From Apium graveolens (lineage: Eukaryota > Streptophyta > Magnoliopsida > Apiales > Apiaceae): a stretch of DNA of 64,000 nucleotides. Under the pieces are notes generated by a model. It saw only the letters and a list, made by a program, of their open reading frames with translations. It did not search any database and was not told the origin of the DNA. This document shows, one piece after another, positions 1 to 64,000 of the stretch; positions within the stretch are counted from its first letter, which is position 1, and each line of letters begins with the position of its first letter. Made by a program: the position numbers and the translations under genes. Where the stretch lies: assembly GCF_009905375.1 (NCBI RefSeq), contig NC_133649.1, positions 239,986,198 through 240,050,197 of the forward strand. The letters run 5' to 3'.

Positions 1-2
1 AT

Positions 3-3000
3 ATCAATCTTGGGAATTTCATCATTAAAGAAGTAGCTCTGGTCTCAGGACTTAAACACAATCTGCTGAGTATAAGTCAAATCTGTGACAGAGGTTATCA
101 TGTTGATTTCTTTGAAGAACACTGTGAAGTTGTGAGTAAATCTAAAGGCAAAGTTGTTCTGAAAGGATACAGGCGTGGTAACATTTATGAAGCCAAGCTT
201 TCAACAAGAACTGATGGTTCTGCAATCTGTCTGATGAGTAGAGCATCAATTGAAGAAAGATGGAATTGGCACAAGAAACTCTCTCATTTAAATTTCAACA
301 ATATAAATGAGCTGGTCAAGAAAGATCTTGTGAGAGGACTGCCAAAGTCAGTATTTGCTCCTGATGGCCTTTGTGATTCTTGTCAGAAGGCCAAACAAAG
401 AAAATCTTCATTCAAGAGCAAGACTGAATCATCAATTCTTGAGCCTTATCATCTACTACATGTTGATCTATTTGGTCCAGTGAATGTCATGTCTATTGCA
501 AAAAAGAAATATGCGTTGGTCATAGTGGATGAGTTCACCAGATACACATGGGTGTATTTCTTGCACACAAAAAGTGAAACTGCATCTATCTTGATTGATC
601 ATGTCAAACATCTGGATAAATTGGTCAAAAATTCTGTGAAAATCATAAGGAGTGATAATGGCACTTAGTTCAAGAATTTAATAATGGAAGAGTTCTGCAA
701 AAACCATGGAATTAAGCAGGAATTTTCTGCTCCTGGAACTCCACAGCAAAATGGAGTTGTTGAAAGGAAGAATAGAACTCTCATTGAAGTTGCACGTACA
801 ATGCTTGAAGAAGCAAAGCTTCCAACCTATTTTTGGGCTGAAGCTGTGCAGACTGCTTGTTTTACTCAAAATGCAACACTCATTAACAAGCAAGGAAAAA
901 CACCATATGAGATGGTGAAGAAAAAGAAGCCAAATCTGAAATACTTTCATGTATTTGGATGCAAGTGTTTTGTTCTTAAGACTCATCCTGAACAGCTATC
1001 AAAATTTGATCTAAAAGCTGATGAAGGAATCTTTATTGGATATCCACTTTCCACAAAAGCCTTCAGAGTCTATAATTTGAGAACAAAAGTGGTCATGGAA
1101 TCTATCAATGTCTCTTTTGATGACAAGAAGATTACTGGTCTTGAAGATTTTATTGACCATGATCAGCTGAGATTTGAAAATGAAGACTCAAATTCTGATA
1201 CTGGAAATCCTGAAAGTCTAAGTCCTGATACTGTAAACTCTGATGTTATTGAAACTGTGGTGACTACGTCAAAGGAAGATGCACCATTGCAGGGGGTGCA
1301 TACTCAAGATCTTACCACATCTCAAGAAACATCAAGACATACATCTGGCTCTTCAAGTTCTGATTCGTCAAGTTCTGATAAGCCAAGTTCTGACAGTGCT
1401 GAAAATCTAAATTCTGAAGAATCCAACTCAGAGAGCATAGTTTCCGGGGGAGCATCAGAAAATGAAAATGAAGACAGTATGGATCATGGGGGAGCATCCA
1501 GTTCTAGAGAAAACCTTCCATCTGCAAGGAAGTGGACAAAATCACATACACCTGATTTGATAATTGGAAATCCTGATGCAGGTGTAAGAACTAGAACAGG
1601 TACTTCAAACGAATGTCTTTACAATTCTTTTCTCTCTCAGACTGAGCCAAAGAAAGTGGAAGAAGCTCTTCAAGATGCTGATTGGGTGCAAGCAATGCAG
1701 GAAGAGTTAAATGAATTTGAAAGAAACAAAGTCTGGACCCTAGTGCCAAGACCAAAGAATAGATCTGTTGTTGGTACAAAGTGGGTATTCAGAAACAAAA
1801 CTGACAGTGATGGCATAATTATAAGGAATAAGGCAAGGCTGGTTGCAAAAGGATATTCTCAATAGGAGGGAATTGATTATGATGAAACATTTGCACCAGT
1901 TACTAGATTAGAAGTCATAAGGATATTTTTGGTTTATGCTGCTCACAAAAAGTTTACTGTCTTTCAAATGGATGTGAAAAGTGCTTTTCTCAATGGAGAA
2001 TTGGAGGAGGAAGTATATGTTGAACAACCTCCAGGCTTTGTAGATTCCAAACATCCAGATTATGTCTACAGGCTTGATAAAGCACTTTATGGACTTAAGC
2101 AAGCTCCTAGAGCATGGTATGAGACTTTAGCTCAGTTTCTTTTGGAAAGTGGATTCAACAGAGGAACAATAGACAAAACACTGTTCTACCTCAACCATGG
2201 AAAGGACTTACTTCTGGTCCAGATTTATGTTGATGATATCATTTTTGGGTCTACAAATGACAGACTTTGTAAGAAGTTTACCAAACTGATGCAGTCAAGG
2301 TATCAGATGAGTATGATGGGGGAACTTAGCTATTTTCTGGGCCTTCAAGTCAAGCAGAATGAAGAAGGCACTTTCATTTGTCAGACCAAGTACACCAGAA
2401 ACTTGCTGAAGAAATTTGGAATGCAAGATTGTTCAAGTGCATCCACTCCCATGGCCACTGCAACAAAACTGGATAAGGATACTGGTAAATCAGTAGATGT
2501 TACTGATTACAGAGGTATGATTGGCTCTCTACTCTATCTAACTGCTAGTAGACCTGATATCATGTATGCTACCTGTCTTTGTGCAAGATTTCAAGCAGAT
2601 CCAAGAGAACCTCACTTAACAGCTGTGAAAAGAATTTTCAAGTATCTTAAAGGAACAGCTGATCTGGGATTGTGGTATCCTAGAGAATCAGATTTTAAAC
2701 TAATAGGTTACTCAGATGCAGATTTTGCAGGTTGTAAAATTGACAGGGAAAGCACAAGTGGAAGCTGCCAATTTCTTGGAGGCAGATTGGTTTCTTGGTT
2801 CAGCAAGAAACAAAAGTCAATTTCCACATCAATTGCAGAAGCAGAGTATATTGCTGCAGGAAGCTGTTGTGCACAGATTCTTTGGATGAAGAATCAGTTA
2901 CTGGATTATGGGTTAACATATTTCAAAATCCCTATTTACTGTGATAATCAAAGTGCTATTGCTATGACAGGCAATCCAGTTCAACACTCTATAACAAAGC

Positions 3001-3182
3001 ACATCAGCATCAGGTACCACTTCATAAGGGAACATGTGGATGAAGGTACTGTGGAATTGCACTTTGTTCCAACAGATCAATAACTGGCAGATATCTTCAC
3101 AAAACCATTGTGTGAAGCCACTTTTACAAGATTGGTAAATGAACTTGGAATGGTTTCAGGTTCTTTCTCTAAATCTGCTTAG
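3..3182 (+). pseudogene. Copia-1 gag-pol: integrase, reverse transcriptase, RNase H (three nonsense codons)
   Basis: One reading frame runs from the window edge to a TAG at 3180-3182. It is interrupted only by in-frame stops at 666-668 (TAG), 1863-1865 (TAG) and 3081-3083 (TAA); there is no frameshift. Domains in order: a GAG-pre-integrase segment (WNWHKKLSHLNF, about 264-300, and a CDSC zinc motif near 370-385); the integrase core (HVDLFGP at about 460, RSDNGT before the first stop, ERKNRTL near 763); and a Ser/Asp-rich linker (about 1340-1440). The reverse transcriptase follows, starting with KVWTLVPRP, with [11 protein letters not shown] near 1968 and the catalytic YVDD near 2227. RNase H has YSDADFAG near 2708 and AEAEYIAAG near 2836. 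The polyprotein would copy the element's RNA and integrate the DNA. Copia-2 has GAG at the position matching 666, which shows the first stop is a point mutation. This copy cannot make a full polyprotein. Confidence 0.93.
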
Positions 3183-4454
3183 TTTTGTTCTGTTATATCA
3201 GACTTTTTGATCAGTATTTACAGAATTTAATCTCTTTGTGTATTCTGTGTTTAATTGACAAATGTGTTTGAGTACTGACTGTTGTCTGATATATGTTTCT
3301 AAACTCTGATAAGTGATATGTCTGTTTAAGTAACTATTTAATCCTATGAGGATCACTGTGCTAGATGATGACCTAGTAGTCTTCAATAAACAAGGGATCC
3401 CATGTAAGAAGTAATTATTTCTGTGGAAATCTAATGACACAAGCAAATTCTGATAATTGAGCTTAGTTGAGTTTACTTTGTCTATCTTATTACTAAGACA
3501 CAAACTAGAATAATGCTACTCATCTGTTAAGTTCTGATGCTAGTAAATCTGTTGAATGTACTAAGTGCTGATAAACCTCACTTATCAAAAGAAAAAGCAA
3601 AAGAATCAAGGATTAAAAATCAGGTACTCCTTTGAGATCTAGAGTAAAAATGTGGAAGGGAAGACCCAAGTGCATTGCTGGCATTAAGTAATATGCATCA
3701 GAAAAGCAACTAAAATATTTTCGTGGTGACTTTTCACACTCAATGATTACTGGAGAAATACTCTAATAATAGCATAAATTCTGATAAGCAGTCATGACTC
3801 ACTTACACTGAGAAGCCACTGTAAAATGGAATTCAAAAAGATGCATAAAATTAGCACACAATAGTTGAGGTGGACTCATGCATGAACTCATTCAACAGTA
3901 GGTTTCAGAATAATGACAGCTCTTTAGCAAAGTTTTAGTTATGTTTTATTTCTAAGATGTACTGAAGTGAATCAGACTTTACTCTTTGTCTGACATTTAG
4001 CTTAATGCACACACTAATCACTCCATATGAATGAAGAAAATTACTATGGTGATCTATGTTGTTTTAGAGGAACAGTCATTGTGTCACATTGCACAAATTC
4101 TGAGGACAAGTTCTGGGTGCATGTTCTGATGATTAAGTTCTGAAGAATATAAATCAGAACTTGTATGAGGACTTACTAAGATAGGCATTCCTTTTTGGAG
4201 TTAAGAAGTTATATTCTGATGACTGTTAAGTTCTGATATAAGTCTAAGTTCTGATATTAATGTCTGATTCCTTACTTGACTTATTTGTGGATAAAATGTA
4301 ACAATAGTCTCAGTTCAAACTAGAATATGTTGAAGTGGAAGATTAATAGTCACTATGGTTAGGGTTAGTGGTACTCGTACTTGAATAGTCAACATTTACT
4401 TGCTTCTTGTGTGCATTAAATCATGTCTTCTCTTTCCAATGACTGTTTTTTTAG
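3183..4454 (+). other. Copia-1 noncoding spacer between pol and post-pol ORF
   Basis: This is about 1.27 kb of AT-rich sequence with no convincing ORF. It contains repeated copies of a short word, AAGTTCTGAT and close variants (near 3528, 3776, 4137, 4198, 4226 and 4247). The same word also recurs in the coding regions on either side. The spacer ends in a pyrimidine-rich 3' splice site (4445-4454). Confidence 0.7.
4441..4454 (+). promoter_or_regulatory. Predicted 3' splice site before the post-pol ORF
   Basis: The stretch GACTGTTTTTTTAG ends at 4454. The AG is also part of an in-frame TAG (4452-4454), so the frame of the downstream ORF is open from exactly the first base after the acceptor. 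This is what a spliced subgenomic mRNA for the post-pol protein would need. The donor would lie upstream, possibly outside the window. Confidence 0.5.
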
Positions 4455-7034
4455 AAAGAGACTTCTCAGAAGGATTCTGAAATTGGGGGATCTAGGCTTC
4501 TCAAGAGGCTTAGAAGAATGACAGTTCCTGAAACTGCCAAGGAATCTAAATCTACAAAGAGATACAAGAAACAGAGGGCAAATAGGCCAGTTTCAGATGA
4601 TGAAGAGGAAGCAGCTAAAGAAGGGGATCAGGAATCTTTGATCTCACAAGAAAAGGAATTTGCTAAAGTCACTTCTTCTCCATCAACTCCATCTCAGGAA
4701 GCTGTCTCTGAAAAGGTCAACACACCATCTGTATCTCCTGTTGATCCAGGCACAAGTGCTGCTATTGATGTTCAGAACTTGGTTGTGCCTGAAGTAAGTC
4801 TGTTAGAAGCTCCAACAGCACCAACACCTGTTACTGATGTTGTTCAAACTCCAGAGTTATCTACTACACTGTCTCTGCATATAAATGCTGATGATCAGAA
4901 TATAGGTGAGCATCAGGATATGGCTGTTGATCAGAACTTTGAACCAGATCAGCAATTAGAGGATGCTGAAGCCTCCATTGCTACTAACACTGTTGTTTTA
5001 TCAGAAGATACTGATTCTGTAAGTTCTGATGCTGCAAATGCTGGAGATACTGGTGATGCTGCTCTAAATGCAGATGCTGATGCAGCAGGTCCTTCAGGAC
5101 ATACTCCTCAACAAACTACTCTTAAGTCTGAACTTGTTAAGAAGTTTATTACCAGAGAAGCACCAGTGCCTTGGAGTGAAACTCCTGCAGGACAGGAGTG
5201 GACTAGGGAATGGAACTCAGTTTCCTGTGTTCCAACTGCAAAGCATCTTGCTGAGCATTTGACTAAAGCTAATGAAATGTTAAATTCTGATGATTTCAAA
5301 ACCCAGCTTAGAGTCACTGCATTGAGTACTAAACATCTACAAGGTCTTCATTCAACTACTCATGCAGAGCTACACAAGATTCAGGAAGAATTTATCAAAC
5401 AGGAACAAGTTCAAAAGATTGATAAGAAAAAGTTCTTCCAACCTACCTTTGACAGGATTGTTTATATTGAGAAGACTCAAGATACTCAACAAGCTCAGAT
5501 TGATGATATTCTGAAAAATCAAGCTTCTCAGCAATCACAACTTAATGAAATCCAAGCCTCAGTGGAATTGCTTGTCTCTCTTCTACTACCTGCTGATGCC
5601 AAAAAGGGAGAGAAAGTAATTAAGTCCAAATGCAAGACTGACAAGACACTGAAAGAAAAGGATGATGAAAAGGATGATCAAGGAAACCCTGGAATGGGTA
5701 GAGGTCATAGTCAAGGTAGAGGTTTCTCATCAAGAAAACCTGAAATCACAAGTCACAGGACAAGTTCTGATACTGGGAAAAGAATTAGTTCTGCTACTGG
5801 TAAAAGGATAAGTTCTGATGAACTTTTAGATCTTGATGAAGAAATGTCAAGACAGTTATTTCTTCAGGAAAATCCAGGAATGGACTTGGAGAGTTTAATG
5901 GAAGAAGAAGCCAGACTTAAATCAGAAAAAGCCATATCTAAATCTGAAGCTTCTGGTAAAAAGACACTTCCAAAACTAAAAGGCATTATGATAAAAGAAA
6001 GGACAAATGCTGAAGAAACATTGGTTAAATCACAATTGCAAATAGATCCAAGATCCAAGGGTAAAGAAAAAGTTGGTGAACCTATCAAGGTTTATGTGAC
6101 TCCTGAAAATGAAGAAATCACTGATGAAAAGGATGATCTTGCTCTGACATCAAGAAAAGTTCTTAAAACAACCTCTGACATGGGTCAAGTTGTTCAGAGT
6201 CAAGAAACAATAAGTTCTGATATTTCAAAGAAGCAAGTAACCTCTGACACAGCTCAAGTTAACTTGATATCAGAAGACAGACCAAAGACACTCCAACCAG
6301 GATTCACTAAAGCAAAACTGACTCAACCTTTGAAGACTGCTGCAAGTGGTTTTGAAGCAAGAGTAGTTATTGGAAAGGAAGCAAGAGATAAAACTAGATT
6401 GGGAAGTGCTGATGAAAGAAGAATACAGAACACTACCAATGATCCAAATTCCTTGAGTGAACCAGGTATTGGAGCAACTCCTGAGAGATTGAATCAACTA
6501 GAGTCTGTACAAATAGTTTACCATACCTACTTGAAAGAACACATCTTGTTGTACTTCATGACAGATGGTAGGGTTTATCATATAAGGCAAAATGCCATTC
6601 CATTGAAGTATTTTGAAGAATTGGAGCATGTACTATTCTTACTTCAGGTGGATGACATATTGACAGGAAGTGCTGCAAATTATTTGAAGGATCAGATTCT
6701 GAGACAGAAAAGGCTTTATTCTGTTAAATCTGACAGCACATATGTTCCAAAGTACAGAGATCACAAGGGTGATATAATTGAAATGAAGCCCAAGGGTTAC
6801 AGGGCTGTGGAATTCAATCTTGAGTCTGATAAAGCTTATTTGATCAGACTGGATCAGGATATAAGAAAAGCAAAGATTAATGATCTCAGGGCTGCGATCT
6901 TTTAAATTGGTGAAGATACTGCAGAGCTTAAAGATGCTAAAAGGAGGATGATTGATGAACTTAGATATGCTGAGAGATGTTTGTTGAAGAACTATCTCAG
7001 AACAACTCCTGACATCAGAGAGATCAGAAGATGA
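4455..7034 (+). pseudogene. Copia-1 post-pol ORF (env-position protein of SIRE-type elements)
   Basis: The ORF is open from the acceptor at 4455; its first ATG is at 4518. It runs to TAA at 6903-6905, then continues in the same frame to TGA at 7032-7034. Copia-2 has CAA at the place of the internal TAA, so that stop is a point mutation. The product would be about 840-860 residues. Visible parts are: a basic N-terminus with two Arg/Lys clusters (RLLKRLRR, KRYKKQR) that look like nuclear localisation signals; a long acidic Ser/Thr/Pro-rich region; a Gln-rich coiled coil (about 5340-5570); a charged low-complexity centre with SSD repeats; and a compact C-terminal region (about 6490-6900) ending in a second coiled coil. 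I see no signal peptide or membrane segment, so the name 'envelope-like' rests on position only. Its function is unknown. Confidence 0.8.
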
Positions 7035-7238
7035 AGCCAAGTCAAGATCTACAACTACTTAAATTCTGATATTTGTACAGACTGAAGCTGTTATCAGTAG
7101 TTAAAGATTGGTAAAGCTTTAAGGACTGTAAGTTGTAGTTATCTAGTCTAATTCTCATGCATTTGTACTTAATGTTTTTGACATCATCAAATATATGTTA
7201 AACTTGTATATTTTGCTAATTTACAAGTTGGGGGAGAT
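7035..7238 (+). other. Copia-1 3' untranslated region and polypurine tract
   Basis: This short AT-rich 3' region ends in TTGGGGGAGAT (about 7228-7238), the polypurine tract that primes plus-strand DNA synthesis. It lies directly before the TG that opens the LTR. Confidence 0.85.
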
Positions 7239-7831
7239 TGTTAGATATATTTGATAATGTCATGGCTAATATGATTTATGTTTAGTTTTCAGATCTTACT
7301 TAAACAGGATAAATCAGTACTTACTGGAAGTCAGGACTTAAGGATATCGGTACTTATATTATCAGGAGTTAATCATCAGAAGATGGATATCAGAACTTAA
7401 GTGCTGAAGGATGTTCAAATAAGGACAGTAGATGATTAAAGGAAAGAAGATCGAGATAAACATAAGAAGAGATATGCATGAAGAAGGAAATCTATGAAGA
7501 ATAGAATACTTGGAAAAAAAGATATCTGATTGATATATTTTAGGAAGCATAATTATATTCCATATCAATTAGCGATTATCTTGTAACTGTGTAGTATATA
7601 AACACAGACATAGGGTTTACATTATAAGTGCTATCATATTCGAGAAGATTATTCATTGTAACCCTAGCAGCTCTCGTGATAATTATTCATCACTGAGAGG
7701 TAACAGTTCCATATTGTAACAGAGTTTATTGTTTCAATAAAGCTTATTTTCTGTTACTTGAAATATTAAAGGTTCGATTTGATTATATTTATACACTGTA
7801 TTCATCCCTCTACAGTGTGTGTGACCTAACA
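7239..7831 (+). repeat. Copia-1 3' LTR (593 bp)
   Basis: The LTR starts TGTTAG and ends CTAACA, perfect 6-bp terminal inverted repeats. It matches the LTR at 12739-13332 along its whole length. A TATA box (TATATAAA, about 7595-7602) marks the promoter, and AATAAA (7736-7741) is a candidate polyadenylation signal. Confidence 0.95.
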
Positions 7832-9228
7832 TCTTGAATGATTTGTCACTGGTTGATAAGGAGTATGATCTTGAAGATTCAAACCTTAAATTCCTGTTAG
7901 CTCTTCCTGAATGCTGGGATTTGAAGGCAACAACAATAAGAGACAACTACAATCTTGATGAAACAACTCTTTATGAAATTTATGGAATGCTCAAGACTCA
8001 TGAACTTGAGATGGAACAAAGAAGCAAGAGGAAAGGAGGAAAGTCAAGGACAGTTGCTCTTAAGGCTGAAGAAGAATTCCCCAAAGCAGCTACCTCAAGG
8101 AAAGACAAGGGTAAAGCTCTCTTCACAAAGTCTGATACTGAGTCATCAAGTTCTGAAAGTGATGATGACTCAGAATCTGAAAGCTTGCCTGAAACGGATG
8201 CTGATGAAGAAATGATGAAGCTGTGTGCTCTTATGGTGAAAGGGATCACAAAGATTGCATACATGAAGTTCAGGAAGGGAAAGAAGTTTTCCAGGAAAGA
8301 AACAAGTTCTGATAAGAAGAATTTCAGAAAATCTGAGGGCAGAGGAGGAAAGTCTGACAGAGGAGATTATACAAATGTCAAATGCTACAACTGTGGTGAG
8401 AAAGGCCACATATCTCCTGATTGCAAGAAAGTGAAGAGTGACAAAGGCAAGGCTCTTGTCACAAAGAAGAAAAGTTGGACAGACACCTCAGATTCTGAAA
8501 GTGAGGAGAATTATGCCTTGATGGCAAATGCTGATAAAGCAAATGCTGAAAGCAGTTCTGAAGCTGCTGAATCAAAGGTACCTCAAACTACTTATGCTTT
8601 TCATACTGATGATATTAATGAGTTGAGAAAATATCTTAAAACCATGTTTATTAGTTATAGAGATCAAACTTTAACATGTGAAAGATTAACTTCTGAAAAT
8701 CTTGCTTGTAAAAAGAGGAATGATTATTTAGAAAAGGAGTTAGTCATGTTCCATCAAACTCAGAAAGATAGAGATGATGCCTTCTATGTTAGAGATGAAG
8801 TACTTAAAATGAATGAATCTCTAAAAGATGAGTTAGAAAAGGAAAGAAAGATTATCAGGACTTGGACTAACTCTGGCAGAACAACTCAGAATCTGTTAAG
8901 TAGTGAAAATTGGAAAGAGGGCTTAGGTTATGGAGAGGATAAGAATGATAAAGGAACTGTAGATATTAAGCCTGTAGTTGTTAAATAAAAGCCAAAGATA
9001 AAACCTGTTAAGTTTGTAGCTGTAAAGTCTGATAATGAGAAATCAGAAGTTAAAAAGGAATTAACTTCTGACAAACTAAAACAGGAAAAGACAACTGAAG
9101 TAAATATAGGCTTAATGACTAAAAAGCAGCTTAAGCATAAGCTGAAAGATGTTAAGAATGCAAACAAGGTAAAATCACTTAGGAAAAATAGGAATAGAAA
9201 GGAAGGTGTGAATAAAAAGCAATAATTT
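7832..9228 (+). pseudogene. Copia-2 gag, 5'-truncated by the copia-1 insertion
   Basis: The frame enters from the insertion point without a start codon (first codon TTG at 7834) and runs to TAA at 8986-8988. It then stays open in the same frame to about 9228. It encodes the C-terminal half of a UBN2-type copia Gag (LNDLSLVDKEYDLED onward), an acidic Ser/Asp/Glu tract (about 8140-8215) and a CCHC zinc knuckle, CYNCGEKGHISPDC (about 8383-8424). A coiled-coil, Lys-rich tail follows (about 8610-8860). Gag would form the virus-like particle and bind the element RNA. The 5' end is missing because copia-1 sits in it. Confidence 0.85.
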
Positions 9229-10521
9229 TAAGCCTGTTTCTCTTGCTCCTAGGAAAACGTGTCATAACTGTGGAAGTTCTAACCATCTGGCTTCTTTTTG
9301 CAGGAAGAATAAGAACATAAACTCCTTACCTTCAAAGTCAGGAGTTAAGAGTCAGTTTGTTAGATATAAGCCACAAAATCCTTGTTTTCATTGTGGTAGT
9401 TTATGGCATTCCATTATACTTGTAAGGAATATCATAGTTTGTACTATGATTATTATCAAATAAAACCTTCTTTAAAGAAAGTTACGATTGTTCCTTCTAG
9501 TGTAAGTTCTGTTTCAAAGTCTGATAGTGTAAATTCTGATAAGAAAAATGTTAACATAAACTCTGATGCTAAATCCGCTGCAAATGTTAACAGACTTAAT
9601 AAGGCCAAAGGATCCAAACATGTCTGGGTCCTTAAAACTAATCATTAGTGGTCTTTGTGATTACAGGGCAACAGGAAAAACATCCTAGTTCTGGACAGTG
9701 GATGTTCAGGACATATGACTGGAAATAAAGCCCTGCTATCAGACTTTGTGGAGAAGGCTGGCCCAAGTGTTTCTAATGGAGATGGCAACATTGGAAAAAC
9801 ATTGGGATATGGCAATATCAATCTTGGGAATATCATCATTAAAAAAGTAGCTCTGGTCTCAGGACTTAAATACAATCTGCTGAGTGTTAGTCAAATCTGT
9901 GACAGAGGTTATCATGTGGATTTCCTTGAAGAACACTGTGAAGTTGTAAGTAAATCTACAGGCAAAGTTGTTCTGAAAGGATACAGGCGTGGTAACATCT
10001 ATGAAGCCAAGCTTTCAACAAATACTGATGGTTCTGCAATCTGTCTGATGAGTAGAGCATCAATTGAAGAAAGCTGGAATTGGCACAAGAAACTCTCTCA
10101 TTTAAATTTCAACAATATAAATGAGTTGGTTAAGAAAGATCTTGTGAGAGGACTACCAAAGTCAGTATTTGCTCCTGATGGCCTTTGTGATTCTTGTCAA
10201 AAGGCCAAACAAAGGAAATCTTCATTCAAGAGCAAGACTGAATCATCAATTCTTGAGCCTTATCACCTACTATATGTTGATCTATTTGGTCCATTAAATG
10301 TCATGTCCATTGCAAAGAAGAAATATGCTATGGTCATAGTGGATGAGTTCACCAGATACACATGGGTGTATTTCTTGCATACTAAAAGTGAAACTGCATC
10401 TATCTTGATTGATCATGTCAGGCAACTGGATAAATTGGTCAAAGATTTTGTGAAAATAATAAGGAGTGATAATGGTACTGAGTTCAAGAATTTGATTATG
10501 GAAGAGTTCAAGAATTTGTGA
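9229..10521 (+). pseudogene. Copia-2 zinc knuckles, protease and integrase fragment
   Basis: This continues the polyprotein after a frameshift near 9230. Two more zinc-knuckle-like motifs are visible, CHNCGSSNHLASFC (near 9260) and CFHCGS (near 9384), with a second frameshift near 9400. The protease carries the copia catalytic motif LDSGCSGHMTG (about 9689-9720), preceded by in-frame stops at 9646-9648 and 9658-9660. GAG-pre-integrase and the integrase core follow to RSDNGTEFKN. At 10519-10521 the frame hits TGA at the junction of the large deletion. Protein processing and integration would be its roles; this copy is dead. Confidence 0.88.
10480..10521 (+). other. Deletion junction with templated duplication in copia-2
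   Basis: Compared with copia-1, sequence equivalent to about 695-5050 is missing here. The word GTTCAAGAATTTG occurs at about 10480-10492 and again at about 10506-10518, directly at the break. The second copy is absent from copia-1. This looks like a short templated insertion made during error-prone end joining. Confidence 0.75.
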
Positions 10522-12534
10522 TGCTGCTCCACATGCAGATGCTGATGAAGCAGGTCCTTCAGGACATGCACCTCAGCCAACTGTTCACAAAAGTGAATTA
10601 GTTAAGAAGTTTTTTACAAGAGAAGCACCAGCGCCTTGGAGTGAAACTCCTGCAGGACAGGAGTGGACTAAGGAATGGAACTCAGTTACCTATGTTCCAT
10701 CTGCAAAGCATCTTGCTGAGCACTTGACAAAAGCTGATGAGATGTTAATTACTGATGATTTCAAAACACAGCTTCGAGTCACTGCATTGAGTACTAAACA
10801 TCTACAAGGTCTTCATTCAACTACTCATGCAGAGATACATAAAGTTCAGGAAGAATTGATCAGGCAAGAACAAGTTCAGAAAATTGACAAGAAAAAATTC
10901 TTCCAACCTACCTTTGACAGAGTTGCTTATATTGAGAAGACTCAAGAGAAACAACAATCTCAGATTGATGATATTTTGAAAAATCAAGCTTCTCAGCAAT
11001 CTCAACTTGATGAAATCCAAGCCTCAGTAGAATTGCTTGTCTCTCTTCTGTTACCTGCTGATGCCAAAAAGGGGGAGAAAGTAATTAAGTCCAAATGCAA
11101 AACTGATAAGACACAGAAGGGGAAGGATGATGAAAAAGATGACCAAGGAAACTATGGAATGGGTGGAGGTCATAGTCAAGGTAGAGGTTTCTCATCAAGA
11201 AAAGCTGAAATCACAAGTCACAGGACAAGTTCTGATGCTGGAAAAAGAATTACTTATGCTACTGGTAAAAGGATAAGTTCTGATGAACTTTTAGATCTTG
11301 ATGAAGAAATGTCAAGACAGTTATTTCTTAAAGAAAATCCAGGAATGGACTTGGAGAGTCTGATGGAAGAAGAAGCCAGACTTAAATCAGAAAAAGTTAA
11401 ATCTAAATCTGAAGCTTCTGGTAAAAAGAAATTTTCAACACTCAAAGGCATTGTGATAAAAGAAAGGACAAATCCTGAAGCAACCGAGGCTAAATCACAA
11501 CTGCAGATAGAACCAAGGTCGAAGGGCAAAGAGAAAGTTGGTGAACCTATCAAAGTTTATGTGCCTCCTGTGAATGAAGAAATTACTGATGAAGATGATG
11601 ATCTTGCTCTGACTTCAAGAAAAGTTTCTAAGACAACCTCTGACATGGCTCAAGTTGTTCAGAGCCAAGAGATAGTTAGTTCTGATATCTCAAAGAAGCA
11701 ACCTCTGACATAGCTCAAGTTAACTTGTTATCAGAAGATATATCAAAGGAAACCTCTGACGTTGCTCATGTTAAACCTTCAAAGAAACTCCTACCATGAT
11801 TCACTAAAGCCAAACAGACTCAACCTTTGAAGACTGCTGCAAGTGGTTTCGAAGCAAGAGATAAAACTGGATTGGGAAGTGCTGATGAAAGAAGAATACA
11901 GAACACAACCAATGATCCAACTTCCTTAAGTGAACCAGGTATTGGAGCAACTCCTTAGAGATTGAATCAACTAGAATCTATACAAATGGTGTACCATACC
12001 TACTTGAAAGAACACATCTTCTTGTACTTCATGACAGATGGTAGGGTTTATCATATAAGGGAAAATGCCATTCCACTGAAGTATTTTGAAGAGCTGGAAC
12101 ATGTATTATTCTTACTTCAAGTGAATGACAAAATAACAGAAAGTGCTGCAAACTTTTTGAAGAGTCAAATTCAGAAACAGAAAAAGCATTATTCTATTAA
12201 GTCTGACAGCACATATCTTCCAAAGTACAGAGATCACAAGGGTGATATTGTTGAGATGAAGCCCAACACTGCTAAGATTATAACTACCTTTCTGGGTTAC
12301 AGGGATGTGGAATTCAATCTTGAGTCTGGCAAGGCATATTTGATCAGACTGGATCAGGATATAAGGAAAGCTAGAATTAATGATCTCAGGGCTGCAATCT
12401 TTCAAATTGGTGAAGATACTGCAGAACTTAAAGATGCTAAAAGGAGGATGATTGATGAACTCAGATATGCTGAGAGATGTTTGTTGAAGAACTATCTCAG
12501 AACAACTCCTCACATCAGAGAGATCAGAAGATGA
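10520..12534 (+). pseudogene. Copia-2 post-pol ORF, 5'-truncated and frameshifted
   Basis: This is homologous to the copia-1 post-pol ORF from about 5050 onward. It is open in one frame from the deletion junction to 11713. There a 4-base deletion relative to copia-1 (GTAA missing, near 11700) shifts the frame. A further TAG lies at about 11956 where copia-1 has GAG. The conserved C-terminal region is open from 11962 to TGA at 12532-12534. It retains a 33-base segment (around 12270-12300) that copia-1 lacks. The Gln-rich coiled coil and the C-terminal region match copia-1 closely, so both are real parts of the family's protein. Confidence 0.82.
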
Positions 12535-12738
12535 AGCCAAGTCAAGATTTATAACTGCTTAAATTCTGATATAAATACAGACTGAAGTTGTTATCAGAAG
12601 ATAAAAATTGGTAAAGCTTTAAGGACTGTAAGTTGTAGTTATATAGTCAAATTTTCATGCATTTGTACTTAATGTTTTTGACATCATCAAATATCTGTTA
12701 AACTTGTATATTATGCTAATTTACAAGTTGGGGGAGAT

Positions 12739-13332
12739 TGTTAGATATATTTGATAATGTCATGGCTAATGTGATTTATATTTAGTTTTCATATCTTACT
12801 TAAACAGGATAAATCAGTACTTACTGGAAATCAGGACTTAAGGATATCAGTACTTATATTATCGGGAGATAATCATCAGAAGATGGATATCAGAACTTAA
12901 GTACTAAAGGATGTTCAGATAAGGAAAGCAGCTTGTTAAAGGAAAGAAGATCGAGACAAATATAAGAAGAGATATGCATGAAGATGGAATTTTATGAAGA
13001 ATGGAATACTTGGAAGAAAAGATATCTGATTGATATATTTTAGGAAGCAGAATTATATTCCATATCAATTAGCGATTATCTTGTAACTGTGTAGTATATA
13101 AACACAGACATAGGGTTTACACTATAAGTGTTATCATAATCGAGAAGATTATTTATTGTAACCCTAGCATCTCTCGTGATATTTGTTCATCACTGAGAGA
13201 GAACAGTTCCATACTGTAACAGAGTTTATTGTTTCAATAAAGTTTGTTTTCTATTACTTGAGTTATTAAAGTTTGATTTGATTGTACTATACACTGTATT
13301 CACCCCCCTTATAGTGTGTGTGTGACCTAACA
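12739..13332 (+). repeat. Copia-2 3' LTR (594 bp)
   Basis: It has the same TGTTAG...CTAACA ends as the LTR at 7239-7831 and is preceded by the same polypurine tract (about 12728-12738). The TATA box is at about 13095-13102. The 204 bases before it (12535-12738) are the 3' untranslated region. Confidence 0.95.
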
Positions 13333-13374
13333 GAAAGTGATATGTGTGAAATAGTACCCTTAGTCATTGCTTAA
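13333..13374 (+). pseudogene. Gypsy-A: last codons of chromovirus pol
   Basis: Thirteen codons and a TAA follow the copia-2 LTR directly. Reading ESDMCE, they resemble the end of the gypsy-B and gypsy-C polyproteins. The following sequence, ACAGAATCCTTTTAAGG, is close to that after the gypsy-B stop (GGCGGAATCCTTTTAAGG). This identifies a Ty3/gypsy chromovirus on the plus strand that was the target of copia-2. Confidence 0.7.
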
Positions 13375-13411
13375 GTGATTCTGGGACAGAATCCTTTTAA
13401 GGGGGGAAGGA

Positions 13412-15270
13412 TGTAATATTCGGGATGTATCGTGTAATTATTTTTAATCAATAAATAAATATTATGTGATTATTATGCGTATTTTGGTGAATTATCTGTT
13501 GATTGGTATTTGTGTTTCGATGTTTAAATATGATAAAATTTGAGTATTTTAATTTTTATATGTCCAAAATAAAGTATAGATAATTTTGAAATTTTTATAT
13601 TAATTTTTATGTTTTTATATAATTTTATAAAGGATTTATGGATTTAATGAATTATTTTTCTGAGGATTTATAAATTATTTTGTATAATCAGGAATTGACC
13701 GACTTCAATCGTTTTTACGTTTTTTCAACCCGGAAGTCTTGGGAAAACTCCTTTCTAACCCAATTTGAATATTCTGAGCATTTTCCATGTTTTGACTTTT
13801 TCGATCCGGAGCACGGTTTTACCCGTGCGGGTCCCGGTGCAAAATTTTTGATACAATATTCGTTTCGGTAATCGATAAAACCCGTATTTTTGAGAAACGG
13901 GATCTTTTGATTAAACTATTATATTATCTTCTCGTAACTCGTGTAACCAAAGCGCTGAGACCAAGACTGTATTTACAAAAAGCCTGGTTTTGATAATTAT
14001 CCTAAAACCGGTACCGAATTGGATCAGTCTTGTTAATACTTAATGATTATGTATTTTATTTTTATATCAGAGATGATCCTACGGGGTACCAATATTCCGT
14101 AAATATAAATAGCCAATACAGTATTGTATTTTGTACAAATAATTATTTACAAACAGTAAAAATAGATAATTATCCAGAGAAAATATGAAAATTCATTGCG
14201 TTCTTCATAATCAAACGAGGATTCAAAGGCGTTATCGAACTCTGATTTGGGCGTACAAGTAGTCGAATCGAAGCTCTTGACGAGTACTATTAATTTCTAA
14301 AATCTATACCACTGCAGAAACATCAATTAATTTTCAATTTATTTTATTAAATTTGAATTTATTTATGAATAAATTATGAAATTTTGATTTTGATTTTGAT
14401 ATTGTTTATGTAATTTGATGATTACATGTTGTCGATAATTTGATTCTGGTCATTTTGGTATATCATATGTTGAATTTGGAGTTCAATAACATATAGAGAA
14501 TGGTGTTTGATTTTCGGAACTAATAAATTAGGGTTTTTAGAACTTTGAATGTTCTTAATAAAATTTAGGAACTTTTGATTTGTTAATACGAGGCTTGATT
14601 GATCGGTACCAGCTTGTAGATCTTCTAAAAACCAATTGATTTATGTGTTTAACTGCTATGCTGGAAGTCGGTGTCGTGTTGTCGGAAAAGCTCGAAGTCC
14701 AGTCGGCGTTAATGGCGCTTTCGCCGGGAACGGAGTTTCAGAAATGGATTTGATCTGTTAATGCTTGATTATTGTTGCTTTAATGAATTGAAAGTGATTG
14801 GAATCAGTATTCACATCAAACCATAAGCTTTTTTCCACGAATTTGGCTCGTTGGAAATTTTTCCGTTCGCCGGATTCTAGGTTTGGGCGGCGGGTTGAAA
14901 GGGTTCTTCGTGACCCGTTTAGCTGACCCGTTTGACCCAGTTTCGATCTGTTTACCCTGAAATCAATTCTAAAAAATCTGTTATCAGATTTTCTTTTTCT
15001 AAAATTATTTAAAATTTATTTTAAAATTCCAAAAATCCATTATTTTAATTCTGAAAATTATTTTTAATTTAAAAATAAATTTGAATTAATTAATTAATTA
15101 ATTTGATAATTAATTATTTAATTGGTCAATTAATTTAAATGTTAATTCATTAATTAGTTTATTTAGTTATTACTTAATTTTAATTGATTATTTAATTGAA
15201 TTTAATTATTTCTGTTGATTTAAAAATTCCGAAAAATAGTTTCGAGCTTTAAAATATTATTTTAAATTAT
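13412..15270 (+). repeat. Gypsy-A 3' LTR, truncated
   Basis: A polypurine tract (AAGGGGGGAAGGA, about 13399-13411) is followed by TGTAATATTCGGG, a chromovirus-type LTR start. A TATA box, TATAAATAG, lies at about 14104-14112. After it come about 1.1 kb of mostly AT-rich sequence, with a more GC-rich patch at 14640-14960. I cannot see a clear LTR end. The sequence is replaced at about 15271-15301 by the Tat LTR, so the LTR is probably cut and its remainder should lie beyond the right edge of the window. No gene is visible here. Confidence 0.6.
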
Positions 15271-15853
15271 TGTTATGAATTAAAAACTAAGGTATATAAC
15301 TGCTATATTTATTACTAAGGAACGTGAGATTCGAAGATCGATTTGACTGCTCTTGTATTTCGTGACTCAATCTACCTTAACAAGATGCCTACGTACGTTG
15401 CTGATTACCAAGGATCAAGTCAAAAAACGTAGTTCTGATTTGTGGGGTGAGGCCCCTTATATAGATGTTGGGAGTCCTTGAATTGGACTTGGTGTAGGAG
15501 ACTTGGTGGTCAAGTCTCAGAATTAGAATGGACTTTGGAGTCCTAGGAAGTAGGAAGCTGATTCTCTATCCTACCAGGTTCCTTGGAGGACAATCTACAA
15601 GGATTTATATCTCCACTAGGACTCATCTTAATAGTTGTTTTTCTCCCTTATTAATTAATTACGAAATTAATTATTATTCAGGGTTTTGGGCCTTCTTTAT
15701 TCCATCAGGCGTGATCTGGTCCATCAGGCTTGATCAATGTGTTAACCTTTTTGGTCTGAATGTCATCCATCCTCTAATTGGGCCTTGTAGCCCAAATTAT
15801 GTGTAATTAATGTAATATTAACTACGTAATCATGATTTATTTATTGCCTATCA
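15271..15853 (-). repeat. Tat 3' LTR (right border clear, left border uncertain)
   Basis: Read on the minus strand, a polypurine tract AAAAGGTGGGGGACAAA (15854-15870) is followed by TGATAGGC, the LTR start at 15853. A TATA box on the same strand, CTATATAAGG, lies at 15455-15464. The end should be CA on the minus strand; candidates are at 15271 (TGTTATG on plus) and 15301 (TGCTAT on plus). The second LTR is outside the window, so the choice cannot be settled here. Confidence 0.65.
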
Positions 15854-15989
15854 TTTGTCCCCCACCTTTTGGGAAACAGTGACTAGGTTTCGCAGAAGTT
15901 AAGTTCATTCGTTCCCTTGCAGGGTATCGTTTTGCGCAAAGTGTGGAGCGACGTATACATTTACAACGATTTATTTTAATCCCTATTAT

Positions 15990-16250
15990 TTAGGAATTAA
16001 CTTAATTTCCAGGAATTTTTTCCTTAATTCTGGGATTTTTCCTTTATTTTCAAGAATTTTTCCCTTAATTCTGGGAATTTTCCTTAATTTTCAGGAATTT
16101 TTCCCTTAATTATGGGATTTTTCCTTTAATTCTGGAATTTTTCCCTTAATTCTGGAATTTTTCCTTAATTTTCAGGAATTTTTTCCTTAATTCTGGGATT
16201 TTTCCTTAATTTTTAGGAATTTTTCCTTAATTTCTGAAAATATTTTTATT
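15990..16250. repeat. About 20-bp tandem repeat in the Tat 3' noncoding region
   Basis: About twelve diverged copies of a unit close to CCTTAATTCTGGAATTTTTC run head to tail. Most units contain TTCnnGAA or TTCnnGGA, so the array is also a run of half heat-shock elements. Tandem repeats in the 3' noncoding region are a known trait of Tat-lineage elements and can seed satellites. Confidence 0.85.
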
Positions 16251-16315
16251 TTCAGAAAATACTTTAAGGAATTTTCTGGATTTTCCTTCCCACTTTTTCT
16301 TTTTTCTTCTCTCTT

Positions 16316-16890
16316 TTTTTTACACCTGGTTCGACCAGGAATCCTGTTCGACCAGGATCCTGGTCGAATTAGCCTTTATTGTGCCCTGGTCGACAGAAAT
16401 TTGAGCAGGATTTTTTGATCTCAACTCCTAGTCGAATTTCGACTAGGATTTTATACATATATATTTTTTTAAAAAAAATTTCGAGCAGGAAATTTTCGAC
16501 CAGGTTTCTTCTTCCCCTTTCGGTCAGGATTCCCCGTTTTTGACCGAATTAGCCCTCTTTTAAATTCAGGTCGACAGATTTTCGGACAGGATCCATTGGA
16601 TCAGGATCTTCCCTTGCTTTCTAGTCGATAAACTTTTCAGGGATAAGATTTTCGATCAGGATCCTGACCTTTTCTGTCAGGAATTTAGATCTTGACCGAA
16701 TTAGCCCTCTCTTTTCACTTTAGTCAAAGACATTTTCGAGGAAAAGTATTCGACCAGGAATAAAATTGAGGTTCTGGTCGAATTCAACCTATTTCTGATC
16801 GATATAACATTCCTTCAAGCTCTGGAATTCTCGACCTCATCCTTTCAATTAGAAACTTGGATATTATTCCGATCGAATGTATCAGGATTT
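16316..16890. repeat. Region of repeated palindromes built on TCGACCAGGA
   Basis: The word TCGACCAGGA, its complement and decayed versions recur about every 20-60 bases. A perfect 22-base palindrome centred on GGATCC lies at 16347-16368. A second one with 11-base arms around one central base lies at 16426-16448. Further half sites are near 16498, 16750 and 16778. No ORF is present. Confidence 0.8.
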
Positions 16891-16899
16891 TTCCTTTAG

Positions 16900-17245
16900 G
16901 CCATCCCTTAATTGGGCCTGTTTCCTCGGTATTTATTTCTGGGCCAACCTTTCCTTTTTGGGCCTGTTTTCAGTATAATTGGGTTTCTATTAACTGGGCC
17001 CTTTTTCTGGGCTTTGTATATTTCTAAGCCCAACAAGATTCAATTTCATTATTTGGGCCTTCCCTCCTTCCTTCCTTTTAAAAATTTGGGGTTTGGGCCC
17101 TGAACTGGGCTTGCTGCTTTCTTCAGGGCTTCCCTTTTGTTTTAGGACCAAAAAAATTTGGGTTTATGAACTTTCAGTCATGGACCTTTACAGGGCTTTT
17201 CATATCCACAGGCTCATTTGGGTTGGGCCTTAATTCCTAAGCCCA
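16900..17245. promoter_or_regulatory. Cluster of TGGGCC/TGGGCT (site II-like) motifs
   Basis: About ten copies of TGGGCC, TGGGCT or their complements occur here (for example near 16913, 16940, 16958, 16995, 17010, 17026, 17055, 17094, 17106, 17223 and 17239), with two more at 17378-17395. In plants, GGCCCA elements bound by TCP-type factors are common in promoters of growth-related genes. The cluster lies upstream of the TATA box of the Tat antisense gene. Function is inferred from the motif only. Confidence 0.5.
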
Positions 17246-17246
17246 A

Positions 17247-17264
17247 TTCCAGAATTTTCCAGAA
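17247..17264. promoter_or_regulatory. Heat-shock element 1 (four perfect units)
   Basis: TTCCAGAATTTTCCAGAA fits TTCnnGAAnnTTCnnGAA with no mismatch. Plant heat-shock factors bind as trimers to at least three such units. Confidence 0.75.
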
Positions 17265-17277
17265 CTCCTGGGGTTCT

Positions 17278-17300
17278 TTCTGGATTTTTCCAGAATTTTC
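17278..17300. promoter_or_regulatory. Heat-shock element 2 (five units, one mismatch)
   Basis: The units are TTC, GAT, TTC, GAA, TTC, each separated by two bases. Only the second unit departs from the consensus (GAT for GAA). A further TTCnnGAA pair lies at 17319-17326. Confidence 0.75.
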
Positions 17301-17349
17301 AAAAAAATTATTTTCTTTTTCTGGAATTTATTTAAATTCTTCCAAAGTT

Positions 17350-17367
17350 TTCTGGAACTTTCCAGAA
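17350..17367. promoter_or_regulatory. Heat-shock element 3 (four perfect units)
   Basis: TTCTGGAACTTTCCAGAA again fits TTCnnGAAnnTTCnnGAA perfectly. With gypsy-C removed, it ends about 60 bases upstream of the TATA box of the antisense gene. Confidence 0.75.
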
Positions 17368-17395
17368 CTCTCTATTTTTTGGGCTCAAATGGGCT

Positions 17396-17400
17396 TTTTG
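17396..17400. repeat. Gypsy-C target-site duplication, left copy (TTTTG)
   Basis: TTTTG precedes the gypsy-C LTR and is repeated at 52145-52149 after the other LTR. Confidence 0.9.
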
Positions 17401-20400
17401 TGTGGCGCCCTCCAAACCCGGGTCAGAAGTTTGGGGTCCACAACACATGCACAATATAAACCTGTATAAGAAATGTTATTTGCAATGACCCTGTTTCACA
17501 TAACTACGGATCACAACAGGTTAAAGTATGTAAACAAGCCACAATCTTGACCTTTATTACAACGTACCAAATCCCAACTAATTTAACTTACAATTGATAA
17601 TAGAATCATTCTTACAATCTGACTATCTCTATACCGCATGAAGCTTCTGCTAGCTCGATTCAACTCAACTGGAACCTTAGCCCGCACTTTGGACTGAAGA
17701 ACTTCACTAGCATCCACATTCTTTTCAACTGTAAAATATATAAAAGAATCGCAAGGGTGAGCTAACTAGCTTAGCAAGTCATAATAGTGATAACTGAGGT
17801 TAAGCAATGATCAAATGAGATGATTTCAAGGAATCAAGTTTCTTTTTAACTAATCATTAGAATTGGATATTCATTTTAAGTTTTAAAAACCAAGGTTAGG
17901 CTGCTGATCAGTCACGCACTAACCCCGAGCAAGCACACAACACTGCTCTCATTACTGGATCCAAGGCACACATTGGCCTAACTTGACCATTGGTATGGTC
18001 TGACCACGAATCTGGTCCACATATATAAAAACTATCCAATCCTAAAGCAGTTCAATATGACAACAATATGATTCAATAAAACAAAATCATAATCAATGAT
18101 TGTTAAACATTTGCATAAAAACGTAAGGAAACTCATGGATATCTCAAGGGTATATCAGGGTATGTATAAGAAACGGTTTTCAACGGTTTTCAGTTTGTAC
18201 AAGGGTCAGGTATAAGACCAGTAATGATTTTTCAGGATATGGTTCTTTGATGTTATTAAGAATGATTGGAGTATAAAAGTTTCTGTGTTTTCAAATCATT
18301 CTCTTTCAGTGTTTGGTGTTTGGTAATTATATCTTTGAAGAGTAGTATTATATTTGTATGGTTTGGTGTCTGAGGATCAACAAAGGACGGTTTGCAAAGA
18401 ATAAGGCTTACATCTCAAGATCAAGAAAGAATCAGGGTTTAAGGGTAAATAGTTTGAAGCATATGCATTATAAAACAGGAGTTATGTTTAATAATAGTAA
18501 CATGTTATGAAACAGTTCGAAAACATTGGTAATATATCTTGAAGAAAAGTTCAGAAATACTTGCCTTACAAGGCTTTACAACTATTACTGATCAACTCTG
18601 AGCCGACTCTGCTGCTCAGGTTCTAACGTTCAACCACTAGATCCCATTGGATTTAACCTCGACACTCAAGTCTTTCTGTTGAAACTCTACTGAGCTCGTC
18701 GACTGACCACTATGTTATCTTTAGTCCATCGTCCACTTTCAGGTTCCCGACTATAACCTACAGGGTCGAAATACCCTACGTTAGACGTCTAGGTATGCTT
18801 GACATATCCTCGATACTAATTCTTATTCAACAATATTCAAACCCGACTCGTAATTATTCATATTAGAATAACACAGTCAACAATTAGGGTTCACATTCTC
18901 GAAATCGATTCAGTGTTCGTTTTTAGAAAACACGTATACTCGTCATTTTTCAAAATTAGGGTTACTGTGTTTTGGAAAAAATATACAGCACAACATACAA
19001 TCAGATTTCTGTAGAAAACATACATATATGTATCTACTTATACTCGCTCGACGTTCCGATAATCCTCGGTTACGCTCCCGTATTTACGTAGTTCAGTTTC
19101 CGAAAATCGGACAGCGTCTCCTTTGTTTATCGGACTACCCGTCGAAACATAAATCGACGTCTTAACTCCCAATAACAACGCAACAATCACAAATCCAAAC
19201 AGCTCAAATTCATAACCCAATCATAATTAAATACGCAATCCAAGTTTCAATACAATCTTTAAATACCGGTTGAATATTTCTTGTTTTGAAAATAATTTCA
19301 CGAACTAAATTAATACTTTAAAATTTTAGGACACAGAATAAACATCACAGTCCACCGTCAGCTCACGAATAACTCAAATAACCACAGAAATTTCATTCGA
19401 ATTTAATAAAATAATTCACTCATATTTTCATCACAGTCCCAGAATTCGAATAACTCAAATAACCACAGAAATTTCATTCGAATTTAATAAAATAATTCAC
19501 TCAGATTTTCATCACAAATTAACGGCAATTCGGCAATTTCAAAACCCATGGCCACGCGCACACGCGCAGCTGGAGAAGAGAAAAACCAGGGCGGCAACAG
19601 AACACAGACAACACCACAATCACACAACTGGACAGCACACATATGTATACGTATGTGTATATGTATATACACGATCGAACGGAATAGAATAAAAGCCACA
19701 GCCGAGAACAGCGACGGCGGCCGGAGTTCAAGGGGCTGGAAAATCGAAGACAGCCGGAATCTTACCAGAAGAAACAGGGAAGGAAACGGAAAAGAAAAGG
19801 GAGACACGAGAGTCTGTGAGGGAGAGTAAGAAAAACAGAGAGAGATTTCCCCAGCAATCGAGAGTAAGAAAGAAATTGAGAGATGAAAAATGAAAATGGG
19901 GTGGAAGAGAAGAACTGTGATCTTCTTTCTTCTTTTTTCTCGCTTATTTAGAAGCTGCCACGTATCTGTGGCCTTACAAAAACAAAACATGTGCCCCATA
20001 TTTCCAATTGCAAGGCCAGACTTCACCCGAAATTTATAATTTAGCGAAATAAAACGCACCAAAAATAAAACTCAACAAATCTCCAAAATAATCTTAAAAC
20101 GCTATAAATATCCCGAAGTTCACAAAATATAAATTTCATAATTTAAAAATAATTTCTGAAACACAGTATATACCCGTATTTCACATTTAACGAACCGAGG
20201 TGTACTTAAAACAGATTCAGAAAATCATGAAAATAGTCTTAAAATATTACAAATATCCCGAAGTTAATAAAAAGATGAATTTTGGAATTTTAAAACGATT
20301 TTTAAAATGCACTTTATATCCTCTTTTATCAATGAAGCGAAATAACGAGCGCGTGAAATTAACTCCGAAAATTTCCAAAATAATTTTAAAATTCTCGGAA

Positions 20401-20819
20401 TATTCCAAACTTAAATAAATATGAATTTAATAATTTTTGAAGAATTCTAGAATTAAATATCGATTTTACAAATAAAAGCATTCATAAAATCATTTAAAGA
20501 TAATTATTTAATAAAATATAGATTTCTCAATTTTATAAAATCCTAAAAATAATTATTGTAATTTTAAAGTCATAAAAACAATTTTAGAGACATTTCAAAT
20601 ATTTATGCAAATAAATTTGCACTAAATTCATTTTTTTAAAAATGCAAACAATTCAGTACACTCAATAATTAACTACCCGAACCACCCTGTACACCATAAA
20701 TCACACATAAATAATAATAAAACAACATCGAGCTGACAAAAAACTATACACATACTTTATTTATTTAACACTTCCACAATTACATATTTAAATAATTCAA
20801 AAATACATGGGTCGTTATA
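17401..20819 (-). repeat. Gypsy-C 3' LTR (3,419 bp)
   Basis: It starts TGTGGCGCCC on the plus strand and ends at GTCGTTATA, so the element-sense ends are TATAACG...GCCACA rather than the usual TG...CA. A TATA-like CTAAATAAGC on the minus strand lies near 19944-19953. The LTR carries a roughly 66-base duplicated stretch (19371-19436) that replaces different sequence found in the other LTR. Confidence 0.92.
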
Positions 20820-20838
20820 TCCTTTCCCCCTTAAAAAG
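20820..20838 (-). other. Gypsy-C polypurine tract
   Basis: On the minus strand it reads CTTTTTAAGGGGGAAAGGA, directly before the LTR. Confidence 0.85.
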
Positions 20839-23210
20839 ATTATGTCCTCAGAATCTGGTCTAATTACACAAGTGAGGATATTTGTCAAGCATATCTGACT
20901 CTAGTTTCCAAGTAGACTCTTCTACTCGAGGAATTCGAACGTATTTACTATAGATATACACTCATTTCCAATGACTCGCCTTTAACGATCAAGATTTTGG
21001 ATTGATCACTCTATGCGAAACAAACTTGGACAAGAGCCCCATTGACTCCTGATCAATCACTTAATTTAAATCAGATACTTATCGTTTTTATCTTTAACAG
21101 ACTAAACACACTATATGTACACACTGTTGCGACGGTAACATCAACTCATGAACAACCTTATCTATATTTATCAATACCTCGAATTGTTCACCAACTTTGG
21201 GACTTAACCTGTCTCTTCTACTTAGACTTATCTAGTCTTTTTCAAGATGAAACTTGTACTAACACTACTGGTCCTATTTCTATACTCATATTCTCTCTCG
21301 ATATAATTTCGCCTTCTTTCTTTGTCTACTCTGAGCTGCTTCAATCAATATTACTTCGCTCTTGGTGTGCTGAATTAATTTAGAATTTGACAACTTTCTT
21401 TCTCTCACTTTATCTCAATAAAAATGAGGATCTACACTTGTGTTCACATGAATCTTGATAAAGTAGCATTCCAAAGTTGACATCGATGATAACTATTCAT
21501 TCCCGTGTTTCCTTAAAACTCAACTTTTCAACATATCTTACATTTCTTAAATCACCTCTGTACTTTGACTCTCCGTTTTAGGATGATAGGCGGTGCTCAT
21601 TTTCAACTTGGTTTCCAAATATTTAAACATTTGTTACTCCTTTTTATTAGTTAAGGCTGAAAAGTAATCTCATATATTCACGTATTATTACCTTTAAGTA
21701 TTTGAACTTCAAATTTCACTCTTTCCGATTCGTCTACTAACTCCTCGGTGGTCTTAATTACATTCAATCCTTTCTGTCAACATAAGGCATCTGTTACCAT
21801 ACAGCTTTGCTTAGGTAGTTGTTGATGGGTTAATTCCGAATCTTTTATTAACCTTAGTCAAAATTTCATTTTGAAGACTCAACGTATAGTTGCTTTCCTT
21901 CTGATCTTTGGAGAAAAATCCTTGGGCATTCCACGCAGACTTTCTTATTTCTTGAGTAGCTGAGGATGTTATCAATAGATACAGTTTGCTTATCCAAGTA
22001 ATCCTTATACACCATGTCCCTTAATTCCTTATAGACAATTGATATACTTGTTATTTCACATAATATCGCCAGGGTTTGCAATGCTCTTAATTCACTTTAA
22101 TCGTAATTTCTGATATGTTCTCAAGTCAGATCTTAAGTTAATTCTCGAGACATAACACACTTCTTGGATTAGGTTTCATAGGTAATGAATCTTTATAGGG
22201 GTCACTTATTCTTATTCGTTGTTTTATTGAACTCCTGCTAACCAGTACATAATCTCATAATTTTATTCCTTTTCTCTAACAACACCACTGTTACATTTTA
22301 CGATTCGCTTCTTGTAAAACCACTCCTTGGTCTGCCTTGTTCACTAGGCCTCCGATACTTCGCCTTAATTCTTTGACATATCCAACACTTCCCAATCTAT
22401 TTTGAAATTTCCTTCTTGTACCTGGTTATCACTATTTATTTCATTTTATTATTATTATTATTTTTTTCCTTTAAATTTCCATGTATCTTAGCATTTCTTT
22501 AGTGAATTAAATACTTTATATTGTGAATTCCCTGTGGGATCTCATTTCTTAATTCTTCTACTTGTAGCATCCAAGTGCTGGAAGAAAATCGGGGAATATC
22601 GTGATCGTTCTTCTGGGCGGGTAAATTTTCTCTTACTAACTGCTAACATCGTGATCCATTATCTTCTTTTAACATCTCCTTATCTTTTCTTAACAACTCT
22701 GACTAAAAGGTCATACTACCCATCCTTGTTTTCTTTGGATTATATATCTGATTTCCAACTCCAATTTCTTAAATTCTATAGAAATTTCTTCCGGTATAGT
22801 TTCTATGTTCGTTATTGCTTTCCTCTATCTTTGCTTTTACTCGTGAATACATACTTCAACCTCTTATGGCCCGTATAGATCTTACACCTTTCTCCATACA
22901 TATCATGTTTCCCAAATCTTTCAAAACGAATATTATTACTGTTAATCCCAAATTATGGGTAGGATACTTCTGCTCATAAGGTTTCGGTTGTCTGGATGCA
23001 TATACAATAACTTTATTGTGCTGCATCAACACACATCATATTCCCTAATGAGAAGCATCACTATAAACTACCAAACCTCCTTGATACTTTTAAATTGATA
23101 AAACAGGTACTGAAACCATTCTTTCATTTAACTCCGCAAAACTTTCCCTTCACCCTTCTCCATTTCACAAAACTTCTTGCTTTTCCTGGTTAACTTCGTC
23201 CAAGATATTG
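20839..23210 (-). pseudogene. Gypsy-C pol, decayed: RNase H, integrase, C-terminal tail
   Basis: Read on the minus strand, fragments of a chromovirus polyprotein can be recognised through many stops and frameshifts. RNase H shows YSDASH and CVLMQHNKVIVYASRQ at about 22925-23082. The integrase motif MSTAYHPKTESQS lies at about 21563-21605. A tail resembling that of gypsy-B (STWRLESDMLDKYPHL) lies at about 20868-20940. The domain order and wording match gypsy-B, so both are Ty3/gypsy chromoviruses. The rest of the stretch holds no intact ORF. Confidence 0.8.
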
Positions 23211-23215
23211 CAACT
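23211..23215. repeat. Copia-D target-site duplication, left copy (CAACT)
   Basis: CAACT directly precedes the copia-D LTR and is repeated at 45099-45103. Confidence 0.93.
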
Positions 23216-24878
23216 TGATGGATTTTAATCGCAACGGAGGCATGGTAAAATACTTTTACACATATAAAATCCAAAAAAAAGCATATAAATCGTGATTAAA
23301 ACATATGAATCGATTACTAACCTTTAATAGCGATCCAAAAGCAACGATCGGAGATCCTTAGCAGCTGCTCCTCAAACGTGAAGCACTCCACCGGTATCCA
23401 CCAAGAAAACGACGTTAAGGAGGAGGAGGAGGTGGAGAGAATTAGGTTTTTCTAAAATTTTTGGGTTCTGGGTTAGAATAAAAATAGGGTTTATAATAGT
23501 ATATTTATAGGCAAAATTTTCAGCTGAAATTTTCCCATAAAATATTATTATTATTAACCCATTTATTATTCTCATTAATAATTAAAATACCTTTTAATTA
23601 TTAATCCTTTTTCTAAACACTTTAGAAATAATTCTCTCTCTTGATTTAATTTCCAAAAATTAAATTCTTAATTAATAATATTAAGAACTTTTCTTAATTA
23701 ATTTATAATCAATTAAATCTCATTTAATCAATTATTAAATTTGCCAATTAATTATTTATTTCATAAATAAATAATTATTAGCCATTATTAATTAATTCCT
23801 CCACCATTAAATCATTCTCTTTTTATGGTGTGACCCTGTAGGTTCAATATTAAGCAGGTAGTAGAAATAAATAATAATAAAACTATTTTATCATTATTTA
23901 TATAAATTCTCTAATTTATTAAATATGATTAATTAATTAATCATATTTATTCTACATCGTGAGGGATACTTCTCAGCATATCGCGACTATCCGGATAATA
24001 CGAATTCACTGCTTAGAATACCAAGAACCTATTCAGTGAATAGTTACCGTACAATAAACTCCTTCTACCCTACAATGTCCTGATTAAATACAAGGCATGT
24101 AACTTGTGTCAAGCCTATCTAATTTAATCATTTGCTTTCCCATTTACTATGCTTAGTTCTATGCAAATTAGAAACTCCTTTCTAATTTCATTCACTCTGG
24201 CCAGAGATTCCTGAACTAGCATAAGTGGATCAGCCTTGAACATTCGCTTCCTTCACTGGAAGGGGTAGATCCTTTATTGATCATACACTATCTTCGTGTA
24301 CAAATTCCTATACCCAGTAGAGCCCTAATAATTGTCCCTGGAGACTAAGAACTAAACCAAAGCATAGTTCAGTGTACACAAGATGACTATGATGACCTCA
24401 AGTCTAAGGATACTTGTACAACTATCACTATGTGAACAACTGCTGACACGTGAGTGAACTCCATCAGTTGTTCAGCTGTGCGAGTCATGTTCAGTGAACT
24501 TATTCTATAATAAGCACCTACATACTAGCTATAGTGTCACCACACAAATGTCTATGAGAACAGACATCCTTCATAATGAAGCAAGCATAGTATGTACCGA
24601 TCTTTGCGGATTATTAATTACCAGTTAGTAATCCTATGATCAGGAACTATTTAAGTTTAGAGTTATCATCTTTTAGGTCTCACTATTATGATCTCATCAT
24701 AATCCATAAAAAGCTTTACTCTAAACTATGGTATATCTTATTTAAACACTTAAATAGATAGAGCCCGTAATAAAAACAAAACAAGTCTTTTATTAATATC
24801 AATGAAATCAAAACAGATTACATAAAAAATTATTCCTAAATCCTAATACATGATTGGACTTAGGACATATTCCTTTCA
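23216..24878 (-). repeat. Copia-D 3' LTR (1,663 bp)
   Basis: In element sense it starts TGAAAGGAATATGTCC and ends CCATCA. It matches 43434-45098 and, less closely, 60147-61799. A minus-strand TATA box, CTATAAATA, lies at about 23502-23510. Confidence 0.95.
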
Positions 24879-25166
24879 ATCTCCCACTTGTACTAAAGCC
24901 AATCACTCTGGTATCTAATACCCATCTTGTCTTTATGACGATCAAAGTGACTTTCATAAAGTAGCTTTGTGAGTGGGTCTGCTATGTTGTTATGTGTGTC
25001 AACTCTATTTCAATACAACACAAGAAATGTTATCGCGCTCCCACTAACCCTTTTGTAGACACATGGTTCATCTACGTTTTTCATAAAACCAAACTCTTTG
25101 ATTGTCTCATCAAAACGGATGTTCCATCTACGAGAAGCTTGCTTTAAACCACATATGGTTCGCAGC
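24879..25166 (-). pseudogene. Copia-D polypurine tract and 3' end of damaged pol
   Basis: On the minus strand a short frame passes from the middle of reverse transcriptase (CVYKRVSGSAITFLVLY) through a TGA straight into the last residues of RNase H (THNNIADPLTK). The catalytic YVDD and nearly all RNase H are absent. AGTGGGAGATT just before the LTR is the polypurine tract. Gypsy-B separates this piece from the rest at 25166. Confidence 0.82.
25162..25166. repeat. Gypsy-B target-site duplication, left copy (GCAGC)
   Basis: GCAGC precedes the gypsy-B LTR and recurs at 38995-38999. The matching uninterrupted site in D' (about 62082-62095, GGTTCGCAATAGCT) confirms that the pieces join here. Confidence 0.95.
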
Positions 25167-27360
25167 TGTAATAACCCCCAAAATTTTCAAATTTTTTTGT
25201 AACCCTTGTGAATAGTGTTTTTGCTGAATGAGAAAACTTTTCATGCCACACTATGTAGGGGTTCTATTATGGATATTCTGAGATTTTATTAGTACTCTAT
25301 ATGATATATGAGTGTATGTAAAGATCGTCAGAATCCAATTCCGAACACTTTGGTTTTTCCCGGAAATACACTAGATACGGAGAGAATTGAGTATAAGGTA
25401 ACAGGATAAAAAGGATTTAAATTAAAGGATTATAATAGAGGATCATAAAAAGGAATATAATGTATTGAGAAAGGTTAAGGGAACCTAAGTAATAAGATCC
25501 CGGGTATGATCCTTCAAACGATAAACGAAAACGAAAGTTAAGCGAACCGTATAACAGATCAGCGGTCATTAGGCAAACAATTAGGAAGTTAATCAAAGGG
25601 ATTAGAGAGGATGATGTCACCCAACCAATGAGAAGAGGACAAGGAGGGAAAGATGACATCACAACATGACATAGGCATGACATGGGAAGGAAGGAGATGT
25701 GGTGGATTTTTAACCACACAAAATCAAGGTTAAATTGGTAATTAACCAAAAACAAAACAAAACCAAATCAACCAAGCCAAATAATTCATTCTTCATCAAA
25801 ATCAAAAAGAAACCAAGGCATTATTCTTCATTTGCTCTCGGCTTTTTGACATTTTAAAGGCAAGAAATTTCAAAAATTCAAGATCCAAGCTTCTTAAATT
25901 GGTGAGTTAATTCCCTAATCATCCTTATGCATAGTTATGGCTATATCATGAGTTTAAGCCGTTAATTCTTTCTCAATCTTCTTAAATAAATCAATGAAGA
26001 AGACAATGAATAGTGTTTTCAAGTTTTTAACTTGAAATTTTTCTTGTTTTCCTTTAAGATCCAAGCATTCCTAAGACTTCTCAAAGCTTCTTAAGGCTTC
26101 CTAGCTACTCCCACCACTTCAAGGAAGGTATATCATCTCCAAACCCTAGATTCCTATGTATTATAAGATGATGTTGATTATTATGGTGATATTGTAGCTT
26201 AATGCTTGTGGTTTAGAGTTTGGGTTGAAGTGGTATTGAAATGGAATGGTAAATCTTGTTATTTTGGTTAAAAGAACTTAAGTATAGTTAAAGTCAAGCT
26301 TAGGCATAAGTATAAATGTTAAAATTGAATTGATTGGGGCTGTTATGATGTGATAAGGATGGATGTTGGTTGTATGATTGATTTGAGGTTAAATTGTGAT
26401 GGTTTTTGAATGATTTAAAATTGGGAAATCGCGTAAACATAGCCGTCGTAACGTCCGATTTTCTTTAGACTGTTTTTGTGCATAACATTAGGACCCGAGA
26501 ACCCCCTTCTAGATTTTGACCATTGCCATGGTTAGATAGTTCGTGTTACGAGCTTCGTTTTGATATGTAGTTCGTTCGATTCCGATGCACGGTTTAGGAG
26601 AAACGACCGTTTCAAGTAACGGCGTTTCGCGAACGAAACTTTTCCCCTCGCCTTACTTTGAAACATAGGTTAAAGACCAAAAAGGGTTAATTAATGTATG
26701 AAACAATTATGGTAAGAGTGTTAGGCAGTTGGTAGGACACTCGCGAAGGAATCGCCTTAAAACTCGTAAAGGTTAAATTATTAAAAATGGTGGAGCCGAG
26801 GGTACTTGAGTGACTTAAGAGAATCAATAAGCGCAAAACAAGCGTTAGAGTCTAAGTTAGTTAAAGTATAGATTTACAAGTGACTTTGGTTTAATTCCAA
26901 CTTACTTGTTGTTTATAGGTTACCAAACTCGTCCCGAGCCTTTTATCACCCCAAGTCGCTCAGGCAAGTTTTCTACCCGTTATAACTGTTGTTGTGATGT
27001 ATATGTGTATATGCATGATCTTGCGTTAAATGCATATTTGTTATAGCAAACTCTTGTGATATATTGTAGCATGTTATATGGTACATATGCATGCCTGTTT
27101 CGTATTCTTGCCATATATATCTGTTGGTTCAGTTGATAATACCTATGCTAGAGGATAGCGGTAATTTGCATATACCCTTAGTATAGGGACCCAAAAGGTG
27201 AAAATATTTTCTAAAACCGGGAGTCGAGGATCCCGAGTAGATTTTGTATATATGTATATATATATATTTATATATATATATGGTTATAGTTTTCAAAACT
27301 ATTAATCGAATAAGGGTTATTCGATAACTTTATATTATTTATTGAATATTATTTCGAATA

Positions 27361-27530
27361 TTATTCGAGGGCTTATGACTCCTTTATATTATTATTGAAT
27401 ATTGCTTGGATATTCATTTGAGGATGTATGACTCCTTTATTTTATGAATATTATTTATAGTATTCATTCGAGGTATTATGACTCCGCTTATTACTTAATA
27501 ATATTCTTTATTGTATTAAAGAATAAGGTG
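27361..27530 (+). repeat. About 50-bp tandem repeat in gypsy-B U3
   Basis: Three diverged units share ATTCGAGG or ATTTGAGG followed by TATGACTCC (TATGACT near 27374, 27427 and 27477). The same array is in the 3' LTR (about 37320-37490). Confidence 0.75.
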
Positions 27531-27978
27531 TCGATAATCAAACTTATTTTTGATTATTCAAATAAAGATATTACTTTCGTATAAGTATATCTTTGATTAT
27601 TTACTATTCATTTCAAGTATAAGTTTTCCAACTTCTACCTCAATTATTCTTATGGGAATATTATTTAAATAATAATATTCAGATATTTCTTTCATATCGG
27701 GACTGGTTTATTTTAATAAATCAGTATTACTCCAAACATTCTTAAAAATGTTTTCGAGTCTTCAAAATGATTTTTAAAAGTTAGAGCGGATCCCAAAACT
27801 CATTTTTATATTCAAGATCTTCCATTTTAAGGGGACTTGAACACTCGCTCAAAAATCTAAGGGATCCGGCTCTGTGGTGTATTTTATATTCGCAACAAGG
27901 TTGCAGTTTTGGTAAATAAATTGATTACTTACCCAACGTTCGGGAAGTAAGTCCATCTCTTGAGTCGGCATAAGCAAC

Positions 27979-28066
27979 ATGGGCTCAGTGGGCGTCCATG
28001 ATAGTGTAAGTGGCTCAGTGGGAGTCCATCAAATGCATAAGTGGCTGAGTGGCAGTCCAGCATAAG
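27979..28066 (+). repeat. Triple 30-bp repeat in gypsy-B U3
   Basis: GGCTCAGTGGGCGTCCA, GGCTCAGTGGGAGTCCA and GGCTGAGTGGCAGTCCA start about 30 bases apart (27982, 28012, 28043). They lie roughly 500 bases upstream of the TATA box. The 3' LTR has the same repeat (about 37938-38023). Confidence 0.85.
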
Positions 28067-28642
28067 GTCCTATTGTGACCAGGGTGATGACCAGTGGGGA
28101 ATTCGTCCATCTACTAGTAGAAAAGGTTACTTATTGGTATCTTTGCCTGATCAGCGAGATATCTGGTTTATGCCAAAATTCTTTTCCTTTCCAAAATTCA
28201 TTGGATGTTGCAAACTCTGTCCATACATTTCATGACAGAGGTTTTCAGGAAATTGTCTAAAGAAGATGTATATGTGGAGATATATATCGGAACTTAATGA
28301 AGTATATCATAACTTCATTTCCTTTAATAATATTTCAAAGATTTAATCTATTCAAATCTTGTCTTGTAGTCTCATCTATGTGATGAACTGTTGAAATCTC
28401 ATTATACTTTGAACAGTGGTAGTTCAAGTAGCTTTATAAATGATATAAGTGTAGTGAAGTATTTGGTAACTTCATCCTTTGTTTTTACTTATATCTAGTA
28501 AGTAATTATCTTACACATGATAAAAGATTCTAGTAAGTATCCATTTAGATACTTATATTATTGTTATCACTATATATTATCTTGCGAGCTGTAAGGCTCA
28601 CTCTTGCTTTATTTCTTCATCACACAACAACAGTTAGGAAAG

Positions 28643-29962
28643 ATGGCCAGACTCCAGCAGACCCAGCGCAAGCGCGTGGGAAGCGTCCCGCGTCTTCCCG
28701 ATGATGTTGTAGCTGCTATAGCTGCAGAGGTAGATCTATTGGTAGATCAGGCATTCTACTTTTGAGAATCAAATTATGTATAATTATAACTTGTGGCAGA
28801 TAATGGCAATTAACTGTAAATTTATCAAGTAATCATTTTGGGTTGTAATAACTTTTAATTGTGGATTTAAGGACTTGTACTTATTTCAATTTCATCTCTG
28901 AGACTATAACGGGTTGTGGTGTGTGTTAGTGTGGGGTCACAGCATAGGGTTAATTTTATTAATTAAGTGAAGTGGTATTGTGGAAAGAAAGACCGTGACG
29001 ACCCGGATCCCCGACCCCGGATCTGGGGGTGTTAGAGAAATGGTATCAGAGCTAAGCGTTATAAACCTCAGAGATGATGCGACGATATAATAATAAACTC
29101 ACAAAGATAATAAGAACTCTTGCCAAGTTCATGGTCGGACTACTTAAAGTAGTGCCGACAGTTAAAACCCTTACGGAAACCCTTATAAGTATCATGATAG
29201 TAACTTAGCTTGTTTAATGTGTAGGCGCTTGAGATAGAGGACCCTGAGATGTTCGAGCGTGAGCATGATGAGGCACTGCTAAATGTTGAGGATCAGGAGG
29301 AACCTGAGATGGAGGAGGATGAGGAGGACCCCTCAGAGGAGTCAGAGACGGAGGTCATTGCTATTTCAGATGAGGAGGACCCCTCAGAGGAGTCAGAGAC
29401 AGAGTTTATTGTTATTCCAGATGAGGAGGACCCGGATGAGGTCCCAGTAGCAGAGGAGCGTGTCAGACCTATGGTAGTGTATGCTGGTACCCCTTTACCC
29501 ACACTTCCGGTGGTCAGAGCCCCTACCCCTCCACCACTATCTTGGATCCCCTATGATGACAGCTCAGAGACCCATACTTCCGAGCCTAGGCAGACCGAGG
29601 AGGCACCCCCAGCGGCTCCGGATTCACCACCTCTTGACCCTGCCCACAGGCAGTCTTCGTTGGCTCATGGATATGTTCAGGATGTACTGAGGACCCGAGT
29701 GGCTGTTGCCGAGGCCCGACTGGATGAGGCCAGGAGGGAGTTGGATGCGGAGAGGGCGGGTAGGCGTACCCGAGCTTATGAGACTAGGGCTTCTATACCC
29801 CGATCCTTGAGGAGGGAGCTTACGGGGATAGAGCTCACATCCCGAGCGAGACTCAGATCTCTCCAGGGGGACAGGCATGGTAGGATCTCCAGGCGGCAGG
29901 CCGACTATATCTTCCGTCGTGCGATGGAAAGGGTATGGGAGCTGACCCGCTCCGGTGTGTGA
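28643..29962 (+). CDS. Gypsy-B leader gene ('ORF0') with a predicted intron, upstream of gag
   Basis: Exon 1 (28643-28729) starts at an ATG about 65 bases after the LTR TATA box and ends at CAGAG/GTAGAT. The predicted intron (28730-29224, 495 bp) covers the LTR end and primer site and ends TGTGTAG. Exon 2 (29225-29962) is an intact 246-codon frame; its own first ATG is 29249 (237 residues). The splice is phase 0 and gives about 274 residues. The N-terminus is basic. Next comes an acidic region with a 17-residue tandem repeat (51-bp units from 29318), then a Pro-rich centre and an Arg/Glu-rich coiled coil at the C-terminus. I recognise no known domain. Unspliced, exon 1 reads as a 40-residue ORF to 28765. 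It is the only undamaged full-length gene in the element. Splicing is predicted, not shown. Confidence 0.6.
29041..29058 (+). other. Gypsy-B primer-binding site
   Basis: TGGTATCAGAGCTAAGCG starts four bases after the LTR. TGGTATCAGAGC is complementary to the 3' end of plant initiator methionine tRNA. Confidence 0.92.
29318..29440 (+). repeat. 51-bp in-frame tandem repeat in ORF0
   Basis: Units start at 29318, 29369 and (partial) 29420, each opening GATGAGGAGGAC. They encode two and a bit copies of an acidic 17-residue block (DEEDPSEESETE...). Confidence 0.9.
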
Positions 29963-30376
29963 TTCAGGATTGGCGATGGAATAGTCTAGTTGTCTAGTTA
30001 GCCGAGGCCTTAGTAAGAGCCAATTTTCCGGGATAGTTGACTTGTATATAGCATCCCTTTTTCTGACTAGACAGATAGACTCTTGTGTATCACTTTTGGG
30101 ACAGATGACTGTAGCACTGTTGTACTTTTGACCAGATCAAACTATGTATTTCTCGTATTATGTATATATTTGTTTCCTTTCGGTTCAGTTCCTTAGTGAC
30201 GAGATCACTGTTTTTATCATTATTATTACTGCACTTCGTATTAGAACTGTCATAAAATAATAGAATTGCGATATACGTTCTCCCCATTATAGAGCTGTGC
30301 AAGGCACAATGTCGTGTATGATTGTGACCTAACGTTGAATTTTTCCCAATAATTTTTTTTTTTTATTATCAGTATC
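29963..30376 (+). other. Gypsy-B spacer between ORF0 and gag, with a strong 3' splice site
   Basis: There is no ORF in these 414 bases. The last part is a long T tract followed by ATTATCAG (acceptor at 30371-30372), only four bases before the gag ATG. That position would suit a spliced gag mRNA. Confidence 0.6.
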
Positions 30377-32197
30377 ATGCCGCCAAGAAAGATTGGAACT
30401 AGGGCGAACCCTGGATCTGAGGACCAGGGAAGCCATAATCAGGACAACAGAAACCAGGAACACAGTGAAGAGGAAGACGAGGATTATGTGGAACAGGATG
30501 ACTCCCTGTATGAAGAGGAAGAGGAAACATATGATGTTGAGGGATTTGAGATAGAGGCTGAAGAAGGAGAAACTGAGGTTGAGCAACCAGTACCAAACCC
30601 AGGCATGGATCCCGTGGGCCAGTTTATGCAACTCCTAAGGCAGAACTTGGAACGTCAACCCAACCCACCCCCTCAAGGAAATAACAATGTTGTGGCAAAC
30701 TCTTTCAGGGCTTTTAAGTCCATTAAGCCCCCTGAGTTCCACGGATCAGCCGACCCAGTTGAGGCAAGGGCATGGTTAAAGGAAATGGAGAAATCCTTTG
30801 AGATTCTGAGTATCGATGAGGCGCAGAAGACTGTATTTGCTACCTACCTTCTGAAAGGAGAGGCCAACTACTGGTGGGAGGCCAAGAAAAACATGGAGAC
30901 AGATGCTATTATAACCTGGGAGAGATTCAGTCAGTTGTTTCTGGGAAAGTATTTCCCGAGGTTTATGGAAAACCAGATGGAGCTCAAGTTCTTGGAGCTA
31001 AAGCAGAATAATTTATCGGTAGCAGAGTACGAAGCGAAATTTACTGAGTTATCAAGGTTTGTGCCGGAGTTTGTGAGCACCGAGGAAAAGAAAGCTAGGA
31101 GGTTTCAGCAGGGACTGAAACCGTGGATTCAGAATAGGGTGGCAATCCTTGAGCTTACGGACTATGCCACTCTGGTGCAAAAGGCAACGATTGTAGAAGT
31201 CGGAAGTGAACAGATGCAGAAGGAAAGAGAGAAGAAATGAATAAAGAGGAAAAGTATGAGCATGGGTGGAGGTTCCGCAGGAAGGAGCTTCCCAACTAGA
31301 TTTAATCGAGGAGCAGTGTCCCTACCAGGAAGGAACACTGGGTTTAAGCGGCCAATGAGTGTGAGTGTGAGCAAGGGCGGCCAGAAGTTAAGAATGTCCT
31401 ATTCCAACCAGTCTCGACCCCCATTGCCAGCCTGTAACATATGTGGAAGGAATCACGCTGGGGAGTGTAAAGGAAAGCCAGTAACCTGCTTTAAGTGCGG
31501 TCGGGAAGGTCACTATTCAACTAAGTGCCCATCATCAACCCCTGCCGTCATTCCAACCACCACTTGTCATCAGTGTGGACGCCCGGGTCATTGGAAGAAG
31601 GAATGCCCGATGAACAAACCAGCGGCTTCGGGAGCAAGCAGGGCTGCTTCTAATAAGCCACCTACTGCAAGGACTTTCAACATGACAGTCCAGGATGCTA
31701 TGAAAGATTCAGATGTGATAGCAGGTACCCTTTCTCTAAATTCAGTCAGTGCAAACGTTTTATTTGATTTGGGAGCAACTAAATCTTTTATATCAAAGGA
31801 CTTTGCGCGTAAGTTAAGACTTAAGGCTGAACCCTTGATAGAACCCTTACAAGTAGAAATAGCCAATCATGAAATTATTTCCGTTAACCAGATTCACACC
31901 GCCTGTGAGATAGGCATAGGGGAGCAATCTTTTAGTGTTGATCTGATCCCTTTTAAATTAGGGGAGTTTGATGTAATTTTGGGAATGGACTGGCTATCTA
32001 GCAATGATGCTCAGATAGACTGTAAAGGGAAGAAAGTTAAGTTGAATATTCCAGGGAAGAAAGAAGTCATATTTAGAGGAAAAAGGCAGACGCAGAAATT
32101 TTTGACCATGGCCCAGGCCAAAAGGATGCTACAAAAAGGAAGCGAAGCTTACCTAGCATATGTGGTGGACGCGCAGAAGGAGGTGCCCAACTTATAA
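30377..32197 (+). pseudogene. Gypsy-B gag and protease (one internal nonsense codon)
   Basis: ATG at 30377. A TGA at 31238-31240 interrupts the frame, which continues in register to TAA at 32195-32197. After an acidic N-terminus the retrotransposon Gag domain begins near residue 110 (FKSIKPPEFHGSADP) and includes ANYWWEAKK. Three zinc-knuckle motifs follow: CNICGRNHAGEC (a shortened form), CFKCGREGHYSTKC and CHQCGRPGHWKKEC. An aspartic protease starts near 31745 with LFDLGATKSFIS. A Ser or Thr is expected between Asp and Gly of the active site, and here it is Leu, so the protease is probably dead. Gag would build the particle and protease would cut the polyprotein. Confidence 0.92.
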
Positions 32198-35088
32198 GAT
32201 GTTCCAGTAGTCAACGAATTTGAAGATGTATTCCCACAAGACCTTCCGGGACTACCACCCGATAGAGTGATTGAATTTGCTATTGAGTTGGCCCCAGGGA
32301 CGGCGCCAGTTTCAAAAGCACCTTACCGGTTAGCCCCGTTAGAAATGAAGGAATTAGCTATCCAATTGCAGGAACTCTTGGATAAGGGTATGATAAGACC
32401 CAGTGTGTCTCCGTGGGGAGCACCAGTTTTATTTGTTAAGAAGAAAGATGGGAGCATGAGGCTGTGCATCGACTATCGAGAGTTGAACAAGCTAACCATA
32501 AAGAACAGGTACCCATTACCTAGAATAGACGATCTGTTCGACCAGCTAAAGGATGCTGTTTATTTTTCCAAGATTGACCTGAGAACTGGATATCACCAAC
32601 TAAAGATTAAACCCGAAGATATTTCCAAGACAGCGTTCCGTACCAGGTATGGGCATTATGAGTTCTTGGTAATGTCCTTTGGATTAACCAACGCCCCAGC
32701 GGCTTTCATGGATTTAATGAATAGAGTATTTAAGAAGTACTTGGACAAGTGTGTGATAGTTTTTATCGATGATATTTTGATCTACTCAAGGACTGAGGCA
32801 GAACATGCAGAGCATTTGAGGATAGCTCTAGGAATACTCAGAGAGGAGCAGTTGTATGCCAAATTCTCGAAGTGTGAATTCTGGCGGAATGAAGTACAGT
32901 TTTTAGGACATGTGATCAATAAAGAAGGAGTATTGGTCGAACCCCTCCAAGATAGAGGCGGTCTCAAATTGGGAAAGGCCAACCACACCCACAGAGGTAA
33001 GGAGTTTCATAGGATTGGCCGGCTACTATCGTAGATTTGTACAGGACTTTGTGAAGATCGCAGCCCCTTTGACACGACTTACTCGTAAGACAGAGAAGTT
33101 TGAATGGACGGAGAAATGCGAGAACAGTTTTCAGGAATTAAAGAAAAGGTTGATAACGGCTCCGGTGTTGGCATTGCCGGACGGAAAAAGGAGATTTTGT
33201 GATATATAGTGACGCGTCGCACAAAGGACTAGGGTGTGTGCTTATGCAGCACGGTAAAGTGATTGCGTATGCGTCGAGACAACTGAAGGAATACGAGGTT
33301 AGATATCCTACTCATGACCTTGAGCTCGCGGCAATAGTATTTGCCTTAAAAATTTGGAGGCACTACTTGTATGGAGAGAAGTGCGAGATTTTCACAGACC
33401 ATAAAAGCCTCAAGTACATATTTACGCAGAAAGAGCTCAACATGCGCCAGAGGAGATGGTTAGAACTAATCAAGGACTATGATTGTGAGATTCTCTATCA
33501 TCCAGGAAAAGCCAATGTGGTGGCTGATGCTCTTAGTAGAAAGGAAAGATTCAAAATGATAACGACTTCGGAAGAATTGATAAGGGATTTTGAGAGAATG
33601 GAAATAGAAGTAAAGGTAACCGGAACCGGAACTGAAAAGCTTTTTGAGATCTCAATGCAGCCAGAGTTATTGGAAAAGATCAGATTGTGCCAAGAGAAAA
33701 TAATGAATGAAGGCAGAGAGTCAATGACTGGAGAGGAGATCCATACCGAGAAAGATGATAAAGGGATAATGAGGTACTCCTACCGGATTTGGGTTCCAAA
33801 TGTCCAAGAACTTAAAGATGAGATTTTGGATGAAAGCCATAGTTCAAGGTATTCCATTCACCCGGGAAGTACCAAGATGTATAGGGATTTGAAGGAATAT
33901 TACTGGTGGCCCAACATGAAGAGGGACGTAGCAGAATGGATAAACAAATGTTTGAATTGTAAAAGGGTAAAGGCAGAGCACCAGAGACCCAGTGGACTCT
34001 TACGACCCCTGGAGATTCCCGAATGGAAATGGGAACAGATAGCGATGGATTTTGTTGTAGGCTTGCCAAGGACGAAAGCCAATCACGACGCCATTTGGGT
34101 AATTATAGACCGACTGACAAAGTCAGCTTATTTCATTCCTATCAATGAGAGATACACAGTCGATAAACTGGTGGACATTTACCTTAAGGAAATAGTGACG
34201 CGACATGGAGTCCCAGCATCCATTGTCTCAGACCGAGACCCCAGGTTCAACTCCAGATTTTGGAGGAGCTTTCAGGAATGTGCGGGGACCAAGTTAAATA
34301 TGAGTACCGCGTACCATCCCCAGACGGATGGGCAAAGTGAAAGGACCATCCAGACACTAGAGGATATGTTGAGAGTCTGTGCAATAGACTTTAAAGGGAG
34401 TTGGGATGATCACTTGCCGTTGATCGAGTTTTCTTATAACAATAGCTTTCATGCTAGCATTGGAATGCCGCCTTATGAGGCCCTGTACGGAAGAAGGTGT
34501 CGATCTCCCTTATACTGGGATGAAGTAGGAGAGCGGAAGATGCTCGGACCCGAAGTGGTCCAAAGGACCAAAGACATAGTGGATCTTATCAGAGGACGGC
34601 TGGTAGCAGCCCAAGACAGACAGAAGAAATATGCAGACCTAGCCCGAAAGGACAAGGAATATGAAGTCGAGGACTTAGTACTGCTAAAGGTATCCCCTTG
34701 GAAGGGATTAATGAGGTTCGGAAGGAAAGGAAAACTAAGCCCAAGATACATTGTACCTTTTGAGATATTAAGACGGATTGGAAAGTTAGCTTACGAGCTA
34801 GCCTTACCCCCTAACTTGCAACAAGTTCATAATGTGTTCCATGTGTCAATGCTAAGGAAGTATCATCGGGATGCCAGACACATAGTGGAGTACGAGCAGG
34901 TGGATATGCAGCCAGATCTAACTTACGTGGAGAAGCCAGTAAGGATTATAGATAAGAAGGAGCAGGTGCTTCGGAACAAAGTGATCAAGCTAGTCAGAGT
35001 ACTATGGCAGAATCATAATGTGGAAGAATCAACTTGGGAACTAGAGAGCACAATGCTAGAAAAGTACCCCCATTTATTTTCTGTTTGA
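32198..35088 (+). pseudogene. Gypsy-B pol: reverse transcriptase, RNase H, integrase, chromodomain (two frameshifts)
   Basis: The frame continues from gag with TAA at 32195-32197 and runs through the reverse transcriptase ([16 protein letters not shown] near 32439, catalytic FIDD near 32764). A frameshift follows near 32943 (C-terminal RT, 33015-33209), and a second at an A run near 33184-33189. From 33199 to TGA at 35086-35088 it is intact for about 629 residues. That part holds RNase H ([14 protein letters not shown]), the integrase zinc region (HPGSTKMY ... CLNCKR) and the core ([21 protein letters not shown]). It ends in a chromodomain-like region near the C-terminus ([14 protein letters not shown] ... 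EESTWELE). Chromodomains steer chromovirus integration toward particular chromatin. Confidence 0.94.
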
Positions 35089-35121
35089 TTCCGGGGCGGA
35101 ATCCTTTTAAGGAGGGGAGAC
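35089..35121 (+). other. Gypsy-B polypurine tract
   Basis: TAAGGAGGGGAGAC (about 35108-35121) directly precedes the 3' LTR. Confidence 0.88.
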
Positions 35122-38100
35122 TGTAATAACTCCCAAAATTTTCAACTTTTTTTGTAACCCTTGTGAATAGTGTTTTTGCTGAATGAGAAAACTTTTCATG
35201 CCACACTATGTAGGGGTTCTATTATGGATATTCTGAGATTTTATTAGTACTCTATATGATATATGAGTGTATGTAAAGATCGTCAGAATCCAATTCCGAA
35301 CACTTTGGTTTTTCCCGGAAATACACTAGATACGGAGAGAATTGAGTATAAGGTAACAGGATAAAAAGGATTTAAATTAAAGGATTATGATAGAGGATCA
35401 TAAAAAGGAATATAATGTATTGAGAAAGGTTAAGGGAACCTAAGTAATAAGATCCCGGGTATGATCCTTCAAACGATAAACGAAAACGAAAGTTAAGCGA
35501 ACCGTATAACAGATCAGCGGTCATTAGGCAAACAATTAGGAAGTTAATCAAAGGGATTAGAGAGGATGATGTCACCCAACCAATGAGAAGAGGACAAGGA
35601 GGGAAAGATGACATCACAACATGACATAGGCATGACATGGGAAGGAAGGAGATGTGGTGGATTTTTAACCACACAAAATCAAGGTTAAATTGGTAATTAA
35701 CCAAAAACAAAACAAAACCAAATCAACCAAGCCAAATAATTCATTCTTCATCAAAATCAAAAAGAAACCAAGGCATTATTCTTCATTTGCTCTCGGCTTT
35801 TTGACATTTTAAAGGCAAGAAATTTCAAAAATTCAAGATCCAAGCTTCTTAAATTGGTGAGTTAATTCCCTAATCATCCTTATGCATAGTTATGGCTATA
35901 TCATGAGTTTAAGCCATCAATTCTTTCTCAATTTTCTTAAATAAATCAATGAAGAAGACAATGAATAGTGTTTTCAAGTTTTTAACTTGAAATTTTTCTT
36001 GTTTTCCTTTAAGATCCAAGCATTCCTAAGACTTCTCAAAGCTTCTTAAGGCTTCCTAGCTACTCCCACCACTTCAAGGAAGGTATATCATCTCCAAACC
36101 CTAGATTCCTATGTATTATAAGATGATGTTGATTATTATGGTGATATTGTAGCTTAATGCTTGTGGTTTAGAGTTTGGGTTGAAGTGGTATTGAAATGGA
36201 ATGGTAAATCTTGTTGTTTTGGTTAAAAGAACTTAAGTATAGTTAAAGTCAAGCTTAGGCATAAGTATAAATGTTAAAATTGAATCGATTGGGGCTGTTA
36301 TGATGTGATAAGGATGGATGTTGGTTGTATGATTGATTTGAGGTTAAATTGTGATGGTTTTTGAATGATTTAAAATTGGGAAATCGCGTAAACATAGCCG
36401 TCGTAACGTCCGATTTTCTTTAGACTGTTTTTGTGCATAACAATAGGACCCGATAAACCCCTCCTAGATTTTGACCATTGCCATGGTTAGATAGTTCGTG
36501 TTACGAGCTTCGTTTTGATATGCAGTTCGTTCGATTCCGATGCACGGTTTAGGAGAAACGACCGTTTCAAGTAACGGCGTTTCGCGAATGAAACTTTTCC
36601 CCTCGCCTTACTTTGAAACATAGGTTAAAGACCAAAAAGGGTTAATTAATGTATGAAAAAATTATGGTAAGAGTGTTAGGCAGTTGGTAAGACACTCGCG
36701 AAGGAATCTCCTTAAAACTCGTAAAGGTTAAATTATTAAAAATGGTGGAGCCGAGGGTACTCGAGTGACTTAAGAGAATCAATAAGCGCAAAACAAGCGT
36801 TAGAGTCTAAGTTAGTTAAAGTATAGATTTAGAAGTGACTTTGGTTTAATTCCAACTTACTTGTTGTTTATAGGTTACCAAACTCGTCCCGAGCCTTTTA
36901 TCACCCCAAGTCGCTCAGGCAAGTTTTCTACCCGTTATAACTGTTGTTGTGATGTATATGTGTATATGCATGATCTTGCGTTAAATGCATATTTGTTATA
37001 GCAAACTCTTGCGATATATTGTAGCATGTTATATGGTACATATGCATGCCTGTTTCATATTCTTTCCATATATATCTGTTGGTTCAGTTGATAATACCTA
37101 TGCTAGAGGATACCGGTAATTTGCATATACCCTTAGTATAGGGACCCAAAAGGTGAAAATATTTTCTAAAACCGGGAGTCGAGGATCCCGAGTAGATTTT
37201 GTATATATGTATATATATATATATATTTATATATATATGGTTATAGTTTTCAAAACTATTAATCGAATAAGGGTTATTAGATAACTTTATATTATTTATT
37301 GAATATTATTTCGAATATTATTCGAGGGCTTATGCCTCCTTTATATTATTATTGAATATTGCTTGGATATTCATTTGAGGATGTATGACTCCTTTATTTT
37401 ATGAATATTATTTATAGTATTCATTCGAGGTATTATGACTCCGCTTATTACTTAATAATATTCTTTATTGTATTAAAGAATAAGGTGTCGATAATCAAAC
37501 TTATTTTTGATTATTCAAATAAATATATTACTTTCGTATAAGTATATCTTTGATTATTTACTATTCATTTCAAGTATAAGTTTTCCAACTTCTACCTCAA
37601 TTATTCTTATAGGAATATTATTTAAATAATAATATTCAGATATTTCTTTCATATCGGGACTGATTTATTTTAATAAATCAGTATTACTCCAAACATTCTT
37701 AAAAATGTTTTCGAGTCTTCAAAATGATTTTTAAAAGTTAGAGCGGATCCCAAAACTCATTTTTATATTCAAGATCTTCCATTTTAAGGGGACTTGAACA
37801 CTCGCTCAAAAATCTAAGGGATCCGGCTCTGTGGTGTATTTTATATTCGCAACAAGGTTGCAGTTTTGGTAAATGAATTGATTACTTACCCAACGTTCGG
37901 GAAGTAAGTCCATCTCTTGAGTCGGCATAAGCAACATGGGCTCAGTGGGCGTCCATGATAGTGTAAGTGGCTCAGTGGGAGTCCATCAAATGCATAAGTG
38001 GCTGAGTGGCAGTCCAGCATAAGGTCCTATTGCGACCAGGGTGATGACCAGTGGGGAATTCGTCCATCTACTAGTAGAAAAGGTTACTTATTGGTATCTT

Positions 38101-38994
38101 TGCCTGATCAGCGAGATATCTGGTTTATGCCAAAATTCTTTTCCTTTCCAAAATTCATTGGATGTTGCAAACTCTGTCCATACATTTCATGACAGAGGTT
38201 TTCAGGAAATTGTCTAAAGAAAAATGTATATGTGGAGATATATATCGGAACTTAATGAAGTATATCATAACTTCATTTCCTTTAATAATATTTCAAAGAT
38301 TTAATCTATTCAAATCTTGTCTTGTAGTCTCATCTATGTGATGAACTGTTGAAAGCTCATTATACTTTGAACAGTGGTAGTTCAAGTAGCTTTATAAATG
38401 ATATAAGTGTAGTGAAGTATTTGGTAACTTCATCCTTTGTTTTTACTTATATCTAGTAAGTAATTATCTTACACATGATAAAAGATTCTAGTAAGTATCC
38501 ATTTAGATACTTATATTATTGTTATCACTATATATTATCTTGCGAGCTGTAAGGCTCACTCTTGCTTTATTTCTTCATCACACAACAACAGTTAGGAAAG
38601 ATGGCCAGACTCCAGCAGACCCAGCGCAAGCGCGTGGGAAGCGTCCCGCGTCTTCCCGATGATGTTGTAGCTGCTATAGCTGCAGAGGTAGATCTATTGG
38701 TAGATCAGGCATTCTACTTTTGAGAATCAAATTATGTATAATTATAACTTGTGGCAGATAATGGCAATTAACTGTAAATTTATCAAGTAATCATTTTGGG
38801 TTGTAATAACTTTTCATTGTGGATTTAAGGACTTGTACTTATTTCAATTTCATCTCTGAGACTATAACGGGTTGTGGTGTGTGTTAGTGTGGGGTCACAG
38901 CATAGGGTTATTTTTATTAATTAAGTGAAGTGGTATTGTGGAAAGAAAGACCGTGACGACCCGGATCCCCGACCCCGGATCTGGGGGTGTTACA
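35122..38994 (+). repeat. Gypsy-B 3' LTR (3,873 bp)
   Basis: It begins TGTAATAACT and ends GTTACA. It is nearly identical to 25167-29036, including both U3 repeats and the 40-codon ORF starting near 38600. Confidence 0.96.
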
Positions 38995-38999
38995 GCAGC
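38995..38999. repeat. Gypsy-B target-site duplication, right copy (GCAGC)
   Basis: It matches 25162-25166. Confidence 0.95.
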
Positions 39000-39343
39000 A
39001 GCTTACACATTAGGTTTTCATTTCTCTTGGAAAGAAAACCATCTGGCTATTTGCCAGATCTCATAGTCGTAGTAAGCAGCAATCGCAAGCAAAATTCGAA
39101 CTGATTTTAACAGGTCTACAGGTAAAAGGTTTCATCAAAGTCAATCCATTGCCTTTGTTTGAATCCTTTTCCCAAAAGCCTGGCCTTAAAGGTCTCCACC
39201 TGGTCATCTGCTCTAATCATTCTTTTGTATCCCGTATACATAGATTTCATTCCGGATTTCATGGCACTATGCCATTTCTCTGAGTCAACACTACTCATAG
39301 CCTCATTATAGGTCACAGGGTCGTCATCATCAATGATCGACAA
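39000..39343 (-). pseudogene. Copia-D reverse transcriptase, N-terminal part with internal deletion
   Basis: On the minus strand the start of copia reverse transcriptase is readable (DDPVTYNEAMSS, KARLLGKGFKQ, then DETFYL). It continues with LLKSVRILLAIAAYYDYEIWQ read through a frameshift. The segment that should hold the first catalytic aspartate is gone; the sequence jumps to a region near SFQEK. D' has the same jump. Gypsy-B cuts the gene at 39000. Confidence 0.82.
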
Positions 39344-39373
39344 CTTATTGTCATTCTCAATGACAAGGCCATA

Positions 39374-40256
39374 TTACCTCTCAGGTTGGCGAGACACTCT
39401 CCCTGACCTACGAATGGGCTGTTCCACAGAAGGTTGTTCAGTCAGAACAGGTGTTTCCACTTGATCCGTAGTAGTTTGTGCTTCTTGAACTTCATCAAGT
39501 TCAATTTTACTCCCACTGTTTCCTTCCAGGATAAACTCCTTTTCCAAGAAGGTAGCATGTCTGGAGACAAACACCCGATGATCGGTGTAAAAGTAATACC
39601 CTAAAGTCTCTTTAGGATATCCCACAAAACTACATTTTACGGATCGATATTCCAGCTTATCTGGGTCAACTTTCTTGACATAAGCTGGACATCCCCAAAT
39701 CTTAACGTGTTTAAGACTCGGTTTCCTTTCTTTCCATATCTCATACGGAGTTTGAGGAACAGATTTGGAAGACACCTTATTCAGTAAATATGCTGAGGTT
39801 TCCAATGCGTAACCCCATAGGAATACTGGAAGATTTGCATAGCTCATCATGGACCGAACTATGTCTAACAAAGTTCGATTTCTCCTTTCAGATACCAATC
39901 TGGAGGCGTCCACTGGGAGACTATACCATTTACTTTGAGATAATCCAGAAACTCTCCATTCAAGTATTCACCACCTCGATCTAATCGAAGAATTATAATA
40001 CTATGTTTGGTTTGTTTCTCCACTTCATACTTATACTCTTTTAACTTTTCAAAGGCTTCAGACTTGTGTTTCATCAAACACATATCCGAATCTAGATCTA
40101 TCATCATTGAAAGTAATGAAGTACGAAAAATCCACCAATGGCTTGCGTAGACATTGGTCCACATACATCTGTGTGTACCATTCCTAGCAAATTTGCAGCC
40201 CTCTCTCCAAGTCTACTAGATGGAGACTGCAGTGCCACAATGAAGTGAGATTTTCA
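39374..40256 (-). pseudogene. Copia-D integrase (frameshifted)
   Basis: The minus-strand frame 40164-39865 contains part of the core, with [11 protein letters not shown]. After a frameshift, 39913-39374 continues with [33 protein letters not shown] and [10 protein letters not shown], typical of copia integrases. A linker ending [12 protein letters not shown] before the reverse transcriptase follows. The part between 40165 and 40256 is too decayed to read cleanly. D' has the same gene in a similar state. Confidence 0.85.
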
Positions 40257-41525
40257 TCATCCCTTTTCTTTTATTAGTTTGTTCAATCTGAAGTAAATTA
40301 TGTCACATTTATACAGACCATTATTTAAAGTACCACGTCCATAAAGAATATTATCTCTAAGAATAGAACATTCATTATTCTCAATAATAAATGAAAATCC
40401 AGCCAAGTCTAACATGGGAATAGAAATAATATTCCTCACAATCGAGGGAACAAAATATAAATTATTTAAAACAATAGTCTTGCCCGTAGGCATATGTAAA
40501 TAAAATGATTCTACATCTTCAGCAGCAACTCTTGCTCCATTTCCCATTAGTAGAATCACCTCCTCTTCCTCAAGAGTCCTACTTCTCCTTAGTCCCTGCA
40601 ACAAATTGCAGATATGAGAACCACAGGCGGTATCTAATACCCAAGTAGAAATTTGATTTAATGACATATTCACTTCTATCATGAACATACCTGAATCAGA
40701 AGCGGTAGTCTCACTACCTTTCTTCTTCTTCAATTCTGCAAGGTAAACCTTGCAGTTACTCTTCCAGTGCCCCACCTTGTTATAGTGAAAGCAAACAACT
40801 TTGCTCTTGGGGTCTTCAGCTTTTGGTGGAACCGGCGTTTTCTCACCTACTTTCTTCTTCTTGGAAGGGTTCCTCTTCCTTTTCTTAGGATTGGAACCTT
40901 CACCAATTAGAAGAACAGAACTCTTCTTAGGGGGTAAATTTGATTCCGCAGTCTTCAACATGTTGTGGAGTTCAGGCAGGCTGACATCCAACTTATTCAT
41001 GTGAAAGTTCACAACAAACTGCGAGAACGAACTCGGAAGCGATTGCAAGACCAAGTCTTGACTCAGCTCCCCATCCATGGCAAAACCAAGTTGTCCAAGA
41101 CGTTCAATCAAATTGATCATCTTAAGTACATGGTCATTCACAGATGATCCCTCAGACATCCTACAACCGAACAACTCCTTCGATATCTCATATCGAGTTG
41201 TCCTCCCTGCCACATCATACAACTCTTGTAGATGCATGAGGATAGTGTGAGCATCCATATGCTCATGTTGCTTATGTAGTTCAATGTTCATGGAAGCTAG
41301 CGTGATGCATTGAGCAATATTTGCATCATCTACCCACTAACGATACACAACATGTTCATCATTATGTGCATCACTAGCAGGTTCAGTAGGCTTAGGTGAG
41401 TCAATCACGTATTCCAGCTTCTCAATCCTGAGAACAATTCTCAAGTTTCAAAGCCAGTCAGCATAATTAGGACCAGTCAATTTGTGAGCATCCAGTATGC
41501 TCCTGAGTGATAGTGCAGAAGACAT
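40257..41525 (-). pseudogene. Copia-D gag, protease and GAG-pre-integrase (two nonsense codons)
   Basis: The start is the ATG at 41525-41523 (MSSALSLRSILDAHKL). In-frame stops lie at 41450-41448 (TGA) and 41339-41337 (TAG); from 41291 the frame is open to 40257. The copia Gag (UBN2-type) region spans to about residue 200. A zinc knuckle, CFHYNKVGHWKSNC, near 40765-40806 has Tyr for the second Cys, whereas D' keeps Cys. The protease motif WVLDTACGSHICN lies near 40600-40640. A pre-integrase segment ends the frame. It would provide particle protein and protease for the element. Confidence 0.88.
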
Positions 41526-41715
41526 AATGTATATTGTAAATCTGTAAATGATAAACACATAACAACACTTAGCAAATATTCGATTTCATTTTAAAACACT
41601 ATATGAATCGGGTCTTTATTCATAAGTGGCTCCCACTAGTTTATCTAATTTATTCAACCCCCTACATGAAAAATTAAGCATTCATAATGCTAGTGGGAAT
41701 AGGGATCCTACATTC

Positions 41716-41756
41716 CATTACACAACCCCGGCTGTAGCACGAACCGCCATGTAATG
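41716..41756 (-). other. Leader hairpin 1 (shared loop motif)
   Basis: CATTACA (41716-41722) pairs with TGTAATG (41750-41756). The 27-base loop contains CGGCTGTAGCACGAACCG (41729-41746, plus strand). Confidence 0.65.
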
Positions 41757-41820
41757 TTCAATAGGCAAACAACTCTTGTCAATTACATCTTATGTTATTC
41801 CCTAATCAAACTTTAGCCTC

Positions 41821-41867
41821 TTGAATACTTGAGTCACGGATGTGACACGTAAAACTCAATATTCTAA
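41821..41867 (-). other. Leader hairpin 2 (diverged loop motif)
   Basis: The arm at 41821-41834 pairs with 41854-41867: TTGAGT/ACTCAA and AATA/TATT are paired with one bulged base between. The loop contains CGGATGTGACACGTAAAA (41837-41854), a diverged version of the shared motif. Confidence 0.6.
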
Positions 41868-41889
41868 GTCAAGTCTAACCCAACATTCC

Positions 41890-41961
41890 GTACAATTGAA
41901 TCAGTCTCCAACGACCCACGGCTGTGGCACGTACCGACCTTTAGATTCTAATTCAATGTAC
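41890..41961 (-). other. Leader hairpin 3 (shared loop motif)
   Basis: GTACAATTGAAT (41890-41901) pairs with ATTCAATGTAC (41951-41961) with one bulged A. The loop contains CGGCTGTGGCACGTACCG (41919-41936). Confidence 0.68.
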
Positions 41962-41981
41962 ACATCTCTATGTAGTAGACA

Positions 41982-42054
41982 AGTATTTCTTATTTCGAAA
42001 TCAAAGCCCTCGGCTGTAGCACGACCCGACAATGATTCAAAAATAAGAACTACT
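41982..42054 (-). other. Leader hairpin 4 (22-base arms, shared loop motif)
   Basis: The 22-base arm 41982-42003 pairs with 42033-42054 at 18 of 22 positions. The 29-base loop contains CGGCTGTAGCACGACCCG (42011-42028). This is the longest of the four stems. Confidence 0.75.
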
Positions 42055-42750
42055 TTTCTATCATGTTGGAAGGCTATGACCGACACAAGCCCATTGTGTT
42101 ATTGGCCAATTACTACTTGATATTATTTAATTTTAGAGGGATTATATTACGTTACAATCATAATCATATTATAAAGAGATTCTTCCTTTTAAATTAAATA
42201 TTTCAAATCAATAATCAATAATCAGATGATTCCCAGATCGGGTGGAGCATTATCAAGAGGCGTCACTTAATAACCCTTTCTTACAGATAGAAATCTGTTG
42301 TTGACAGAATCATCCTTTCTCTCATATCGAAAATTCATATTCAATTACGTGTTTCATAAACACAAGAATCTCATGATTGTATTCATAATATTATTTTTAA
42401 GGTTATGAATTAATTTCACTATACTAGATTGTCTAACAAGCGCCTTATGTTCATTTAAGTTCACCTAAATCTATCATCGCATGATAAAATCAGCATATAT
42501 CACATGTATAAACATGAATAAACATCAAGGTAGGCATGTTACATTATCTAGCATATTGGTCTAAGCATTATACATCTCTATGTATCACATGAAGCATTTA
42601 AAAGAAATTAAAACAGTCAAACAAAGCTTTAAAACACTTTTGTTAGCTATAAATAGTTCGAAACAATTTCATAAAATATCATATAATATACCATTAGAAG
42701 CGTCTCGAAAAGACGAATACAACGGCACCAAAAACACCCAATTCTGAGCT

Positions 42751-43000
42751 GGCACGCGCCCTCACGCGCCGAAACAAGGTCCCCAACGCGCGGCCACGCG
42801 CACACGCACTGTCAGGCGCGTGTCAAAACACCGCCCACGCACGCCACGCGCCCCACGCGCTTCACGCGCCAATGACCCTACGCTGACGTCAGCATGACGT
42901 TATCTGATGACGTCAGCACGTTGACCAGCGCGTGTCTGCCACGCGCCACGCATGGTACACGGGCACGTGTACCCCACGCGCGCACGGCGGACGCGCGGTC
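42751..43000. promoter_or_regulatory. CGCG-rich cluster in the copia-D leader
   Basis: At least a dozen copies of ACGCGC or GCGCGT crowd into about 250 bases of otherwise AT-rich DNA. In plants, the CGCG box (VCGCGB) is bound by CAMTA calcium/calmodulin-responsive factors. CpG density alone could have another cause, so function is a guess. Confidence 0.5.
42884..42926. promoter_or_regulatory. Paired TGACGTCA sites plus TGACGT and a W-box
   Basis: TGACGTCA occurs at 42884-42891 (inside the 12-base palindrome GCTGACGTCAGC) and again at 42908-42915, with TGACGT at 42895-42900 between them. TTGACC follows at 42921. These are the binding words of TGA-type bZIP and WRKY factors, both linked to defence and stress in plants. 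Confidence 0.55.
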
Positions 43001-43412
43001 CTCCTTCCTGCGTCGACTGTTGTCGCCTGACAATTCTCGCACGGAATTCCGTGCGCCGTACCTGTTCTTTACTTTGCTTCTGTGCCAACAGCATCACATT
43101 CAACAGATGCAGATTACAGCAGATATATATATGTACTAACAATTTATATATATATATATATGATTATTTAATTATGAATTTAATTACAACAACTTCAAAA
43201 ATTCATAATAAAAAATCTATACATCATAAAATTATGAAAAAAATACCCAGACGATCTACAACACTTGTAGAACCCAGATCAACATTCAAAATTATTCTGA
43301 GAAACGATTTCTCATCAGTCATAATTAATCCATAATATAACTTGTAAAAATCATAATTAATTCATACAAGCACATAAAATTCTGAAATTTTTACCACAGA
43401 TCTATATGCATA

Positions 43413-43433
43413 CAACCTATGCTCTGATACCAA
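43413..43433 (-). other. Copia-D primer-binding site
   Basis: On the minus strand, TTGGTATCAGAGCATAGG follows the LTR directly. It matches the initiator methionine tRNA 3' end. Confidence 0.92.
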
Positions 43434-45098
43434 TGATGGATTTTAATCGCAACGGAGGCATGGTAAAACACTTTTACACATATAAAATCCAAATAAAAGC
43501 ATATAAATCGTGATTAAAACATATGAATTGATTACTAACCTTTAATAGCGATCCAAAAGCAACGATCGGAGATCCTTAGCAGCTGCTCCTCAAACGTGAA
43601 GCACTCCACCGGTATCCACTAAGAAAACGACGTTAAGGAGGAGGAGGAGGTGGAGAGAATTAGGTTTTTCTAAAATTTTTGGGTTCTGGGTTAGAATAAA
43701 AATAGGGTTTATAATAGTATATTTATAGGCAAAATTTTCAGCTGAAATTTTCCCATAAAATATTATTATTATTAACCCATTTATTATTCTCATTAATAAT
43801 TAAAACACCTTTTAATTATTAATCCTTTTTCTAAACACTTTAGAAATAATTCTCTCTCTTGATTTAATTTCCAAAAATTAAATTCTTAATTAATAATATT
43901 AAGAACTTTTCTTAATTAATTTTTTTAATCAATTAAATCTCATTTAATCAATTATTAAATTTTCCAATTATTTATTTATTTCATAAATAAATAATTATCA
44001 GCCATTATTAATTAATTCCTCCACCATTAAATCATTCTCTTTTTATGGTGTGACCCTGTAGGTTCAATATTAAGCCGGTAGTAGAAATAAATAATAATAA
44101 AACTATTTTATCATTATTTATATAAATTCTCTAATTTATTAAATATGATTAATTAATTAATCATATTTATTCTACATCGTGAGGGATACTTCTCAGCATA
44201 TCGCGACTATACGGATAATACGAATTCACTGCTTAGAATACCAAGAACCTATTCAGTGAATAGTTACCGTACAATAAACTCCTTCTACCCTATAATCTCC
44301 TGATTAAATACAAGGCATGGAACTTGTGTCAAGCCTATCTAATTTAATCATTTGCTTTCCCATTTACTATGCTTAGTTCTATGCAAATTAGAAACTCCTT
44401 TCTAATTTCATTCACTCTGGCCAGAGATTCCTGAACTAGCATAAGTGGATCAGCCTTGAACATTTGCTTCCTTCGCTGGAAGGGGTAGATCCTTTATTGA
44501 TCATACACTATCTTCGTGTACAAATTCCTATACCCAGTAGAGCCCTAATAATTGTCCCTGGAGACTAAGAACTAAACCAAAGCATAGTTCAGTGTACACA
44601 AGATGACTATGATGACCTCAAGTCTAAGGATACTTGTACAACTATCACTATGTGAATAACTGCTGACACGTGAGTGAACTCCATCAGTTGTTCAGCTGTG
44701 CGAGTCATGTTCAGTGAACTTATTCTATAATAAGCACCTACATACTAGCTATAGTGTCACCACACAAATGTCTATGAGAACAGACATCCTTCATAATAAA
44801 GCAAGCATAGTATGTACTTATCTTTGCGGATTATTAATTACCAGTTAGTAATCCTATGATCAGGAACTATTTAAGTTTAGAGTTATCATCTTTTAGGTCT
44901 CACTATTATGATCTCATCATAATCCACAAAAAGCTTTACTCTAAACTATGGTATATCTTATTTAAACACTTAAATAGATAGAGCCCGTAATAAAAACAAA
45001 ACAAGTCTTTTATTAATATCAATGAAATCAAAACAGATTACATAAAAAATTATTCCTAAATCATAATACATGATTGGACTTAGGACATATTCCTTTCA
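43434..45098 (-). repeat. Copia-D 5' LTR (1,665 bp)
   Basis: It is a direct repeat of 23216-24878 with scattered substitutions. The minus-strand TATA box lies near 43720-43728. Confidence 0.95.
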
Positions 45099-45103
45099 CA
45101 ACT
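45099..45103. repeat. Copia-D target-site duplication, right copy (CAACT)
   Basis: It matches 23211-23215. Confidence 0.93.
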
Positions 45104-48100
45104 TTTAAGAAATCTTGCACAAATTTCCAATAGTAACCGGCCCATGATAGAACTTCTTACTTTTGTTGGTGATCTGGTCTCTTTTCATTCATAGTAATTT
45201 TTAACTTCTGCTGAATCTCTTTTGATCTTCTCTACATTGACTATTTATGCTAAGAACTATATTTCATACAACTTCTTTCTTCTCCAACTTCCCAGTCATC
45301 ATTAAATACTTTGCATGGTCCTCTGTTGACTTTAAGTATCACAACTATAGCTTACCCGGATATTCCTTAAAGGTTCTGTCCATCCAGTTCAAATATTACT
45401 GGTATATTGGTTAATCCAATTAACGATACGAGAACAGTACTTAGTTCTGGAAATTATCTTTGATATATTCATAGGTTTAATCTTCAGTTGGTGAAATACC
45501 AAATCTTAAATCAATCTCATAAAAGTACTTTGCTTCCTTCGTTTGATCAAACAAATCATTGGGTTAAAGTAACAAATATTTGCTTTTGGTAGTAAACTTG
45601 TTGAGCTTTCGTTAGTCGACGCATAATCTCATACTTCCATTTTCTTATTAACAATTAGTACTGGTGCACCTTATAGGATATGCTGGGTCTAATCGCTTCT
45701 TCTTCGAATATCTCTTGCATCTACTTTGCTAACTTCCTCATTTTAACTGGTGCCATTTTGGGTAAGGCCGTAGTCACTGGCTTCGTCTCAGGCGCTAAGT
45801 CAATCGCGAGCTTCCTTTCTCTATCGAGAAGAAATATTGATAACTCATCTGGAAACATACCTTGAGACTCCTTAATTGCTATAAAATTTTCAAATTTTAT
45901 TTGCTTCTAACTTTTATTTTTCTCATAATGCTCATATTTTGATCATCATGATCATCGTTAACAAATTTCTTTACATTCTTTCTTCCTTTATACCTCATCA
46001 TATTTTCATTTGACATTTTCAGGACTCTTCAGCACAACGGTTCATCTGGGCATCACGCTTAAATAGTTGATCCATTCCTTAGAATGATGTCAAATTCTCT
46101 TATCTTAAATAATATCGATTCTTCACAAGTTATTGCCAGAAATCTCAAGTCCATCATTGGTACTCACTTATTTAACAACTACAAATTCTTGACTTGCTAG
46201 TCTTTTAATCACAACCTTATTAATTCAACAGGGTAATTCCTCTTATCAACAAAAACTTGGGAGCTAAATTATCAAGTTGCTTTCACATCTTTCAATACTT
46301 TAACGTATAAAGTATCCACGATATTCATTCACATCACCACATCCATATTCTGAATAACATGTTTTACTGGAAAATCGCAGTTTCTCGTTCTTGGAGACGT
46401 ATTCCTCATTGGAGTAGATTCCCTTGACTCTTAGTGCATCTCTGACTGGGCTAGTGATTTGCAATTTTCGTCATATGCCCTTGTTTGCTTTCCATGCGTG
46501 AGAGGTAGATGGAACTTTGCCCACTTGGTCTATAATTTGTTGATTTCTGTTAGAAAAATTCTTACAAAGAACAACGGTACAAAGAAGCAACTAGAAGGAT
46601 TCACAATTCAACAAAATTTAGAGTTAGAAAAAAAGAAGAAACAAGGATTGGAATATGAATGAGACAACCACATTGGTACTTAAGATGGCCAGTCTTTCAT
46701 ACCATTTGGCATACAGCACATGATTAGGTGGCATCCCACCCGACTTTTCATCATTCTGACAAAGTGTCTCACCATAACGCTGTTTGTCCCAATCAGAAAG
46801 CAAAACTTGAGGGAAACAATTAAATTTGAAAGGAATGCAATATCCCCCTTTTTGATATCATAGCAAAGAGTTTATTTAAGAAAAGAGGTTCATACTTATT
46901 TAAGAATCAAAAAGGAATATACATTGTAGGATTGAAGACAAGAACGATACCATTGGTCACCATCCACGTTCCACTTGTGTTCATCATTCGAGCTTGTTCG
47001 ATCATATCCCAATTATGTCATATAACAACTTCAGAGGGTACGCTAAAATAACTTCGCACATTAAGCATTATGATAGATTCTTACTTGTTAAGTCTTACGT
47101 CTCTAACATCGCACCTACACGTATAATACTTTAATAATTCGATCATAATGGCATTCCCACCAGATAACTTCGAGATTCCTCTTTTAATTTAGAATAACCA
47201 CGTACCATTCGACATAACGATCCTTTTGTAAATAATATTCTGTTTTGAGAGAGGTCTGGAAATCTTTCCGATCTTCTTCGATCACGCTCCGGCTTTTGTT
47301 AAATCAATGCATTCTTCGAACTCTGATAGTCCTAGTAATTGAATGTATAGTTACTCCGTACGCTGATTCTGTTGTAAATTTTATCAAACAATACTTGTAC
47401 TTTACTGTTAGGAATAATCAACTTCTTCCTAATCATAGGTTACTCCGTTCTCGAAATTAGCAATACTAAGTCTGAAACAGCATCCTTCCAGGCAATCCGG
47501 GCTTTCTAACAAACAAGAAACTCAAGTAGTAACTTGACAACCAATGTTTAAAAATCATTTTATTCGAAAAGGCTTTTAGAAATTTGTAAAGGAAAATCTT
47601 TGTCGAAAACTTGTTTAAAAAGTTTGGAAAATCACAAACCTGGTTGTCCTTACTATATGAGTTGGTTGTTGTCCTTCCGACCTATAACAAGGTACCAAAT
47701 TAATGGAACGATCATATAAAGGTCCATTCACTTCAATCTACCTTTTCTCCTTCATCGTATCCACTTTACCTTCCTTAATCGACGAAACTTCAATTGTTGT
47801 CGCACATTATCTTATTCGTAGCTTCACATCAAGGCTCCCATACAGGTAATACTCCCGACATTATCGTTGCAGTAGTTAAGTAGAACAAGCTATCCAATAG
47901 TCAACAAGTCTATTTCATAGAACAAATTTTGCCCGTATCACATCACATTACTACTCTACATATCACATTTATCATAGCACCATCATTTAATTCCACCAAA
48001 AATTCCAGATTTATACCTTTCTCTCTAACTCTTTCAAAATTCATCCCATAATTATTCACGGGTGGCTTAGTCACTAATGACTTCTTTTAACCCGATAACA

Positions 48101-48700
48101 GCTATCCTCTGAAACACTTAAATCTTCTCTCTAAACTTCTTTTCACCTTTATTTATATCTCAAGTGCTCACCATTTACTATAACTCTCGAATCCATCCTC
48201 GTAGGTACAATCGCTTCATAGGACAAGTTCTAAATTGGGGGTATAGAACAGGATATAAGGTAAACTAAAAAGATACACTCACAGTCGAATGTCCAGTAAA
48301 ACAAGAATAAACAGAGGGAAATTCTTGAATAGGTAATCTCGCATCAAGAGGCGGAAAAATTAGCGTTGAATAGCTTGAAGAAGTGCAACCGTTATAATAG
48401 AAGGTAATACCATTAATGCTGGTGGAGGAACAAGGTGCAAATCCAATCTAAGAGAAGATGACGATCCTCGAACGGAAAGCTCCAAATGATCAAATGACAC
48501 CGGGAAATCAAGATCCGCCATTGCCATTGTCTGGAAATCACGTCGCAAGCTGAGAATCCCGAATAGCAATATGAACCGTGCCGGAGACCTACTATACCAT
48601 CGCACTCAACCTCCCAACGTCTTATCTTTCTATTTCCTATTCCTATTCCTAACCCTCTACCCAATCCCGACAATCTAGGCTTGTTTCAGTGACTTATAAC
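45104..48700 (-). pseudogene. Gypsy-C gag, protease and reverse transcriptase, decayed
   Basis: The clearest piece is the start of the reverse transcriptase on the minus strand at about 45640-45870. It reads FPDELSIFLLDRERKLAIDL, then EEEAIRPSIS and GAPVLIVNKK, matching the gypsy-B sequence around 32230-32450. Toward 48700 the gag and leader are too mutated to delimit. A short minus frame at 48360-48673 near the primer site may be a remnant of a leader ORF. No frame is intact. Confidence 0.72.
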
Positions 48701-48718
48701 CTGTAACTCTGATACCAA
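48701..48718 (-). other. Gypsy-C primer-binding site
   Basis: On the minus strand it reads TTGGTATCAGAGTTACAG, two bases after the LTR end. TGGTATCAGAG is the initiator methionine tRNA match. Confidence 0.9.
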
Positions 48719-48720
48719 CC

Positions 48721-51700
48721 TGTGGCGCCCTCCAAACCCGGGTCAGAAGTTTGGGGTCCACAACACATGCACAATATAAACCTGTATAGGAAATGTTATT
48801 TGCAATGAACCTATTTTAAATAACTACGGATCGCAACAGGTTAAAGTATATAAACAAGCCACAATCTTAACCTTTATTACAACGTACCAGATCCCAACTA
48901 TTTTAACTTACAATTGATAATAGAATCATTCTTACAATCTGACTATCTCTATACCGTATGAAGCTTCTGCTAGCTCGATTCAACTCAACTGGAACCTTAG
49001 CCCGCACTTTGGAATGAGGAACTTCACTAGCATCCACATTCTTTTCAACTCTAAAATATATAAAAGAATCGCAAGGGTGAGCTAACTAGCTCAGCAAGTC
49101 ATAATAGTGATAACTGAAGTTAAGCAATGATCAAATGAGATGATTTCAAGGAATCAAGTTTCTTTTTAACTAATCATTAGAATTGGATATTCATTTTAAG
49201 TTTTAAAAACCAAGGTTAGGCTGCTGATCAGTCACGCACTAACCCCGAGCAAGCACACAGCACTGCTCTCATTACTGGATCCAAGGCACACATTGGCCTA
49301 ACTTGACCATTGGTATGGTCTGACCACGAATCTGGTCCACATATATATATAAACTATCTAATCCTAAAGCAGTTCAATAAGATAACAATATGATTCAATA
49401 AAACAAAATCATAATCAATGATGGTTAAACATTTGCATAAAAACGTAAGGAAACTCATGGATATCTCAAGGGTATATCAGGGTATGTATAAGAAACGGTT
49501 TTCAACGGTTTTCAGTTTGTACAAGGGTCAGGTATCAGACCTGTAATGATTTTTCAGGATATGGTTCTTTGATGTTATTAAGAATGATTGGAGTATAAAA
49601 GTTTCTGTGTTTTCAAATCATTCTCTTTCAGTGTTTGGTGTTTGGTAATTATATCTTTGAAGAGTAGTATTATATTTGTATGGTTTGGTGTCTGAGGATC
49701 AACAAAGGACGGTTTGCAAAGAATAAGGCTTACGGCTCAAGATCAAGAAATAATCAGGGTTTAAGGGTAAATAATTTGAAGCATATGCATTATAAAACAG
49801 GAGTTATGTTTAATAATAGTAACATGTTATGAAATAGTTCGAAAACATTGGTAATATATCTTGAAGAAAAGTTCAGAAATACTTGCCTTACAAGGCTTTA
49901 CAACTATTACTGATCAACTCTGAGCCGACTCTGCTGCTCAGGTTCTAACGTCCAACCACTAGATTCCATTGGATTCGACCTCGACACTCAGGTCTTTCTG
50001 TTGAAACTCTACTGAGCTCGTCGACTGATCACTATGTTATCTTTAGTCCATCGTCCACTTTCAGGTTCTCGACTATAACCTACAGGGTCGAAATACCCTA
50101 CGTTAGACGTCTAGGTATGCTTGACATATCCTCGATACTAATTCTAATTCAACGATATTCAAACCCGACTCGTAATTATTCATATTAGAATAACACAGTC
50201 AACAATTAGGGTTCACATTCTCGAAATCGATTTAGTGTTCATTTTTAGAAAATACATATACTCGTCATTTTTCAAAATTAGGGTTACTGTGTTTTGGACA
50301 AAATATACAGCACAACATACAATCAGATTTCTGTATAAAACATACATATATGTATCTACTTATACTCGCTCGACGTTCCGATAATCCTCGGTTACGCTCC
50401 CGTATTTACGTAGTTCAGTTTCCGAAAATCGGACAGCGTCTCCTTTGTTTATCGGACTACCCGTCGAAACATAAATCGACGTCTTAACTCCCAATAACAA
50501 CGCAACAATCACAAATCCAAACATCTCAAATTCATAACCCAATCACATTTAAATACGCAATCCAAGTTTCAATACAATCTTTAAATACCGGTTGAATATT
50601 TCTTATTTTGAAAATAATTTAACAAACTAAATTAATACTTTAAAATTTTAGGACTCAGAATAAACATCATAGTCCACCGTCAGCTCACGAATGTTCATCG
50701 CTGACGGCGGCATAATTCCGACGGTACCCTTACGGGTTTCCTTATCGAAATTTCACCGCTAATAAAATTCCCAGAATTCGAATAACTCAAATAACCACAG
50801 AAATTTCATTCGAATTTAATAAAATAATTCACTCAGATTTTCATCACAAATTAACGGCAATTTCAAAACCCATGGCCACGCGCACATGCACAGCTGGAGA
50901 AGAGAAAAACCAGGGCGGCAACAGAACACAGACAACACCACAATCACACAACTGGACAGCGCACATACGTATACGCATGTGTATATGTATGTACACCATC
51001 GAACTGAATAGAATAAAAGCCACAGCCGAGAACAGCGACGGCGGCCGGAGTTCGAGGGGCCGGAAAATCGAAGACAGCTGGAATCTTACCAGAAGAAACA
51101 GGGAAGGAAACAGAAAAGAAAAGGGAGACACGAGAGTCTGTGAGGGAGAGTAAGAAAAACAGAGAGAGATTTCCCCAGCAATCGAAAGTAAGAAAGAAAT
51201 TGAGAGATGAAAAATGAAAATGGGGTGGAAGAGTAGAACTGTGATCTTCTTTCTTTTTTTTTTCTCGCTTATTTAGAAGCTGCCACGTATCTGTGGCCTT
51301 AAAAAAACAAAACACGTGTCCCATATTTCCAATTGCAAGGCCCGACTTCACCCGAAATTTATAATTTAGCGAAATAAAACGCACCAAAAATAAAACTCAA
51401 CAAATCTCCAAAATAATCTTAAAATGCTATTAATATCCCGAAGTTCACAAAACATAAATTTCATAATTTAAAAATAATTTCTGAAATGCAGTATATACCC
51501 GTATTTCACATTTAACGAACCGAGGTGTACTTAAAACAGATTCAGAAAATCATGAAAATAGTCTTAAAATATTACAAATATCCCAAAATTAATAAAAACA
51601 TGAATTTTGGAATTTTAAAATGATTTTTAAAATGTACTTTATATCCGCTTTTATCAATGAAGCGGAACAACAAGCGTGTGAAATTAATCCCGAAAATTTC

Positions 51701-52144
51701 CAAAATAATTTTAAAATTCTCGGAATATTTCAAACTTAAATAAATATGAGTTTCATAATTTTTGAAGAATTCTAGAATTAAATATGGATTTTACAAATAA
51801 AAGCATTCAGAAAATCATTTAAAGATAATTAATTAATAAAATATTGATTTCTCAATTTTATAAAATCCTAAAAATAATTATTGTAATTGTAATGTCATAA
51901 AAACAATTTTAGAGACATTTCAAATATTTATGCAAATAAATTTGCACTAAATTCATTTTTTTAAAAATGCAAACAATTCAGTACACTCAATAATTAACTA
52001 CCCGAACCACCCTGTACACCATAAATCACACATAAATAATAATAAAACAACATCGAGCTGACAAAAAACTATACACATACTTTATTTATTTAACACTTCC
52101 ACAATTACATATTTAAATAATTCAAAAATATATGGGTCGTTATA
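48721..52144 (-). repeat. Gypsy-C 5' LTR (3,424 bp)
   Basis: It is a direct repeat of 17401-20819. It keeps a segment (about 50690-50770) that the other LTR has lost to a local duplication. A 60-codon frame on the minus strand (50360-50542) is repeated at 19038-19220 with one residue changed. Confidence 0.93.
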
Positions 52145-52149
52145 TTTTG
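52145..52149. repeat. Gypsy-C target-site duplication, right copy (TTTTG)
   Basis: It matches 17396-17400. Tat sequence resumes after it. Confidence 0.9.
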
Positions 52150-52174
52150 AGGCCCGAGTTAGCTTTTTTCTTCC

Positions 52175-52183
52175 TATATAAGG
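52175..52183 (+). promoter_or_regulatory. TATA box of the Tat antisense gene
   Basis: TATATAAGG lies 180 bases before the first good ATG (52364). Between them is a C/T-rich leader (52195-52360), as expected of a plant 5' untranslated region. Before gypsy-C entered, the three heat-shock elements lay about 60-170 bases upstream of it. Confidence 0.65.
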
Positions 52184-53173
52184 GTGGGAGGAGTGTGTTT
52201 TCATTCACGCTCTCCACTCTCCACTTCACATTTCTCTTCCAAACACTCTATCCTTCTCCTCTCTCAACTCTCCTCCCCTAGAAGCTTTTCTTGCAACTTC
52301 ATTATAGCCATTTCCGGCCTCCTTTTCCATCCAAGGTTTTCCAGATTCTTCCAAGCTTCATCAATGGCTGATAAGAATTCCGAGAGAGCGGCCAAAATAG
52401 CCTCGGCTTCAAAACGAGGTAAGGGTATCCAAATCCGCTCCTCTTACATGTCTTTAATAGATATGATTAACACTAGGGGGGACGGATATCCCTCCACTGC
52501 ACATCTCGACTCTTTTAATTATTGCAAGACTTGGCACAATATAGATTATGATAAGCTAAATGCACGTTATAATGTTCGTCCTCCCCTAGGTTAGTTCCAG
52601 TTTCTGGTGGCGACCGTACTTGCCACTGGAAACTCGATACTCTTTTTGTCTACACAGATGCCCTTGATGCCGGGCTTAGGTTTCCTTTTCATCCCTTCAT
52701 TCCTCACCTTCTAGCTGATTTACAAATTAACCCATGTCAGCTTCCTCCAAACGCTTGGAGGAATATTTTATGTTTTATGGTTTGCTGTCTTAGGGAAGGT
52801 TTTCCCCTATCCGTAGTTGTTTTTAGGATTGTTTTTCAATGTTACAACAGTTCTTCTGGTAATTGTGGTTGGGTCTATGTTAAACAAAGGCCCAAGTGTA
52901 AGCATATCTTCAACAGCGCCTCCATTCCCGATAATAACCAAAATTGGAGGAATAGTTTTGTCGGGTTAAGGTGGGAGAATGGCGACTGGGGCACACTCTT
53001 CAGATCTTCCTTCGGGAAGGTTAGTGATGGTAGCCTCAAATCCATTCACTTAACCCCCGAGGAAACTATCATTTATAATGAGCTTACTTGGGATGACGGT
53101 ACTACTACCAGCTGGACTCTTTTAGAGGAGTTCTCCCTCATCCATGTGGGGCTATCCTCTGTTTCTCAACTGG

Positions 53174-53255
53174 GTATTTTTCTTCCCTTCTCAATTTTAT
53201 TTAATTTCATGCATTATTGACACCACTTATTTTGTTTTTTTATCTTGTTTTGCAG
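53174..53255 (+). other. Intron 1 of the Tat antisense gene (82 bp)
   Basis: Donor GG/GTATTT and acceptor TTTTGCAG/C, with a T-rich body. Removing it keeps the reading frame and removes in-frame stops. Confidence 0.75.
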
Positions 53256-53638
53256 CTGCTAAGGAGATCAATGAGGATAATGTTCCTCCCGTTGAGGAGA
53301 CTGCCAGGATGAAGAAGGCTCGTCTTGCGGGCCTAGATACTCGAGGAAAGGCTACGGAGCCTAGCTTCTTACGGAAGCACAAGGAGCCCATGGTGGAGGT
53401 CCCAGCTGAGGGAGCTGAGGGCCATAGTGCCCCTATCACTACTGCTGCTCATGTTCATGCTGCTACGGGCGCCTTTCAGCCTCTCTGGGGATTCCGCCGA
53501 GGGGATACCGTGCTTGGATCCACGAAGCACGCATGGGATTGGTCTTACCATGGCGTAACTCCCAAGGACTTCACCGATTTGGTGGCTACTCCTGACTTGG
53601 AGAGGATCAAGCTCATGGGAGCTCAGTCCTTAGCCTCG

Positions 53639-53737
53639 GTATGATTATTTCTTGGAATTTATCTTTCTTACTTGTAGCATTCACTTGCCTTACACCTTTG
53701 TTTATTGTTTCATTTCAATCTAACGCCTATTTTCAAG
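53639..53737 (+). other. Probable intron 2 of the Tat antisense gene (99 bp)
   Basis: Donor CG/GTATGA and acceptor TTTTCAAG/G, again T-rich. The frames on either side differ by one base, so this copy has a nearby indel or uses another site. Confidence 0.5.
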
Positions 53738-54267
53738 GCGCTGTGAGGCAAGCCGAATCATGGAAGAGGGCTTCTGAAAAAGCCGACAATGCCCTTAGGA
53801 GGCAGCAGAAGAAGTATGATGCTCTAGAGAGGAAGTTCAAGTGTAAGGAGGAAGAGCTCAGAGAGTCTAACGCCGAGCTGGTGGTGCTTCGGGCCGAGAA
53901 AGATAAGGCGATTGATAACTATCTTGACTCGGAGGAGTTTACCCAGTCCATGAGGGTAAGGGACGACTCAGTCTTTCCAGGGTTTTTTAGGACTGGTTGG
54001 GACACGGCCCTTGGGACCGTGAACGAGGCTTGTCCTGATATTAACCCGGCGGACTATGTTTGTCCTGATAACGAGGCTTTGCTGCAGAGGTTTCGTACCC
54101 GAGTAGTTGTCTTGGATCGTATCCCTCAGGACCCGCTTCTTCCTCCTCCCGAGTCGTCTTCCAGACCTGCTGATGATGACAGCTCTTCCTCCTCCGATAC
54201 GACAGAGACTTCGAGCGAGGGTAGAGGAGATGATGATATGGATGCCAAGGGCACCTCTGCTCCTTAG

Positions 54268-54592
54268 AGCTTTTTCAGCCCTGCGCGACTTATTAATTTT
54301 ATTTTGTCTTTGAGATTTCGTCTATCAGTCTTTATATTATTGATTCGAACTACTTTTATATATCGAGCTTTATGCTTTAATTTTATGCACTTAATTTACT
54401 TGCCATGTCATAGAGACTAAAATATACTTTGAAAACTTTCTAAATTTCACGAATTGCTGGGATTCATCCTTTACACAGGTCTTAAAAAACCTTAAAACAA
54501 AACTAAAATATGTAAATCCTAAGCAAGCAAAGCTTCAAGGTGCTTTTCAACCTACTTGTTATCTTGACAAGTGAGAATCATTCTCAATCGTT
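54268..54592. other. Convergent 3' region between Tat pol and the antisense gene
   Basis: These 325 AT-rich bases separate the stop of the antisense gene from the pol stop on the other strand. No ORF or repeat is visible. Both transcripts probably end here. Confidence 0.6.
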
Positions 54593-55435
54593 TCATACAT
54601 AATAAACCTTTAGGTTTTGTGCATGCCAAGTTCTAGGGACTTCAAAACCATCCATAGTCTCCAGCTTGTAGGTTCCTCTACCTTGAACACTCTTGACCTT
54701 GTATGGCCCTTCCCAATTTGGGGCAAGCTTCCCTTTCTTCCCTACACCAGAAGCTTCTACCTTTCTCAAGACTAAGTCACCCTATTTGAAGAACCTTTCT
54801 TTAACTCTTAGGTTGTAGTAAAATGAAGCCTTTTTCTGATATTCCACTATCTTCGCATGTGCCTCATCTCGCACTTCATCAATTAGATCCAGGGCTAACC
54901 TTTGCCCTTCCTCATTCTCCTCAGCATTGAAAGCTTGAATCTTGGGGGAAGAATGTGATATCTCTACAGGAACAACCGCTTCTGCCCCATATGCTAACAT
55001 GAAGGGAGTTGCTCCAGTCGTGACTCTACAGGTAGTCCTATAGGCCCATAGTATTGGGAGTATTTCATCCACCCAGTTATTCCTCGACTTCCCGATCCTC
55101 TTCTTAAGTCCATCCAGGATTATTCGATTCGCCACTTCCGCTTGCCCATTGGCTTGCGGGTGAGCCACAGAGGTGAATCATAACTCAATTTCATTCTCCT
55201 CACAATACTTCTTGAATTCCTCATTGTAGAATTGTGTTCCATTGTCAGTGACTAGGATGCGGGGAATTCCATACCGGCACTTAATATTTTCCCACATGAA
55301 TTGTGCAACCTGCTTAGTTGTGATTTTGACCAAAGGCTTGGCTTCAATCCACTTAGTAAAATAATCAATGGCTACAATCAGGAACTTCCTTTGTGCCGAG
55401 GCCATGGGAAAGGCCCCAGTATATCCATTCCCCAC
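54593..55435 (-). pseudogene. Tat integrase
   Basis: The minus-strand frame runs from FLIVAIDYFTKWIEAKP through TDNGTQF to EIEL, then a TGA at 55178-55180. It resumes in frame with AHPQANGQAEVANR to a TAG at 54782-54784. It then continues in frame (GDLVLRKVEASG) to TGA at 54593-54595. The first catalytic aspartate lies just upstream in the neighbouring frame (MDILGPFP, about 55420). Both stops are single-base nonsense changes. Integrates element DNA. Confidence 0.88.
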
Positions 55436-57139
55436 ATAGCAAAGGGGATGGGCGAGTTGATGGAGGTCAGCATCTCGGGGGGTTGTCTAACAACTGGTGC
55501 GTGCTTCTGACAACGGTCACACTTTTTCACATATTCTTTGGCATCAGCCATCATTTCTGACCAATAGAAGCCTAAACGGTTTATCTTATGAGCTAAGGCC
55601 CTGCCCCCCAAGTGTTGCCCACAGATACCTTCATGTACTTCTTCAAGAGCCAAACGTGCCTCATCGGGCCTGAGACACCTTAAGTGAGGAACCACGAAAG
55701 ATCTTTTGTACAGGATTCCATCTATCAAAGAGTATCTTAGTGCTCGAACAGCCAATTTTTGTGCTTCAGCAGCATCGTTCGGCAACCAACCGGTTTGAAT
55801 GTGAGTCTTAATGGGATCTATCCAGGACGTCCCCAGACCTATAGGAGCTACAAGCTTAACATCAATGCTCCGTGTCTTCAGAACGCAGAAGTACACACTT
55901 CCTGAACTTTCCTCAATCTCAGATGAAGCAAACTTTGATATTGCGTCTCCCTTAGCATTTTCCTCCCTCGGAATGTGCTCAATATGGCATTCATCGAATT
56001 GGGTCATCACAGCCCTTACTAGGCGAGCATATTTAGCCATCTTATCATCCCTTGCCTCAAACTCTCCCTTCACCTGGGATATGACCAGCTTCGAGTCTCC
56101 ACAGACTTTTAAGTTCTTGACTCTAAGTGTCCCTGCTAAACCAAGACCAGCTATCAGAGCTTCATATTCTACCACATTGTTTGTGGTTGGGAATTCTAAC
56201 TTCATGGCATACTCAATTAAGAGCCCATCAGGGCTTTGTAAAACCAAACCTGCTCCACTTAAATTTGTTTTCGATGCTCCATCAAAATAGAGAACCCAGT
56301 ATTCTTTCTCCTTATCAACCTTTTCTTTGTCCTCCTTATCAACTTCCTTGTCTTGAGGTATGGTATCTTCCTGCCCCCTGACTTCTTGGTTGGGTATGGT
56401 ACATTCCACCACGAAGTCAGCCAATGCCTGGGCTTTTATCGCCGTTCGTGGCTTATACTTGATGTTGAAATTTCCCAACTCTATTGCCCATTTAATCAGC
56501 CTCCCACTAGCCTTGGGACTATGAATGATATTTCTCAGGGGTTGATTTGTTAGCACCTCAATCTTGTGAGCCTGGAAATAAGGAAGCAATTTTCTCGAAG
56601 CCATTACCAAGGCTAAAGCAAACTTCTCAATAGTTGAATAATTCAACTCAGCTCCATGCAAAATTTTACTGACATAGTACACGGGTTTCTGGATTTTTAG
56701 TTCCTCCTTGACCAATACAGTGCTCAAGGCACTCTCTGAAACGGCCAAGTATAAGTATAAAACTTTATTCGAAGCTGGCTTGGCCAGCAACGGGGCCCTG
56801 AGCCATATATTTCTTTAATTCCTCAAATGCCTTTTGGCTTTCTTCACTCCATACACAATCCTTAACTTTCTTTAAAGACTTGAAGAACGATAAACACTTG
56901 TCTCTAGATTTTGAGATGAATCGTCCCAATGCAGCAACCCTCCCAGTGAGCTTTTGAACATCTTTGATAGTTTTTGGGGGCTCCATGTCCAAGATTGCCT
57001 TTATTTTATCAGGATTGGCTTCAATTCCTCTCTTGGAGACCATCAATCCCAAAAACTTTTTGGATCCTACTCCGAAAGCACACTTTGTAGGATTTAACAT
57101 CATCTTATGGTATCTCAGGACCTCAAAAGCTTCCCTCAA
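55378..57139 (-). pseudogene. Tat reverse transcriptase end and the two RNase H domains
   Basis: The minus-strand frame 57139-56765 holds the end of the reverse transcriptase (REAFEVLRYHKMMLNPTKC, KFLGLMVSKRGIE). After a frameshift, the frame 56790-55378 (470 residues) holds a first, decayed RNase H (about residues 1-125). A Glu/Lys linker follows, then a second, well-preserved RNase H with YFDGASKTNLSGAG, VEYEALIAGL and GDSKLVISQVKGE. The integrase zinc region follows (HLGGRALAHKI ... CDRCQKH). Two RNase H domains in tandem define the Tat lineage. The frame breaks again near 55400. Confidence 0.9.
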
Positions 57140-58311
57140 ATGGTTATATGGCCAGTCTTCACTAGACTTTTGACTAACATGTCATCAACATAAACTCCCA
57201 TGGTCTTGCCGATAAGATCCTTAAAAATTTTATTTACCAACCTTTGATAGGTGGCTCCTGCATTCTTGAGACCAAATGCCATAACAAGATAACAATAAAC
57301 ACCAAAGTCAGTGATGAATGATACCTTTGGGATGTCGTCCTTGTGTATCTTGATCTGATTGTATCCACTAAATCCATCCATGAAGCTCAGCATCTCATGT
57401 CCAGCATGGCATCTATCAAAGTATATATCTTTGGCAACGGGGTCCTTAGGGCATGCGTCATTCAGATCAGTGAAGTCCACACACATCCTCCTTTTCCTAT
57501 TGGCCTTCTTCACCATTACAGGGTTTGCCAACCATTCTGGAAATTGTATTTCCTCAATGAATCCAGCCTCTAAGAGCTTCTCTACTTCCTGTTTTATAGC
57601 TTCTTGCCTCTCTGGGGCAAAACTTATTTTCTTTTTCTTCACTGTCTTCAGATTTGGATCTACATTCAACTTGTGAGTAACCAATTCCGGGTCTATGCCT
57701 GGCATATCAGCTGCTAACCATGCAAACACATCACTATTTTCTTGTAAAAATTTCACCAACCTCCCTCTAAGGGGCTCCTCTATTGTGGCTCCAATGAAAG
57801 TCACCTTTTCAGGATCCTCGGGAGCTAAAAGAATCGAGACCAAGTCTTCTGCTGGCTTACCTCTTTTCTCATCATTCTCTCGAATATCCAGATCTTCAAT
57901 AGGCAGGACCTGCCCCCCAACTCCATCTGCCCTCAATGAGGCCACATAACAACTTCTATCCATTTTTTGATCTCCTCTTTCTTCTCCAATCCCATTCCGG
58001 GTGGAAAATTTCATTACTGAATGGTAGGAAGAAGGGACTGCCTTAAAGGCATGTATCCCTGTTCTTCCCATTATAGCGTTGTAAGTCGAACTAGCCTTCA
58101 CCACCACAAAGTCCAACATCTGTGTTGCTTGCCTTGGTTCCTGACCTATGGTTGTTGGCAACTTGATTATCCCTTCCACGGGGCACTCTACTCCAGCAAA
58201 TCCATGTATCGGCATATCGGTCGGGGTTAATTGAGAATCATTATAACCCATCCTTAAAAAAGTGTCATGGAGCAAGATATCCACTGAAGCACCATTATCT
58301 ACGAGGACCCT
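57136..58311 (-). pseudogene. Tat protease and reverse transcriptase
   Basis: The minus-strand frame 58311-57136 follows the TAG at 58312-58314. The protease opens with VDNGASVDILLHD; Asn replaces the usual Ser or Thr, as is common in this lineage. The reverse transcriptase contains KRRMCVDFTDLNDACPKDP, FMDGFSGYNQI and the catalytic YVDD near 57190. The frame shifts near 57160. It copies element RNA into DNA. Confidence 0.9.
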
Positions 58312-60146
58312 CTACACCGGACTATGTCCTATTATCGGTGTTATGACCAGCAGGTCGTCATGAGGAAATTTCACACCCTCTAGGTCAGAATCATCAAAAG
58401 CCATTGTTACTCTTGTCCTGGCCCTCTTCGGGGCTTCTCCAACAATATGCATAACCTCTCTTGTATATGTTTTCCTGGAGTTCTTGGATAATCCAGCAGC
58501 AGTTGGTCCTCCAAAAATCGTGTTTATCACAGGCCCTCGAGGCCGCGGCCCTCCAAAATTTGCATTTATGACCGGTCCTCTAGGCTGGGGATTCCGCCCC
58601 TGATCGTCTTGGTCCCTCCTACGATCTTCAAAGTTCTTTCTTCCATTATTATTCTTATCCCCTCCTTCTCCAATATATTTGTTCAATCTTCCTTTTCGAA
58701 TGAGGAACTCAATTTCATCTTTCAGTTGTCTACACTCATCGGTGTCATGACCAACATCTTTGTGAAATCTGCAATACTTGCTCTAATCTAGCTTGGCAGG
58801 ATCAGCCTTCAAAGGTTTAGGCCAACAAATATCTCGATCTTTCTCGATTTCCATCAAGATCTGGCTTCTAGGAGCATTCAGCTTAGCATATTCAGTGAAC
58901 TTTTGCCCAGGTCCTCCCTTCTTGGGGGTTGAATCAGGGTTTTGCGCAGTTCTAGGATACTTGTCCTTAGCGATATATTCCAGGTCAGTTTTCTGCTTCT
59001 TGCCTCCAGCGGGCTCGTTGCTCACGACTGTCTTCCTCATACTCTCTTCCACCTTGATATACTTCCCTGCCCTATCTTGGAGCTGCAACATGCTTTCAGG
59101 GGGGCGTTTAGCCAAGGACATCTTGAAAAACTCATCCCTAGTTCCCTGTTGTAGTGTTATCATGGCTACCTTGTCATCAAGGCCCAGGACTTTTAAAGCT
59201 TCCTTTGTGAAACGATTCAGGTAGTCTCTTAAGGATTCCTTCGCCCCCTGTACAATGCTCATGAGGGATGCTGAACTTTTCTCATGTACTCTCCCACTAA
59301 TGAATTGCTTAATAAAAGCCTGACTTAATTCTCTGAAGGACCCAATAGAGTTTGGGGGTAAACGACTATACCACCTTTGAGCCATGCCCGACAGGGTTTG
59401 AGGAAAGGCCCGACACTTAATAGCGTCATTCACGGGCTGTAGCAACAGTGCATTGGAGAATGTCCTGACATGATTGGCGGGATCTCCAGTGCCATCATAA
59501 GCTTTAATAGTGGGAATCTTAAACTTCCTTGAGATATGGGCATTCATTATTTCTTCAGTGAATGGTGGGGTAGGATCATCAGGATCTCCAAGGGGAAGAA
59601 GATTGCTTGGATCAGCCCTTGGGACAACAGCCCTTCTCTGTATCGGACCATCCTGGTCTATGATAGGGGGAGGATTCCTCACCCTTGGGGGTAATGGGGG
59701 TCTGGTGTTCTGGTGTGACTCCAAGTCGCGCTTCAGCCTTTGAATCTCAGTCTTATGAGCCCTAATCATTTCCTGCACTTCTCGGGAATTCGTCCCTTGG
59801 GTGCTCCTAGGACGTTGGTGACCATCAGCCATCGGCTCTTTTCCAGCACGCCTCCTTCTTGGGGCTACTTCATCATCTGAAGATTCGGAGTCTCTCTCAG
59901 TGTAAGGACCAGAAAATTCCTGATCCTCAGGGATTGGAGCCAAAACTTGTATATAGGGTGCGATCGTCCTCGTGATTCACTCCGCCCTGCATGTCCACTT
60001 CCTCTAACCTCGGGATAAAGGGGCATCCCAGAGGGGAGGTTAGTAGTCACAATAGTTGAATACTCATACCCAATGGGTCGAGAATTCACAGGTGCATGTA
60101 GTTGTTGAACTTGGGGATTCGTACCTTGAGTAGCCGAGGGAATCGT
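58312..60146 (-). pseudogene. Tat gag, N-terminus cut by copia-D'
   Basis: The minus-strand frame is open from 59943 to a TAG at 58783-58785, then in the same frame to a TAG at 58312-58314. The Gag domain is clear (KIPTIKAYDGTGDP, QRWYSRLPPNSI, AFIKQFISG, LRDYLNRF). It is followed by a zinc-type motif YCRFHKDVGHDTDEC directly after the first stop, and by an Arg/Gly-rich tail. N-terminal coding sequence is visible up to 60146 in another frame after a frameshift near 59965 (GTNPQVQQLHAP ... GMPLYPEVRG). It is there broken by the LTR of copia-D'. Confidence 0.88.
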
Positions 60147-61799
60147 TGTAGGATTTTTAATCGCAGCGGGGCGTGGAAAAACACATTTACACACACAAAA
60201 TCCAAATAAAAGCATATAAATCGTGAATAAAAATTCGAGGGATCGAATCTTACCTTTTAAAATAATTCGGAGAAAACGATCAGAGATCCTTAGCAGTTGC
60301 TCCTCAAGTGTGAAGCACTCCACCGGTATCCACCAAGAAAACGACTTTTAGGAGGAGGGGGAGGTGGAGAGAATTTGGTTTTCTAAAACTTTTGGGTTTC
60401 TGGGGTTAGAATAAAATAGGGTCTATAATAGTGTATTTATAGGCAAAAATTTTAGCTGAAATTTTCCCATAAATATTATTATTTTTTCCCATTTATTATT
60501 CTCATTAATAATTAAAACACCTTTTAATTATTAATCCTTTTTCTAAACACTTTAGAAATAATTCTCTCTCTTGATTTAATTTCCAAAAATTAAATCCTTA
60601 ATTAATAATATTAAGAACTTTTCTTAATTAATTTATAATCAATTAAATCTCATTTAATCAATTATTAAATTTGCCAATTAATTATTTATTTCACAAATAA
60701 ATAATTATTAGCCATTATTAATTAATTCCTCCACCAATAAATCATTCTCTTTTAATGGTGTGACCCTGTAGGTTCAATATTAAGCCGGTAGTAGAAATAA
60801 ATAATAATAAAACTATTTTATCATTATTTATATAAATTCTCTAATTTATTAAATATGATTAATTAATTAATCATATTTATTCTACATCGTGAGTGATGCT
60901 TCTCAACATATCGCGACTATCCGGATAATATGAATTCACTGCTTAGAATACCAAGAACCTGTCAGTGAATAGTTACCGTACAGTAAACTCCTTCTACCCT
61001 ACAATGTCCCGATTAAATACAAGGCATGGATCTCGTGTCAAGCCTATCTAATTTAATCACTTGCTTACCATTTATTATGCGTAGTTCTATGCAAATCAGA
61101 AACTCCTTTCTAATTTCATTTACTCTGGCCAGAGATTCCTGAACTAGCATAAGTGGATCAGCCTTGAACATTCACTTCCTTCACTGGAAGGGGTAGATCC
61201 TTTATTGATCAAACACTATCTTCGTGTACAAATTCCTATACCCAGTAGAACCCTAATAATTGTCCCTGGAGACTAAGAACTAAACCAAAGCATAGTTCAG
61301 TGTACACAAGATGACTATGATGACCTCAAATCTAAGGATACTTGTACAACTATCACTATGTGAACAACTGCTGACACGTGAGTGAACTCCATCAGTTGTT
61401 CAGCTGTGCGAGTCATGTTCAGTGAACTTATTCCATAATAAGCACCTACATATTAGCTATAGTGTCACCACACAAATGTCTATGAGAACAGACATCCTTC
61501 ATAATGAAGCAAGCATAGTATGTACCGATCTTTGCGGATTATTAATTACCAATTAGTAATCCTATGATCAGGAACTATTTAAGTTTAGAGTTATCATCTT
61601 TTTAGGTCTCACTATTATGATCTCATCATAATCCATAAAAAGCTTTACTCTAAACTATAGTATATCTTATTTAAACACTTAAATAGATAGAGCCCGTAAC
61701 AAAACAAGTCTTTATTAATATCAATGAAATCAAAACAGATTACATAAAAGTTATTCCTAAATCCTAATACATGATTGGACTTAGGACATATTCCTTTCA
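60147..61799 (-). repeat. Copia-D' 3' LTR (1,653 bp)
   Basis: It aligns with both copia-D LTRs throughout. In element sense it starts TGAAAGGAATATG and ends CCTACA. The TATA box lies near 60437-60445 on the minus strand. Confidence 0.93.
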
Positions 61800-62455
61800 A
61801 TCTCCCACTTGTACTAAAGCCAATCACTCTGGTATCTAATACCCATCTCATCTTTATGACGATCAAAGTGACTTTCAAAAAGTAGCTTTGTGAGTGGGTC
61901 TGCTATGTTGTTATGTGTGTCAACTCTATTTCAATACAATATAAGAAATGTTATCGCGCTCCCACTAACCCTTTTGTAGACGCATGGTTCATCTACATTT
62001 TTGATAAAATCAAACTCTTTGATTGTCTCATCAAAACGAATGTTCCATTTACGAGAAGCTTGATTTAAACCACATATGGTTCGCAATAGCTTACACACTA
62101 GGTTTTCATTTCTCTTGGACATAAAACCACCTGGCTAATTGCCAGATCTCATAGTCGTAGTAAGCAGCAATCGCAAGCAAAATCCAAACTGATTTTAACA
62201 GGGCTACAGGCAAAAAGTTTCATCAAACTCAATCCATTGCCTTTGTTTGAATCCTTTTTCCAAAAGCCTGGCCTTAAAGGTCTCCACCTGGCCATCTGCT
62301 ATAATCTATCTTTTGTATACCGTATACATAGATTCCATTCTGGATTTCATGGCACTATGCCATTTCTCTGGGTCAACACTACTCATAGCCTCATTATAGG
62401 TCACAGGGTCGCCATCATCAATGATCGACAACTCATTGTCATTCTCAATGAAAAG
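61800..62455 (-). pseudogene. Copia-D' damaged reverse transcriptase/RNase H
   Basis: It carries the polypurine tract and the same two deletions as copia-D. DYEIWQ jumps to MSKRNENLVCKLL (62122 downward), and GSAITFLILY runs via the same TGA into HNNIADPLTK (about 61900). Both catalytic aspartate regions of reverse transcriptase and most of RNase H are therefore missing. Confidence 0.82.
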
Positions 62456-62461
62456 GCCATA

Positions 62462-63342
62462 TTACCTCTCAGGTTGGCGAGACACTCTCCCTGATCTATG
62501 AATGGGCTGTTCCATAAAAGGTTGTTCAGTCAGAACAGGTGTTTCCACTTGATCCGTAGTAGTTTGTGCTTCTTGAACTTCATCAAGTTCAATTTTGCTC
62601 CCACTGTTTCCTTCAAGGATAAACTCCTTTTCCAAGAAGGTAGCATGTCTGGAGACAAACACCCGATGATCGGTGTAAAAGTAATACCCTAAAGTCTCTT
62701 TAGGATATCCCACAAAACTACATTTTACGGATTGATATTCCAGCTTATCTGGGTCAACTTACTTGACATAAGCTGGACATCCCCAAATCTTAACGTGTTT
62801 AAGACTCGGTTTCCTTTCTTTCCATATCTCATACGGAGTTTGAGGAACAGATTTGGAAGGCACCTTGTTCAGTAAATATGCTGAAGTTTCCAATGCATAA
62901 CCCCATAGGAATACTGGAAGATTTGCATAGCTCATCATGGACCGAACTATGTCTAACAAAGTTCGATTTCTCCTTTCAGATACCAATCTGGAGGAGTCCA
63001 CTGGAGGACATACCATTTACTTTGAGATAATCTAGAAACACTCCATTAAAGTATTCACTACCTCGATCTTATCGAAGAATTATAATACTATGTTTGGTTT
63101 GTTTCTCCACTTCATACTTATATTCTTTGAACTTTTCAAAGGCCTCAGACTTGTGTTTCATCAAACACATATCCGAATCTAGATCTATCATCTATGAAAG
63201 TAATGAAGTATGAAAATCCACCCATGGCTTGCTTAGACATTGGTCCACATACATGTGTGTGTACCATTCCTAGCAAATTTGCAGTCATCTCTCCATGTCT
63301 ACTAAATGGAGACTACAGTGCCACTATGAAGTGAGATTTTCA
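62462..63342 (-). pseudogene. Copia-D' integrase
   Basis: Minus frames 63016-62759 and 62713-62462 carry [26 protein letters not shown], then [16 protein letters not shown] and the linker [16 protein letters not shown] end. A stop separates them near 62757. The core upstream (63017-63342) is frameshifted but follows the copia-D sequence base for base with few changes. Confidence 0.85.
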
Positions 63343-64000
63343 TCATCCCTTTTCTTTTATTAGTTTGTTCAATCTGAAGTAAATTATGTCACATATATAC
63401 AGACCATTATTTAAAGTACCACGTCCATAAAGAATATTATCTCTCAGAATAGAACATTCATTATTCTCAATAATAAATGAAAATCCAGCCAAGTCTAACT
63501 TGGGAATAATATTCCTCACAATCGAGGGAACAAAATAACAATTATTTAAAACAATAGTCTTGCCCGTAGGCATATGTAAATGAAATGATTCTACATCTTT
63601 AGCAGCAACTCTTGCTCCATTTCCCATCAGTAGAATCACCTCCTCTTCCTCAAGAGTCCTACTTCTCCTTGGTCCCTGCAACAAATTGCAGATTTGAGAA
63701 CCACAGGAGGTATCTAATACCCAAGTAGAAATTTGATTTAATGACATATTCACTTCTATCATGAACATACCTGAATCAGAAGCGGTTGTCTCACTACCCT
63801 TCTTCTTCTTCAATTCTGCAAGGTAAACCTTGCAGTTCCTCTTCCAGTGCCCCACCTTGTTACAGTGAAAGCAAACAACTTTGCTCTTGGGGTCTTCACC
63901 TTTTGGTGGAACCGGCATTTTCTCACCTACTTTCTTCTTCTTGGAAGAGTTCCTCTTCCTTTTCTTAGGATTGGAACCTTCACCAATTAGAAGAACAGAA
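63343..64000 (-). pseudogene. Copia-D' gag (C-terminal part), protease and GAG-pre-integrase
   Basis: The minus frame runs from the window edge to 63343. The zinc knuckle CFHCNKVGHWKRNC is complete here. The protease motif is WVLDTSCGSQICN. It is nearly the same as copia-D 40257-40940 apart from a short deletion near VRNII. Confidence 0.88.

What the first reader, a model, noticed from the sequence alone, without database searches (positions are those of the whole stretch)
17247..17367. Heat-shock-element promoter on the Tat antisense gene, split by a 34.7-kb insertion
Three clusters at 17247-17264, 17278-17300 and 17350-17367 fit alternating TTCnnGAA units: four perfect, five with one mismatch, four perfect. 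The gypsy-C TSD shows that 17400 and 52150 were once joined. Rejoining them puts the clusters about 60-170 bases upstream of a TATA box (52175-52183) and an intron-containing antisense gene. This is the layout of a plant heat-shock promoter. Heat-shock elements in a retrotransposon promoter are known from the copia element ONSEN; I know of none driving an antisense gene of a Tat element.
Basis: partly seen in the sequence, partly recalled or inferred. Interest (0 to 1): 0.88.

Follow-up and report, generated by a model that had tools for sequence, protein, structure and literature searches.

The report
Heat-shock promoter on retrotransposon antisense gene
A large family of plant jumping genes carries a backwards-facing gene whose own promoter looks like a plant heat-shock promoter and avoids the DNA letter pairs used for permanent silencing; the layout is kept in nearly all the related copies examined in this genome, but heat induction itself has not been tested.

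Summary
Three heat-shock-element (HSE) clusters lie where stated, and the 34.7-kb gypsy-C insertion separates them from a TATA box and an antisense Transposase_28 (TRP28) gene of a Retand/Tat-like element. Of 39 other copies found by upstream DNA, 37 keep a perfect HSE of three or more units; in 27 of 35 it ends 57-59 bp before the TATA. Of 30 copies selected by protein instead, 29 keep one. Other spacings give almost none. While the element was active, HSE positions changed about as rarely as amino-acid-changing positions. Two features were not in the finding: many TGGGCC/T "site II" motifs, and almost no CpG (observed/expected 0.03-0.05, against 0.95 in 22 related TRP28 promoters without HSEs). 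No 3-unit HSE occurs on the LTR side of 30 copies, and none near the TATA in 46 other TRP28 loci. Best reading: an HSF-responsive, CpG-poor promoter private to the accessory gene. HSF binding and heat induction are inferred, not shown.

The parts
17247..17264 (.). HSE cluster 1, four perfect alternating TTC/GAA units
   Evidence: kept in most of the 39 DNA-selected copies
17278..17300 (.). HSE cluster 2, five units with one mismatch (three perfect at 17288-17300)
17350..17367 (.). HSE cluster 3 (proximal), four perfect units; 58 bp from the TATA box in the empty site
   Evidence: gap 57-59 bp in 27 of 35 copies with both features
17224..17245 (.). site II-type hexamers TGGGCC (17224) and AGCCCA (17240) just before HSE cluster 1
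   Evidence: flank columns slow-changing
17380..17395 (.). paired site II-type hexamers TGGGCT/TGGGCT between the proximal HSE and the TATA
   Evidence: first hexamer seen by eye in the proximal slices of all 30 protein-selected copies, the pair in the first ten
16913..17111 (.). nine further TGGGCC/TGGGCT/AGCCCA hexamers (13 in 16900-17400, 1.5 expected)
17396..17400 (.). target-site duplication TTTTG, left copy
17401..52144 (+). gypsy-C and elements nested in it, splitting the promoter; LTRs 17401-20820 and 48721-52144
52145..52149 (.). target-site duplication TTTTG, right copy
52175..52182 (+). TATA box TATATAAG of the antisense gene
   Evidence: TATATA at this place in 36 of 39 DNA-selected copies and TATATA/TATAAA in 30 of 30 protein-selected ones
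52364..54267 (+). antisense accessory gene: ATG 52364, TRP28 exon within 52573-53173, likely introns 53174-53255 and 53639-53737 (GT-AG by inspection, not tested), stop at 54265-54267; frame interrupted near 52590 in this copy
   Evidence: codon-position test
16001..16258 (.). 41/81-bp tandem array rich in TTCTGGAATTTTTCC in the same spacer (mostly off the HSE register)
15859..15870 (-). putative polypurine tract of the Retand-like element (reverse complement); its 3' LTR lies to the left
55378..59976 (-). sense coding region of the element: gag 58783-59976, RT 57136-58311, RNase H/integrase 55378-56814

Best explanation
The three clusters are the HSF-binding part of a composite promoter that belongs to the antisense TRP28 accessory gene of an abundant Retand-like (Tat-lineage Ty3/gypsy) family. 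Its order is many site II (TGGGCY) motifs, one to three HSE arrays, two site II motifs, then TATATAA, usually 48-63 bp after the last HSE. Shown here: this architecture, its conservation, its confinement to one group of TRP28 genes, the absence of 3-unit HSEs on the LTR side, and a near-total lack of CpG in the promoter. Inferred: HSF trimers bind under heat and raise antisense TRP28 mRNA, site II motifs give basal expression in dividing cells, and CpG avoidance limits maintenance methylation so that the promoter can respond while the element is silenced. In the window copy itself the promoter has been cut from its gene by gypsy-C and is a relic.
For: Period-specific arrays: 82 perfect runs at 5-bp period in 39 copies, against 3 at period 4 and 0 at periods 3 and 6-10; 41 against 0 at seven other periods in 30 protein-selected copies, where randomised promoters give 0.2-0.9 of 30 on average. 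Steady distance to the TATA. HSE core plus spacer columns: 8 internal-branch changes in 58 columns, as low as codon positions 1+2 (72 in 451) and below codon position 3 (123 in 225; Fisher on internal/terminal counts p=0.001), while terminal-branch changes per column lie in 0.67-1.01 in every class. Turnover that keeps the array: around the last TTCnnGAA the third unit is upstream in 29, downstream in 18, on both sides in 1, absent in 7, and 2 have no TTCnnGAA, of 57 distinct promoters. 0 of 46 other TRP28 loci have an HSE near the TATA. CpG observed/expected 0.03 and 0.05 here against 0.95 in 22 HSE-less TRP28 promoters, with TpG+CpA not raised and CHG at expectation, 200 against 201. A heat response element and absence of CG sites are reported for the ONSEN LTR (PMC3907296, passages).
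Against: No RNA, HSF-binding or methylation data. Within the 185-bp block the HSE columns are not significantly slower than all other block columns (p=0.17; p=0.07 when site II flanks are removed), so the whole promoter block is constrained, not HSEs alone. The 39 copies were retrieved with the block itself, which favours conserved ones. Protein-selected copies often have only one 3-unit HSE. L025 and L029 of the first set and L096 of the second have none, and L104 and L118 have none within 45-70 bp of the TATA. Sister loci L078 (80% TRP28 identity) and L076 (73%) have no perfect run within 900 bp, and L082 does not avoid CpG. Copies are related, so they are not independent trials.
Confidence: 0.72

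Rival explanations
1. The clusters are by-products of the T-rich, repeat-prone 3' spacer: degenerate relatives of the 16001-16258 tandem array (TTCTGGAATTTTTCC) that fall into the HSE register by chance.
For: Similar wording in the neighbouring array; that array gives a 5-unit, one-mismatch HSE at 16075-16097 and a 4-unit one at 16161-16178, and in L076 a similar array contains TTCTAGAATTTTC twice. With the clusters in the training set, order-5 Markov models give five or more 3-unit arrays in 7.3% of runs.
Against: In-register arrays persist across copies at a steady distance from the TATA while other periods give almost none; slow change on internal branches; absent near the TATA in 46 other TRP28 loci. 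This may explain the origin, not the retention.
Confidence: 0.07
2. The HSEs are functional but not mainly for heat: an HSF acting in development (for example seed or pollen HSFs, recalled) together with TCP factors at site II motifs drives constitutive or germline expression of TRP28.
For: Dense site II motifs (13 against 1.5 expected). Grande gene23 antisense RNA is ubiquitous and relatively high, and Retand aORF expression weak and ubiquitous (PMC7264820). In protein-selected copies the HSE is often only a 3-unit array.
Against: Three or more contiguous perfect units close to a TATA is the classic heat-inducible layout (recalled); expression data are lacking either way.
Confidence: 0.3
3. 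The product that matters is antisense RNA, not protein: heat-driven antisense transcription makes double-stranded RNA that restrains the element.
For: Antisense layout; the dsRNA idea is discussed for aORFs in PMC7264820; HSF-linked antisense from Alu elements is reported in human cells (PMC3334603, abstract).
Against: TRP28 coding positions 1+2 are strongly constrained relative to position 3 on internal branches (p=1.5e-10), so the protein is selected. In the window no sense-strand (minus) ORF of 150 aa or more overlaps the gene, though broken pol sequence or a longer transcript could overlap.
Confidence: 0.12
4. The HSE block is an enhancer for the adjacent 3' LTR and for neighbouring host DNA rather than for TRP28.
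For: HSEs act in either orientation and at a distance (recalled).
Against: The LTR side of 30 copies (window included) has no 3-unit HSE; HSE-to-TATA(TRP28) distance is held while the spacer towards the LTR varies in length.
Confidence: 0.08

Closest known systems
Retand-lineage LTR retrotransposons with antisense TRP28 ORFs (Vicient 2025, PMC11963269)
   Same: Antisense PF04195 gene between pol and the 3' LTR and tandem arrays in the same spacer; the paper's table lists Apium graveolens clusters of similar dimensions (parts 1-2 of 5 read).
   Different: A term search of its main text gave 0 for 'heat', 'TATA' and 'intron', and 'promoter' only in a reference; so no promoter anatomy is given.
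Grande gene23 (maize) with its own promoter (Gomez-Orte 2013, as described in PMC7264820)
   Same: Accessory antisense gene transcribed from a promoter upstream of it.
   Different: Reported as ubiquitous; no HSE or CpG avoidance known to me. The primary paper was not read.
ONSEN/ATCOPIA78 (PMC3907296)
   Same: Heat response element (nTTCnnGAAn) in the promoter of a plant retrotransposon, and lack of CG sites in it (passages).
   Different: ONSEN is copia, the element is in the LTR and drives the genomic RNA, and CHG sites are absent too. Here it is gypsy, an internal antisense promoter, and CHG is at expectation.
HSF sites in antisense Alu repeats (PMC3334603)
   Same: HSF sites in a repeat linked to antisense transcription under heat (abstract).
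   Different: SINEs linked to antisense of host genes, not a conserved gene of the element.
HTLV-1 HBZ-type antisense accessory genes (named in PMC11963269)
   Same: Antisense accessory gene with a regulatory nuclear protein; analogy only.
   Different: Animal retroviruses; antisense promoter inside the 3' LTR (PMC7264820); no homology claimed.

Membership tests
Retand/Tat-lineage LTR retrotransposon with TRP28 gene | antisense PF04195 ORF between pol and 3' LTR | tested here: met
   PF04195 E=2e-9, 38 bits, above cut-off 26.2; opposite strand to gag/RT/RH-INT
Retand/Tat-lineage LTR retrotransposon with TRP28 gene | RT places in the Retand clade | not tested
   No RT tree was built; RT matches PF00078
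Retand/Tat-lineage LTR retrotransposon with TRP28 gene | long pol-3'LTR region with tandem arrays | tested here: met
   Antisense stop codon (54267) to putative PPT, gypsy-C not counted, is about 3.7 kb, a lower bound for pol-3'LTR; array at 16001-16258; published range 2.9-6.6 kb
Retand/Tat-lineage LTR retrotransposon with TRP28 gene | paired LTRs and 5-bp TSD of the element itself | not tested
   In the window the 5' end lies beyond a second copia insertion at 60155-64000; not pursued in the genome
HSF-target (heat-shock) promoter | three or more contiguous alternating TTC/GAA units at 5-bp period near a TATA box | tested here: met
HSF-target (heat-shock) promoter | HSF binding | not testable with these tools
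   needs DAP-seq/EMSA
HSF-target (heat-shock) promoter | heat-induced transcript from this promoter | not testable with these tools
   no expression data on hand
ONSEN-type heat-activated element | HSE in the LTR driving genomic RNA | tested here: not met
   0 three-unit HSEs in 18.4 kb on the LTR side of 30 copies, window included
ONSEN-type heat-activated element | promoter without CG sites | tested here: met
   o/e 0.03 and 0.05 in the 220 bp upstream of the TATA; 30 of 36 and 23 of 30 copies have none
ONSEN-type heat-activated element | promoter without CHG sites | tested here: not met
   200 CHG observed, 201 expected in 30 promoters

The most novel reading that the evidence does not exclude
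One plant retrotransposon family has uncoupled its two promoters. The LTR that makes the genome has no HSEs and ordinary CpG (o/e 0.5 in the window's putative LTR), while the antisense accessory gene has a CpG-free, heat-shock-responsive promoter. On a heat pulse the element would first make TRP28, a possible nuclear DNA-binding regulator, even where its LTR is methylated. TRP28 would thus work as a heat-triggered switch (activator, anti-silencer or brake) for the family. HSE plus CG-free promoter would then have evolved independently of ONSEN, in gypsy and in antisense.
Probability: 0.35. Interest if true: 0.88.

Novelty: new variant of a known kind. Interest (0 to 1): 0.77.

Why it matters
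The function of TRP28 antisense genes, found in 97% of the Retand clusters surveyed in PMC11963269 (abstract), is unknown. A conserved, HSE-bearing, CpG-poor promoter gives a direct handle: heat the plant and ask what TRP28 does. It also suggests that HSE plus CG-free promoter design has arisen more than once in plant retrotransposons. An abundant family of this kind would also scatter many HSE-bearing promoters through a 3.3-Gb genome.

Tried and rejected
Chance and local-repeat origin were tested with Markov nulls, period controls, shuffles and branch-wise change counts; retention is not explained by them. A Retand-wide HSE feature was rejected: 46 of the 50 PF04195 loci read lack HSEs near the TATA. 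HSE in the LTR was rejected. CpG loss by methylation decay was judged unlikely because TpG+CpA is not raised.

Mistakes corrected: one search scanned minus-strand loci on the wrong side and was redone with orientation. One search used a PPT pattern found only in the window and was redone from coordinates. Led nowhere: Pfam on the last and first exons; literature searches for heat plus Retand, gypsy, TRP28, site II or celery; the genome-wide HSE-TATA pattern count (not completed).

Full report
What is there. The window's genome is held as G000 (3.33 Gb, 4,849 contigs, eleven of them over 200 Mb among those seen). Size and number of long contigs fit celery, Apium graveolens, but that is recalled; no call names it. 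They lie in the 3' spacer of a Ty3/gypsy element on the minus strand (gag, RT, RNase H/integrase at 59976-55378), between its putative polypurine tract (15859-15870) and an antisense gene on the plus strand. The antisense gene carries Pfam PF04195, Transposase_28. Gypsy-C (17401-52144, TSD TTTTG) sits between the clusters and the TATA.

More than chance. In the window three of four perfect HSE runs of three or more units are these clusters, and other periods give none in the spacer. Markov models of order 1-5 trained on the spacer without the clusters give two 4-unit arrays in at most 0.7% of 3,000 runs. With the clusters in the training set the figure is up to 3.5%, and the observed five 3-unit arrays are reached in 7.3% of runs at order 5, so the in-window statistic alone is not overwhelming; the copies decide.

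Copies found by promoter DNA. A DNA search with 16900-17400 gave 42 matches at 40 places (40 candidates scored of 778 first-look hits). I read the 39 places other than the window (L002-L040). 37 of 39 have a perfect HSE of three or more units (the exceptions are L025, where the region is deleted, and L029); the longest run is 4 units in 29, 6 in 4, 3 in 4. There were 82 runs at the HSE period, 3 at period 4 and none at periods 3 and 6-10. In the 35 copies with both features the last run ends 57-59 bp before the TATA in 27, 53-62 in three more, 125 or 161 in five. L026-L028 carry a 10-bp in-register extension (six perfect units), and L039 has a differently spelled proximal HSE.

Copies found by protein. 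A search with the TRP28 exon scored 150 of 14,400 first-look candidates; all but the window itself are 91-95% identical. By hand count 56 rows share 463.0-463.1 bits with no stops inside, which suggests recent bursts. I read 30 promoters from that list: ten chosen by hand from the plateau of equal scores and twenty spread down the list. 29 of 30 have a perfect HSE, 27 of 30 within 45-70 bp of the TATA; 41 runs at the HSE period, none at seven others. Randomised promoters give 0.2-0.9 of 30 on average. L096 has none; L104 and L118 have none in the proximal place. These copies often have one 3-unit HSE rather than three clusters. Over both sets, 48 of 57 distinct promoters have a perfect run in the last 110 bp, spelled in 11 ways. 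Next to the last TTCnnGAA the third unit is upstream in 29, downstream in 18, on both sides in 1, absent in 7, and 2 have no TTCnnGAA.

Selection. On a tree of 37 copies plus the window (L025 and L031 dropped; L001 is the window), terminal-branch changes per column are similar in all classes (0.70-0.92 by region; 0.67-1.01 by codon position), as expected for decay after insertion. Internal-branch changes are 0.16 per column in HSE cores, 0.10 in HSE spacers, 0.10 in the TATA, 0.26 in the rest of the 17216-17395 block, 0.63 in 52150-52173, 0.63 in the 5' UTR, and 0.84 in 17160-17215. In the gene, codon positions 1+2 have 72 internal changes in 451 columns and position 3 has 123 in 225 (p=1.5e-10). 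HSE columns (8 in 58) against position 3: p=0.001. HSE against the rest of the block: p=0.17, or 0.07 without site II flanks. Site II flanks had 6 changes in 48 columns. So the block as a whole is held, with HSE and site II at its slowest end. The copies were retrieved with this block, which biases this test; the protein-selected set does not share that bias but was not put through it.

Which elements have it. Fifty PF04195 loci were read, the 51 best-scoring of 150 scored less one, from 14,002 first-look candidates; ranking by Pfam score is not a random sample. Three have an HSE-like array (three or more perfect units, up to one mismatch) within about 150 bp upstream of a TATA: L078 (80% TRP28 identity to the window), L081 and L082 (about 50%). 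L076 (73%) has eleven site II motifs and only degenerate HSEs near the gene. The other 46, all below 50% identity or without a match, have none near a TATA; five of them have an isolated 3-unit array more than 1 kb upstream of the TRP28 domain. By the stricter rule of a perfect run within 900 bp only L081 and L082 qualify. In the midpoint-rooted tree L081 falls outside the window group plus the HSE-less group, so HSEs were either ancestral and lost, or gained twice. The LTR side of 30 copies, window included (18.4 kb), has no 3-unit HSE.

CpG. The 220 bp upstream of the TATA have CpG o/e 0.03 in 36 window-type copies (30 with none; L001, L019, L025, L031 not used) and 0.05 in the 30 protein-selected copies (23 with none). 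The spacer 650-1100 bp upstream of the TATA has 0.97, the exon 0.48, and 22 promoters of HSE-less TRP28 families (those with a TATA at the expected place) 0.95. In the window the poor stretch reaches back through the site II region, 0.07 at 16900-17215. TpG+CpA is not raised (0.81-0.85), which points to avoidance rather than decay. CHG is at expectation. The stretch after the TATA is CpG-poor in both groups (0.25 and 0.01 against 0.19 in HSE-less families), so that part is not special. L081 (0.12) and L078 (0) are poor too; L082 (0.9) is not. ONSEN's LTR lacks CG and CHG sites, which its authors link to escape from maintenance methylation (PMC3907296, passages).

Mechanism. Shown: architecture, conservation, confinement to one group of TRP28 genes, CpG scarcity, coding constraint. 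Inferred: HSF trimers bind the array under heat, a TATA-directed antisense mRNA is made, spliced and translated into TRP28, and the CG-free promoter stays responsive when the element is silenced. What TRP28 does next is unknown; a DNA-binding regulatory role is proposed from residue prediction in PMC11963269 (parts 1-2 of 5 and passages read). In the window copy the promoter is detached and the gene's frame is interrupted near 52590, so this copy is a relic of a family whose better-preserved copies are common.

Literature. Antisense TRP28 genes and an own promoter for the related Grande gene23 are known (PMC11963269; PMC7264820, parts 1-2 of 3 read). Ten library searches were made. Their listings (titles and abstract starts; searches show only 15 of very many loose matches) name no paper on HSEs in a Tat/Retand or other antisense plant retrotransposon promoter. 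A review on retrotransposons and heat (PMC9780303) has no hit for Retand, HSE or HSF (term search only). Subscription papers, including Gomez-Orte 2013, were not available. That TGGGCY is a site II motif bound by TCP factors is recalled.

Noticed in passing
list; L091-L120: By hand count 56 rows match the window's TRP28 exon with 463.0-463.1 bits and no stop inside the match, in several open-frame lengths, which points to very recent bursts of this family.
   Followed up: partly
16260-17400: CpG observed/expected drops from 1.0 at 16260-16900 to 0.07 at 16900-17215 and 0 at 17216-17400; the same contrast holds across copies.
   Followed up: yes
16329-16800: Spacer between array and promoter is full of GTTCGACCAGGAATCCT-like repeats (17-bp unit); similar wording is seen in L076 and L082; function unknown.
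   Followed up: no
52364-52600: Exon 1 and the TRP28 frame of the window copy do not join in one frame near 52590, so this copy's gene is broken.
   Followed up: no
1-13332: Copia-type sequences with long duplicated blocks (1-695/9815-10509; 5053-7831/10518-13332) and large extra ORFs.
   Followed up: no
23216-45098 and 60155-64000: Two copies of another copia-like element, one split by a further gypsy element (LTRs 25166-29037/35121-38995, 99% identical); the second lies next to gag and cuts off the 5' end of the antisense gene's element.
   Followed up: no
15300-15858: Putative 3' LTR of the element with a minus-strand TATA near 15455-15470; no 3-unit HSE in it.
   Followed up: partly
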